A DNA stretch of 64,000 bases, taken from NCBI GenBank assembly GCA_020002185.1, contig CM034534.1, positions 17,180,656 to 17,244,655 of the forward strand, read 5' to 3'. Shown piece by piece: positions 1 through 64,000 of the stretch. The DNA is from Paraescarpia echinospica (taxonomy: Eukaryota > Annelida > Polychaeta > Sabellida > Siboglinidae). The notes below the pieces were generated by a model that was not told the origin of the DNA, did not search any database, and saw only the letters and a list, made by a program, of their open reading frames with translations. Made by a program: the position numbers and the translations under genes. Positions within the stretch are counted from its first letter, which is position 1, and each line of letters begins with the position of its first letter.

Positions 1-299
1 GTTACGTTAATACAACGATGAAAACGCTGCTCACAGAAGGTGTCCATGTAGAGGTCTGTTGTGACAGCGATGAGAATCCACATCAGTCAGCAGACGAGGG
101 ATGCCATCTGTGAAGAAGACGACACTTTCATCGTAAAAACACGCGGCCAGGTCCAACTGAAGGTGCGCTGACATACTGTGCACTCGCTCGTAAGGGCGGG
201 ACTGTGTGTGTAATGCATTTAATGTTATTTGGATGACAACAACATAGCAACAAGGCTGGTCCTATGTATGCGTAGTTTTTGTTTTGTTTCCAGGCTTGA

Positions 300-1060
300 T
301 ATGGGTTCAGAACGAAATTTATATTGGGTGGGGTGAACCGGAGCTTCAGCACCACTCTGCTGTCGGATCATGACATCGGAAGACGGAGGGTGGGGTGAAC
401 CGGAGCTTCAGCATCACTCTGCTGTCGGATCATGACATCGGAAGACGGAGGGTGGGGTGAACCGGAGCTTCAGCACCACTCTGCTGTCGGATCATGACAT
501 CGAAAGACGGAGGGTGGGGTGAACCGGAGCTTCAGCATCACTCTGCTGTCGGATCATGACATCGGAAGACGGAGGGTGGGGTGAACCGGAGCTTCAGCAC
601 CACTCTGCTGTCGGATCATGACATCGGAAGACGGAGGGTGGGGTGAACCGGAGCTTTAGCACCACTCTGCTGTCGGATCATGACATCGGAAGACGGAGGG
701 TGGGGTGAACCGGAGCTTTAGCATCACTCTGCTGTCGGATCATGACATCGGAAGACGGAGGGTGGGGTGAACCGGAGCTTCAGCATCACTCTGCTGTCGG
801 ATCATGACATCGGAAGACGGAGGGTGGGGTGCTGTTGAATTTTTCGCGGCGACATTCACAATTTATTTAAGCCCACCAGAAACCTCCATTTACACCCCCC
901 ATGACGCTCGCCAAAAACACACTTTGAGATTCTCCAGAAACCTCGAGTTGCAACCCCTTGAGGCTCGCCGAAAAAAATCACCTAACAAACAAAACCCAAC
1001 CCCTTCCCTATGGAGGAGGTCTAATCATATATCCATCCCTCATGAAAACTGCTGTGATTC
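300..1060 (-). mobile_element. Non-autonomous repeat family A, copy 1, expanded by a minisatellite
   Basis: Read on the minus strand, this copy aligns by eye with 2156-2490 and 20872-21240. It shares the GGCGAGCNTCA-like block near 960, the TTCAACAGCAC block near 840 and the terminal AATATNAATTTCGTTC block near 312-326. Between the last two blocks the other copies have only about 35-80 bp, whereas here eight 62-bp units are inserted. No protein-coding content is seen. The outer ends are diverged, so the limits are approximate. Confidence 0.6.
327..830. repeat. 62-bp tandem repeat (minisatellite), 8 units plus a partial
   Basis: Units start at 327, 389, 451, 513, 575, 637, 699 and 761, with an 8-bp partial unit at 823. 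Each begins GGTGGGGTGAACCGGAGCTT. They differ by only a few substitutions, such as caCCact/caTCact and cTTcag/cTTTag, which implies recent amplification or homogenisation. Short reading frames that run into it (for example 804-1103) are not credible genes. Confidence 0.95.
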
Positions 1061-1224
1061 CTCCATGCTGCTTCAAATACGGTGTCTTGTCGGAAATCTA
1101 TGACGGATCCACGTACATGCTTAAAAAAACCTTCTGCGTGTTGCATCCAGTGACAGTCCTGGTCCCTGTTTTTCTCACGTTATGAACTGTATTTCTAAGA
1201 AGGCATACGTATTATGAATACTTG

Positions 1225-1226
<2 letters not shown>

Positions 1227-1270
<44 letters not shown>

Positions 1271-1275
1271 TTACG
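1227..1275. repeat. (TG)n / TGCG microsatellite
   Basis: A run of alternating TG passes into GTGCGTGC steps. It is simple-sequence DNA with no gene. Confidence 0.95.
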
Positions 1276-1614
1276 TGCATGTGTGTAAACTAAATGAAAA
1301 TAAATGCTGATTGTGTAAAAATTCGTTGTGCAAATAGAATCATGTATTGTTATAGTATGACTTTAACTATCTTGCTGTTACACGCTTTGCTGACCGCACA
1401 TACTCCTGTGTTTGTAGGGCAAGGGTATCGTGACAGCATACTGGCTGGAAGGAAAACACGGTTTTTCGCGGCCGCTTCCGACCTTTGACGATTAGGAAGC
1501 ATGGATCGTTAGTCACATCGTTGTCAGCAATGGAATATTAGGTCGAAATGAGAAACAAGGAGAGAGCGAAGAAGATAATATTAGTGACAGAAAGAGAAGG
1601 AACGATCAAATTGG

Positions 1615-1805
1615 GTGGATGTATGTGTTTATGCGTGCGCGCGCGTATGTATGTGCGTGTGTGTGTGCGTGTGTGCGTGTATGTGTGAATGCGTGCGTGC
1701 GTGTGTACATGCGAGCGAATGTGCGTGCGAGTGTGCGTGTGCGTGTATGTGTGTGTGTGAGTGTGTGTGTGTGCGCGTGGTGCATATGTGCGTGTGTGCA
1801 TGCGT
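1615..1805. repeat. Interrupted TG/TGCG microsatellite
   Basis: About 190 bp of alternating purine-pyrimidine TGTG/TGCG/TATG. It creates His-Thr or Cys-Val reading frames on both strands that are artefacts of the repeat. Confidence 0.95.
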
Positions 1806-2155
1806 TCGTGCGGAAAAGCAAGTAGCTACTTACGGTAGATATAATTATTCAAGTTTCTCAGTCACGTGTAGATTTTAGACGTTTTAGTGTTGATTAGTTA
1901 GGTTGCTTTTCTCCCCGAGAATATCGTAATATAAAATATATTCATGGTGTTGTGATAGCGGTGTTCGTTACGGTATTAGCATTAGTAGTTGACACTGGAA
2001 CAAATCGTTGGATCGTCATTGAATTAAAATATTAATGCTCAAACTAAGTGCTCGGTTTGGCTTTTATTCTTTCTTGTGGACGCGACAAGTGTACTAATCA
2101 CGTTGACCATACTGTAATCGGCTACAACTGGGAACATATCATCAAACAGTATATA

Positions 2156-2490
2156 CGCACCGGAAATGGGGGACGGTTTAGGTGTGGGCTGGATATAGAA
2201 TTAGTCCCCCAATATTTAGGGAAGGCGAGCGCAATGTCTGGTGCAATTTGATGGTTTGGAGGGCTGGTGGATGCCGGAGATATGATCACAACATTTAGAG
2301 AAGGAGGGCTTAATTTTGGGTTCAATTGTAGGTTTTTGAGTGCGTGAATATGTTTTTGGCGAGCCTCAGGGAGAGTGCAATTGGAAGTGTTTTGGAGAAC
2401 CATGAGGCGTGTGCAGTTGGATATATTTGATCATTCTCGATATGTCCGAAGCTCCGGCTCAGCCCACACAATATCAATTTCGTTCCGGTG
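2156..2490 (+). mobile_element. Non-autonomous TIR-like repeat family A, copy 2
   Basis: A segment of about 335 bp opens with GCACCGGAAATGGGGG and closes with TTTCGTTCCGGTGCC, so CACCGGAA is present as a short inverted repeat at both ends. Internally it matches 20872-21240 in order: CCCCCAATAT, GGAGATATGATCA, a TTTTGGNGAGCCTC-like block, and CAGCCCACACAATATCAATT. No ORF is conserved between copies. It is probably a MITE-like DNA element. The superfamily is not determined and no target-site duplication was established. Confidence 0.6.
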
Positions 2491-3257
2491 CCAGTGCCGT
2501 ACGCTCTTCGGACGACACACGAGACAACCTTCGAGTATGTGTTTAGCACCAGTAGTGGGAATATACACGCAGTTACACCGATACACCCGCCCATAGTAGC
2601 GGGGAAACAACCCCTCGATTTCTTTGGCGCCTTGTGGAGAATTGATCACCACTCCATAATCCCAGGTTGGAGAAAGGCCCGCCAAAATTAATTAATTAAT
2701 TTATAAAAAACACATTAAACAAATAACTCAAAATAGTAATCGTTGTATTGAAATTTGTTGCCAATTGCTAGATCAGGGGTCAACAATCAAACGAATGAAC
2801 ACACCAAGTGGCGAGTGGAACTCATTCAAAGTTAACGTATTAATATTTAGATTATTTCACACAAAATGTTGTACGTATATTCGCTAGATGGCGGTACTGC
2901 GACTATAAACCCCGCGTGGCCGAGCATACTGCAGCGTGGCTGAAAATAGCTGCGGAGAAACTTATAGGACCAATAACTACCATACACACAAGCAGTGTTA
3001 ATCGTGACGCTTCGATAGTTAAAAGTGGAAGGAATGAACTGATAGTCAATCCAATGACCGCTGAAGAATCTGTCGTCTAGGTTTGGGGAAGCGTTAAACT
3101 GTCAGTGAGTTACAACATCGTATCATTCCACTATATAGTAAAAATGTCATGTACCTTGCATATAACATCCACACACGCTAGTTGGTAAGACGGTTGTTGC
3201 ACGAGACTAACGCGAAAAAGACCGGTCAGTCATTAAACCCGTGCAATTCTTGTTACG

Positions 3258-3514
3258 AAGAACTAGTTATTAATTAGTCACTGTGTGTGTCTGTATGTGT
3301 GTGTGCATGTAGGTAGGTAGGTAGGTTTATGTGTGTGCGTGTGTGTGCGTGTGTGCGCGTATGTGTGTGTGTACGTGCGTGTGTATGTATGCGTGCGTAT
3401 GCGTGTGCGTTTACGTGTAGTAGTAGTAGTAGTAGGTTTTATTTGGAATTGTATAAATCATACATACAAATATAAACAATCCGTAAAATAATTGACAAAA
3501 CGATATACAATTCC

Positions 3515-3613
<99 letters not shown>

Positions 3614-3674
3614 CTAGTTATTAATTAGTCACTGTGTGTGTCTGTACGTGTGTGTGCATGTAAGTAGGTAGGTT

Positions 3675-3709
<35 letters not shown>

Positions 3710-3770
3710 GCGTGTGCGTGTGCGTGTGTGTGTGTGTGTACGTCTGTGTGTGTGTACGTGTGCACTTACC
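3258..3770. repeat. 352-bp tandem duplication rich in (GT)n
   Basis: The unit starting GAACTAGTTATTAATTAGTC at about 3260 recurs at 3612, in both cases followed by GTGTGTGTCTGTAYGTGTGTG and a GTAGGTAGGTTTATG segment. A pure (GT)n tract of about 95 bp lies at 3517-3611, and a second GT/GTGC tract at 3677-3760. The non-LTR tail at 3418-3515 lies only in the first unit. Confidence 0.85.
3418..3515 (-). mobile_element. 3' tail of a non-LTR retrotransposon or SINE with (TAC)n
   Basis: On the minus strand this reads GGAATTGTATATCG..., then TTTATACAATTCC, AAATAAAACC and a (TAC)n run of about five units ending near 3418. A unique short stretch closing on a triplet microsatellite is typical of LINE or SINE 3' ends. 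No coding part remains and the family is unknown. Confidence 0.4.
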
Positions 3771-5433
3771 TGGGTATTGCGGACACGACACTCAATGCAC
3801 AATCTGAAAGAGGTCCGACACGCGGTGGGACAGTTGACTTCTTGTGAGTTGAGAATGCTAACGGTGGTGGTTTATCTTTTCCACAGTTGCTAATACACGT
3901 CTATGTTGACTGGTTCATAACATTGCGGCACAGTTGTCGAACCACTAATGTACTGTATGACTGTTGTCACGTATCATTCAACGCATAGCACTTGTAAGGT
4001 TAGTTTGTTGTCAACAGAACCGTTTGAATACCTCACGGTTCGTGATCAAGAACATTGTTTCCTTATTTCTGTAGGCGTTATATCACATGTAGCGGGGCCT
4101 AATGTAGCACAGCCGCGCTGGCGCTTCAACAATGTCAGTAATGTTGTTGCTTCAAAAAACGGTACAACATAAGAAATATGTTTCCGTTTTGTTTATGCGT
4201 CGTAGCACTGTGATAATATAACCATGGTCTTCTCCAAAGAAAACTGCAACTTGTTTTCACTACAGCTGTAGAAACTTAACAATGCCTCAATATCATTATT
4301 TTCACCAGCAATACAACGTAAACAATGTTTTAAGAATAACCTTGCGTGATAATAGACACATGTCGTCCCACTAAAATGGCAATGTCGTCTGAAAAGCTAA
4401 TTTGTGAACGGTAACACAGCTCTGATTCCTCTTTTTGGATCGTCCTCAATAAACCGTTCTATCTTTATTTGTAGGTGCACAAGTTCTTATAGCACGACAT
4501 TAAGATATCACAACAGCTCAAAGCATAATACATAATCAATCTGGCAAATATTTTAATTCGAACACCATGTCGACTTCTGTGGGACAGGAGGAAGCATTCA
4601 ACTATGCTGCAATTGCACGAAGACTATTCGTTCACATATATCAACCAATGTCTATAGCCAGGTACGCATTTATATAGCTACTGGAACTGAAGTAACGTAG
4701 GGTGAACGCAGGTGCCCAAGATTCGAAACGACAACAAGATGATTCGTTGCCGAGTTATCTCGATTGAGAATGCAATGTTCTAGTATCTACACCACCGCGC
4801 CCCACGTAAATTTAAATATATACATCGTCAGTACCCGGCTGGATACTGTTGTGATAATAACACAATCGAACAAAGAAATGTAGTTCAATTTTCCGTTTTA
4901 GTCTTAGAATGTCTTGCATTAAATAATATGACGTAACATAATAGTGTGCTGTTTGACATAGTCGACGTTACATCTAGGAAAAATCAAATCAATAATGTTG
5001 TAATACTACCACGTAAGAGACAGCTGCCTTTTTGCTTTAAAGTTGTATATCAGGTGTAATCACGGTAAACAATTGTGTCTACCCGCGACGCTTATAGATT
5101 ATAGGCGCAAGCGCCGGGGTACCTACCCATCCTCGCAAATCAGGGATAGCAGCTTGACTGGCGGGTGTCCTATGCAATGTGCGGAAGTTAGCTGAATCAG
5201 GTGTATTTTTAGTAGTAATTGACTCCGCTACGTAACGGAAATTGGAAATGGAAAACACACTACCCTGAACTACGGCCTCTAGTTTTGTTGCGTGTCTAAC
5301 ATCCGTTATCTTTCCGCCGCCCTTGTTGACTGAGTCACCTTTCTTTTGTATCCATTCTTTCGTTATAACGTCGTTCAAAGCATAAAAACCGACTTCGTAT
5401 ATGACATACTTAAGTGTACTGTTACCACAGACT
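3771..5433. other. Gene-free interval
   Basis: This is AT-rich unique-looking sequence. Only short unsupported frames occur (for example 3948-4172), with no recognisable domain, clear splice pattern or repeat boundary. Confidence 0.5.
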
Positions 5434-5593
5434 GGGGCCGGTTTCATGAAGCGTTACGCAATTACTTAGCGTCACGTGTTTGCGTACATTCCTATTGCTC
5501 GTTTATAAATTATTATTAACAAAATCACGTCATTTACTAAGACAATCATCTTAGCGTTACGAACGTTCTTAGGCGCTTCATGAAACCGGCCCC
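5434..5593. mobile_element. 160-bp MITE with 20-bp perfect TIR
   Basis: The left end is GGGGCCGGTTTCATGAAGCG (5434-5453) and the right end is its exact reverse complement (5574-5593). The interior is 120 bp of AT-rich sequence that is itself partly palindromic (TTAGCGTTACG against CGTAACGC). The size and perfect ends indicate a miniature inverted-repeat element. No unambiguous target-site duplication is visible (flanks ACT and TGA). The overlapping minus-strand reading frames use MITE sequence as their N-terminus and are not supported as genes. Confidence 0.85.
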
Positions 5594-8049
5594 TGACCAT
5601 CAGCGAACCGGATTCGGGGTGGGCTAAGTGAATTGTGGATGAACTTTTGAACGTGTTGTGCAAATATTGGCTCACATATATTATGCGTCTACTATATTAC
5701 GTGCTTTCCTTGGTCAAACTTGCACCCTGCAATGAGATTGGCCAATTATCAACGATTGGTCATTAGATGGTTTGCGTTGGCGTTTACGTTGGCGTTTAGA
5801 AGGTACATTGTAAACTCCATTGCAAATAAGTCGAATCCTTCAACTGGTTAATAGTTTAATAACATAAATGGCACAGCAGGGGACGTCAGTTTGGGGAGAT
5901 GACAGTTCGATGTAGTTGTAAAGTTGCGGTTATGTGCCATAGTCCTCACTAGATATGTGACAACAAAAGGTGGTGAGACCCATAGACGGAAACAACATGT
6001 ATGTATAGAATTGTGCCCTAAACAACCTGTATGGTTAGTTTCAATTCAGCATGCTGCAGACGACCTTGCATGTTCCTCATTTAATGCCATACTGTTCTCA
6101 TTGTCAGTGGAAGTTGTTTGCCACCAAATTGCGTTTAATAAACCCGAAGCACTGTTTGCAGTTTTAATCTTTCGCCCACGAAACGTTCAAGTCGAATAGG
6201 AAACATTCAGCTAGTAAACATAGGCTATTGCAGTTGCAGATATTTCTAACCGCAAGTCAGTTGAAATGCTCTTTCAAGTCGCCAGATTCCCACAATCAAA
6301 ATCGGCGGCGAAATCAGAAAGTGGGCCGAATTACAGTTGAACCAACGAACATCCGAACATTTGTGTAGGCAATAGAGGGGGCAGTCTAATTTAGTACCAT
6401 CTCCGGATTGAGACGATTCCGCATGATTCCGGGTAACGAAACAAACAGACAAGGTCGCTTTAAAACAAAGTCAACAACAGTGGTGCATCTAAAATCTCGA
6501 GGAAGGTGGAACAATCCAAGCCATCGTTTAGTTTCCCATGCTAAGATGTTTTAGAATAGATAAACGTAATTGCCTAACAGCTCTCCCAATACGCCACCTG
6601 ACTGCAATAACAGGGCTGTCTCTCTCGACTCGTTCAACGTTTTTCGCACTACAGGACATGAATCTAAACCACGTGAATTGCTGTAATTGTCTGTCTCATG
6701 CTATGTAAAACAGATCTATGCAACATGAACATATTTAAACTACCCTAAAATCCTCCATCGCCTAGTTTCCACGCAACTGAGGCAAGCAATCTACAGTATA
6801 TTTTATTGAAAGAAACATCGTTATCTTTTATCTCGGACAGAGCAGCGACCCTTTTTTGTGTTTTCAACTGCATTTGTGGACAATTCAAGTAGAAAACATC
6901 CAAGCGAAATTTAATTCAAGCCATGGTTTTTTTTATGACCGGTTGTTGATAATTATCAACAGAACGTAATTACCTACACGTGCACGTGTCCTGAGCACGG
7001 TGGTAGTGTTGTCAATAGACGTTCCACCTGCAACACTGCTAATGGTCTTTGTGGGTGTGCAGACATTCAGTGTCACAAGGCAACTATACTGTCCGTATCT
7101 TTGTAGCAGGCCCACAAACGACACCAGCCACCCTTCTTATACAACAACAACCCGCATAACATCGCGCATTCATGCTAGATCGACGAGATGCGATTAGGCT
7201 ATCATTGTCGAAACACCGCCGCCGTCAAATATGTGGAAAGGAAACATAGTAAACTCGAGCGAGTAGAACCAGTTGAGTCAAGACGTTCGGTATCGCGAGG
7301 CACAACAGGCAACAATAGCCACCCCGAAGCTACGGATGTGAGTCAGATAGCGTTCGGTAGAACGAGCGGGATGCTTTGTGCCCGCTTACCAAAGCGTGAG
7401 GCGTTCGATCTCTCTCTCTACATCATATCGGCCCGCGACATCTTTAACGATCTTTGCCGGGCAATATTACAAAACCTGCGGTTGTAAGTTACAAATGCAA
7501 ATTTATAGCATCTTGCGTGTCTCCGGCAGGTAATTATGCGTACAATGTTGAGCATAAGCTGGAATAAATTAAACACACCGTGTACTAGATACTTCAACGT
7601 CGCGTACGGCAGCCATCTTGTTCTCCTCCCTGTTGATATATTAACAAACTGAAAATTACTACCGTCACAGACGAACTAATTAATTTTATAGCACGTTTCA
7701 TCTGTGGAGAAGTATTTTTGGATCTGTTTGTCATAGATTTTCCTAATTTACGCTGGCCCGAATGCATATTTTATATATTTATTTTTCAAAGAGATTAAAA
7801 CAACCTCTTCCCGTAAGAGACTCCTATAGCATGCTACGTTTTGGTCTGTATAAACTTTCAATTGTTCTATGTAATTCAGACTTTATAAATGTGCGTTGTC
7901 ATGTTGTTGAATGAAGTTACTACACTCATTATTTAATTGATATTGTATAAATCTTGTTCTGTTTGCGGTGTTTGCGTCTGATATAACCTTCACGTTCTAG
8001 TGTGCCTGTGCATTATTATATTGTACGTGATCATAATCATAAGCCCTAA
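5594..8049. other. Gene-free interval
   Basis: No domain-bearing ORF, RNA gene or clear repeat is recognised. The reading frames at 5924-6199 and 7188-7487 are short and have no recognisable motif. Confidence 0.5.
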
Positions 8050-8086
8050 ATAGTTTCTGAGGATTCTACTGCCGAACTGCAAGAGG

Positions 8087-8284
8087 ATGGCGATCAACGC
8101 ACTAGTTGAGCAGACGTGTGAAGAAGATGGAGTGGGATTCACCTATTTATGGGGATACTTTGTTGGGAGGGAAGATATGTACATGAGAGATGGCCTCCAT
8201 CTTAGTGGAAAGGGGGCAGCAGTTTTCTCAGAGAACATGCTGCGATCTGTTGACAGTGGGACAGGATGCATGTATTTAAACTAG
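8087..8284 (+). pseudogene. CR1 ORF1 remnant: C-terminus of SGNH esterase-like protein
   Basis: The 65-residue frame ends with GREDMYMRDGLHLSGKGAAV, followed by a Cys-Met-Tyr-Leu-Asn terminus. The DGLHLS block is the conserved Asp/His-containing C-terminal motif of the SGNH-hydrolase (esterase) ORF1 proteins of CR1-like LINEs. The frame stays open upstream of the first Met (to about 8050), so the displayed start is not a true start. The rest of ORF1 is missing, presumably 5' truncated. The stop overlaps the beginning of the endonuclease frame by about 19 bp, as expected for adjacent ORF1 and ORF2. Confidence 0.75.
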
Positions 8285-9240
8285 ATTCGCAGGGGGGACT
8301 CACAGAAAAGCCTGAAACTGAAGGCCTAGATAAAGACAGCACAAAAATATCAGCAAAGAACAGTTTGGAAAACTCTTCTGAAGCTGGATATAAATGTGTT
8401 TGTTTAAATGCAAGGAGTATAGTAAACAAAAGATATGAACTTAATATTATGGTAGAAGATATTGACACTCACATAATAGGTATAACCGAATCCTGGACCA
8501 CCACCGATATATCAGATGCCGAATTGGGACTGACAGGATATGTAATGTTTAGGAAAGATAGAATAGGAAGAAAAGGGAGGTGGAGTTATTTTGTATATTA
8601 AAGAATATATCCTGGCGTATGAAATAAAATTAGAAAGAGATGCAGATTGCGAAGAAGCTGTTTGGTGTAACATAGTTACAGGAAACTTAACGTTAACAGT
8701 TGGGTTAGTTTATTGAAGTCCAAACATAAGCATAGAAGAGAATGAAAAAATACAAAACGCTATAAGGGAAGTAAGCAAACGGGACTGTATTATTATGGGG
8801 GATTTTAACCATGGTCATATACAATGGACATCTCTACAGTGTATGGGGCGTGAGGACCACAATATTTTAGTTTTAGTTGAAGATACTTTCCTTTCTCAAC
8901 ATGTGCTAGAACCAACCAGGGGTGAGAATGTGTTAGACATAGTTTTGTCCTCACAGAATGAATTGATTGACAATGTCAATATATGTGAGCCACTGGGGAG
9001 TAGTGATCACAACCAGATACATTTTACCACCAAAGTAAAATCAGAAAGGAATAGTAAAAAGCAGTATAGGAAAAATTTCCACAAAGGAAGGTATAGGGAC
9101 ATGAGGAAATATTTAGCAAAGATAGACTGGAATAACACACTGAAGAATAAGACAGCAACAGAATGTTGGAATATATTAAAGAGTGAAATTAAGTGCAAAG
9201 TCGATAAATTTGTACCATTCAAAACAAGGGAAACGTGTAG
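8266..9240 (+). pseudogene. CR1 ORF2 5' part: AP-like endonuclease, frameshifted
   Basis: The protein signal begins with CLNARSIVNKRYEL and HIIGITESW (the catalytic Asn and Glu blocks of EEP-type endonucleases). It shifts frame near 8575 within a Gly-rich KGGGV-like stretch, has an in-frame TGA near 8716, and resumes with IIMGDFNHGHIQW and LGSSDHNQIHF (the GDFN and SDH motifs). The EEP fold nicks target DNA during target-primed reverse transcription. The frame then runs into a connector and breaks at about 9220, where it is joined in a different frame to mid-RT sequence. Confidence 0.85.
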
Positions 9241-10405
9241 TAGTTGATGGGAAGGCTTCAAATTGGAAATCGGTATTGAGTGGGGTACCACAGGGATCAG
9301 CACTAGGACCTATATTATTCTTAATATATATCAACGATTTGGATGATGAAATAACAAGCAAAGTGTTGAAATTTGCGAATGATACAAGAGTGTTTAGAAG
9401 GATTAGAAGTGGTGGAGATAGACAGCATTTACAAGATGATCTTGACAGGTTGATCAAATGGTCTGAAAAGTGGCGAATGCTGTTCAATTTTGGGAAATGT
9501 AAATGCCTCCACACAGGACATGGGAACGAAGAGGTAGAATATACAATGGGGGTACTGTATTAAGTACTACTATAAAAGAAAAGGACTTAGGGTTAACCAT
9601 TAGTGCTGATATGAAGGTTTCAGAGCAGTGCGGAATTGCAGCTTCAAAAGGAAATAAAATCCTTGGATTAATTAGGCGAAACATAACGTGTAAGGAAAAA
9701 GAGCTAATAATTCCGCTGTACAAAACAATAGTGAGGCCTCATTTCTTCTTCAGTTCAGCATATCTCTGCGAGACGTAGCCGCCCAGATGATCCCACGCTA
9801 GGCTGCTCTGTCTGCCGTTTGTCTCCCTGCTCTCACGATGTCGTCTTTCAACCAGTCGCTGATGTCCTGCTCCCATCTTCTCCTTGGTCTTCCCCTTCCT
9901 CTCTTTCCGTCCACTTTGCCTTCTAGGACAGTTTTCTCTAAGGAATTATGTCTTTTGATGTGGCCTCATTTAGAATATTGTATTCAAGCGTGGAGGCCAT
10001 ATCGCAGGAAGGACATGGATATGCTAGAAATAGTGCAGAGGAGAGCAACTAAAATGATACCAAAACTAAGGGATCTAAGTTACGAAATACGCCTAAACAT
10101 GCAGGTTAACAACATTAGAGACCAGGAGATTGAAAGGAGATCAGATAGAAGTGTTTAAAATAATGAATGGTTATGTAAATATTGATAGAAATATTTTTTT
10201 CTCAGTTAAGAAAGATAAAAGGTCTAGAGGACATGAAGTTACATTAGCAAAGGAGCAGTGTAGATTATATATAAGAAAGTTTTCATTTTCACAAAGGACT
10301 GTAAATGAATGGAACAGATTATCTGCTGATTGTGTGGGTGCTAGTGGCGTGAATATGTTTAAAAATAAAATCGACACATACCTCAGAAGGGCGGGATACA
10401 CATAG
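9222..10405 (+). pseudogene. CR1 ORF2 3' part: reverse transcriptase, deleted and interrupted
   Basis: The sequence enters the RT at KRVVVDGKASNWKSVLSGVP, followed by QGSALGPILFLIYINDL (motif B region). The catalytic box reads FAND instead of FADD, a lost second Asp. The fingers and motif A are absent. After LYKTIVRPH the frame is interrupted by a foreign insertion (9745-9961) and resumes with LEYCIQAWRPY. The C-terminal thumb/connector runs to NKIDTYLRRAGYT and a stop at about 10405, with a further frameshift near 10140. Inactive. Confidence 0.85.
9745..9961 (-). mobile_element. Nested 5'-truncated LINE fragment with 10-bp TSD
   Basis: On the minus strand the insert encodes GKRGRGRPRRRWEQDISDWL followed by a Trp/Arg-rich end, the C-terminal signature common in RTE-like and related LINE polyproteins. 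It ends in a GAAGAAG tail. The host CR1 sequence GGCCTCATTT is present on both sides (9735-9744 and 9962-9971), which is a target-site duplication showing insertion after the CR1 copy was in place. The clade assignment is tentative. Confidence 0.8.
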
Positions 10406-10520
10406 ATAAAAGGGTTGGACTCTCGATAAGCCAAAGGGCTTCCTTGTCCACCTGCCACCTAGAGTTAATTCTCTGGGTGGCAATCTTGTTAAATCTTGTT
10501 AACAATCTTGTTAAACTCTC

Positions 10521-12515
10521 TCACTATCGCTCTTAATACTATCTCACCATTTTTGTTTCGGGCTTCGTCTTCTTCTACCATCCGTTTTCTGTGCTCTCTT
10601 TGTCAATGTCTCCCCACCTATTCTCCGTATACATGTGTCCGTCATATTTTAGTCTTGTCCCCAGTAGCTATACTATGTTAGACGTAGCTTTTCATGCCAA
10701 TCTCTGCTTTGAATTCAGCGTCTTCCTTTCTCCAAATGGTGCACTATAATGACTAAATATGTGTTTGGAATTGTGTAGTTTTCTTATGACGTGTATTTGT
10801 TTACATATGGCAACATCACATTGCCTCCAGGAATTAACATTTCCATAGTGATAGAATAATTAATATTCCTAAAATGTAACTGGTATTATTACGGCCTATG
10901 ACAAACTACAGGGTTTTTTCGTGCCGTAGTAGAACAGTAAATCCACCAATTTTCGTCTTACCATTACCTGATAAATATTAACAACAGTTAAATTGGCACC
11001 GAAAACAAGGCTAACGCAGGCGTAACCCAGCCAAATCTCAATTAAATTTGAAGTAGGCAAATTATCTTACGATTGCTACATAACGTTCAAGATAAGATTG
11101 TAGACATTTTGTTTGACGTCCACATAGCAACGTGAAATAAACTGTGTCAATAGGTGGGCGTTTTACCAATGTTTACTCTAGGTTTTCACTTTACATGTAT
11201 ATTAAGAACGGCCCACATACCAACAGATCCGTGTTCCAGTGGTATAGCGCCAGGGCAAGCGGACACATCATAAACATCGCCGATACACGGAAAGTTACGC
11301 TTGGTTGGATCAGAGAGGTTGAATGATTTACATATCTTTCGGTGGACGGAAGTTCTTTGTCGGGTTTTCCTTGTGTATGATGTATGAGTCATCGTGAAAG
11401 GAACTACCAGTACCCGGGGTTTAATATCGGATTTCGTCAGGGTACTGTGACTATTGTCAAAGATACGACTTATATCTAAACCGTCGGAATTTTAACAAAG
11501 CCACCAGACAATTGGTTTTTAAAACCATTGTTTCCGAACTTACTTATTTTGTATGCGTCATAGGAAAATGCCAGACAATAAGACAAATGTCGCCTAGCTT
11601 AATTATTGTGGGCGTGCGAATGGGTGTGCCAAATACATGCATCCGTCTGTGTTTAGTGCGTGCGATCTTGAGATACGCTGGATGCTGGTAAAGAAAAGAT
11701 TAGTATATTGTATACGTACAGACTTAGACGTCAGATTACATGTTTGTGCACTGGCCTGTTCCTGTGTGTTTCGTTTAGTTTCACTACATGTTAAGAATTT
11801 AACGCGCCATCACCGTGAATTGATTTCACATAAAACTGGTTGATTTGCCAAACGTATACTAACCGCGACGAGGCACGTATGACAACACACAAAAATATCT
11901 TAACTTTATAATGTACCTAACACTAACCTGATTCAGTGCAGCAGGAAGGAATAATTAATATCCATTGTGATGATAATCTGCAGAGGACGCTTACGGCAAA
12001 AACACACAAATGAATACTGCCATTTGCTCTGTCTCACTGCCTCTCACACTCGCCTCATTAACATCATCTGCGGGTACTACTTTTTACGTAAATAAGATGT
12101 CTGTCTATCCACTGTTCTCTGTGTACTTGTCGCGACGATACGACAGCCCGGCAAACGTGACTTGCACGTGTCCACGACTTTGTCATATGTCTGACCCTAA
12201 TTTGGTTGCCTTGTTATAAACGTTAACAATCATAGCGGAACATTGTGCATATTTAGGAGACTAATTGCTCGCTGCCACGAGTTTGTCACAACGCTATTTC
12301 CATTACGGGCTATCTCAAAGGCTTTTGTCCGATGCCTTTAGATATCTAGTGCTTGGTATGTCGTTATGTTTTTCAACGTAACATGTCGACTCTCGGAAAA
12401 TTATCTCGATATGCAGGGTATGAATTTATCACCCTGGTGCATCTACTTGTTAAGGTGGTGGCTATGAGATTTTATTGTATGGCGAAGAGTTGATATGTTA
12501 CTTTGATGGTATATA
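10521..12515. other. Gene-free interval
   Basis: Unique-looking sequence with short frames only (11144-11326, 11637-11843, 12010-12219). None carries a recognisable motif or convincing exon signals. Confidence 0.5.
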
Positions 12516-12524
12516 ATTGGCATA

Positions 12525-12642
12525 TATGTGTGCATGCATGTGCTTGTCTGCGTGTTTGTGTGTGTGTGGTGTGTGTGCATGCGTGTGCGTGTGTGTTTAT
12601 GTGTGTGTATGTGTGTGTGCGCGTGTGTGTATGCGTGTGTGC

Positions 12643-12722
<80 letters not shown>

Positions 12723-12790
12723 ATGTGGGTGTGTGCGTGTGTGCGTATGCATGCGTTTGTGTCTGTGTGCGTGTGCACGCTCACGCATTC
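12525..12790. repeat. (TG)n / TGCG microsatellite
   Basis: Includes a pure (GT)n core of about 70 bp at 12650-12719, flanked by imperfect TGCG/TATG steps. The long reading frames here (up to 197 codons) are repeat artefacts. Confidence 0.95.
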
Positions 12791-13006
12791 GTGTGTGTGT
12801 TTGCGGACGTGCGGACGTAAATGCGACCGTGCGTGCAACATGGACTGCTGCTTCCATGGACAGACGTAGCTGGCGAGCCGTGCTCCGCACTGGTCATGAC
12901 ATCAACACGGACAACCAACTCCCAAAACAAAGAGGTACAGAAAACACTGTCATGCAAACATATGTACGCATACACGCACGCGCGCATGGCTACGAAATTG
13001 CTACCG

Positions 13007-13014
13007 ATAGTATA

Positions 13015-13052
<38 letters not shown>

Positions 13053-13092
13053 TATATATATTATATATATATATAATATATATATATATAGT
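13007..13092. repeat. (TA)n microsatellite with TATTATA interruptions
   Basis: About 85 bp of alternating TA broken at regular intervals by an extra T or A, giving phased blocks of 15-25 bp. Confidence 0.95.
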
Positions 13093-13818
13093 CATTCTTC
13101 AACATTATAGTGTATTAAATATACGGTAAATCTCCTTAAATGCAAATATACTGGTGGCTTTATCGTAATGCGGTTATATAAGTGGTATATATATGCTAAC
13201 AAATATTGCATAAAATTTTGTTTTGTTTACGTATGCAAATTGTCACGTTAGAACCTAACATGAATTCACGAACAATCTGTCCTATACTGAACAGTGGTCT
13301 AGACATGATAACAATACATCAGCTTTGTTTTCTTTCCATGATGTACAACAATGCTATTGTGAGTTAACTTTTTCTGTGGCGTTTACTATCGGCGCATTGT
13401 CACGTAGAAAATCAAATCAAATCAATTTATTTTGCAACGACAACAACATAGCAGTATACATACACAAAACAACCGTTTAAAAATAAAGTTGTATTGCATG
13501 GTGGTCACATGGCATGTAATATGCCGTCTTCCCGTGACCCCATAAACATATATTTCGAATTATATTTACACATACGTATACGATGATTATTACGAGTGTA
13601 TGATATCTTCTGTATGACAACGGACTGGGGATGCGATTGGAGAAGGAAACGAATTAGTCTAGGAAATTACTGTTAGAAAACAATGATAAGAAATTTGTGC
13701 GGATCCAAACATTAATATAAAAAGTAAACAAATATTTAATTGCACTCCGCACATCTGGGATTTAGGCAGTGCACGTGGCTAAGATAGTTGTCTAGATAGT
13801 GATTGGATAATAAAAATT

Positions 13819-14271
13819 TCATTTGTTTCTGGATTTGACGTTTTGTAACTTATAATCGAGATTATTCCATAGTTTTATAAAATGGTGTTTAGGTAATTTA
13901 GATGAAAAATGTGTTCTGTACTTCTCTCTATATAAGAGGTTACGTTGTCTAGTAATTCTGGTGTTAGTGGCTAGATTCTTTTTTGGTATATAGTGTTTGA
14001 AGGATTTAGGCAGTGTATTATTGTGATAATCATACATAAATAGTGAGACATGCAACCTGTATATATCAATGATTTTAAGTATATTTTCAGATTTAAAGAT
14101 AGGATCGGTGTGACTTCTATATTTTTTTTTTTTTTTTATTATTTGTATAGCGCGTTTTTGTAATATTTCTATCTTTCTTATGGTATTTCCATTGCCCCAT
14201 GCTTGTACATCGTAAGTTAAGTTACTTTGAATCAAGGTATAATATAGAGTTTTTAAAGCACTGCGTGGCAA
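13819..14271 (-). pseudogene. LINE RT C-terminal (thumb/connector) fragment
   Basis: The 150-residue frame starts SALKTLYYTLIQSNLTYDVQ and continues with QAWGNGNTIRKIEILQKRAI, the canonical post-catalytic region in which the RT C-terminus of CR1/L2/jockey LINEs contains a W-G...LQ.R.I motif. It ends with an LWNNLDYKLQ-like block. It overlaps the upstream RT frame by 50 bp in another frame, so a single indel near 14250 separates them. Confidence 0.85.
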
Positions 14272-14824
14272 AAAAAATCATTCTATTAATTGCAAAAATT
14301 GCTCTAGATATTTTAGAACTGATTATGTTGATATGTTTTTTCCATGTTAAATGTTTATCAATATGTATTCCTAAGAACTTCACCGATTCTTCTTTGTCAT
14401 CCTTTCCAACATGATTAATAATTTCACTGTTTATTTTAATACAGTTATTTACCTGGTATTTGCTATTCGGTGGACTAAATATGCAAACGTTTGTCTTTTT
14501 TATATTTAATGACAATTTATTGGCACAAAGCCAATCGTACAAATTTATTAATTCTTGGTTTACGCTGTCAATTAAAGTATCAATATGAGGACCTGATTGG
14601 TATACAGTTGTGTCATCTGCAAAAGATAATAAATTAAGAGACATAGAGTTAGTTATATCATTGATATAAATTAAAAATAAGATTGGTCCAAGTATGGATC
14701 CTTGGGACACTCCACTCATTATGTTTTTTGGATATGATTGACATTTGTGTATCTCAGTATATTGTTTTCGATTTGATAAATAACTTGCAAACCATTTATT
14801 GCTTATTCCCCGAATTCCATACAT
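14222..14824 (-). pseudogene. LINE reverse transcriptase palm fragment
   Basis: The 200-residue frame contains GVSQGSILGPILFLIYINDI (motif B and following) and LLSFADDTTVYQS with an intact FADD catalytic box. These are followed by an LYDWLCANKLSLNIKKTNV block and FLGIHIDKHLTWKKHI, all in canonical RT order. Fingers and motif A are missing because of 5' truncation, so the peptide could not form a complete polymerase. The frame is lost by an indel near 14250. Confidence 0.9.
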
Positions 14825-15253
14825 ATAGGCCTTTAAAAAGGTTAGCGATAACTACCTTCTTTTGTTCCATAACTGATTAGTAATACCATATTATCGAAGA
14901 AGAATGTGTGGAGTCTAGTTTGCCTTTCGGTCCAAAGACACTCAGACTGATATTGCATGTGTCACATTTATTTAAGTTATAACTCAACGTGTATTAAATT
15001 GACTATTGGGGAAATCAGAATAGTTACGATCGCCTTATGATATATAAGGCGCCGGTGTCATGGGCCCCGATTCAGCCAGGCCAGGATTCCTCAAAACGCA
15101 TACTGCGCATGCGCCCGCAGGCACTTTGATGAGATGTGACGTCACGTTTTTCACAGCCGTGCCAGAATTATCCGCGGTTGTATAGTTTATGTGAATTAGT
15201 AGTTGTACGTCGATTTATTTAATTCTGCGTGTTTTTAAGGAGGCACGGTGAGT

Positions 15254-15421
15254 ATGGAGGACAGGGACAACAAATACGCGATGTATATGACATTCTTGAA
15301 ACATTATTTGATGCATGGCACACATCGACCAAGGCTCGAAGCAGGACTGGCAGGAGCCGACAAACGCATCAGGAATGCGATAAACAAAGCGGTCAATAAA
15401 TACGAAATAGACAGTGGGTAA
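15254..15421 (+). CDS. Candidate small ORF or first exon, unrecognised
   Basis: The 55-codon frame starts MEDRDNKYAMYMTF and ends KYEIDSG before TAA. The composition is protein-like: charged, amphipathic, Lys/Arg/Ala-rich in the second half. It starts about 200 bp inside the left end of the 15052-20877 element, where a transposon's first exon would sit, and GTAAAA at its end could be a weak splice donor. I do not recognise a family. It may be a chance frame. Confidence 0.3.
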   Translation: MEDRDNKYAMYMTFLKHYLMHGTHRPRLEAGLAGADKRIRNAINKAVNKYEIDSG

Positions 15422-16642
15422 AATGTTAGCGATCCAAAGAGTCATAGTCCTAACTAATAATCAACTGACGCAGTACAAGTAAACTTAGTCTTAATTTGTT
15501 TGTCATTAAATACAACAACACGTTTCCCGAAAGGACGACGCTATTCGCACAGCTGCTCCGCGTATGATTATGCTGGTGAGAATAAAATGTTATCGTGTCA
15601 ACAAAAGCAGAACATACTTTCACAAGATATCTATATTCAGATCTCTATTTTCAAATTCTTTGAACGTCGTGCAAACAAACTCTTAGAAAAGTTGTTTTGA
15701 GTGAAGTAGGCCTACTTAGAGTCACTAAATAGACCAAAACAGAAAGTCTCTCAAGAGACGCCTACTGCCCAAAATCGTGCATCCTATCTGCTGTGTAAGT
15801 GCGTGTTACATGGTTGTTATACAAGATCAGACACTGTATTAGTAAATGTTTTGTTAAATTATTTGATTTGTTTTATCTCCTGTTGAGCTGACAAAAATGC
15901 GGTACACTTAGTCGACGAAACATTGACTCAGAAGTCCAGGCCAACTCCTTTGCTGCAAACTCTATGAAATATATTTTTTCCCGAAAAAGGTATGCTTTGT
16001 TCATTGTTATGAAACAACTGTTTGTTACTTCTTATTATTCACAATAGCATGGTGACCTCTGTACAAGGTCATTTAATGCTCATATATTATCTTCTTCATA
16101 TTTGTGTGGTGACCTCTGTACAGAGGAATATCCCACAGTAACCATATACGTGGGTCTAATTTAAAGTAAGGTTGATAACAACAATATATTATGAAGTTTA
16201 GCTTCGATTAATTGACTCAATGACCTAATGTCTGAAAGGGTTAATTGTTTTTTAATTTAATTTTCAGTGTTATGTTTAATTTGAACAGAACAACGTTAAG
16301 GCATCAAGAAACTGGCAAACTATATCCCAAATGACGGTTTACCCTTTTTGATAATTAAATAATAACAATTGTTAGACCCAATTTAGCAGTAAACCTAAAT
16401 TGTCTCTTCTACTACAAAAGTATTGATTTATGGCATAATTATCAACCACCACTCTACTGTCTACGGTTCTTTGTGCCCTTCTAAGGGTTTGTATAGCGCC
16501 TGGAAATATGATAAAGGTGGCAGATATTATGTATGGAATGTATTATTTTATGTTTTGTTTGTTTATTATACTTATTTCATGTTCTACGTTTTAGAGGATG
16601 ATCAGTACATGAAGTTGAAACATTGTTTCACTGAAACACGTC

Positions 16643-16930
16643 ACCAACTTGCAGCAACATGTTCGTGATCCGACACACACCATCGGCAATATTTTGGACC
16701 TAGTAATTTCACCATCGTCAGGAAGCGTTCTGACATCAGTGACGGTGGGATCCCTGCTCACCGATCACCACGCTGTACATTGCCTGCTCCAATCACCAAA
16801 GCCGAACCGAACAAAGAAGCGGGTTTCTTATCAAAAATATGCTGCGATTAATCCCACGAATTTCAGATCATATTTCGAACTTTCACACCTGGCAACACGC
16901 CCGTGTAACAACATTGCAGACCTGTCGTAA
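16643..16930 (+). pseudogene. LINE endonuclease C-terminal remnant
   Basis: The frame reads QQHVRDPTHTIGNILDLVIS, then LLTDHHAVHCLL, corresponding to the last strands of the EEP endonuclease with its terminal (S/T)DH motif. It ends at a TAA near 16928 and the RT frame begins 16 bp later, so the ORF2 linker carries a stop. The missing N-terminal two thirds of the endonuclease mark the 5' truncation. Confidence 0.85.
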
Positions 16931-16945
16931 CAGTATGACACTTCC

Positions 16946-18259
16946 TTGCAAGAACTGTTAGACAGCCACGCTCCGTTGATCACACGGTCAATTACTGTGC
17001 GCCCCAACACGCCTTGGCACACAGTGGAATTATCGCTTGCTAAGCGAAAGCTCCGACAAGCAGAGCGGAAATGGAGACTGACAAAGCTGCAGATTCACCG
17101 AGACATCTACACTGGACAGCGTGAAACTTACAAACAGCAAATACAGTCTGTGAAAGCAAAATTCTACACACACAAAATTGATGAATGTGCACGTAACAAC
17201 AAAGCACTGTTCAGGATCATGGATGACTTGATGAAGAGAAAAACTACTCCAAAACAGCCCAGTCTTGTGTCTGGTATAGCACAACTGGCAGATGACTTTC
17301 TCGTGCACTTCACACGCAAAGTGTTAGACATTCGAAGCCAGTTAGCGAGTAGACGCCTGCAAACTGTCAAGGCTGAGTACGTGCATTGTGAACAGTCCTG
17401 CACAGTCAATGCGTTTTACGGCATCACCACAGACGGCGTTCTCTCTTTGGTAAGGAAGTGTCCAACAAAATCAAGCGCGCTCGATCCACTTCCTACCTCA
17501 CTCGTGAAAACCAACATTGACATTCTTGCGCCGACATTAGCTACAATCATCAACATGTCGCTCGAGTCGGGGTCCGTGCCGGCCAACTTTAAACATGCTG
17601 TGATCACACCACTATTAAAGAAACCAAACCTTGATTCAGACTCGATGAACAACTACCGGCCTATATCGAACTTGTCATTTGTTTCAAAGTTACTGGAGCG
17701 CCACGTAGCAGTCCAACTTCGCCAGCATCTAGACGACAACAATTTGATGGACATTTTCCAAAGTGCGTACAGACAACATCACAGCACTGAGACAGCACTG
17801 GTGCGGATTCAGAATGACCATCTCCATTCCCTTGACAAAAGGAAAGGTGTGCTGGCAGTGCTGCTCGATATGAGTGCGGCGTTTGATACTGTTGACCACT
17901 CGATATTAATCAACCAGTTGCGCAGCATAGGCATTGAAGGCATGGCACTGAAATGGCTAGAGTCATACTTGTCGAACCGGACTCAGTCAGTGTGCATTAG
18001 TGACCACAACTCAAATAGAACATTGCTCGAATCTGGCATCCCACAGGGGTCTGTGCTGGGCCCAATTCTCTTCTCCATATACACTCTGCCATTGGGTGCT
18101 ATCTTCAGAAGGCACAAGCTGCAATACCATCTTTATGCAGATGACGCCCAATTGTATGTTGACTTGAATGGAACGCGGGAGGAGAAGCTGCGGTTGACCG
18201 CATCGAGCGATGCATCGAAGAAGCGAAGCAGTGGATGTCAGACCACAATCTACTGCTGA
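16946..18259 (+). pseudogene. L2-like LINE reverse transcriptase (fingers and palm)
   Basis: This is the longest ORF in the window (437 codons). Residues about 1-170 are the linker. RT signals follow: AVITPLLKKP and NYRPISNLSFVSKLLERHV (fingers), then VLLDMSAAFDTVDHSILINQ (motif A with its Asp) and LESGIPQGSVLGPILFSIYT (motif B). HLYADDAQLYVDL is motif C, with YADD intact. Shortly after YADD, at about 18170-18200, the frame is lost and the remaining tail to 18259 is out of frame. The enzyme would copy LINE RNA at a nicked target. One indel separates it from the downstream frame. Confidence 0.9.
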
Positions 18260-18978
18260 ACGAAAACAAGACCGAGGCTATTATCATCTCGGCACCAAAT
18301 CGTAAACACCTGCATGACGTTTCGTGTGTTAGTGTATGCGGATGTAACATTGTTCCGTCACCGACCATCCGCAACATCGGGATTACAATCGACTCTGGAC
18401 TAACAATGTCGTCACACGTGTCACAGATGTCCAAGTCAGCGTACTACCATCTCTACGCAATTTCAAAAATAAGACATTGTCTTACTACTGATGCATGTAA
18501 GACACTAGTCCACGCCGTGGTGACATCGCGGCTGGACTACAGTAACGCGGTCCTGTACGGCATCACCGAGGCACTTATGAACAAATTGCAGATGGTACAG
18601 AACTCGGCAGCAAGACTAATTTCAAGACACCGAAAGCACCAGCACATAACACCTGTGCTGGTCGAACTGCATTGGCTTCCAGTTCGCTGGCGTATCCAGT
18701 ACAAACTGCTGGTCCTTGTTTTCACGGCTTTACATGGTCTTGCTCCAGCGTATATCCAAGATCTCATAATACCGTATACGCCCACCCGCAACCTCCGATC
18801 TGCTGATCTACATCCGCTTGTAGTCCAGCAACAACTTAGAGGGCTACGGCAGACGAGCTTTCTCCCTAGACCTAGGCTCTGGAACGCTCTACCAATAAAC
18901 GTTCGTCAAATAGAGACTTTGTATAAATTCAAAACTTGCCTTAAAACGTATCTATTTAAGCAGGCGTACATCGACTGA
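18235..18978 (+). pseudogene. L2-like LINE RT C-terminal domain
   Basis: The frame continues the same RT after the indel: SDHNLLLNENKTEAIIISAP, NIGITIDSGLTMSSHV, VVTSRLDYSNAVLYG, ELHWLPVRWRIQYKLLVLVF, ALHGLAPAYI, and a terminal FKTCLKTYLFKQAYID before TGA. These blocks are the characteristic C-terminus of L2-type ORF2 proteins. There is no internal stop over 247 codons, so the copy is relatively young. Confidence 0.9.
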
Positions 18979-19320
18979 GGAACTGTGCTGCAGGACACTT
19001 TTTTATTAATATGTATTTAATCAATTAATTAATTTATATTATATAATGTATTCTAATTAATTTATTATTATTTATCGTTTAATACAATTTTATATATCAT
19101 AATGTATATTCTCTTACTTAATTATATTAATATTTGTGCAAATATGTCATGTATGTTGGTCACATTATATATATACAATCTTGTAAATCTTAATAATTAT
19201 TACATTTACCGGCATCTTTATACATATATATTTTTACATTTGTTTCCATGTGCGTTTTACAATGTGTGTACGCGCCTATGAACGGGCTGATCCCGGAGAT
19301 ATGGCGCTATAGAAATGCTA

Positions 19321-19352
<32 letters not shown>

Positions 19353-19361
19353 TGTTGTACG

Positions 19362-19499
19362 ATGTCTGAACAAGAAAAACAACCGACTCCTCCAATGTTG
19401 ACAGCATGCAACAAAAACGGACTGCACAAAGACACATTGTTTGATCGTGACTTTCTGGACACATGCTGTATCTGCAAAATAAAAGAACTCGGTTATTGA
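19362..19499 (+). CDS. Candidate 3'-terminal exon with poly(A) signal, unrecognised
   Basis: Immediately after the LINE tail a 45-codon frame starts MSEQEKQPTPPMLTACNKNG, contains CCICK, and stops with TGA. An AATAAA lies 48 bp downstream at 19547-19552. This looks like the end of a transcription unit, possibly the original gene of the 15052-20877 element, whose middle was displaced by the LINE. No family is recognised and no acceptor site can be assigned, so support is weak. Confidence 0.3.
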   Translation: MSEQEKQPTPPMLTACNKNGLHKDTLFDRDFLDTCCICKIKELGY

Positions 19500-20871
19500 G
19501 AATTGTGTTTTGTAATTATGAAAAAAATATGTGCTGATGATTTTTTAATAAAGTAAGGAAGTACAGTGCATTCCACATAACTTGAACTCGGTTAAGTAAA
19601 TTTTCATTCAAGTCAACTCTTTTTTCGCAACCCCGGCTGTCTTTGTATCTCAGATGGTATAACATAATTTGCATAAGTCTACTTCTCTAAAGTCTAAGTC
19701 GACGCGATTTCTCTGCACGCTCATATTTCGTTCATTCGGTTAACTCGAATTGATTAAATCTTTACTATCAAACATTTAAATTTTATCCGCAGGTATGGAT
19801 ATAAAACGCTATTATCGTATTGGTAAAGTGATTTTTGTAAGGATTTAGTTACTATTTCACATGACATTTCTCTCACTCAGAGTGTTTTGATTTTACTAAC
19901 TTATATTCCACTGTCTGTTGGAATTAGTGCTCAGAACTCTTGTCAATTTGTGTCCACATTATTTCTGACATCAGTCACTAATGCTGTTTGACCACACCGG
20001 GCAATGCCTAGGCCAAGAGAGAGGTTACCATAAAGTCTTTCAAAGAGAATCAGCTTGCCTTTTGGAGTAATTGATTAACTTTATAAAATAAAATTTTGTT
20101 TGTAATTGATAGTAGATGCTAATGTCTTGGTTTTAGTTGTTGGTTCGATCCCAACTGGTATTGCACTTTGTGCAAAATTACCACTGGCATGGGCTTATTG
20201 ACCGAAACATTGCATCTCCTCTTGTAATTATATTGATGTTGAATTGGAAATGCTCACCAAACAGTTATTATTTTCAACATTTAATTAATTGACTTTGACT
20301 AATTATTTCTGGTGCTGTGGAAATGATGCATTTTAATTGATTACATTAATAAATATTTGCCCTGGAAATGACAACATAATGAGTCAAATCCCTTATATTA
20401 AAATAATGGCTTATTTTTAGGGTATTTTAATAAACTTACGCTGGGCTAAATTTTAAAATGAAGGCCTACTATATTTTTATTTATTAAAGCAAACAATTAA
20501 TTATGTTGAGTAATTTACCACCATTTCAAGAAGAAAGTATTTCGTATGCACAAAAGAATTGCACGACACCGCGGCTGTGCATATCACGATAGCCTCAATA
20601 CTAGTTATAGCCTCCATTACAGATCATGAACAACAAAAAGAGGGCTCTAAATCACACGATATGTTTGTGTGCGTGAAAATAATCATGCAAGTTATTCCAT
20701 TTTATTTTTTAATATGTATACGAACAATTATACTGGAAAACATTTCGTATTACTAACGCAAACCACCTTAGTAACAACGCGGAATCCTGGCACGCACCTA
20801 CTCTGGGCCCGCTGCCGTCGCGGGCCGAAAGTAGGCGGTGAATCCTGGCACGGGTGAATCGGGGCCCGTGA

Positions 20872-21240
20872 CACCGGAACTGGGGGGGGGGCTTGGGCGG
20901 TTCAACCCACAATATCTGATGAGGGCCTGGAGATAGGATTAGCCCCCAATATATATGGAAGTGTTGTGCATTATTTTCAGGTGTAATTTATTTTGGAGGG
21001 GGGTCGGAGATAATATTAGCCCTACAATATTTGTTGGTGCAATTCGAGGTATTTTGGAGAGGTTGAGGGTGAATTTTGTTGGCAAGCGTGGAAGAGGTGC
21101 AAATCGAGGTCTTCAGATAGCCTGAAGAGCTTAAACAATTGTGAACGTCGCGGCGGAAACTGTTCAACAGCACTCCCCCGTGGAGAAGAGCGGTGCTCAA
21201 GCTATTGTTCAGCCCATCCAATATTAATTTCGTTCCGGCG
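20872..21240 (+). mobile_element. Non-autonomous repeat family A, copy 3
   Basis: It begins ACACCGGAACTGGGGG (with an extended G run) and ends AATTTCGTTCCGGCGCC, again giving CACCGG-like inverted ends. It shares AGCCCCCAATAT, GGAGATAATATTAG, TTTTGTTGGCAAGCGTGG and CAGCCCATCCAATATTAATT with copy 2. In place of the 62-bp array of copy 1 it carries one short single-copy segment (about 21173-21205). It abuts the right end of the 15052-20877 element. Confidence 0.6.
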
Positions 21241-21939
21241 CCTATGGATATGTTAAGCAAACAAGCCGAACGAATGGGGTACGCTTCGATAGCCGAACAC
21301 ACAGGTAAGTACAGAATGGGGTTACGTAACGTACTTAGCCTCCGGATAGTTAGTTACTACGCACAATCCGCTGAAACGTGGCTACTAAGCCTATATATCT
21401 ATTTATATAGCGGCGCTGTCCTGCCTTTGTAAGGCGAACAACGTAAATTTCAGGCCCCAATTCAAAGGTATGACTAATGCGGCGAGGCATGTGACATCTG
21501 ACTATTTATGCGTACACCGCAGGTAGGGTACAATATGCCCTATGGTGAAATCATAAAGAATATTGGAACTGCGTCGTAGTCCGTAGGGTTTGAAAGGACG
21601 AGCATTCGATTTATCCAGGTCTATTCAGTATCCTCTGTTCGCAACAATGTATAGCATGCCAGAACACGCAAACACATGACTATTTCAAATGATCTTGGAA
21701 GCATCCAAGGACAATGCGATTATGCGTAGTAAGTGTCCATTCTTGTTATTCCCAGTCAATTGTCACCACACAGTTGAATAAACTGGGGCAATTGCCTCTG
21801 GCCGAAAGTACTCACTTTTCGAAATGCAACACGAGGATATTAGCTGTACTATTTTTGGGTGAGGTTTCGAATATCTACAATATGTTGTACAAACCCCACG
21901 AATGGATATGCTGCAGCTAACAGAGGAGGAAGGTGTGAA

Positions 21940-22165
21940 TGAGACTTTCAGGAGGAAGCTGGTGGTTTAAAGTGGGTTGGATGCTTGGAATTGATGGGAG
22001 GAGAAGAGGGAGACCGTGACTGAGATGGGAGGACTGTGTGAAGAGAGAGAGGTTGAGAGGTTGGAGGATGAATGGTGAACGAGCCCGAGAGATAGATGGA
22101 GTGGAGACGGGTGGTGAAGGCAGCAGTGGAAAGAGGTCAGTGACGAAGGAGCAACAACAAGCGTA
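21940..22165 (+). mobile_element. LINE 3' fragment (Arg/Trp-rich C-terminus)
   Basis: Translation with frame interruptions gives GRRRGRP, LRWEDCVKRE and DRWSGDGW, ending in SDEGATTSVT. This is the C-terminal signature shared by RTE-like and related LINE polyproteins (GRP.LRWEDCVKR...RW..V). Stops at three positions show decay. It is fused directly at about 22165 to a second, unrelated LINE end. Confidence 0.6.
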
Positions 22166-22530
22166 ACCGGCCTTCTAAGCAAACGTGGATGGCAGACACT
22201 AGAAACAAAAAACGACTGCAACACCAACTTACCTCCTTCTACAAAATAAAACACAACCTCCTGAACATTACCCTACCACAACATCTTATAGTCCCATGCT
22301 CCCGTACTCGAAACAGCGATCCCAACAAATACATGCACGCATAAATACATATGCATTCTCATTCTAACCCGGAGTTATAAGAGTTTGGAATATACTCCCC
22401 CCAGAAATATTAAGCCTACCTACACTACACCTGTTCCAACAAGCTGTAAGTGCCATCCATTTTGTTGCTCCAGCTCACCTTACCAGACTATATGCAGAGA
22501 ATGTGTTTTTAAACTGCACGAATTATTAAT
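22166..22530 (+). mobile_element. CR1/jockey-like LINE RT C-terminal fragment
   Basis: The frame reads RNKKRLQHQLTSFYKIKHNL followed by LNITLPQHLIVP and, after frameshifts and stops, RVWNILPPEI. This is the terminal connector of CR1/jockey-type reverse transcriptases, in which R...L..FYKI and (V/L)WN.LP blocks are diagnostic. The catalytic part is absent. Confidence 0.6.
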
Positions 22531-22559
22531 TAATTGCACTTGCTTTACACAATTATTTA

Positions 22560-25500
22560 TTTATTTTATTATTTTTTCTAATTCACTTTCACGCACCCTT
22601 CGCAATGCGCACTGCACAACTTATAGGTTAACTGCAGAAGGGGCTGTATGGAGAAACAATACTTAATACTTAAGGAGAAGGAAAAACAGTTTCGAGGACA
22701 CATGCTGATGCCAGCCTCACCCCGGACTTCAGGGACAAAATACAGAGCGACAGCATACCTGCAGACGACACGCCAAGATATAAGGTTTAGTAGTTATAGC
22801 TGACCGTTTTGTCACGAATGCCAGGAAAGACAAACGAGAGCATAACCCTCGACTATGGCGAGCATTCACCTGACAGTTATGATAACTATATGACTGTCAA
22901 AAACAACAGACGAAAGAACACGAATGCAATCCTGTTAATACAATCACCACTCGGTTCGTATTCGACTAATATTACCGAAGCAAAAACGACAGTGTGACCT
23001 CGATTCGAAGGTGACGACGCCAAGTCGTTTGATTTGTTGGCCCCGGACGAGACTGACACGTTGACAGCCCCTGTGGAGGTCTCTGTACAAAGAACCTCCG
23101 TGGGTGAAAACAACCCACTTAACGACTTCGCCATACAATTTTCATCGGTCTCGTCTCTCGGCATGTGCTGCACGTTTTGCCGGCCGTCAGAAAAACGTAA
23201 CACTGCCATTACACACAAATGGGGAGTCGGATTTCGAAATAAAAACATGTGTCATGTGAGTTACTAAGTCCTTTTCCTTTTCCTCCACAATTGTTCACAC
23301 AAAAGACGCAGACAGTTGTGGACGTGGTAGCGAATCTGATCTGAAACCTGTAATCTTCAAAAGGATGTATGCTACAATACATGCCAAAGTTGGCAGGTTT
23401 GATGGCTGGGTGACGGCATACAAGACAGAGAGATGGCTCAATGACAGAAAGAGTACCGTGGAACGTGAAACATAAGACTGAACGACGTGGCGTTCGTATT
23501 ATAAGAATCATATGCAACACTGGAAATAATACTGTCGAATATGACGTCAACGCTGGTGTAGGCCGACCGCCTAATTGTCTCTACCCCATCTCGTCGGATA
23601 CCATTTAAACACACAACCAATAATAGATATACGGATACTACTAAGTCGACCATCCGCAATGTCGATCCATCACCATATTCCTTCGTTGCTCTTTTTGACG
23701 AGGAAACGTGCGTATTTTGTTATTATACGTGAAATTGCAGCACCTCAATTTACAACATTCGTGTAAAACGTTTCACGCAGTGGCAGGTGTAATATGAATA
23801 CAATTATAATTAGAGATACGTATTACTCAAACATGAATGTTGGACTACACGGCATTAGGATGGATTTAGGAATGAGCCGGGAATTTATGATTTAATGCAG
23901 AGTATTTCCAGCGGGTTGGATTCACCCTCCAACTGATGTTCCCACACAACAGGACCGACAAATAACCGAAATAATCATACATTAGGTATATTATCCGCGT
24001 GACATTTGGACAATGACAGTTGGCTCACCATGTCGAACAGCTCAACTGTATGCCACCGCATATCAAAATACATCACGTATGCAATCACAATAGACATATT
24101 TAGAAACATAATAAAAGCAGTCAGATGTTGGATTCCATGGCGTAGAGAGCATTTCGCACAGGGCAATTTGTGAATCGTGTCGCGTCGTGAACACAGGGTG
24201 TTGAACACTGACACGACCTCGAAAGAGCAGACAGGACCCCACGTCGCCCAGTGTTGATCTAGGCCAACTCTTCCGTAACCTGCGATAAGAGAAACGCCTC
24301 CACGGAAGGTCTACCCGGATGTTACAACATTTCGTTAGGCATACTGATTGACCTGAATCCGCCTCCTATGCAACTGCGTGACAGGAAACTGCTTTGCTAC
24401 AGCTTGATGTCTCAACCACATGCGCTTATGCCGAGTCGTTGTCATTGTCGTCGATATCATCATTATCATCACAGTGGGCGACCTGTTGTACTACGAGCAA
24501 GCCAACATATGCGGAATTGTGAACGTTAGAGAATAATACCATTCATCAATATTATATGACAGCTATTAATTCCAGTGCAGCATATCGTACTGTATAGGGA
24601 TCTATCTAAAAATGGTGTATGACCACTCTGCCTAAGTCACAGCTTCCAAAACTCATATTGCCTAAGTCAGACGTAAAACTGCCCAAGTCATAACTGCACA
24701 ATAATAAAAAAACTGCCGCTTATGTAATTGGTTTTAACATTGACACTACTTGCATTTTCAATGGCATTTACCAACATGTTATTATGTGTAAAATGTTTAA
24801 TAAATATCATGTTATCAAAAGTGACAAAATAGAAACAATAGGTATTAGCGATGTTTTATTAATTAAGATGTATCATCGTCCATTTCGACACAAAGGTACA
24901 CTGACAAAGAACGAATGACACGACGCTGTGTATCCTATTCCATTGCATAAGCAAATACATCCGAAGAGACATTTGTCGAAGCGTCGCCTTTTTGACAACA
25001 CACAATTAAGCTCTTTAATCATGTAGCCTTAACCAATATAATAATATTGCATTGTTTATTTGTCCACTTTCCGCAACTCTATACACAAATTATCCAATGC
25101 TCTGTACGGACTCTACGCTCCAAAAATCTGGATATTAAAAGTTGACCAACGGCAATTGTATATTAAGGCCAATATACGCAATAGGTAACAGCAATCCTCT
25201 CAATTTCCTCGCTAGCCAATATAATAGATGATATCGTTTCGTTGTTTGTAAAATGTATATAATAAACAACATTGCACAATATAGTCCGTATCAGACAAAC
25301 ACGATCAGTCAGTAGTTGTGTGCATTCAATGATACGTGTATGTCTTTAAGGAATAATAACCTAAAACTGTTGCTATTTTGGTTGTCTCCAGGAATGTTCC
25401 CTTTGTTTTAACACAAACATAGCCGCATAAGCTTATTCGCTCATGGTATCAGGAAACACTGTTGGGTATCATGATTTGCCTGTGGATAAACAACACGCTA

Positions 25501-26560
25501 AGGACCACCAGTGGTCCCGGGTCGCTATTGCCCAAGGTTGCCTGGGGCAAAGAACAATTGCCTAAGCAAAAAGGGATGAAGACAGTAATGGTATTATGAA
25601 GATAAACAGCATAAACATTTAATTAATGGACACATTACAGTCCTGCACGAAGACTCGCTTGAGACGGTGCACAATAAAGACAGTTGACTAATTTACGTAT
25701 TGCATTCGTCAACGCAGAAACTGTTGCGTTCGTACGTTGTGCAGACAGTTGACTATATTACACATTACACTTCTGCATGAAGAGACATATAAACAATTGA
25801 CCAATCGACATAAAACATTTGCGTAAGACGATATTGTGAAGTAATCAGTTATATAAAGGACGATGACAAAGCGGCTTACAATTCAGCAAAGACGATGATT
25901 CCGTTAATCGTTGCATTATTCACAGTAATATGTACTTATGTATTCTGAGATTCGAGATGAATCACGCTTACATTTTTTTTGCGTTGAAACAATATTCACT
26001 CTTCTTGGACAGACGATGATGTATGATGTCGATCCATTTCCTCTGGAGGCAAGTCTTCAAATGTGACGTCACTGAGGGAATATTAGGAGATTTTGTTTCT
26101 TGTGGAATTAAGTTGGTTCATAATTTTATGGAATAATGACGCAACTGGTTGCATCGAGGACGTCAACAACGATCATCTAAGCAATTTGAGGAAAGTCGAT
26201 TCGAACTGGATCGAGTGGAATCATCATAATACAATCGTTTCTTGAATCACAACATTTTCGTAGCGTAGGCCTAGTTCAGGTTTTATGTAAGCACAACACA
26301 ATTTACACACGTTATTCACTGCAATGGACACGTGTCACACTGTTGATTGATATACTGTTGGCTGAAACGTCTTGCATCCGGTCACGATGCTACTAATTGC
26401 ACTGGAGGTTCACATAGGTTTTTACGAAGCTCTACGAATACTGCGTAAATAGATGTGCGATCAACGCCCATCACGGTGACTGCAACTACACTGATTAAGA
26501 CTGTGTCTCAAGTAAATTGTATGTGTAAACAACGTCTATCAGTCTACACCCAGAGACATT
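22560..26560. other. Gene-poor interval
   Basis: No convincing gene was found. Several 60-120 codon frames exist on the minus strand (22886-23248, 23209-23550, 23975-24214) without a recognisable domain or exon structure. GCCTAAGTCA-like words recur near 24632-24690. The phrase GACAGTTGACTA followed by a variant TTACRYATTRCA...CTGCA recurs at about 25679 and 25744, which suggests degenerate short tandem repeats. Confidence 0.4.
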
Positions 26561-26669
26561 GTGTCGTTGATATGCAAAATTTTTGTGTGAACTTTGCATA
26601 CATATATACACCATTCTTCTGAACGGGTACGCATACACGACACTTCTAGAGTTGCGAGACAGCACAAAC

Positions 26670-27074
26670 CTACATCTGGAACATCTTCAGCGCAGCTGTG
26701 TTTGTCCCGCTCTCCGTCAGAACGAGGTTGCGCGTCATCGTGAAAGAGACACCATACGGGTCTTTGATGCCGTCGCTCTTGGTCAGCAGGTGGCGCATGA
26801 ATCGCCCCTTGGACGAGAAGATGCTGACACGATGGTTGTTCCTGTCAGCGACGATCACGTTGCCGTCCATGTCGGTGCAGATGCCGCGGGGGAACGACAG
26901 CTGGCCTTCGCCGGAGCCCTGTGAGCCGAACTTGCCGAGGAATCGGCCCGAGCTGGAGAGGATCTTCACGCAATGGTTGTCCGAGTCGGACACGATGATC
27001 TGGTTGTGTTGACCGACTGTCACGTACAACGGGTTGTTAAACTGGTCGTTCTGTGTGCCGCGGGAGCCGATCCG
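26670..27074 (-). CDS. TRIM-NHL gene, exon 5 (NHL blades 4-6, stop)
   Basis: The last coding exon encodes residues 538-671. It follows an acceptor reading TGACTGTTTACAG and opens with RIGSRGTQNDQFNNPLYVTV. Three NHL blades are visible: FNNPLYVTVGQHNQIIVSDS with NHCVKILSSSG; FPRGICTDMDGNVIVADRNN with HRVSIFSSKG; and IKDPYGVSFTMTRNLVLTES. The protein stops after ALKMFQM. NHL propellers bind RNA or protein partners, and many TRIM-NHL proteins act in post-transcriptional repression or ubiquitination. The last blade is the least canonical, as expected for the closing strand of a propeller. Confidence 0.92.
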   Translation of the reverse strand, partial: RIGSRGTQNDQFNNPLYVTVGQHNQIIVSDSDNHCVKILSSSGRFLGKFGSQGSGEGQLSFPRGICTDMDGNVIVADRNNHRVSIFSSKGRFMRHLLTKSDGIKDPYGVSFTMTRNLVLTESGTNTAALKMFQM

Positions 27075-27968
27075 CTGTAAACAGTCAACACTGTGTGAAA
27101 ACAATATATACAAATGAAAGTAGTTGAAAAAAATTGAGATGTACAAAACATATACAAAGAACGAGAGAGGGAAGCTAGCAAAAAGGAGCATAAAAAGAAG
27201 AGGGTGACATATGAAGAAAAAGAAGACGAACGGGAAGACCAAAACTGAGATGGAAAGACAGCGTGAAACGAGATATTGGGCAGGTGCGAATAACCACGAA
27301 AGGAAGATCATTGTAGAAAACAGAGGGAGATGGCGAGAACCAGGAACCAGGAGGCAAAGCAGATCAAGCTACGGATTGATGCGGACCTCAACCCGCAAGA
27401 GGGCAAGGGAAGAAGAAGTGCTGTGAGTATGTAAGAGGCAGTTTTTACTGAATAACAATACTCGCCATCGCAATTCCCAATAATGCCAACACATATTTAC
27501 ATACAACAGACTGTGCTGATTTCTTTCACCAGTCTCGAGTATTACGGTTTCTCCCCACCTCTTACAGATTATCCTAAATACAACCCACACGATCGTGCGG
27601 ATGGTTGCTATCTTCCGAAAGGTTTTGTACATTTTGCCAACCTTTAACGACTGATAGCCGAGTATCAGATTATCAGATCAAAGCTAGCTGGAAGAGCGCT
27701 TGCGAATTTTTAATTAACTACGCAAACGTCTCAAGAGTTATAATCAATACATTCCAGTTTTCACAGCGCCTTTTGAGTGTGCGTGATAAAAAAGTTAATC
27801 AAATCAATAACTGGCGTAGGGTCTATCCATTAGCAAGTATGATCATTGTGTAAGGATGTGCAGTGTTGAATGATCATCATACTGAATACACGGTGACTCG
27901 AAGTTACAACACTTATTATCGGTTAAACATGAACAAATCCTTGTCTAACATGAAGTGGTATTATTCAC

Positions 27969-28664
27969 CTTCAAGCACTTCTTCTCGCCCTGGTAGATGT
28001 TTAGAGAGTGTTCAGCAACGTCCGTGACGATGCAATTTCCGTTCGGCGACATGGCCACACCACACGGGTGGAAGAATTTGCCCAGTCCCCATTTGGCGAT
28101 CGACTGGCCACTTGGATTAAATACCTCGAGACGCTTGTGACTCGAGTCGGTCGCGATGATGTTGCCTCGCAGACTGACGGCGACGTCCTGCGGCTCGATC
28201 CGGCCCTGGCCGATGACACACACCGACTTACCGACGCTGTCGAAGATCTGCAGTCGTTTATTGCCCCACTCTGCGACGGCGATGTCTCCGTTGAGCAGGC
28301 ACGCCACGCCAAGAGGATCTCGCAGCTCTCCGACGTTCGAGCCCATTTTCTCCAGGTGGAACAGGAGGGTTGGTTTCGTGACGACGTGCAAGGGACGCTC
28401 GGGTGAAGGGACCGAGGCTTGCCTGGCGAGGCCTGGGCTGAATACCAAGGGACTGTGATTGAGTTGTTGGAGGTTCCCCTCGACCGCCTCAATCCGGCCG
28501 ATGCTCGGCTCCTGGTGACCGGACAGGAAAGTCACCACGGACGACAGCTCGCCCAGACTCGTCGACGCGTCGGCCTCGACAACTGTTCGCATTCGCTTGA
28601 TGAGTTCGTCGTGAACGGCCATCAGTTGTATCCGGTTCCGCTTGTGCGTGGTGCGCGCGAAATC
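27969..28664 (-). CDS. TRIM-NHL gene, exon 4 (linker and NHL blades 1-3)
   Basis: This exon encodes residues 306-537, starting DFARTTHKRNRIQLMAVHDE after an acceptor TTTTTACGCAG and ending GEKKCLK before the donor GTGAAT; both junctions are phase 0. The first part continues the coiled coil (HDELIKRMRTVVEADAS), followed by a Ser/Pro-rich linker. NHL blades follow: LRDPLGVACLLNGDIAVAEW, PQDVAVSLRGNIIATDSSHK and FHPCGVAMSPNGNCIVTDVA. There is no filamin/Ig-like domain between coiled coil and NHL, unlike vertebrate TRIM2/TRIM3. The antisense frames over this exon (28008-28769) are shadows. Confidence 0.93.
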
Positions 28665-29379
28665 CTGCGTAAAAAGATCACCGATGTTACAAGAGTCAAA
28701 AGTGCGAATCGTGTATGTAAAGTCAAAGTAAAGGTACGTTCTTATATGACACTGCTTAGAACACGATAACTTCACTCACTCGCAGGTCTGTTCAATCGAA
28801 CATCACCGATGGACGCACCTTAATGTTGACATAGTCCTTTTGTTTGAGCATTTATTAGGACATGTTTTTCCGCCACACGAATTACCATGCAGTATGCTAC
28901 CGTTACAATCACAGATTAATAAAACAACGATTAGTGTCAACATCGACTGCTTACATGGACACACCATAGATAAAGCGCACAGATCTCTTTTCGGTGGAGG
29001 GGCATTGAATGGATACAAGAAATACACACAGAACCTGGGAACGTAATTGATGTTTATAACACGTATCACTAACGAGAGCAATGCACAAATACAACGCAAG
29101 CGTGTTCTTTGTAATCACCGATTAGTATACTTTATTTGAGCATAACACACACTTGCGTAAAAAGTTATGTCAGCCGGTTCAAATATGTACAGCAACACAC
29201 AGAAAAAAACGGTGTGACGTGACGCGTACACATCAATTTAGCCTTGGCGGTGTTTTTTACCGCAAATGTTAACTCTACCGGAATACATACTTTCGTCAAC
29301 ATATGTCATGCATTTGAAATGGTCTCACTAGGTCATCGCTATTACTGAATAGGAATGGACCAAACAGCTGCCAATGGAG

Positions 29380-29640
29380 TATGAAACGAAGAAGAGAATG
29401 GAGGTGGATTAGCCGCACGATTAGAAATCAACAAGAAGCATGAGATGGAACCACTAGAAGAGGAGAAAGAGAGGAAGGCTCAGAACCATCTGGCAGCGAG
29501 AAATATACACATAAGAAAGGAGACGGACTACACATGGAAAGAACGGAAAAGACAACAATAAACCAACAAGAGTGGAGGACACTAGTCGACGGCCTACGTT
29601 CTCAGCGAGCAAACATGTCTAAATCAGAGAAGTACGTAGA
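29380..29640 (+). mobile_element. LINE C-terminal fragment in TRIM-NHL intron 3
   Basis: Translation in shifting frames gives KRRKRGRLRTIWQREI and then QEWRTLVDGLRSQRANMSKS, the R-G-R-(P/L)-RT-W...WR.LVDGL C-terminus of RTE-like and related LINEs. It lies antisense to the host gene and has no intact frame. Confidence 0.55.
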
Positions 29641-30134
29641 ACATTGCCAACTATGATGGTGCTCGCAAGTGAAGTTATATCACAATTTTAGTTGCAGTTA
29701 TTTTCCAAAAGTATTAAGATAAGAGTAGCCTTAACCATCTAACTAACGAACAACAACACCTGTTCAATTATGATAATGCAATTTATATTATAACTTTACT
29801 AACAGCCATTTACCCGAGGGAGTATTCATTTAATAACCCGATCCTTTTGCTGGCCGATTATAAATATTGTAAATATATTACAGTGTAATACGTTGCGAAC
29901 ATCGTTGTTACTCACTCGTCAAAGGACACTCCGTTTTATTTATAACTTTGCCCTTGTATCCTAGGTAGATTAAAGAACCCGGTCCTTACTTTAGACCAAC
30001 GTGGCCCTTTTAACATAAACAAAGTATTAAATGTTGCATTGCCGATAGTTGTTATTATTTATTACGCCTATCCCGATACATTTAAAGATAACTTAACAAA
30101 TAGGTTATCATTGCCGACCTACATGTAGACTCAC

Positions 30135-30302
30135 CTGCAGACTGTGTGCCTTGGCGATGTAGAAGCCGACCGTCTCTGTCTCCTTCATCAGTTGCTCGAG
30201 CTTCTGGTCTCGCTTCTGCCGCAGTTCCCGCAGTAGTTCCATTTCCTGTTGCCGGATACGGGCCACCATCTGCTCGGCCTTCTGCTTGATTGAGAGCTCC
30301 GC
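30135..30302 (-). CDS. TRIM-NHL gene, exon 3 (coiled coil)
   Basis: This 168-bp exon encodes residues 250-305: AELSIKQKAEQMVARIRQQE, continuing with a Lys/Arg/Glu/Leu-rich helix and ending ETVGFYIAKAHSLQ. The acceptor is GTGTTTCGCAG and the donor GTGAGT, both phase 0. The heptad-rich composition with no helix breakers is the central coiled coil through which TRIM proteins form antiparallel dimers. Confidence 0.93.
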
Positions 30303-30734
30303 CTGCGAAACACGTGGAATATAGGATGAATAACTATTGATGGTCATAGACACTGATGTCATAGTTATAATTAGGTTTAGAGTGTATGTATGTCTCACGT
30401 GATAAACGCACATTTCCAAGACCAATACAAGTGTGTTGACCGACATAGATATATTAAACTGTGTAAAACTATAATCTGCGTGGCAGTAAGACTATCACGA
30501 ATGGGTGCCAGGAAGTCAGTTGTAATTGTACTATAGTTTACAAGTGTGCATATAATAAACATTTTACGGACATATTTGAATATGTTCAACATTTACATTT
30601 CACTGCTTTTTGAGGCACAGTTGTCCTTGACGGAGCGAAGAAGGCCGCATTTCATTATCGCCTATTGTCATTTTGACGATACTTTCTTGTGAGACACAGT
30701 GCGGGTGCGTGCGTGCACACATAGACGCACTCAT

Positions 30735-30850
30735 ACACTCACTCACTCACTCACTCACTCACTCACTCACTCACTCACTCACTCACTCACTCACTCACTC
30801 ACTCACTTACTCACTCACTCACTCACGCACGCACGCACGCACGCACACAC
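30735..30850. repeat. (CACT)n / (GCAC)n microsatellite in intron 2
   Basis: About 20 CACT units pass into GCAC units and then CA repeats. It lies within 30 bp of the donor side of TRIM-NHL exon 2, so length changes could affect a short intron of 576 bp. Confidence 0.95.
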
Positions 30851-30878
30851 ACACTCACATTAAACATCAGCTACACAC

Positions 30879-31118
30879 CTGCATGCACGAGTTGAGATTG
30901 AGCTTGCGCAGTGAATCCACTTCCGTCTTCCTCGCCCGCAGATGTTCGACCTTGCCGTCGATGATCTGCTGAAGGTTACGTATGTCCTGCTGCTGCTGCA
31001 CGTACAACACGTCGATCTCCGTGACGACGTGTTCTGCGTGTTCGCTCATGATACACAGTGTACATACTACTGTCTCACATGTCTGGCAGAAGTAGCGACC
31101 GCTCTCTCCCTTGTGAAC
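30879..31118 (-). CDS. TRIM-NHL gene, exon 2 (B-box 2 and start of coiled coil)
   Basis: This 240-bp exon encodes residues 170-249. Its first residues (VHKGESGRYFCQTCETVVCT) complete a type 2 B-box whose first zinc ligand, Cys168, is in exon 1. The ligands read C168, H171, C180, C183, C188, C191, H196 and H199. Helical sequence DIRNLQQIIDGKVEHLRARK starts the coiled coil. The acceptor is TTCCGTTGTCAG and the donor GTGTGT, both phase 0. Confidence 0.93.
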
Positions 31119-31347
31119 CTGACAACGGAACACAAATCTATGTTAGACGGAACGTGGCCTCGGGTATTCGCATATATGTCATGTACGTTACTGTGTACTG
31201 TGGATGGACGTCACACATTTTACATTATTGCAAACGTATGCTACACAGGATTGCATTTACTGAAAAGTATTGCAAATACCTATTTGTTGGCATACTGCAT
31301 CGTACTCGAAATATGTTTTGTTACACGTCAACGATGTAACATGCATA

Positions 31348-31381
31348 TTTACTGCTACTACTACTGCTGTTGCTGTTGCTG

Positions 31382-31440
<59 letters not shown>

Positions 31441-31480
31441 GCTAATACTACTACTAACAACAACAACAACAATAAAACAG
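31348..31480. repeat. (CTA)n/(TAC)n and (CAA)n trinucleotide microsatellite
   Basis: About 90 bp of ACT/CTA triplets flanked by GCTGTT units and then CAA units, in intron 1 of the TRIM-NHL gene. It generates poly-Thr, poly-Val and poly-Tyr frames that are not genes. Confidence 0.95.
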
Positions 31481-33105
31481 TGTGTTGCAATAATGTTGCC
31501 TACGTATTAAACGCATCTGCTTTCTATGGTATCGTGGACCCTTAGGGGGAACATGTCATAATATAGATAATTGTGTAACCAAGGAAACAAACATAACAAA
31601 CAAGTTATATAACAATAACAACACTATTTTATATCAGGCAAGCAATAACTAAATTTGTATAAAATAATAAATAAATAGATAACAACATTGTTTTATTTTA
31701 AAAGTATACGAAGCAATCATCCATTGAAAAATATTGCGAGTATCTAATGTTAAAACAAACTATTGCAAATACTCTACACTACTCATTGTGTTATATGGTA
31801 TTAAGATTGTACAAAAGTTTCCCTAATATTATGTTCACATGTGGTGTATATGTGTGTTTTTCACAGAAAAGGTTTATTTATATACCTTCACATGTTAACA
31901 AAGGGCCCTGTCTACGCTCACTATCAGAATACCCTGCACAATTCACTACCGACATTTTGACCAAGTCAGATGTGGCATCGCCTGGGAAAGACTTTTGTGT
32001 TTTATTTTGTCTCTTATCTTGTTATCAAAATTAATGGTCGCTGTATGGTCATTATCCATTGATGTGTTGTTATAAACGAGTGTATAGTATATACTGGGTG
32101 GGGCTGGTTTCGACGTGGGAATAGAACATGTCTACGTTGGAGCTGAAAGAGGAGAGAAACAATATCAATGGACCAGAAAAGGTATCTTTCGTGTCAAGTA
32201 AATAGTAGAGTAGTGCATGCTTTGCGCCGCGAAACTAAAATCGGTTGCTTTTCAGGTTTGCCAGAGGCAAAACACCACCCACGCATTCATGGTGTGCATG
32301 GGAACGGTTAGGTAGAATGGTCGGTACATAATTAGTATCATTGCAAGTGTAGCTATCTTGGTGGTACAAATTACCGAGACTCGAAACGTTACATTTACAA
32401 GATTCGTCGTGATCACTAAGATCACTGCCAACGGCGTCAACGTCTGCAGTTTTCACCTTCGCTTTCACTGTCGTCCGCATAGTCACCAATATGTCTATCA
32501 TGGTAATGCACTGTAATCGGTGTTGCTATATGTCTTGATAATATTACATAAACAGTATGCCACCGTCTTCGGTATTTTGTAGAGCATTATAATAATAATA
32601 GCATACAACATTTACATGTGCCTTATCTTTAGGCCAGCTCGTTCATGTGTAGTCTAAAACACGTTTATTCAGCTTTGCTGTATGTATCAGCAGTACTATT
32701 GATGTATTATTCATATGTTGCTGCAACGTTGTATACACTATAGTTTATCATAAAATAGAAACAACATACACACGGGGGTAAATATTCCGTGTTATATAAA
32801 TAAATTGTACATTATATGTGTATAAATAAATACTGTATAAACAAACCCATTTAGCATATTTCGTGCAGTGGATTTATTTACGCAACATATTACAGTGTGT
32901 GAATGGAAGAAGTCACCCATTGCTGGACACGACCGGACACAACGGTCAACGAACAAAGACAGGTGGCTCGCTAGCGTCGTACACATAGAGTGGCGATGGT
33001 CCAGTTGTCACGCTTCACTAATTACACGACAAGGACCTCGCGATGACTAATTGATTTTAATGGCGTGTTTACTGTAGCATCTGCTTATGTTGGCACAGGA
33101 GATGA

Positions 33106-33470
33106 TCGCCCAGCGCGTGGAATACGGTCGGTGAACTTGATGACCGGTGGGTAAGGAAGTAACAATGAGCATGAGCGTGTTTACGGGCGTGTTGATAACG
33201 CATGCAATTGTTGCAACAGAAGGCGATTGTTTCGTTGCAAGGGCTGAGTACGGGCAGAACTACGCGACCCTTGGCCTACGCGGTAGGGTGAACGCGAGTG
33301 AGCGTCAACAGTTGTTGGCAGATAACGCTGCAAGTGTTGCCACAAAAGACGATTGTTTCGTTTTCGAGAATCGAATAGAGTTAGTGAACTACATGACCTA
33401 CGGTTCACGTGTAAGTGCTGATAGTGCACGATGGGCGACAGATGAACAACGTTGATCAACTGACAATGGG
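33106..33470. repeat. Degenerate direct repeat of about 130 bp
   Basis: The phrase GATAACGC..GCAA.TGTTGC.ACA.AAGRCGATTGTTTCGTT occurs at about 33194 and again at about 33323, each followed by a variant of GAACTACRYGACC. A third partial unit (GGTGAACTTGATGACC) lies near 33130. The 102-codon frame at 33147-33455 spans the repeat and contains DCFV twice for this reason. It lies in TRIM-NHL intron 1 and has no recognised domain. Confidence 0.55.
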
Positions 33471-33845
33471 TAATTGGAATCACGTCATCCACTGTCACTG
33501 ATTACCAACAAAATCGACCCGGTCACTGGAGAATTACTGCATTTCTTAGTAAATGACAAGGGACCAATTTCGCAGTCGCAACTTCGTGATCGATGTGGAG
33601 TTATTTGTTGTTGTTTGGTTAATAAGAATGATGTATCATCACCGTAAGATGTCGTGTTAAAGAACTAGGTTTATAATACGTAGCAAATATGTTTATAATG
33701 TTAATGATAAATTAGAGGTGAGAAAATTGCAACCGTAGTTGTGTTTTACATTTTGTAAATACAAGAATTGATTGATTGGCAGTACCTAGTGTTCAGTTGG
33801 CGCTGTGGTAATGCTATTTGTTGATGTGCGTTTGTGACAATCTTA

Positions 33846-34135
33846 TGGGGCGTAGTAGCATCGGACTCTTAACTGAGAGCACCTGTGTTCGAATCATACT
33901 GCTGCCTTTTTGAACATTGGGCAAATTCACTCAGCTGAACGAATTAATACCTGGCAATATACTGTTGTGGGTATTTGTATACGGATAGTCTCTCGCAATA
34001 ATTGCAACGTGGTAAATGCTTCTCAGATAAATTGTGATGGTGTTCGAATGAATCGATTTGCCAGGGAGTGACGTGTAGAGCGCCTTGTGCAATCCCACAT
34101 GCTGGATACCACGCTATAAGAACCTACCTTTACCT
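33846..34135 (+). mobile_element. tRNA-derived SINE with L2-like tail, copy 1
   Basis: The 5' part looks like a Lys-tRNA: GGGGCGTAGTAGCATCGG (A-box region), GACTCTTAACTGAGAG with a CTT-type anticodon loop, and CTGTGTTCGAATC (B box). A central region follows, then TTTGCCAGGGAGTGACGTGT, AGAGCGCCTTGTGCAA and a CGCTATAAGAACCTACC end. The last part is the tail shared with the copies at 45585 and 49465 and resembles 3' ends of L2-type LINEs, as in many SINEs that parasitise those LINEs. It lies antisense in TRIM-NHL intron 1. Confidence 0.75.
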
Positions 34136-37106
34136 TTTAAATTTTGGGTTATGTTTCGTTAAAGCATGATGTAAACCAGACTTGCTAGCTAATTTTGGCG
34201 ACCTACAAATTGTTTGACTAGATGTACATATTATCTTCTTGTTTATGCTGTTGGTTCATTGAGTTTAATCAACTGACGTATGCTATAATTATGTAAACAT
34301 TAATAAGGCGGCGGTGTGTCATGCGCGTGTGTAGTTAAAACAAGATGTCTTTATTCAAACTTTGGTACGCCAAGTCTTGTATATGGTGAATGTACGTAAT
34401 TATTTCAGTCATGTATTATTGTGGATGACCCTATTTTAGGGTAAAGTCCTACGGGTAGTGGCTTGTACATTTACCTCGTACGTGATATTTTGATTCACCT
34501 GGCATAGGCACCAAATGGATCGGACCAACGGTTTAGTGTGTTTTTTGACAGGCAAACAAAAGTTGTGAACGAAGTTTCGAAGCGGAAGGAGGTGGTTTCA
34601 AGCCTGCGCTCCGCCCCTTGTGAATGTAACAACCGCCGTATCAGCAGCCATGATCACAAACACATCGTCTCTGATGTCGTCACTTCAGAGTGGTTCAACT
34701 GTCGTTTACTAAGAAATGCAGGGTCTTCCAATGGTCGGGTCAACGGGAACAGTTTAGGGTCAAGAAACAAACTGGGGGACTCTTTATGGGTTCGGTGGCT
34801 GTCGTAATTATACAGTAAAATTCCGCATACCTGAAAGTCAGCATTTGGGGCTTGTCAAAAATTACACCCATTTGATAGGTTTTTGTGTCATGATGAGTCA
34901 TTTTAGGGATTCATAACACTCACATATTTTAGGTCAGTGTATGTGTGCGAAACACAACTGTGTGGTTAACAACATGCGTATGTGTCAGTTTGGTAGGACT
35001 GGGTCATGGATTTGGCCAAAAAGAGCACATGTGTTTTTAATTTCTATGTAGGCAATGCACACCCAGTGTTGCCAGGTTGTGGATAATGGTTTCAAACCAG
35101 GAATGGTAAATCAACAACGGATGCTGGATTTGTTCCTACAATCAATGCGAAATGTGTGGGCACACTAGAAACTGCTACCGTATGATGCAAACCCCAAAGA
35201 AATAGTTAGTTGTGGGAACGATACACGATATGTTAATCACGATGGGTGAGAAAAAAAGCTAAGTTCTTATATAAGGCAATATTCAGTCCTTATGATTGTT
35301 AACAGCGCTGTATGCTTTACTCCCTCGCGAATCAGAGGGAAGGGAAAGGACCAGTGTCCCTCAGTTTTATGCAAAAGTGTACATTTTTCCTGTACAACAT
35401 GTTGAGCCATACATTTTAGTATGCAAAACTAATGGGTGACTAAGCTTGGCCCCCTCTTTTACCCTTAATATCACAGAGGCGCTACGTGCAGAGATCGGAA
35501 GTGAAGGCGCCCTATAAGGCCACCATGCGCGGTGGAAATCAGCCAGCCTAACGGCCTCGTATAAGAAGCAGGAAAAGATATGATATATATCTGAAAAGCG
35601 TGTAATTCGATAACTGATTGTGTAATTATTGTGACTCGTGTCTAGGAAAGCACGTGTGTGTGTAGGCCCTATAAGCTGTAGCTAGCAATGGTTCGTAATA
35701 AACTGCCAACATGCTACCGCATTGTTATTACCAATAGTGTGTGTTGAAAACAGGAATGGATAACTACCATTGTTTCAGGACATCATTTACACCGTTCTCA
35801 TATTTGTAACACATCGATTGCCTGACGCAACATGCACACAGAACGCATCCAAAGCAATCATGATATTAAAGAGTAATGTCATAATAACATATGTTAAAAA
35901 CGATGTGACGGTGAAGTAAGATATGGAAGCTTTACAACATGATTATATGCAGATCTCTCGAAGACATTAAAAACCGAACAATGAATATAACACTATTTTC
36001 GTTATATATGATAACGCTGTTGTTGTCACTCGTCTTGATAATATCAAAACGCGGCTCCCTGGGTTCATTTGTTTCTAAAAACTGCCACATTTAACCATTC
36101 GTATAATCATGTCTTGCTTCTGGACATACTGCCTAAAGATTCGACAGCGATGACCTGCATTGCAGTTTAACATGTCGGTACCCCCTTATTCACACCTACG
36201 GAGAAAACAACTATAGCGCGTGTTATTTCAATAACATTTCGCTTTGGTTGGACAATGGAGGCTGTTATAGATTACAAGGAGTTATAAATGTATTTACAAT
36301 TTATCAATATATTTATAATACTTTGACCCGATAACTGAATCAGTGCATATTGGGAACTGTTGTGTTGGTACCCACGCTACTCAATCATCCGTAGCAATGT
36401 ATAACCATGAGTCATGGAAGTTATCAGCTTCAGACTGCCTGTCGATCACTGTCCTGGGGTAACGTGATTTTAAGATTGTGTTGATGAAACGTAATTTAGT
36501 CAACAACCATTCTATCCCGTAAATTATCATGTGGACGTCATAGTTTTCTTTGTTGCTGCTCGCAAACTGTCTCTGACAAACAAATCTATAGCGTGTAATC
36601 TGAGTTTATCGCTACAAGCACAGCAGATGGTTTTACTGCCTTGGTTTGGTCATGTGTCAATTAGGTCACTTCTAGAATGAGTCGTAGGTATTATGGGAAT
36701 CAGGAAAATGAAGCAACCACGCGACGAAATTTGGATTTTATGGTTCGGTTGTTAATAACAACATGTCTCAATAGCACGACAAGAAGCTTTTTTCACTAGC
36801 AGTATGTTTAACTATGATACTATGATAATTGCCATACGTATGCGTAACGTACTTAAGAACGTAAGTGAAAATACATACAAAAATATATACGTATACCGAT
36901 ACATACGTAGGCTAACATACATAGGCCTGCATAATATGCACACATACACACGCACACGCACACACACTCACATACCTATATTCATACACACATTGATATC
37001 ATAGTTATAGATAATACTAGTGAAAAAAACTTCTTCCTTCGTCTAGTCTATTGATATCAGGATCTGTGTGCAGCACATGCCCCTTTAGGTGTCCAGTCTA
37101 GCTTAC
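34136..37106. other. 5' part of TRIM-NHL intron 1, no recognisable feature
   Basis: Intron 1 spans 31119-37106 (5988 bp). This portion contains no recognisable gene; the 89-codon frame at 34538-34807 has no motif. A short CACACA run lies near 36940-36970. Confidence 0.5.
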
Positions 37107-37613
37107 CTTGCATGTGAGATCTGATGATGCCGCCTTCTGTTGCACCAATTTGTCAATGACTGTGTGATCCTTAAACAGTGCGTTCTTCTCGTGTTTGCGT
37201 AGACAATTCTCACAGTAGTTCATCTTGCACTTATCACAGTAAACCTTCGCGACGACGGCCTTCTTCTGTGACCTACACGTATCACACATCTTCGACATGG
37301 CTCTGTTGCGAATATTCATCGTCTTAAACATTTCCTCGATCTTGTGCACCTTAAAGTCGTTGCGCAACCCAGCGATGCCGTTCTCGGGAATCGTCGTTAG
37401 TTCCCGGCAGGTGGGACACGGCAGCTTCCCCGGCTGGGCGCGACGCTGGTGCTGGTAGGTGTTGTGGTATCCCTGAAGACACTCCTCGCAAAAGGTGTGC
37501 CCACATTGGAGCATCTTCGGGCTGCAGTACGGCTCGAAACAGATCATACACTGCAGTAGGTCCTCGAACGAGGGCGGGATGACGCCGTTCTGTTGCGACT
37601 GTCGCCCAGACAT
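37107..37613 (-). CDS. TRIM-NHL gene, exon 1 (start, RING and B-box 1); gene spans 26670-37613
   Basis: This exon encodes residues 1-169 of a predicted 671-residue TRIM-NHL protein whose five exons (37613-37107, 31118-30879, 30302-30135, 28664-27969, 27074-26670) join in frame at phase-0 GT-AG junctions. The start is MSGRQSQQNGVIPPSFEDLL, the first Met of an open frame. The RING finger (C3HC4) uses C22, C25, C37, H39, C42, C45, C66 and C69 and should recruit E2-ubiquitin. A first B-box follows (C110, C113, C126, C129, C134, C137, H141, H150). The donor is AAG|GTAAGC. The architecture is RING, B1, B2, coiled coil, six-bladed NHL, as in animal TRIM-NHL proteins. The orthologue (NHL-1/thin-like, TRIM32-like or other) is not resolved. 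A cytoplasmic E3 or RNA-regulatory role is inferred from the family. Confidence 0.93.
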
Positions 37614-38740
37614 GGCGAGTTGTTACTGTTGCCGTGAGAGAGAACAAAGAACAAACACGATCGTAGACTCGCTACCACTCGCTACCTACTGCCGGCCGTC
37701 ACACGATCACATCCCACCGACACCACTACGAAGGTCGTGTGTGTGAATAACCGACAGTTAAAATGACGTACAGGAACACACGATACCCAATACGGCAAGG
37801 CTGCGTCGTTATGTATGTCGCCGACGCGACACTGTTTGCAATGAAATGGGTCGACCCGGTCGTTGCCAGTAATAACGCGCTCCGATTACGGTACACACCG
37901 CCTACAAAGGCCGTCACGCATGGCTGCCCCAGGCGCGCTCACACATGAACACTGTGGCGCTCTACAGAAATTGTGTCAAGCGACGGGCAAAGATAATCGG
38001 GAAACAGTTACCAAACGGTGTTTGTGTGCTGCCGGTGTAAGCGTAATGTGTGGCAGTAAATAATGCGTGTTTGCATTGGGGAGATTTTATTAAACGCACC
38101 ATCGGTGCTCACTGAAGCCAGTGCGTCTCTGGGAGCGTCATCAAAGTTATAATTTACATTTAATGACCATCGCAAACAACGCGAGAACATATAATGAGAA
38201 TTTATTTGTGCGTAATTGCTTCAGCTCGCGTCTGGGTATCACCGAAACTGTGTGTGTGTGTTTGTGTGTGTGTGTGCGTGCGCGTGTGTGTGCATGCGTG
38301 CGTCCGTGTGTTTCTTTGTTTATGTACGTATATGTATGTGTTTGTTTGTGTGTGCGTGTGTGTGCGCGCGGCGTGTGAGTAATTACATGTGGATCTGTAT
38401 GCCCTCGTGTCTGTATGCCAGCTATAACTGCTAGACTACAGTTACTTCAACCACGTAGCATGTATACCAGTATACTCAACACAGAGCAGCTAACGAGAGC
38501 GCTTACGTCGACACCTGCACCAACTCTCTTTACACTGTTTCACCTGTACAAAGGTGTGCACGTGTGGTTCAGCTACTGTATCAACCCGTACAGGTACCCC
38601 CAGGGCACACATTAATATAGACTCGCTAACAAAGTTGGGTCAAACCGCGTTTGGGTACTGAAGTTTGATCGATGACTGATATCAAAATTACGGCAGGTGG
38701 CAGGTGACTGTGACAGATATGTTACCGTCACGGTTCACGT
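37614..38740. other. Upstream flank of the TRIM-NHL gene
   Basis: The putative 5' UTR and promoter side of the minus-strand gene. I see no clear TATA box or initiator that I would defend. CpG dinucleotides are more frequent at 37640-37990 than in neighbouring DNA. A TG microsatellite occupies about 38248-38372. Confidence 0.4.
38248..38372. repeat. Interrupted (TG)n microsatellite
   Basis: About 125 bp of TGTG/TGCG/TATG steps. The overlapping Cys-Val frames are artefacts. Confidence 0.95.
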
Positions 38741-38759
38741 GTAGCACTCGGCACGGTTC

Positions 38760-40105
38760 AGTGATCTCCAGCCGGTTCTGCAGCACAGCGCTGAACTGTT
38801 GACTGATATATCGTTGCACCGGATAGCTCCACAACAACACCCACTAAGTGGTGGGGTGTTTGTAAAAAAACCCAGACAATCTTGTCTCCTTGATGAGCTG
38901 GTGACTAGGCTGCGTTCGATAAAACACCCCCATTTTGGGTGCCTTCGCATGAAACAAGACTGGATCCGGAGCTTCCTCTGTGATCGAACACAGCAAGTAG
39001 TTGTCGAGGGTGAGACTTCAACTACAGGCCAGGTGATCTCCGGTGTGCCACAAGGATCGGTCCTAGGCCCAACTCTCTTTGTCATTTACATCAACGACCT
39101 GTGCAATAACATTAAAACCAAGGCTAGACTATTCGCTGACGACACAATACTATATCACACTATCCACAGCACAGCCGACACTCACAAACTACAACAAGAC
39201 CTCAACACCTTGGAGAAATGGGAGAGGAAATGGCATATGAGTTTCAATATATCCAAGTGTCACGTCCTAACTGTCACAAAGAAGCGCAAGCCCATTATAG
39301 CAACGTATTCACTCCATCAGCAGCCCCTGGAGAGAGTCACCAGGGCCAAACACCTAGGTGTAGAGCTGACCGCTGACCTCCACTGGGGAAACCACATACA
39401 GACCATCACTGCCAAGGCAAACCGCACAAGTGCTTTCATATACAGAAACCTTAAAGGGTGCCCTCCACAGGTGCACTCACATTGCTACAAAGGACTGGTC
39501 CGCCCCGTGTTGGAGTACGCCTCTGTCGTGTGGGATCCCCACCAGCAACACCTGGTAAACACCATCGAAGCTGTCCAGCGCCGTGCCGCGAGGAGAATCT
39601 ACCATGATTTTAATCACTATACCAGTGCCACAGAACTTGTAAACAGACTACAACTACAGACCCTCCAAGAAAGAAGAACTGTCAACAAGGCCACCTATAT
39701 GTACAAGATAATGAGTGGACTGGTGGACATCACGCCAACTGAGGGTACACTGACAACAAACAACCGTATCACCAGGGGACAGCCCAACAAGCTCCTCCTG
39801 CCTCACTCCAGAACAAACACTCACCTCCACTCCTTCTTCCCCTCAGCCATCCGTTTAAGGAACAAGATCCCTGACAAAGCGTCCTCAGCCAGTACCCTCA
39901 CAGCCTTCAAAGCGGCAGTTGAGGTCTGGGTAAAAAATACTACCTAGACACACCCTCTTTAAAAAAAAAAGAATAAAAAATAAACACTGTTTTTATCAAC
40001 CCTGTTTTTATCAAACCTTTTAAACCGCGCATGCGCAACAAACTGTGGAATATTCTTCTGGATAGAAGTAACCACAAGATTGTGAAGAAGAAGAAGAAGA
40101 AGAAA
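38760..40105 (+). mobile_element. 5'-truncated LINE with (GAA)n tail
   Basis: The RT C-terminal half (38799-39947) is followed by about 130 bp of 3' sequence containing CTTCTGGATAGAAGTAACCA and a (GAA)n tail of five or six units at 40084-40104. Motif A is missing, and the sequence before the palm appears rearranged (an FVKK-like finger block sits next to a later RLRSI-like block). It is therefore a truncated, internally deleted insertion. Confidence 0.88.
38799..39947 (+). CDS. LINE reverse transcriptase, C-terminal 382 codons, open frame
   Basis: The frame is open throughout. RT blocks in order: WIRSFLCDRTQQVVVEG, VISGVPQGSVLGPTLFVIYI (motif B), ARLFADDTILYHTI (motif C with FADD intact), WHMSFNISKCHVL, and KHLGVELTADLHWGNHI. 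Next come VRPVLEYASVVWDPHQQHLV with VQRRAARRIY, and finally FFPSAIRLRNKIPD near the C-terminus. These are the palm-to-connector blocks of CR1/jockey-type LINE ORF2. Motif A and the endonuclease are absent, so the product would not be a functional polymerase. The Met at 38799 is only the first ATG of the truncated frame. The lack of stops suggests a recent insertion. Confidence 0.9.
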   Translation: MTDISLHRIAPQQHPLSGGVFVKKPRQSCLLDELVTRLRSIKHPHFGCLRMKQDWIRSFLCDRTQQVVVEGETSTTGQVISGVPQGSVLGPTLFVIYINDLCNNIKTKARLFADDTILYHTIHSTADTHKLQQDLNTLEKWERKWHMSFNISKCHVLTVTKKRKPIIATYSLHQQPLERVTRAKHLGVELTADLHWGNHIQTITAKANRTSAFIYRNLKGCPPQVHSHCYKGLVRPVLEYASVVWDPHQQHLVNTIEAVQRRAARRIYHDFNHYTSATELVNRLQLQTLQERRTVNKATYMYKIMSGLVDITPTEGTLTTNNRITRGQPNKLLLPHSRTNTHLHSFFPSAIRLRNKIPDKASSASTLTAFKAAVEVWVKNTT

Positions 40106-40188
40106 CCAGGAGGAGAGCCTATCTGATGTATTGCGTTTATACGACCGTGCCCTAACATATAGAACCAGTCCCGAAATACTTCTCTCTC

Positions 40189-40545
<357 letters not shown>

Positions 40546-40684
40546 TCTCTAATTCGCTCACATTAATTACGGTTCATTGGGCCGTTTGTTAAACGACAGT
40601 CGGTTTATAACTATGACATCGGCGACTTATCAACACGTCAACATACACCCGCAACCACCACACATTTGTTGTCAAACCGATATT

Positions 40685-41045
40685 TTAATATTTATAGTGC
40701 ATCGACCCTAACTTGGTCATTGGCATATCGACGCATCTATCTTGACCGTCGTCATATAATCGACTCTAACTTGACCACTGTTTCTTCCACGACTGTAAGT
40801 TGACCGCTGTTAACATTTTTATCGCCACCGTCATATTTTTGAATCTAACTTGAACACAGTCATATCATCGATTCTAACTTGACTTTAATTTGGTCACCGT
40901 CAAATCATCGACTCAAGTCTAAGCACTGCTATACCTCTAACATACTATAGAAGCTCCGTCACAGTTGATGTTTGGTATTACGTGAACACGTACATCGCTA
41001 GTAAATACCGTTATACCCCAACTCTAACTGAAGACAGTTATAACG
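40685..41045. repeat. Degenerate ~30-bp tandem repeat
   Basis: Variants of the phrase ATCGACTCTAACTTGACCAC followed by a GTCATAT-like spacer occur at about 40700, 40735, 40767, 40795, 40846, 40873 and 40908. Spacing is roughly 25-50 bp. It is an old, diverged minisatellite with no gene. Confidence 0.7.
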
Positions 41046-41929
41046 TCAGTTTAGCGTAACGTTCTATCCCCAAATATGTGTATCGAAGATCACCGATGTT
41101 AATTGGTGTAACTCAAGTATTACTCCGTGCGTTAAAGGGTCTAGACATTTGCTTTAGTGACTAATCGGGTTATATGGATTTCAATGACGGAGTGTCTGCC
41201 GGGATTATCCTCTATAACCCCACTGTTAACACGTCAATAGTTAATTACAGTGATCCTATTACTTGTTTCTTCCATGTGGCTTTATAGCTATCACTTGGTT
41301 AAGCCGGTGATTTAGTATTTAGTATCAGCAATAGTAATACTGTCACTACCAGGAGTAAGTACCCAATCTGTAGAGGGCGATGCCGCGTTCTGACCGCGAA
41401 TGAAGCTTACTTGCCGATAATTCTCATTTAGCGTTGCCGATTGCATAACAATGACGATTGTTCGTAACGAGGCAAATAATGTCCAGAAGCAAGTCGGATA
41501 TATGGAATAAGTTGACGAGTGATCGCGAATTTTCGCAATGTCGAATCATCGTTCAACGCCAACCGGTCTGCATCGCGCCGCTGTTGCGGGGAAAGGGGCA
41601 TCCTACAGTAAGCTAAACGTGATTGTCTGATACTGCCGATTACGGGGAATTTGGGGCGGGACAAGTTTTGCTACTAGCAGAGAAAACGAAGGGAGTGATA
41701 AAACTGCTCATTACATTAAAACACAGTATGCAATGAAACACACATAGGAGTATATGTATACTTTGAACATCCTCCTGCCTGCGCAAAACCTACCCAGTCG
41801 TTCAGTTGGGAGATGGTAACGCCAAAGCCCACACCATGACTACGCCAGCCTTTAATGCATTAGTTAATACATTAAAACGCACATTACATTGCGTTTTCAA
41901 AATAAGATTGCCAACACACACATACCCGC

Positions 41930-42215
41930 GCGCGTATACACACACACCATCACCAACACCACAACAACACACCACACCACTCACGCGAACACATGCACGC
42001 ACACACACGCACACCACCACCACCACACGTACGTACGCACACACGCGCGCCAGATACGAACGCACACACACCACTACCACCATCGCCATCACCACCACCG
42101 CCACCACTACACGCACGCACCCATGTGCATATACGAACGCACGCGTGTGCACGCACACACAATAATACACGCACACACACGCGCGCACACACACGCACAC
42201 ACACACACTACTTAA
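41930..42215. repeat. Interrupted (CA)n / CACG / CACCAC microsatellite
   Basis: About 285 bp of CA-rich imperfect repeats with CACCAC and ACGC blocks. It gives spurious His/Thr-rich and Cys/Val-rich frames on both strands. Confidence 0.95.
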
Positions 42216-45200
42216 CAGTGGCGTTGGTCTAACCGCTGGATTAACATTAAAGCTGCAATATCAGTTCGATTGTCATCCTCCTCGCTTTTCTGACTAATTT
42301 CCCGAAAAAGCAAAGCTATCAAGTATCCCCTATAACATCCTAGTTCATTGGTGCACTTGTGCTACTTCGTTTTGTTGAAATTAATAAACAAACTGCCAAC
42401 TATTTCGAATTTGGTTTCGAGTCGAATGAGTCGAAACTAGCAACACTTACTTGAACTTGGACATGCATCTGGAAGTGGAAACTTCATATAATAGTATCGT
42501 GTTCGCGAATTTGGGCGAGACTGACCTCTGACCCTCAAGATTGGTGCCTCGATCAAGCCGTTTTTGTTGATAGTACAGTGTTCGCAAGTGCTTATATAAC
42601 ACGTTCTTATTTTATGGCATTTACGCCGGCGATGGGACGTCCTCGGACATATGACACCGACTCAGCGAAAAAGGGCCAAATTACGCAGACAACGACAATA
42701 TTCGCACCAGACGGTTTATTTGGGATAAACCAGTATGGATTTGTAGAACGACACAACTTCACAAGTCACAAAAGAAACAGCTGGAGTAAGATTACGTCTA
42801 AGAACAGACGCTGCGTTCGCAAAACCTCTTCTAGAGACAGGTTAGTAATTTCAAAGTAGTCAGCCTCAGCCACGCATATTTATTCGTATGAATATAATAG
42901 GAATTATTATGTTGCTTATTATGTTCAGAAAACCACCACCCCTCAATACTGTGAAAATGTCCATAACAATAACATGTATCGATAGCTTGCGACTGATTTA
43001 TGTGAGAGAGCAGATAATTACCGTTACTATACAAAGAATTGCAGCTCATGTTTTGTTAAGTTACAAATCCTTTTGCACATGTAAATTATAGAAGTTCTGT
43101 TTTTTGTTGCTTTTTATTTTGGTCTTTCACGAAAAAAGCACATCCAAAACATTACAATTTATCAATAACATGCATTTTGGAATTTTCATAACTATGCTAT
43201 CAGGAAATTGTATGTCTCTTACAACAATATATTTCGAATGGTGTTAGGTTATGACAGATACTGTAGTGCTAGTGAAATGTTTGTTAACAATAATTTACCT
43301 AACTGTGCTGCTGTTATTATAAATTTTACATATAGATTTATATGCCGACTGCAGTTCTCAAAAAAACATATTGATTCGAGGCATTATTAATAGTAACGTG
43401 AAATACATGTCTAGAATATGGAAATACTGGTTCAGTTCTCATTCTGTACATTGTAACTCTTGTTTATAACACAACTATATAACCATGATAATGTACTTGT
43501 ATGTAGCATGGAGTCTGTGAATAAAGCAATTATTATATTTCTACATTCATACATTTTGTAGAACAATTTTGTAAATTTATTTTCCGTTTCGTTTAATTAA
43601 TTCACTTCATCTTACTTTGCATGATTCAATTCAAATACAGTAAGGGTTGGCAGCTAGGTTTCTGACAGGACAGTTTACAAATTGTTTGCACGTTGATGAC
43701 ACTGAAGCCACAGAGGCTTCGCTTCAAGGAACATACTTTCTCAGTCAGAAACCTCTAGTTAATAACCACAGTTGCAAGTAGTTGAAAGGCCAGTCATTTT
43801 TGTTGTTAAATCAAACAAGGAAATCCATAATAAAATGCCTTTGTTGCTCTTATAAGAGACATGACTAACTGCTGGTATCTTCTTCCAAAGACTTACAGTG
43901 ACTCAGCCAGCCTTTGGACAAGTTTAGCCAGCTTGCAGTGGAACCTTGCAGTCCAGCTAAAGAACAAAGGGGATATTGATCCTTGGATGGTAACAGGTGG
44001 TAATCCACCCTCTGAGTAAACAGTACAACTTTGTGGACACTGCCATGGGTTCACCAACTGCCAGCCAAATGTCCTCCTCATTAATCAGCCGTGTTAGGTG
44101 AATGACACATTGATATCACAACTAAGGCATTGGGTATTTTACATGGTTTACTATTGAATTCGTCAAACTAAGTTTTGTTGAACTATCAGTGAAAAATTGC
44201 AATTTTTATTATATATTTTTTGAATAAAATTACTTTGTGACTTTGTTTCCTGTAACCTTCTTTCCAGCCCATCTGTGTTCTACCTGTAATTAGTTAATAA
44301 GTTGATACTTGTAAAATATTTGTTTGTTACGTACTACACTTTTACAATATATATATATACAATAATAACTTTGCCACTCTCATATCATTGTAATTTTTTC
44401 ACAACTGGGCAAATGACCTTTTCACACTTGACAAATGACCATTGGGCAAAAGACCGTGAAACATATTTTTACCTGTTAATGAAATTAAAATGTTTACAAG
44501 TTACATACCACACACACACATACATAATATTATATATATATATATTGACGGGTAGTAGTGCTGTCAAACCATGTTCATTTTCACAAATAATCCGACTCAT
44601 TCCATATTCCAATTCATGACTTTGTTTGACAGCTTCAACACAAAAGCGCGAACTACCTCAACACCACTGCAGCCATCATATATGTGATTATACTTTCATA
44701 ATAATCATGCCTATGCAGTGGCGAAACTGTTTCAATAGCACCCCCCCCCCCCCCATCTTCCGATATCACCACTCCAGCCGAGCGGCTGAAGTTATAGTTA
44801 TGGCAGCTCGGTAGCAACAAAATTTAGAGTACTCAATTTGGTTCGGCTGCCAGTGGAGGTTTTTGTGCCCACCCCAGGCTCGATTAGTTTTGTTTGTCTG
44901 CATTTTGCAGTAATGGGTGTCCTAATTAATTGGCATATTGTTGTTAGAAATGCATGTGAATTAAAGTAAAGCCAATATAAAGTAAAAACATTTTATTGAA
45001 ACTATTTGATGAGATTGACTACAAAATTAAAAGCACAATACAACTACAGGTACAATCACTGCACTTGATATGTATAATGTAATAATTTTTAATATCACAT
45101 GTACGTAAAATGCAAAGCAACAATAAAACAAAAATTAGGAAGAGGTTGACAAAATGTCAGGTACACGTAAAAACAAACAGTTACTTTTATCTTTGTTGCA

Positions 45201-45584
45201 AAAAATAACAACACTAGTACATGTGATATCAAATGCTAGTTGTAGTTTATACATGCCTTATATGTTTACAACTCACAAAATTAGTGACTAAACAATTATG
45301 TGTATTTAACATCAATTTTTAATGCCCATAAAATGTAAACCAATGAGAAAAAATTACTTAGAAAGATGTTTAGTTGAACAAATGTAATATCAAATAAAAA
45401 TAACTATATTACGATTCTTTGTTAAAAAAAACATCAATATGATATCAAGTTCGAAAATTGTGTAGTTTGTGCAATGCTTGGTGTGTTTACAACTCGCAAA
45501 AAATAGTAATGAGACTAGACAGGGTCATCGCCATGTGACTAAGAATTACATATACATGACAATCACTACATGCTACATTGCTCC
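42216..45584. other. Gene-poor AT-rich interval
   Basis: No recognised gene was found. A run of about 14-15 C lies at 44741-44754, followed by CATCTTCCGATATCACC, the kind of junction seen at degraded transposon ends. A 62-codon minus-strand frame (43893-44081) is unrecognised. A short TA tract lies near 44350 and another near 44530. Confidence 0.45.
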
Positions 45585-45790
45585 AGTTTACTCAGCTGTA
45601 TGAAGAGTACCTGCTTCAGACAGTGGTGGATAGTCTTCGCATATTAATTTCAGTGTGGCTGAATGCTTCCCACATAAGTCAAGGTGGTGTCTTCGATTTA
45701 ACAGGTCTGCCAGGGAGTAAAGTGTAAAGCGCTTTGAGCAATCCTGAGGACTGGATACTACACCATATCAGAACTAACCTTACACAAGTG
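45585..45790 (+). mobile_element. tRNA-SINE family copy 2 (body and tail only)
   Basis: It shares ACTCAGCTG, TACCTG, GGTCTGCCAGGGAGTAAAGT and GTAAAGCGCTTTGAGCAATC with the other two copies. It closes with TGGATACTACACCATATCAG and AACTAACCTTAC. The tRNA-like head is not recognisable here, so this copy is 5' truncated or decayed. Confidence 0.7.
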
Positions 45791-48349
45791 TTGTTTAATT
45801 ATCATGAGAAATGAAAATGTAATGTAAATTATTTGTGAAAATATAAAACAATGATAAAAAAGACTAATTTAAAAAAATGATATGTGGCATAAAAAATATA
45901 TAAGTCCTCATGATACATAGATAATTTAAACAAGTAAAATGCTGCTGTCACTGCATCAACAGATTGTTGTTGAAAACTGTGAAAAGGCTTTCAATACCAT
46001 TACTTCATCACAAACTTGTGTTGCACATAACAAGTACCTGGTGTATTTTGCAAGAACTCAGCTGACTGCCACTGACTATCAGCAACACAAAGACAATGAA
46101 ACCCTACCACTGCAACAATCCTGGATAATTAATGTATTTTTTTATGGACACTGCTAAATGTTATACTTGAATTGAATACAAATACCTTGTATTATTGACT
46201 TTTGATAAATGTGTTGTCACGTATAAAAATATCATACATGTCAGAGCCGTGCTAATTGTCACTTTTTTCTGGTATAGGTAGATGCAGATGTACAGCAAAA
46301 AGTCAGGAAGCTGGTATGCAGTACCATCAAAGACAGCGAAAACATACAGTGATGTCATCGATATCTAAACTGACGTAGTTCACCGAAGAATGCTCGACAC
46401 TGAACCTCTCTCACAGCGTTGAAAGTTGTTGTCCGAAGACTCATGCCATATCTGCCAGACCCTGGCACCCACCGTTCCATCATCAACTGCAGAGCTAGTC
46501 AGGCGTCACCACATTCTTATGTCGAGCAACCTGCATTCTACGTTGGTTTCCAGTCAGTCAAGCTAACTGACTGATCTGGAAGCCAGTGTACACCCCATCG
46601 GCACTGGGGAATCTGTCACGGATTCAACACGACACAATTGGGATCACTCGGTGGACATTCACATGACAAACTGTTAATATGCAGCATATTGCATGGCTGT
46701 AGAATCTTGTCCGAGATCCTGGTCATACAACTGCCCAGTATGCCATATTAACTTGGAGAGCTAGTAGTACTAAGCACACTAGTTCAATCTCCTGTAAAGA
46801 AAAGCATATATTCAGTAAAACAAAAACAGGCATCATAGTAGTGTTGGGAGTAAATAATTATGGAGTTGTTCATTGTCATAATCAGTAAATATAAAATAAT
46901 GTTTCATGTATGATCTGCAGCATTTCACAAGAAAAGAAGCAGCAAGAAATGTTCTACTACAGCTATTATGAACAGTCGGTGTTTACCGGGGTTGTTCCGG
47001 GTGGAGGAAGGGGGTGAGTTGATACAGCATGCAGACATTAGTGGAATATGCTATTTTTCAAAATGGTGAATTTTTTACTATTTTTCTTTACTATGTGTTC
47101 ATTGTCATTACATGAATTAAAAAATTTTCAATTTCATTACAGTGACGCTTGATCGTAGTCAATATTATAGACTGATTTGAATTCTGCTAATCAGTAAAAC
47201 ATCAGTAAAGTGCATTTATATTTTTTGTTTTGTTTTCAGTATACAAATTCATGTCAGTGTTTGTCATGTGTAACTACTACACATATTCATGTTTGACATT
47301 TTAAGCCTGAGGTTTAATGGTCAAGGTGAATGTTGGAAATGACAAAATGAGGTGTTATTGTGATGTTAACAGTGTATTTTCCTCGTCAAGTATTCATAGG
47401 TTAATAATATGTATGTCTACCTTCTTCATGAATGAATAATTTATTTTATAAATTTATTTCAGAGTCATCGCCATATGCTAAATACTTTTTAAAGGTATAT
47501 TAATATGTCTGTGTTGATACATTGGGTATAATATACAAGTGCAGAAGTCAACCTAGTTTTTCATGTCTAAGATGTTATTATTAAAATGTGTATCAAAATA
47601 AATGTATATTTAAATGTGCACATTAAAATTTGTTGATAATTTATACGTGATTGATTGTTATAAATTTGAAATTACCTGGATTGATCAAATGTGGCCCTCC
47701 CGCAGACTATGTATCCTCCCTGTGTCTGCATGGCCCGGGTGACCGCCTCTAGCCCCTCCTCTGCCTCCTCTCAGTTTCATTCATGGGTTGCAGTGTGGCA
47801 TCTAGTAATATAATAATTAAAGTGACGTATTATGTATTTATATATTGCTGTGGTGAGAATATATACATATATTGGTAAATACAGAATAATAGCTGGCATA
47901 TGTCAGTTGAAATATATCACAGGATACCAATTAATGCATTACATACACTATAACCAGGCATCAACAACCACAATGAAAATAAGTGCATGCATTTTCTTGT
48001 GTAATCTTTATATATATATATATATATATGGTGTACTCTAGCTGTATTGATATTTTATGTATTTACACGTTTACATTTATACATTGAAGAAAATCACCAT
48101 CATGGTTGTCATATAAAAATCTTAATTATTTTGCATAAAATACAATGTAAATCAACAATATTCTGCAGTAATAATATCTAAATGAGTCACAAAACAATGT
48201 TTTAATAATTATGATCACCAATATAATACTCCCCTGTTTGACGTTCTGTTGCACGAAATTACGGATGCTCCCTGACTAAGTTACTTGCACGATCAACAGG
48301 GGCCTGCTGCCAAAGCAATGTTTCTTGTCATTACGCACCTCACGCCATC
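45791..48349. other. Gene-poor AT-rich interval
   Basis: The 72-codon frame at 45939-46157 and others are short and without motif. GC-richer patches at 46370-46800 and 47695-47770 stand out from the AT-rich background and may be remnants of old insertions, but no family was recognised. A short (TA)n tract lies at about 48010-48030. Confidence 0.4.
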
Positions 48350-48355
48350 TACTCT

Positions 48356-49989
48356 CAGTGTTTCCCCTGGTATATAACAAGCGAGGCGGGCCGCCTCGCC
48401 GTTTTTCTATGCCGCCTTGCCCAAAATATGCCGAAATTGCCGCCTCGTAGCTATTTCATACGCCCATTTTGTTTCGTTCTTTCACGGTATATTCAGCGTC
48501 GGCGAGCGACGCGTAATGACACCACAAAGTCACTTATATTCCTGCAAAATCGCAGATTTGTAGCAACATCATTTAGCCGTCATTGGACAACGTGAAAGAT
48601 ATCACGTGTCAGTTGTCCAATCACTGAATATTCCTGCGGGATCCCCGGTGTCTCCAATGGTGACACCTTGCGGAGTTTCGACATACTAGAAAGCTAGACA
48701 TTCATGTAAAATGGCGCCCAAACGGTAACTATCTTGTGTTTTGGTTTATGACGGTGGTGGGAGTGAAAACCGTGCAGGCTGATGGCACTACGTCACTTTT
48801 CGACACTTGTGTCGAATGAATCCGGACTCTTTTGAAGCCCAAATAAAAACCGTGCATCCTAATCCTATTCACTAGTCGGCATTTGTATCGAATCCGGACC
48901 CTGTTGAAGCTCAGATAGCGACCCGGTTTGCGCTAGTCTGTGCCGCTGCGGCCGTGCGTTACTGCACATATATATATAGCAGCGTATGTCGATACAAACC
49001 ATGTTCTATGCGGTTTTGTTTTAGCAAAATAAGGAATGTGATTCGTAAGAAATCTTTGTGCTAAATATATAATACATATTCCGACAAAGTAGTGCAAACA
49101 AACTTTGGGAAAGGTGATTTGAGTGAAATACTTACGAATATAAAGTTCACATCTCATAAAAAATGCCTACTACCCAAAACCGTGTATACTAACGGGTTAT
49201 CAGTAACTTTGGTTAGACAATGATATGTTTGCACAGTAATTGGATGTACTAAACAAATTATACTGTTTTATAAAAAGGACACAGTTTGAGAAACATTCTT
49301 GCGATTAATAGAAACATACTTTTGTGGCATTCCAGAAATGACTGTTTTTAATTAATTGTATAGCATTCTAGCAAACAAATAAAATATGATCTTTTGAACA
49401 TAAACCACCAATTTACCATAATATTATGATATTAAAATAATTTAAAGGTGATGATGAAAGAGTCTTCAGATGATACCACTGGATGCTTCCCAGAGAAGTC
49501 GAGATGGTGTTCGACTGAACAGGTCTGCCAGGGAGTAAAGTGTAAAGCGCTTTGAGCAGTCCTGCGCTATATAAGAACTTACCGTTTACTTTTTGATTGA
49601 CTCTGTCAGCGAGGTAACAAGGCCTAGGGTTAGTGCAAGAAAACATAACCCTAACCAAGTACCAGTGGTCAAGTGGAAACCACACCTCTACTGAGTAGCA
49701 GTGGTAAAATGGAAACCACACCTCAACATGATGAAACAATCATGATTACTGACTTTTATCAATCATGATTACTACATTTACAAGTAGTGTCTTGTTGTTT
49801 TATATCTTCCCCTCTATATCCAAGAGTAAAGGTTAAAACATACCTCAGAATGCACCATTTTAAAGCTAGTTTTAAAAAAATCTCCGGGGGAGAATGCCCT
49901 CGGACACCTCTACCAACGCTTCGCGCCTCCGGCGATCGCGTACCCCATCCCTACCACCTCGCCCATCATTTCACCCAGGGGAAACACTG
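48356..49989. mobile_element. 1.6-kb hAT-like TIR element (non-autonomous)
   Basis: The left end is CAGTGTTTCCCCTGG (48356-48370) and the right end is its exact inverse (49975-49989). A GGCGAGGYGG-like block follows just inside both ends. CAGTG-type termini with a TTTCCC run are typical of hAT elements. The adjacent TACTCT is repeated on both sides (48350-48355 and 49990-49995). That is 6 bp rather than the usual 8, so either the TSD is imperfect or the superfamily call is wrong. An ATGGCGCCCAAACG followed by GTAACT at 48711 could be a relic first exon. No transposase remains. A SINE copy lies inside. Confidence 0.7.
49465..49595 (+). mobile_element. tRNA-SINE family copy 3 (tail), nested in the hAT-like element
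   Basis: It contains TGGATGCTTCCCAGAGAAGT, GGTCTGCCAGGGAGTAAAGT, GTAAAGCGCTTTGAGCAGTC and CGCTATATAAGAACTTACC, the best preserved tail of the three copies. The tRNA head is missing. Confidence 0.7.
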
Positions 49990-49995
49990 TACTCT

Positions 49996-51295
49996 CTATA
50001 TGTATTGTCGGAATAACATAGCTTAGTAACAAGATCCTGCGTTACCAAATACAATACATATCAAATATTATGCTCATTGACGTTGTCACTTTCTCAGACT
50101 CAGTCTCTGACTGAATCTCTGGCTGATATATGGTGACTGTCCGAGAGTCAGCCTCGAGACGTCGAATGTAGACTTTCGCAAGTTGCAATTCTCGTTGAAT
50201 TAATACACGGCTACGCGTTCTTGTTGCTAACTGCGATAGTGTAATACGTACCTTCGTACAACCTTTTTGGAATCGTCATCTTGATACGCCAAAGTACGTG
50301 TGTGTTGTTATTGTTTTCGCATGCGTGGGATGCCGATCTCGCGTAATAGCGCAGTAGGTCGACAGCTCAATTGGCTTTCACCAGCTATACCCGGTGTAAC
50401 GACAAATCTTTTTTTAGGATTATAAAAACAAGTACGCATTTTTTTATTAAACCGACTGTGAGCACTAGTTAAACTATTCACACATTACACATCTGGACAT
50501 AAAAGAACAGGATTGGCGATGGGCAAACGAACTGATTGTGCACCTTTAAACAAACGGTTATCTTGCTAATGCGTTCAAATTTCACACAGGGCAATGCCTT
50601 ATAAATCAAACCAACTGCAGGATGTAGTTCTTTTGTAGGTATCGTCACCTTTCTGCCTTCTCTTGTCTGATAAGTTCTTGCAGTATTCATAACATCGCTG
50701 TACCACGGCCCACCGATCCACCGTCAATTCCTGTTCTTACTTTATTATATGTTATCTCTAATGACGTCACGTCACGTCACATGTGACATATAATTATACG
50801 ACAATAAAGCATCATTCGATGCGGTATGCAATTAATGATAACCAGCTTACAGTCAGTTATAATTAACACTCACGGGCAGCACGTTAGCCTGACAGATGCG
50901 GTGGCGCCGTCTGGCGAATGCATATGAAACTTGTAATATCAATCATTTCGACTAGATGACGTCTTGGAGAAAACACGTTTTCTTTGTAGCAGTAAAAACA
51001 GGCCATGTAATGCGACAAGTGCTATTTATCGATGCCTGATTGTACAACAAAACAAATAGCGAAGATAGTAAATATGAAGCAACGCAATTATACATGGCAT
51101 GCCAAGTTACCTTTATTCCAATGTGATACAAGTACTTTGACGGATTTATGTGCTAATCGTCATTGGTGAAGATGAATAAAACGCAGCATACAATTGCTAT
51201 TCTCTTATCTAGTATTTTCCCATTTTAAGTAAATGATTTTTGTAACATTTATTTTGGTGTTGATCCCAAAACTATGCATGCATGCATTTCATAAA
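49996..51295. other. Gene-free interval
   Basis: No ORF with a recognisable domain was found. Near 50090-50160 GACTCAGTCTCTGACTGA-type words form short local repeats. This region is the left flank of the large transposon. Confidence 0.45.
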
Positions 51296-51301
51296 CAATC
51301 C
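51296..51301. repeat. Target-site duplication, left copy (CAATCC)
   Basis: CAATCC immediately precedes the TAC... terminus at 51302 and recurs exactly after the opposite terminus (61246-61251). A perfect 6-bp direct repeat abutting both inverted ends indicates a transposition event with a 6-bp staggered cut. Confidence 0.8.
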
Positions 51302-51480
51302 TACATTGGCTGGGAGAGGACATAGCAAATTTTTTTTTAAATATTATTTTACGGTGGCTGGGATAGGACATAGCAACATTAATTTTTTGGGAGAGGATAT
51401 AGCAAAAGTTTATTTTTTTCTTCGAAAAATATTTTTTATCTCGAGATCTCGTCGTTTTATCTCGAGATCTCGAGTTCTAA
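51302..51480. repeat. Left complex terminal region of the 9.94-kb transposon
   Basis: Three direct copies of a GGGAGAGGAYATAGCAA-like word lie at 51311-51329, 51359-51378 and 51388-51408. A TTCTTCGAAAAATATTTTTT segment follows, then a palindromic double box of two TCTCGAGATCTCG units at 51437-51475. The same modules occur inverted at 60988-61245. Repeated words at both ends are the expected form of transposase binding sites. Confidence 0.85.
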
Positions 51481-51530
51481 AAGCTAGGCTGATCAAGGGA
51501 CGAAAGCCAGCATGGATGCTACCGTAAAAA

Positions 51531-52329
51531 AGTCTTTTTGATCTTGGACTAAGTCAGTATGAAATACGGTGTGTTCTATCAAGAAGATTCAGCTGTAGTA
51601 TAAGTGTAAGACAGTTGAGGCGTGTTCTCGCCAGGTTGCAATTATATAGGCGGAATATTTTACTGATTTTGACGAAGTAGTTGATTTATCCGGAATCAGC
51701 TTGCAACCTCAGGGCAATTACACGGATATAGGTTCATGCATTTGAAGTGCATTACCAATGGACTTGTGGTCAGTAAAGAGACGGTCAGAATTCTTCTTGG
51801 TATTCTTGATCCGGAAGGCGTGGAACTACGAAGAGCGAGGAGGCTAGTTCGCCGTCGGTACAGTGTCAAAGGGCCGAATTACGTGTGGCACATGGATTCA
51901 TATGACAAACTTAAGCCGTTTGGAATCTGCATCAACGGTTGCATAGACGGCTGTTCAAGGTACATTTTGTGGCTGGAAGCATACAGAACAAGCAGTGACC
52001 CGGCAGTTATTGACGGACATTACATCAGAGCTGTTCTGAACTATAGCTGTTGTCCAAAGATTGTACGTGCAGATCGTGGTACGGAAAATGGACATGTCGA
52101 ACAAATGCAAACATTTCTTAGAGAGAATGACGAAGGCATTGAGGAGCGATCTTTCCAATACGGTCGTAGCACTGCCAACCAAAGAATTGAATCATGGTGG
52201 GGAATACTGCGAAAGGAGAATGCCAAGTATTGGATGGCACTATTCCATGAGCTACAATGCCAAGGTCATTTCGGCGGGGAAGAACTGAACAAGGAGTTAG
52301 TGAGATTCTGTTTTCTGGATTTGATACAA
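51531..52329 (+). pseudogene. Integrase-type DDE transposase, exon 1 (HTH and rve core)
   Basis: The N-terminal HTH part begins LGLSQYEIRCVLSRRF, then VRQLRRVLARLQLYRR. Two one-base frame breaks (near 51660 and 51683) precede a second HTH-like block, QLHGYRFMHLKC, and KETVRILLGILDPEGVE. From 51736 the frame is open for 198 codons: YSVKGPNYVWHMDSYDKLKP (first Asp, in HMD), INGCIDGCSRYILWLEAYRT, KIVRADRGTENGHVEQ (second Asp) and STANQRIESWWGILR (catalytic Glu). This is an rve-type core in IS3-like order. The donor at 52330 is GTAAGT after FLDLIQ. The true start is not identified because an upstream ATG is out of frame. Confidence 0.85.
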
Positions 52330-52720
52330 GTAAGTGAATTTAAATCATGGGTTTCAATTCTTATATATGTAGACCCTCTTTATAGGCCACTCTTCATACT
52401 GTAATTCTGTCACACCGTAATCACCCTCATCTCAATGATGAAGATACAAATGTACATGCAGCCAATGGTACAGTTTGTAAATATATATATATATATACCT
52501 AATTTTTATGCAAACAACAATGGTTGAATTTTGGTGCATACTTGGTACCCCAAGGATATTACTGAAGGTAATGTTGGAATTATACAAACTGTTCAGTATT
52601 GCGTCCCAAAATGCACGGTCATATTCAAAGAAATCCATATCCGACTATGATGCCTGTGTTAAAAAAATTATTTACTCTATTAATCGGGTCATAAAACAAA
52701 TAATCTTTTCTCTATTTCAG

Positions 52721-53046
52721 AATGGATTGTGTGAAGTATCTCGTCTTTGGAACATTCACAAGATCAGGAAATACAACAACATGAACCTTAATCACGGACG
52801 GCCGTTGATGATGTACAACATTCCCGAGTTGTTTGAAGCTGACGATTATCATCGTCCGGTGGACCACACCAACATCAGGATCTGCCAGGAGCATTATAGA
52901 TTTAAATCTGACTATCTGTTGAGGACATGTTTGAACTATGCTATATCTTGATGGAGGAGAATGGACTTGTTTTCCCAAGCAATCCACATGAGGCCATCCA
53001 TTTGTACAAAACTCTTAGAGACACCGTGAATGTAGCTCTAGCCTAA
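52721..53046 (+). pseudogene. Integrase-type transposase, exon 2 (C-terminal domain)
   Basis: After a polypyrimidine acceptor (TTTTCTCTATTTCAG) the frame continues in phase with exon 1: NGLCEVSRLWNIHKIRKYNN, then RPLMMYNIPELFEADDYHRP and ICQEHYRFKSDYLL. A one-base indel near 52920 shifts the frame. In the new frame MFELCYILMEENGLVFPSNP and HLYKTLRDTVNVALA lead to a TAA at 53044. Clear coding character on both sides of the shift shows it is a lesion, not the natural C-terminus. The intron is 391 bp. Confidence 0.8.
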
Positions 53047-53149
53047 AATTACACATTTTCGTGATGACGGTATGCAGAATTACTTCGGATATAAACCGGA
53101 GGTATTGAGTGAATTGTACAACATACACAGTACAGTGCCCAGGTAACAG

Positions 53150-53410
53150 ACATACTTTGGACTAATGTGGCTAAATTTTGTGTTAGCCCAATGTTGGCAC
53201 CACGACGGTCCAAAGGGTGGTTGACCCAACGATGGCCCCAGTTGTTATACCAGAATATATAGATGTATAATTACGTGTATTTGGTCAGTCGTTGAACCAA
53301 CGTTGGACTGGTGTTGGAACGTTAAACTCGTTTGACTTGAACATTGTTTTGATTACACAACGTTGGCCCAACAATTATCATCCAACGTCAATGGTATAAT
53401 GGCTGTCCCA
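53150..53410. repeat. Repeated CCAACGTTGG-type palindromic words
   Basis: AATGTTGGCACC, ACCCAACGATGGCCCCA, AACCAACGTTGGACTGGTGT, ACAACGTTGGCCCAACAAT and CATCCAACGTC cluster within 250 bp. They form short inverted and direct repeats around an AACGTTGG core. It may be a degenerate small element nested in the large transposon. Confidence 0.5.
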
Positions 53411-54075
53411 AAACGGTCTTGCTATTTGGATGTATACCGTGAAATACGCATTACACTGTGCTACCAAAACTAGTACATTTGTCGCTGTTTGTACTTTTTT
53501 GATCAATAAATTGATAACTGTTATTAACTTAAGTGTACTGATGTTAGACCCTACCAGCTAGCTATATCACAGCCTCACACACGTTTACCTATTTATTCTG
53601 GGTAAAGCAAAATTCAGTTGATAAATCTGCATGACTTAATCAAGAAGAGACCTGTCTAAAGTCTTTAGGATATGATATTTGGATGAAACGCTAATGTTGT
53701 CTCAGTTATGGAATATTCAAGACTTTCCGAAATCCAAGATTTATATAATGGTGTGTGTGTGCGTGTGTGTGTAGTGTAATTTTTCCGTATAAAAATGCTT
53801 TATCAATTTAACATAATGAAATTGTGCTTTGATTACTGATTAATTTTAGTGTGACACCCCTAGTATAAATTGAATGAATAAGGAAAAAGCAAACAATCAA
53901 TATTTATCGATTAACTGCTTTATTGATTATTGTTCAATTATGTGTACGTATAACACATTAAACAAACCCTAAATTACCAATTAATAATGCTTAAACTGAA
54001 ACTTCGGATTACGTTGGTAAGATGATTAACATTTTACCACACACCCGGAAGACTTTCATGTTTGGTTATATTCAA

Positions 54076-54206
54076 CTGCGCATGCCGTCCATTATAAAAG
54101 GCGAACGTAATTAAACGAAACGATTCCTGGGAGAGGACATAGCACAAAGTCATAGCAAAATCAGCGCATGCTGTCCACTGTAACATGCGAACATAATTAA
54201 ACGAAA
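54076..54206. repeat. 86-bp direct repeat holding an internal copy of the terminal motif
   Basis: GCGCATGCYGTCCAYT...GCGAACRTAATTAAACGAAAC occurs at 54078 and again 86 bp later at 54164. Between them lies CCTGGGAGAGGACATAGCA (54126-54144), matching the terminal motif of the transposon in the same orientation as the left end. Confidence 0.75.
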
Positions 54207-54389
54207 CTAAAACACTTATTGCCAGGCAGCACGTCCATATGGTCCATGGGCCCATATTATAAGGGCTGGCCTGTAGAATTCTACACTCGGGATCCATATG
54301 AGACCCATATGCCTATTTGTCAACTGCATGTCTCATTGCCGTGTTAAACACGCTGATGACGTTGTGCAGTAGCCCACATTTCGGTTCTA

Positions 54390-56256
54390 TTAACTGATAT
54401 TCATCACCCAAACATTATACTCGAGAATGCGATCAAAATCAGCACGGAAGTCTGGGTAGTTTTCGTAGTTGGTTGGCACCTCCAACACATTTCCACATGT
54501 ATGACCAATGGGCCGTTTCTCGAATTCTGACATGGTCACAAAGATGACTTGAATCCGTGAGCAAGAAAGTAAGTCACTCCCGGTGCAGAATCGCTGGAAG
54601 TCGCCGAGTTTCTTTTCTTAAAGTCCTCTGACATACGTCTGCAAAAATGTGGACACCGTCTTCTCTGATTCGGAAACCTCCGGGGGAAATTCAATGCACT
54701 TCACAACCTTCCTGTTGGTCGGAACTAATCCTTCGTATAGACGGTTTAGTTCTTCGAATTGAAGATGCCCCATCCTTGGCTGCAATACACTCCTCCAGCA
54801 CTCGATCACATACATCGGCGTTTGCACGAGTTCTTTATGGGCCATCTCGTCTATAATCATGGCAAAATTTGCTGCGGTTGCAGCCCGCTTGCAATTGTGG
54901 TTTTCAAGAAAGTCTTCAAGCTCTATTTCGTCAGCCTTCTTGAAGTTATCCAGTGCAACTCGGATAATATCTCGTTCGACAATGTCCACGTAGTGGAGAA
55001 ATTGTTCTCTAAATGTCAGAGAACGCCTTCCCGTACATAGCATGCTCAATAAGCGTTCGGGCCAGTGCGATCGGGATGTAGCCAAATTCCTTCCAGCCGA
55101 ACTAGATTATTCGCGCTACAGCTTTCCATTTGGACTCGTGAACATCGTGGCGCAAGTAAGGTACTTTCACGTCATTACCAAGAGTGTATCGGCTTTAGAA
55201 CTCCTCCCAGAACTCGGACAAACAGTCCTTTGCTACACCTTATCCAACGCCGGCTTCTAGTTCACCATTTGTGTCCTTGCGCCTTATCGATATATTATCA
55301 TTCAGAATGTCTGGATCTGAGAACGCTTCGGTAAGTTCATTGAGGGTATTTCCACGACTAATCACGAGGTGACGCAAATTTCGTGGTGTTGAATGGTCAG
55401 CAGGTTCGTGGGGAATAGTGACACTGGGGTTTCAAAATTCTCTAGCTTCGACTGGCCCGAATCGTATCTTGGAGTCTAATGAGGCATCGTGTGAAAAACT
55501 GACTTCCTCAATAAGGTCATCAACCGCTTGGCGTACATCAAGAGGAGGTGCGGTCTGACACTCTGCAGTGCTGCTACAGGTAGCGGTGTTTACAAAACGT
55601 GCAATGTTTTCAACAACGTCGGCAACCGAGGAGGACGATGCACATTCGGCAGATTTACCCTGGCAAGATAACCATGGAAGTGTAGGCAGAGGCGAGTCGA
55701 TTTCCTCCTCTGATTCACGAGGAGTAGTTCGAAGATAAAACCTTAGGAGTCTGATATGTGTATCTTTATATAGCTGACCAACGGTAATTTCTGCATCGAT
55801 CTCACATTCTTTGAAGTCAACTAGATCGAAATCGAATTTCGACCTAGGTCCTTTACTGGATTCTCCTCCTGGGAAAAACAAATATAATGCAATGGTAAGA
55901 AGGTCCTTTTTCTTTGCAGATTTTTCTACTCGCCTTGACCTGGTTCCTCCTCCTTTCTTCATTCGCACTGGCCTGTACGCACCGACATTCTCATCAAAAT
56001 GTAACCAGCCAATTTCGATTAGCCGATGCTTCTTTGCGGCATTCGAACTGCTGGCTTCCTCACTAGCACTTTCTGTTGATGCTTTAAATTTTTTCCGGAG
56101 CTTTTGCAGAAGTGTCGACTTCCTGGTTGGCTGGTTGTCTTCAACATGTCCGGCCAGTTTTCGTTTACAATAGTTGACCAATGCCACTCGATCTCCCACA
56201 CAGAGGTATTGGCCAAGCATCTCATCACTCATCAAAGTTATAGCGAATTCATCAAA
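54390..56256 (-). pseudogene. HECT-type ubiquitin-ligase-like gene, main exon
   Basis: The exon opens after acceptor CTTTATCATTTCAG with FDEFAITLMSDEMLGQYLCV, completing the SAM-like domain begun in the upstream exon. A basic linker follows, then VRMKKGGGTRSRRVEK, IALYLFFPGGESSKG and EITVGQLYKDTHIRLLRFYL. The HECT-like half includes RGNTLNELTEAFSDPDILND, VPYLRHDVHESKWKAVARII and FLHYVDIVERDII. The C-lobe reads RPIGHTCGNVLEVPTNYENY, with the Thr-Cys of a HECT active site. In-frame stops lie at 55432, 55240, 55195, 55102, 55009 and 54618, with one frameshift near 55000. It resembles the HECT-containing proteins (annotated G2E3-like) seen in fish and invertebrates. Non-functional as it stands. 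Confidence 0.8.
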
Positions 56257-56526
56257 CTGAAATGATAAAGAAATAAACAAAATCAAAATGGCGGCCGTTT
56301 TAAAGAAGTTCGGCGGCCATTTTGTAAATGGCTGTGATTTATTTTGATTATTTTTAGTGGCCAATGGGGTTCTCTTTTGGGCACTGTTCAACATTCAACT
56401 TACAACATGACAAAGCTGATCCCAATACACACACGCACGCACGCACGCACACACACACATATGAGCGAAGTAACGAAAAATGGAACACTTGCATAAAAAT
56501 TAGGAGCGAAAAATGTTCTTTCCTTT

Positions 56527-59287
56527 TAGGCCTTGAGCCAAGACCCAAAATTTGGGCAACCGGTACATTTTTAGTGACGAATGCTCATAGTGATTTTTGG
56601 CTAGGCCTACATCCCTAGAGATGGAAAATAGGTGATAGCTTTGCAGCACTCCCAGCTTTCTGTGAGAAATCACTCTTTTTCATACTATCCCCATATCCGT
56701 GACAACAAGTTTTCTATAAAATTGTTAACGGAGGACACACACACAAACTACTATGGAATATTTATTACACATCCCAGTAGACAAAAAATTGGATACCATG
56801 TGGTTTAAACGTCATGCTTTCCAAACATATCAACATTATTTTCATATCTTGAGAATTGTGGATGTTGTGGTATTTTATCTACCACATCTCAAAATGCAAT
56901 CCACAGCATTCAGGTTTTCCAAAAAAATCACTTAAAATTCTGGCTAATAATAACATGTATCCTCATTCGAGGTTCTTATTGCACCAGAACGTTGGCTTAC
57001 ATCCCTAGATAAGGAAAATATGTGATAGCATTACAGTACATACATTTTTTGTGTGTGAAATTACTCTTTTTAATCTTTTCCACATTTCAGCTAAAACTAT
57101 TTTTCTATGGAAATTGCTGAAGGCGTGGTCATGCACAAACCATTATACAATAGTTATTATACAACTTATGGGTATGCTAATTGTACATCACATGGCTGAA
57201 ATGTCATGTGTCATACACATGTGAAAATGGTTTTAATACCTTAAGAAATGTGGAATTTATGGCATTCTGTCTACCGCGTCTCAACATGCAATCCACACCA
57301 TTCAGGCATTCAACAAAATAAATCACTTAAATGTCTGGCTAGTAACCTCATGTATCCACAATCAAGGTTCTTGTTGCAACAGAATGGTCACTGGACTTCA
57401 GCTTGTATTACGTAGACACAGTCTGTACATTTTATTGCAGTTATATGTATTATCATGACATTTAAATTTGCAGTTGTTGTCACTGAGATCAAATTACATT
57501 TTCTTATTTTAGCCACCTAAAGTTCTGACTATAACTCTAACCTACATACAATGGACCTGTTGTATACAGTCAAATTATACAGGTACACAGTATTGACTTG
57601 TAGCTGTAGTAATGCACACTATGCACTGTGAACATTTCACATGCTTAATTCACTATGTCCTTAGTTGAGGTTGAAGACAGTGTTTAGTAATCATAGCCAT
57701 CATCCAAAATCTTCTGCTGTGAACGTCAATGATCTGAGATACCACTTGTTCTGTGCAAAGAAAGGTGAGGTAGAGTCACCAACTGCCACCATGCACTGAC
57801 TGTTTGTTGAAACATGCACAATGCGCAAACTACAAGGCTGCAATATGGAGAAGATGTTTGGAGCAGGACCCAAGTACCCAGAACCCAGTTGGCAGAGGCT
57901 GGAAGTTGGAAAGAGAACATGGACTGAGCAACTGGTTGTACACTGGATGGAAGGTCAGCCAGCACCTGATGCCGTGTTGGATCTACTAGCATGCAGTTGT
58001 CCCAGGAAGTGTGAACTGCCAAAGTGTGTATGCTTGTCAAGTGGACACAGATGTACTGATATGTGCAGACTACAAGACTGTGACAATCAGATGTCTAGTG
58101 CTGACAATGATGAAAGTGTAGCTGAGGATGAACTGGGTGATGGCTGTAATTACTAAACACTGTCTCCAACCTCAACTAAGGACATAATGAATTAAGCATG
58201 GGAAATGTTCACAGTGCATAGTGTGCATTATTACAGCTACAAGTCAATACTGTGTACCTGTATAATGTGAATGTCTACAACAAGTCCATTGTATGTAGGT
58301 TAGTGTTACAGTCAGAACTTCAGGTGGCTAACATAAGAACATTTTATTTTATTTCAATGACAACAACTGCAAATTTCAATGTTATGATAATACAATTAAC
58401 AGCAATAAAATGTACAGACTGTGTCTACATAACAAAACCTGAAGTCCAGTGACCATTCTGTTGCAACGAGAACCTTGAATGTGGATACATGAGGTTACTA
58501 GCCAGACATTTAAGTGATTTCTTTTGTTGAATGGCGTGGATTGTATGTTGAGACATGGTAGATAAAATGCCATAAATTCCACATTTCTCAAGGCATTAAA
58601 ACCGTGTTCACATGTGTATGACACATGACACTTCAGCCGTACTATGTACACTTATCATACCCATAAGATGTATAATAACAATTGTATAATTGTATGTGCG
58701 TGACCACCCCTTCTGCAATTTCCATAGAAAAATAGTTTTCGCAGAAATGAGCAAAGGATTAAAGAGTGATTTCACACAAAAGATGTATGTACTGCAATGC
58801 TGTCACATATATTTTTCATATCTAGGGATGTCATCCAACATTCTGGTGCAATAAGAACTTCGAATGAGGATACATGTGGTTATTAGCCAGAATTTTAAGT
58901 AATTTTTTGTTGATAAACATAATGCTGTGGATTGCATTTTGAGATGTGGTAGATAAAATACCACAACATCCACAATTCTCAAGGAATGAAAATAAGTTTG
59001 ATGTGTTTGGTAAGTATGACATTTAAACCACACGTTATCCAATTTTCGTTCTACTGAGATGTGTAGTAAATATTACATAGTAGTTTGTGTATGGGCCCCC
59101 ATTAGCAATTTCATAGAAAACTTGTTGTCGCGGATATGGGGATAGTGTAAAAAAGAGTGATTTCTCACATAAAGCTGGGAGTGCTGCAATGCTATCACCT
59201 ATTTTCCATCTCTAGGGATGTAGGCTTAGCCAAAAATCACTATGAGCATCCGTCCCTAAAAATGTACCAACTCTGGCTCATGGCCTA
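56527..59287. mobile_element. 2.76-kb fold-back element with ~1.14-kb inverted arms
   Basis: The left arm (about 56562-57706) and right arm (about 58134-59268) are reverse complements over their whole length with moderate divergence. Shared landmarks are GGTACATTTTTA, TAGGCCTACATCCCTAGAGA, ATCTACCACATCTCAAAATG, and GTCCTTAGTTGAGGTTG...GACAGTGTTTAGTAAT. Similarity continues in patches to 56527 and 59287. The 427-bp centre holds a Cys-rich protein fragment. It lies wholly within the intron of the HECT-like gene. The transposon class is unknown. Confidence 0.85.
57720..58156 (+). pseudogene. Cys-rich C-terminal fragment of a transposon-type protein
   Basis: Mixed frames give NDLRYHLFCAKKGEVES, then HAQCANYKAAIWRRCLEQDP, and finally LVVHWMEGQPAPDAVLDLLA followed by CSCPRKCELPKCVC and CTDMCRLQDCDNQ, an acidic tail and a stop at 58154. 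The QPAP.AVL.L..C.C...C....C.C...G..CT.MC...DC.N pattern is a Cys-rich C-terminus I have seen on widespread transposon-encoded proteins of invertebrates and fish, but I cannot name the family. There is one frameshift near 57880 and a stop near 57797. The acidic tail and stop lie at the start of the right inverted arm. Confidence 0.6.
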
Positions 59288-59589
59288 TATGTAATGTTCT
59301 AGTATAGGGTTGAAAGTTTACCAGGGTGATAAGGAAAAGATAACATATTTGTTCAATTTGTTTTGGGGGTATCAACTGAGGAAGGGTTTTGTTTTTATAA
59401 TTGTTCATTTAGCTATATTCCTTATTTTTTGATTGACTTAAGTACAACTATCTCCAAAACTATTGTCTTTTGAAAAAAAAACAATGTCAGGTTCTCACCT
59501 CAATATCTCAGCAATGGGTTTGAATGAATATAGTATAAAAATACATTACAAATAATAAGCAAAATTTGTCCAAGGGCTAAAATGTGTAC

Positions 59590-59673
59590 CTTTTCCTCCT
59601 TCATTTTTGCCAATATGTTGGCCGCCCCATTTCTTTTTGCAAGGTATTCGTACATGCCACTGCCAGACTCCAT
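59590..59673 (-). CDS. HECT-type ligase-like gene, exon 1 (SAM-like start)
   Basis: The 28-codon exon MESGSGMYEYLAKRNGAANI...KMKEEK ends at donor AAG|GTACAC. It splices in phase 0 to FDEFAITLMSDEMLGQYL at 56256. Across the junction a SAM-like pattern appears: a hydrophobic helix, KMKEEKFDEFAITLM, then GDRVALVNYC. That fit is the main support for this exon. The start Met is chosen because upstream sequence reads as non-coding. The intervening intron (3.3 kb) is mostly the fold-back element. Confidence 0.7.
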
Positions 59674-59709
59674 CACGACAGGTTTCCTTAAATTAAAAAT
59701 ACAATGCAA

Positions 59710-60987
59710 ATTATAGATAAATCAGACAACGGAGCAAAGACAACAGACTGTGTTCTGCATAAAACAATGTGACAGCCCTGTCATTTCTAGGGACGTTTTA
59801 GGAGGTTTCTTTTAAGGCATATCAAGCAACATTGATCAAGGTTTATAAAACCATCAATGGCAAATTATTTATAGGCATCCCAGAAATGCACAGCCACATA
59901 TACGAAATTTTGCTACACGAAAAATGATCTTCATTGGAGAAGCACTGTGGAATTTATTAGACGACCTGTATATATACATGCCTTCCTAGGGTGAGATCAC
60001 ATAAATCCCTAACCTCAAACGTTGGGTTTCACAAATCCCTGAAGACAATGTAATTCTCACATCAAGATTTCTGAACTGAAGTACCAGATACATACAGTTC
60101 ACTATATTGCGATCAGGAAATGTGCATGGGCCTTTTTTTAGTTTCAACCCTATTTAATCTGTGAGTCTTATAGCTAAATTGTATGTGGAGTAGCCATGTG
60201 GCACATATAACATGAAATGATTTGTGTATGAGCTAAATTGACTTAAGTCAGACGATTTATAATTATTGTCAGTAGACTAATGGATATTGTTGATCCTATC
60301 ACCTCCGCCAGGAGTAGATGGAGTGAAATACGCGAGCGGAACGTTCACTGACACTGACAATTGAATGAGGTTGACCACTTCCCATGTCCAAGAACCACGT
60401 GCTAATTCAGAGGCGACCGCGAACAAATGGTGCTGCTACTACCGCTGCTCAAAGGGGATAATACAATCTTGTATTAATTTGCTTTGCGTTTTCCAGTTGC
60501 CAAAATAGGAACAAGTTTTGACATTTTCCTCTTCTTCCAGTATTGTCTGCTGGAGAACTGTTAAATGCTGCCATCTAGCGTATGCAGCGCAAACCTCGTA
60601 GCAAGGCGAATGTCATGTGACGTTTTCGACAATAATTTTAATACCTGGCGTTGATCGAATGGCATGACGTCAGCGTATAGCAATAAGTCGACACCGTGTA
60701 TAAGTTATGTATGGTCCTAAGCCACAAGTATACCAAATTTGGTTAATAACTTAGTTGGCCCAGCTATCGTCTATCGATCACCTAACTCCTAACTTAAACC
60801 GTGTCGGTGGCGTAACTTGCCGTAAGGCTACGACTCCACCTATACACTCACGAACTATCATAATGGACATGTGCTGTGCCTTACGAATTATACCAGTCTA
60901 AATTATTTCAGCTAATAAACTTACCATTCAAACGACTTTTCCGCATCCATGACCATGAATCATGACATCCTCCTCACTCGCCTCGCT
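59710..60987. other. Non-coding interior of the large transposon, right side
   Basis: No recognisable ORF was found between the HECT-like first exon and the right terminal region. If the HECT-like gene is expressed, its promoter would be here on the minus strand; I see no defensible core promoter element. Confidence 0.45.
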
Positions 60988-61245
60988 TTCATAACTCGAG
61001 ATCTCGAGATAAAACATCGAGATCTCGAGATAGAAATAACTAAAAATAAAATTTTGTTATATCCTCTCCCAGCCACCGTAAAAAATATTTTTCGAAGAAA
61101 AAAAAAAAATTTTGCTATATCCTCTCCCCCCAAAAAAAATTTTGCTGTCCTCTCCCAGGCACCGTAAACAATATTTTCCGAAGAAAAAAAAAAAATTTTG
61201 CTATATCCTCTCCCCCCAAAAAAATGTCCTCTCTCTGCCACCGTA
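60988..61245. repeat. Right complex terminal region of the 9.94-kb transposon
   Basis: A palindromic box of two CTCGAGATCTCGAGAT units lies at 60994-61032. Inverted copies of the terminal word (TTTTGCTATATCCTCTCCC) lie at 61052-61070, 61111-61130, 61141-61156 and 61197-61215, with a terminal variant at 61226-61240. Part of the arm is a tandem repeat: the CACCGTAAANAATATTTT block recurs 86 bp apart. The final bases CCGTA mirror the left TAC terminus. Confidence 0.85.
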
Positions 61246-61251
61246 CAATCC
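61246..61251. repeat. Target-site duplication, right copy (CAATCC)
   Basis: Exact match to 51296-51301, directly abutting the right terminus of the transposon. Confidence 0.8.
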
Positions 61252-61297
61252 TTTATATTCACTAGGATGAAAATTAAATGTACACAATTTTCAGTTG

Positions 61298-61475
61298 CGT
61301 TCGCATATATATATATATATACATGTATATATGTGTGTGTGTGTATATATATATATATATGTGTGAGTGTATATATACATAATATATATACACATATATA
61401 CATGTATATATATATTATATATCTACGTATATGTATATACATATATGTTTATATATATATGTATATAAATACATA
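61298..61475. repeat. (TA)n/(TG)n compound microsatellite
   Basis: TATATA tracts with GTGTGT and CATATATG insertions over about 175 bp. The Tyr/Ile frames here are artefacts. Confidence 0.95.
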
Positions 61476-62305
61476 AACAACTTACTTCACGGAAAGTGGC
61501 CTAATCAGCTGAGAAAATATAATTCATAACGCAAACGGTTAGCCGAAATATTACATGGATTCCTGAGCGACACAAAACTAATGTTCTCAGTTCGGCGACT
61601 GGCGAACTGTGAAAAGTAGGTATTGGCGACGTCAGGTGTTTTATTCTAACAGCGCTATCCGTGCAATTTCAATTATGTGTCTTCAACACAGTTATTTTTG
61701 TAAACTGATGGCATAATATTCTTGATTATAGTTAATAAATCTATTGTTTATTTTAAAGTGTCTCAAGTGGGTGCAAAAGCGTATGGCTCTTACCGATTGG
61801 CCAGTTTGAATAATAATTACAGAATAACAATTAAAATCAATTGCAGTTCCCATTTGGCTGGGGTGCAGCTGTGCTTTCCACGTACACATGTCCCGTGCCT
61901 TGACCACTACCGTTGGCTGTATCATCGTGCTGATACAGTAAGCAGGTCGTCCCATCTGCTCGGGATCTTAATGACACAGAACATATGTCGCCAGTCTGAA
62001 GACCAACACATACGCTAGACACCAGACACCACAAAGAACTGAGCCTACGGGAACCACAAGACGGAAAGGTTTTCTGAATTGGCTAGAGGGTAGATCTGAT
62101 TGATTTCCAAACGGTTTCTCTTTCAGTTTCAGGAAACTGCGCGTGAAATGAATACGCTGATAAGGAAAGGCATACCGACATCTTGGTGGATGTGCAGCTG
62201 GATATACACACGCATGCATGCCCACAGGTGCACACGAAAGCGTGCACCACAGTGGCGTGTGCGTGCATGTTCGTGAGTGTGTTAAGTAAGACCTTTGATA
62301 TAGGC

Positions 62306-62495
62306 ATGTTTCTACGTGAATCCAGCTGTGCCCTCGTGATATATATATATAAATGCGTGTGTGTGTTTGTATATATATATACGTATATATGTGTATATAT
62401 ATGTGTGTATATATATACATATATATACATATACACACACGCATTTATATATATATATATAACGAGGGCACAGATGGATTCACGCAGAAACATAT
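62306..62495. repeat. ~190-bp near-perfect palindrome with AT/TG core
   Basis: The left arm GTTTCTACGTGAATCCAGCT, GTGCCCTCGT, (TA)n, AATGCGTGTGTGTGT is mirrored on the right by ACACACACGCATT, (TA)n, ACGAGGGCACAGATGGATTC and ACGCAGAAAC. Arms are about 75-80 bp with few mismatches around a TATA/TGTG centre. It could be a small fold-back MITE or a cruciform-prone sequence. Confidence 0.85.
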
Positions 62496-62539
62496 ATATA
62501 TGTACATATATATGTGTTTGTGTGTGTATTTTTATTATT

Positions 62540-63930
62540 TAGTGACAATTATTAAACGCTAAAGGTAATCTCAAAATAATATAATAAGGATCTGTGGAAA
62601 AAATCAGGAGGTAATCTCAAAACAATGTTCATCTAAGCGATAAAGGGAACTCAAATGTTTTAAAATATGACCAAGAGTAAGGGATTATGTCAAAGAGTTT
62701 AAAAAAGTTAAAGAATAACTTTAAAAGGAGTCATTAAGGGGTAATGTAATAATGAACTAGATGATCAGATCAACACATTGCGGGTCATCTAATGAAATCA
62801 TATAATAGTCTTCTCGAAAAAAATAAACTAAGGGGCCATCTGGTAAAAACAATGGGTGTTGGTGATGATATGGTTATGATGATGATTATGCTGATGGTGT
62901 TGTTGTTGATGATGATGATGATGTTTGTAATGATGAAGAAGACGGTCATAATATGAGGATGATAAATGGTTATGATGATTACCAGGAGGTCGATGAAGAC
63001 CTTGAAGGCGTCATCTTAGTGATGAATGTGATGATTATTATGACTATGATGACGACAACGATGAGGAGGAGGACGAAGGTGATGACGTAGATGATGGCCG
63101 TGACAGTTATTATAATTATTATGATGATGAGTGCAACAACAATGGCATCCTTAACCTCCTCCTCCTCCACCTCCACCTCCTCCTCATCATCATCGACAAC
63201 CTCATGTCCACCCTTACGACGGCCGTGCTGACACCCAGTCGACGTTCACTAAAGGATTCTCAGAACGACTCAGCCGCTTGTTTTCTGGGTGAACACTTGG
63301 AACCCCGTGCACATTATCTTCCAGATAACGTGGTAGCTACAGGGCGGCAAACAGTGGTTAAGAAGAAGGGAGGGGGTCATTAAAAGGGGTCACCTCAACA
63401 AATAAAAGCGGTAATCTACACTTAATTATGGGATTATCTTAAGACAAGGATCATTAAAGCATATTTACAATGTACATACCTGATCATTATTTGATCAAAT
63501 TAAGGGGTCATCTCAAACAACTTAGGGGAATTATCAACATGCAATGATAATGAGTGATGATATACAATTATTAGAAACGAAAGGGTAATTTCAAAATAAT
63601 AACAAACGGATCACCTGAAACAATTAAGGGGTAATCTCAAAACATGATGTAAAGGGTAACCTCAATCAACTAATAGGTTCATCTAACCGAAAACGGGAAC
63701 CTAACTGTTTTAAAATATGAGTAAAATTAAGGGATCCTTTAAAACACAATTTAAAGAATAGTTTTTAAAAGAAGTCTTTAAGAGGTACTTTAATATTGAA
63801 CTAACTGATCAAATCAGCACATTGCGAGGTTATCAAAACCAGGTGGTCTTATCGAAATAAAGTTAATTAAATGAAGGCGAAATAAAGTTAATTAAATGAA
63901 GGGGTCATCCCGTAAAAAAGAATAGGTCTT
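62540..63930. repeat. Direct duplication (~350 bp, ~1.02 kb apart) with recurrent AAGGGGTCATCT-type words
   Basis: The block at about 62547-62860 (GGTAATCTCAAAA, TGTTTTAAAATATGA, AAGAATA, GAACTANNTGATCAGATC, CACATTGCG) recurs in the same order at about 63572-63930. Variants of AAGGGGTCATCTCAAAACA, with spacing of roughly 20-60 bp, run through both copies and the DNA between them (for example 63366-63520). A triplet-rich GATGAT/CTCCTC tract lies between the copies. No protein-coding support. Confidence 0.75.
62870..63195. repeat. (GAT)n / (TTG)n / (CTC)n triplet-rich tract
   Basis: Imperfect GAT, GTT, TAT and finally CTC/CAC triplets over about 325 bp, with a short GATGATGATGATG core near 62910. 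The Val/Ile-rich minus-strand frame here is an artefact. Confidence 0.85.
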
Positions 63931-64000
63931 CTCAAAACGCTAAGAATCGTTACAAAATATATAAGAAATCATTAACAAAATAACGAGCTGATTGTTGCAA

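What the first reader, a model, noticed from the sequence alone, without database searches (positions are those of the whole stretch)
51296..61251. Complete 9.94-kb IS3-like eukaryotic DNA transposon with defined ends and a 6-bp TSD
Seen directly: inverted termini (TACATTGGCTGGGAGAGGAC against TACGGTGGCAGAGAGAGGAC), inversely arranged inner modules, and CAATCC on both outer sides. An rve-type transposase with an IS3-like HTH is inside. Known: eukaryotic IS3-like elements (IS3EU) have been proposed as a superfamily. Inferred: this is a large member carrying a second, divergently oriented gene. Because the ends are exact, this copy could anchor a family description.
Basis: partly seen in the sequence, partly recalled or inferred. 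Interest (0 to 1): 0.85.

Follow-up and report, generated by a model that had tools for sequence, protein, structure and literature searches.

The report
Broken IS3EU transposon carrying ubiquitin ligase
This is a worn-out copy of a known but rarely studied kind of jumping gene, and next to its own transposase it carries the remains of a ubiquitin-ligase gene, which hints that such elements may tamper with their host's protein-disposal machinery.

Summary
An element spans 51302-61245 with long modular inverted ends (alignment score 153; best of 300 shuffles 38, best of 400 window pairs 32), TAC...GTA termini and CAATCC on both sides. Its left gene encodes an rva_4/rve DDE transposase (PF24764 E=3.6e-26), weakly similar to IS481 and IS3 transposases. 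TA..TA termini and a 6-bp duplication fit the published IS3EU/GingerRoot superfamily (PMC10045372).

Corrections: the copy is complete in structure but dead (both genes carry frameshifts, the second also five in-frame stops), and its genes are convergent, not divergent.

The new point is the second gene: remains of a HECT-type E3 ubiquitin ligase with the catalytic HTC cysteine codon kept and HECT-fold relatives, mostly from fishes. My paper searches showed no HECT gene in IS3EU; Repbase was not searchable. Fungal TET+ IS3EU elements pair a transposase with an oppositely oriented alpha-kinase. A 2.7-kb near-palindrome is nested in the ligase gene's intron.

Other copies and empty sites are untested: 18 of 18 host-genome requests did not complete.

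The parts
51296..51301 (.). left copy of target-site duplication CAATCC
51302..51489 (+). left terminal inverted repeat, modular (TACATTGGCTGGGAGAGGACATAGCAAA..., then TACGGTGGCTGGGATAGGACATAGCAA, then a CTCGAGATCTCG block)
51512..53046 (+). transposase gene, broken: likely ATG 51512, HTH 51528-51653, catalytic core from 51685, intron 52330-52720 (GTAAGT...TTTCAG, by eye), C-terminal exon from about 52721 matched in two frames (52676-52915 and 52921-53028). Two frameshifts shown by tblastn, a likely third between the ATG and the HTH read by eye
51685..52404 (+). open reading frame with the transposase core, PF24764 rva_4; catalytic codons D 51895, D 52072, E 52189; its last part runs into the intron
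54390..56256 (-). main exon of second gene: N-terminal part (SAM-like in one relative), GGGTR region, HECT N- and C-lobes with catalytic Cys codon 54495-54497 (HTCG). In-frame stops at 55432, 55240, 55195, 55102, 54618; one frameshift near 55010-55031
59590..59686 (-). upstream exon of second gene (between ...TTTAAG and GTACAC on the minus strand); no homology support of its own
   Evidence: splice sites read by eye
60925..60956 (-). possible first exon of second gene just inside the right TIR (donor GTAAGT); tentative
   Evidence: inference
56562..59268 (.). nested 2.7-kb near-palindrome (arms 56562-57706 and 58134-59268; 1022 of 1148 alignment columns identical) inside the second gene's intron, with a small central ORF 57800-58156 (weak TCR/CXC)
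54128..54146 (+). internal copy of the TIR motif; the six bases before its unit are AAACGA, not CAATCC
60980..61245 (-). right terminal inverted repeat, TACGGTG-type units in an 86-bp tandem
61246..61251 (.). right copy of target-site duplication CAATCC

Best explanation
A cut-and-paste DNA transposon of the IS3EU/GingerRoot superfamily, now dead, that moved as one unit (9.94 kb, or about 7.2 kb if the nested palindrome came later). An HTH plus RNase-H-fold DDE transposase, encoded from the left end inward, would bind the repeated TACGGTGGCTGGGAGAGGACATAGCA units, pair the ends, cut at TAC/GTA and join to target strands staggered by 6 bp, giving CAATCC on both sides. A second gene, read inward from the right on the opposite strand, encoded a HECT-type E3 ubiquitin ligase as an accessory, probably altering the stability of host factors or of the transposase in the element's favour. 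Shown: ends and repeated hexamer, transposase and its triad, HECT homology and catalytic cysteine codon, convergent layout, disabling mutations. Inferred: the transposition steps, end binding, the accessory role, the exon structure, and that the HECT gene travelled with the element while intact.
Against: One copy only: no second copy or empty site could be examined (18 unanswered genome-search runs; no confirmed relatives in genome contigs or viral contigs). No other locus was seen with this HECT family beside an IS3EU transposase. None of the 94 HECT relatives has a stretch similar to the 120 listed transposases; two carry PF13843 (piggyBac) and one PF05485 (THAP) instead (domain names recalled). 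Only 50 of all 94 HECT relatives show the [AS]HTC motif, and 44 of the 55 of at least 600 aa show HTC, so some relatives are partial or inactive. The left terminus TACATTGG departs from the TAYGG reported for fungal families. Both genes are broken, so function cannot be read from this copy.
Confidence: 0.82

Rival explanations
1. The IS3EU element is real, but the HECT gene is a one-off capture of host sequence in this copy, not a regular gene of the family.
For: Only one locus seen. HECT relatives occur as gene models on long fish chromosomes, three of the relatives with piggyBac or THAP domains (domain names recalled). No HECT relative shows similarity to the 120 listed transposases.
Against: The HECT gene lies wholly inside the TSD-bounded unit, opposite the transposase, with about 1.3 kb between the two gene ends and about 1.3 kb from its upstream exon to the right TIR. 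Both genes show decay of broadly similar degree. P0123's cluster stands for 74 member sequences, as expected of a repeated gene. Fungal IS3EU also carry a second gene in opposite orientation.
Confidence: 0.35
2. Two elements lie side by side: a transposase element on the left and a second, TIR-bearing element from about 54119 to 61245 that carries the HECT gene.
For: An internal copy of the TIR motif in left-end orientation at 54128-54146 pairs with the right end (pair I22, 28 nt, 79%).
Against: The six bases before this internal unit are AAACGA, not CAATCC. The outer pair has the exact hexamer and the long modular TIR match. The motif scan shows no right-end (minus-strand) copy near 54.1 kb.
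Confidence: 0.08
3. The core belongs to another rve-type superfamily (Ginger1/2, Polinton, IS481EU or an LTR element).
Against: No HHCC pattern in the first 150 residues of 24 of 24 listed relatives of at least 350 aa, unlike Ginger1 and retroviruses. 6-bp TSD, unlike the 4/15/25-bp TSDs of IS481EU. TA..TA termini as in IS3EU/GingerRoot (PMC10045372).
Confidence: 0.07

Closest known systems
IS3EU / GingerRoot superfamily (Repbase; PMC10045372)
   Same: DDE transposase related to IS481/IS3, no HHCC domain, TA..TA termini, 6-bp TSD
   Different: second gene is a HECT E3 ligase, not reported in the papers I could see; this copy is disabled
Fungal TET+ IS3EU families of rusts and Tuber (PMC12730594)
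   Same: 6-bp TSD, TIRs over 30 bp, TAYGG..CCRTA-type ends (right end fits), transposase and a second gene in opposite orientations
   Different: their opposite gene is an alpha-kinase, with a TET/JBP dioxygenase between; here it is a HECT ligase
HECT E3 ubiquitin ligases (UBR5, HUWE1, TOM1; PF00632)
   Same: HECT fold and HTC catalytic cysteine in relatives; Cys codon kept in the window
   Different: 11-20% identity to solved HECTs in the listed rows; carried inside a transposon; broken here
Helitron-encoded deubiquitinases (VTD/OTU; PMC9741609)
   Same: transposon carrying a ubiquitin-pathway enzyme
   Different: removes rather than attaches ubiquitin; unrelated transposon class

Membership tests
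IS3EU/GingerRoot | TA..TA termini | tested here: met
   TAC at 51302 and GTA ending at 61245
IS3EU/GingerRoot | TSD usually 6 bp | tested here: met
   CAATCC both sides, this copy only
IS3EU/GingerRoot | TAYGG..CCRTA ends (stated for fungal TET+ families) | tested here: inconclusive
   right end TACGG fits, left end TACAT does not; an inner left unit at about 51350 reads TACGG
IS3EU/GingerRoot | IS3/IS481-like DDE transposase without HHCC, first D 100-300 residues in | tested here: met
   about 128 codons from the likely ATG 51512 in the window (by coordinates, across frameshifts); relatives of at least 350 aa range 77-207, so some fall below 100
IS3EU/GingerRoot | core clusters with Repbase IS3EU in a tree | not testable with these tools
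   no Repbase or Dfam sequences available
IS481EU | TSDs of about 4, 15 or 25 bp | tested here: not met
   6-bp TSD; definition from PMC10045372
Ginger1 | N-terminal HHCC integrase domain | tested here: not met
   pattern in 0 of 24 listed relatives of at least 350 aa
HECT E3 ligase (second gene) | HECT fold, N- and C-lobes | tested here: met
HECT E3 ligase (second gene) | catalytic cysteine in HTC motif of C-lobe | tested here: met
   window codon 54495-54497; 37 of 41 aligned relatives
HECT E3 ligase (second gene) | match to PF00632 above the curated cut-off | tested here: inconclusive
   21.2 bits against 23.9 for the decayed read-through, E=2.5e-4; relative P0122 passes with 26.1 bits, P0121 (21.5) and P0123 (13.6) do not
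HECT E3 ligase (second gene) | ubiquitin transfer activity | not testable with these tools
   needs biochemistry on an intact relative

The most novel reading that the evidence does not exclude
Animal IS3EU transposons form a two-gene lineage in which a dedicated HECT E3 ubiquitin ligase, convergent with the transposase, is a standing accessory gene that alters host protein turnover to help transposition or escape silencing. This would be the animal counterpart of the alpha-kinase gene in fungal IS3EU, and many unexplained HECT-like genes of fish genomes would be transposon genes.
Probability: 0.42. Interest if true: 0.68.

Novelty: new variant of a known kind. Interest (0 to 1): 0.52.

Why it matters
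IS3EU is a minor, little-described superfamily. A copy with exact ends, a TSD and an identified second gene gives a template for finding intact relatives and points to a ubiquitin ligase as transposon cargo. If the HECT gene recurs, it would explain a HECT-like family met repeatedly in fish genomes (for example two entries each in Fundulus and Astyanax) and offer a testable case of a DNA transposon acting on the ubiquitin system.

Tried and rejected
Related loci: transposase alignment A1 in genome contigs (29 pattern matches, none confirmed) and viral contigs (11, none); P0001 in viral contigs (3, none); HECT alignment A2 in viral contigs (6, none) and genome contigs (72, none). No transposase match in phage records. 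No PDB sequence match for the transposase core or its profile A3.

Host genome: the genome search (own) was asked with the same request 18 times and never answered, so other copies and empty sites are untested.

Papers: searches joining HECT with transposon terms gave 0, 0, 53 with 25 listed, 91 with 20 listed and 0. Judged by titles and abstract starts, no listed row describes a HECT gene carried by a DNA transposon; unlisted rows and full texts were not seen. A looser search (20 of 761 listed) led to PMC9741609. IS3EU is in 35 papers, 30 listed; only the two with most mentions were opened, and neither contains the word HECT. So absence in print is only weakly supported.

Considered and rejected: two side-by-side elements (no CAATCC at the inner motif); a 7-bp TSD ACAATCC (would move the right terminus off the TIR match; my reading). 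TSD of the nested palindrome: best candidate TGTTCT at 56514-56519 and 59295-59300 with 10 of 14 inverted termini, too weak to claim. Matching contig lengths and gene numbers between the listed transposase and HECT hits gave no linked pair (my reading; one shared length, 2,097, is too short to hold both proteins unless they overlap).

Full report
What is there. The element claimed at 51302-61245 is real. Both flanks carry CAATCC and the outermost 20 bases match 16 of 20 in inverted orientation. The two ends align with gaps over about 130 bp with a score of 153, against a best of 38 in 300 dinucleotide-shuffled pairs and 32 in 400 window pairs at the same spacing. The ends are built from repeated units, so that alignment is out of register by about 20 bases and does not by itself fix the termini. 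The motif TGGGAGAGGACATAGCAAA was found 8 times in the window against 0.01 expected, six of them in the two ends, with an 86-bp tandem on the right. A blanket scan shows that a 6-bp repeat plus a 15-of-20 terminus is not rare in this window (49 pairs; the 40 printed are mostly microsatellite or inside the element), so the long TIRs carry the claim.

Transposase. The 51685-52404 frame hits PF24764 (rva_4, E=3.6e-26) and has 944 homologues at E<=1e-3 among 1,321 candidates; of the 120 listed, the named ones include fishes, bivalves, beetles, a crinoid and a frog (groups from my own knowledge of the names). The triad D-58-D-38-E is present in the window and invariant in 25 of 25 aligned relatives; a stricter pattern is complete in 93 of 120 listed relatives. 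A model of relative P0043 (mean pLDDT 83.4) shows helical N-terminal segments consistent with HTH units and an RNase-H-like core that matches IstA, TnsB, Mu and retroviral integrases. NCBIfam gives IS481 and IS3 hits far below their cut-offs. No HHCC pattern was found in 24 of 24 listed relatives of at least 350 aa. With TA..TA ends and a 6-bp TSD this fits IS3EU/GingerRoot as described in PMC10045372 (section 3.3 read; other passages). Membership rests on traits, not on a tree with Repbase sequences.

State of the copy. tblastn puts the HTH and the core in different frames, and the C-terminal exon in two frames; a further shift between the likely ATG (51512) and the HTH is my reading. One intron, 52330-52720, has GTAAGT and TTTCAG. 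The second gene has stops at 55432, 55240, 55195, 55102 and 54618 and one frameshift. This copy cannot be autonomous.

Nested palindrome. Between the second gene's exons lies a 2.7-kb near-palindrome (1022 of 1148 columns identical between arms) whose arms contain internal repeats of about 385 bp and whose centre holds a small ORF with a weak CXC match (E=0.02). It lies in the inferred intron and would not itself break the ligase reading. Its own ends and TSD are unclear.

Mechanism and novelty. The likely mechanism is ordinary DDE cut-and-paste with 6-bp staggered insertion; the ligase role is inferred. The published parallel is the fungal TET+ IS3EU layout of transposase and alpha-kinase in opposite orientations with TET/JBP between (PMC12730594, passages). 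Another is ubiquitin-pathway enzymes carried by Helitrons (PMC9741609, passages). My searches showed no report of a HECT gene in IS3EU in the rows listed, but several lists were cut and Repbase entries were not searchable, so it may already be recorded. Against a general rule: one locus only, no HECT relative similar in part to the listed transposases, and three relatives with piggyBac or THAP domains (names recalled).

Limits.

Noticed in passing
56562-59268: 2.7-kb near-palindrome (arms 89% identical) made partly of repeats of about 385 bp, with a central ORF 57800-58156 showing a weak Tesmin/TSO1 CXC match; probably a separate long-inverted-repeat element nested in the transposon.
   Followed up: partly
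54078-54121 and 54164-54207: 44-bp direct repeat (86%) flanking the internal TIR-motif copy at 54128.
   Followed up: no
8717-9247, 14222-14851, 16931-18259, 38745-39947: Remains of several non-LTR retrotransposons (RVT_1 or endonuclease matches).
   Followed up: no
26670-28775 and 37098-37622: NHL-repeat and RING/B-box (TRIM-like) gene pieces on the minus strand, suggesting an animal host (the host is my inference).
   Followed up: no
39219-39237: Single three-mismatch match to the TIR motif outside the element; a blastn of the element against the window gave no other similarity there.
   Followed up: partly
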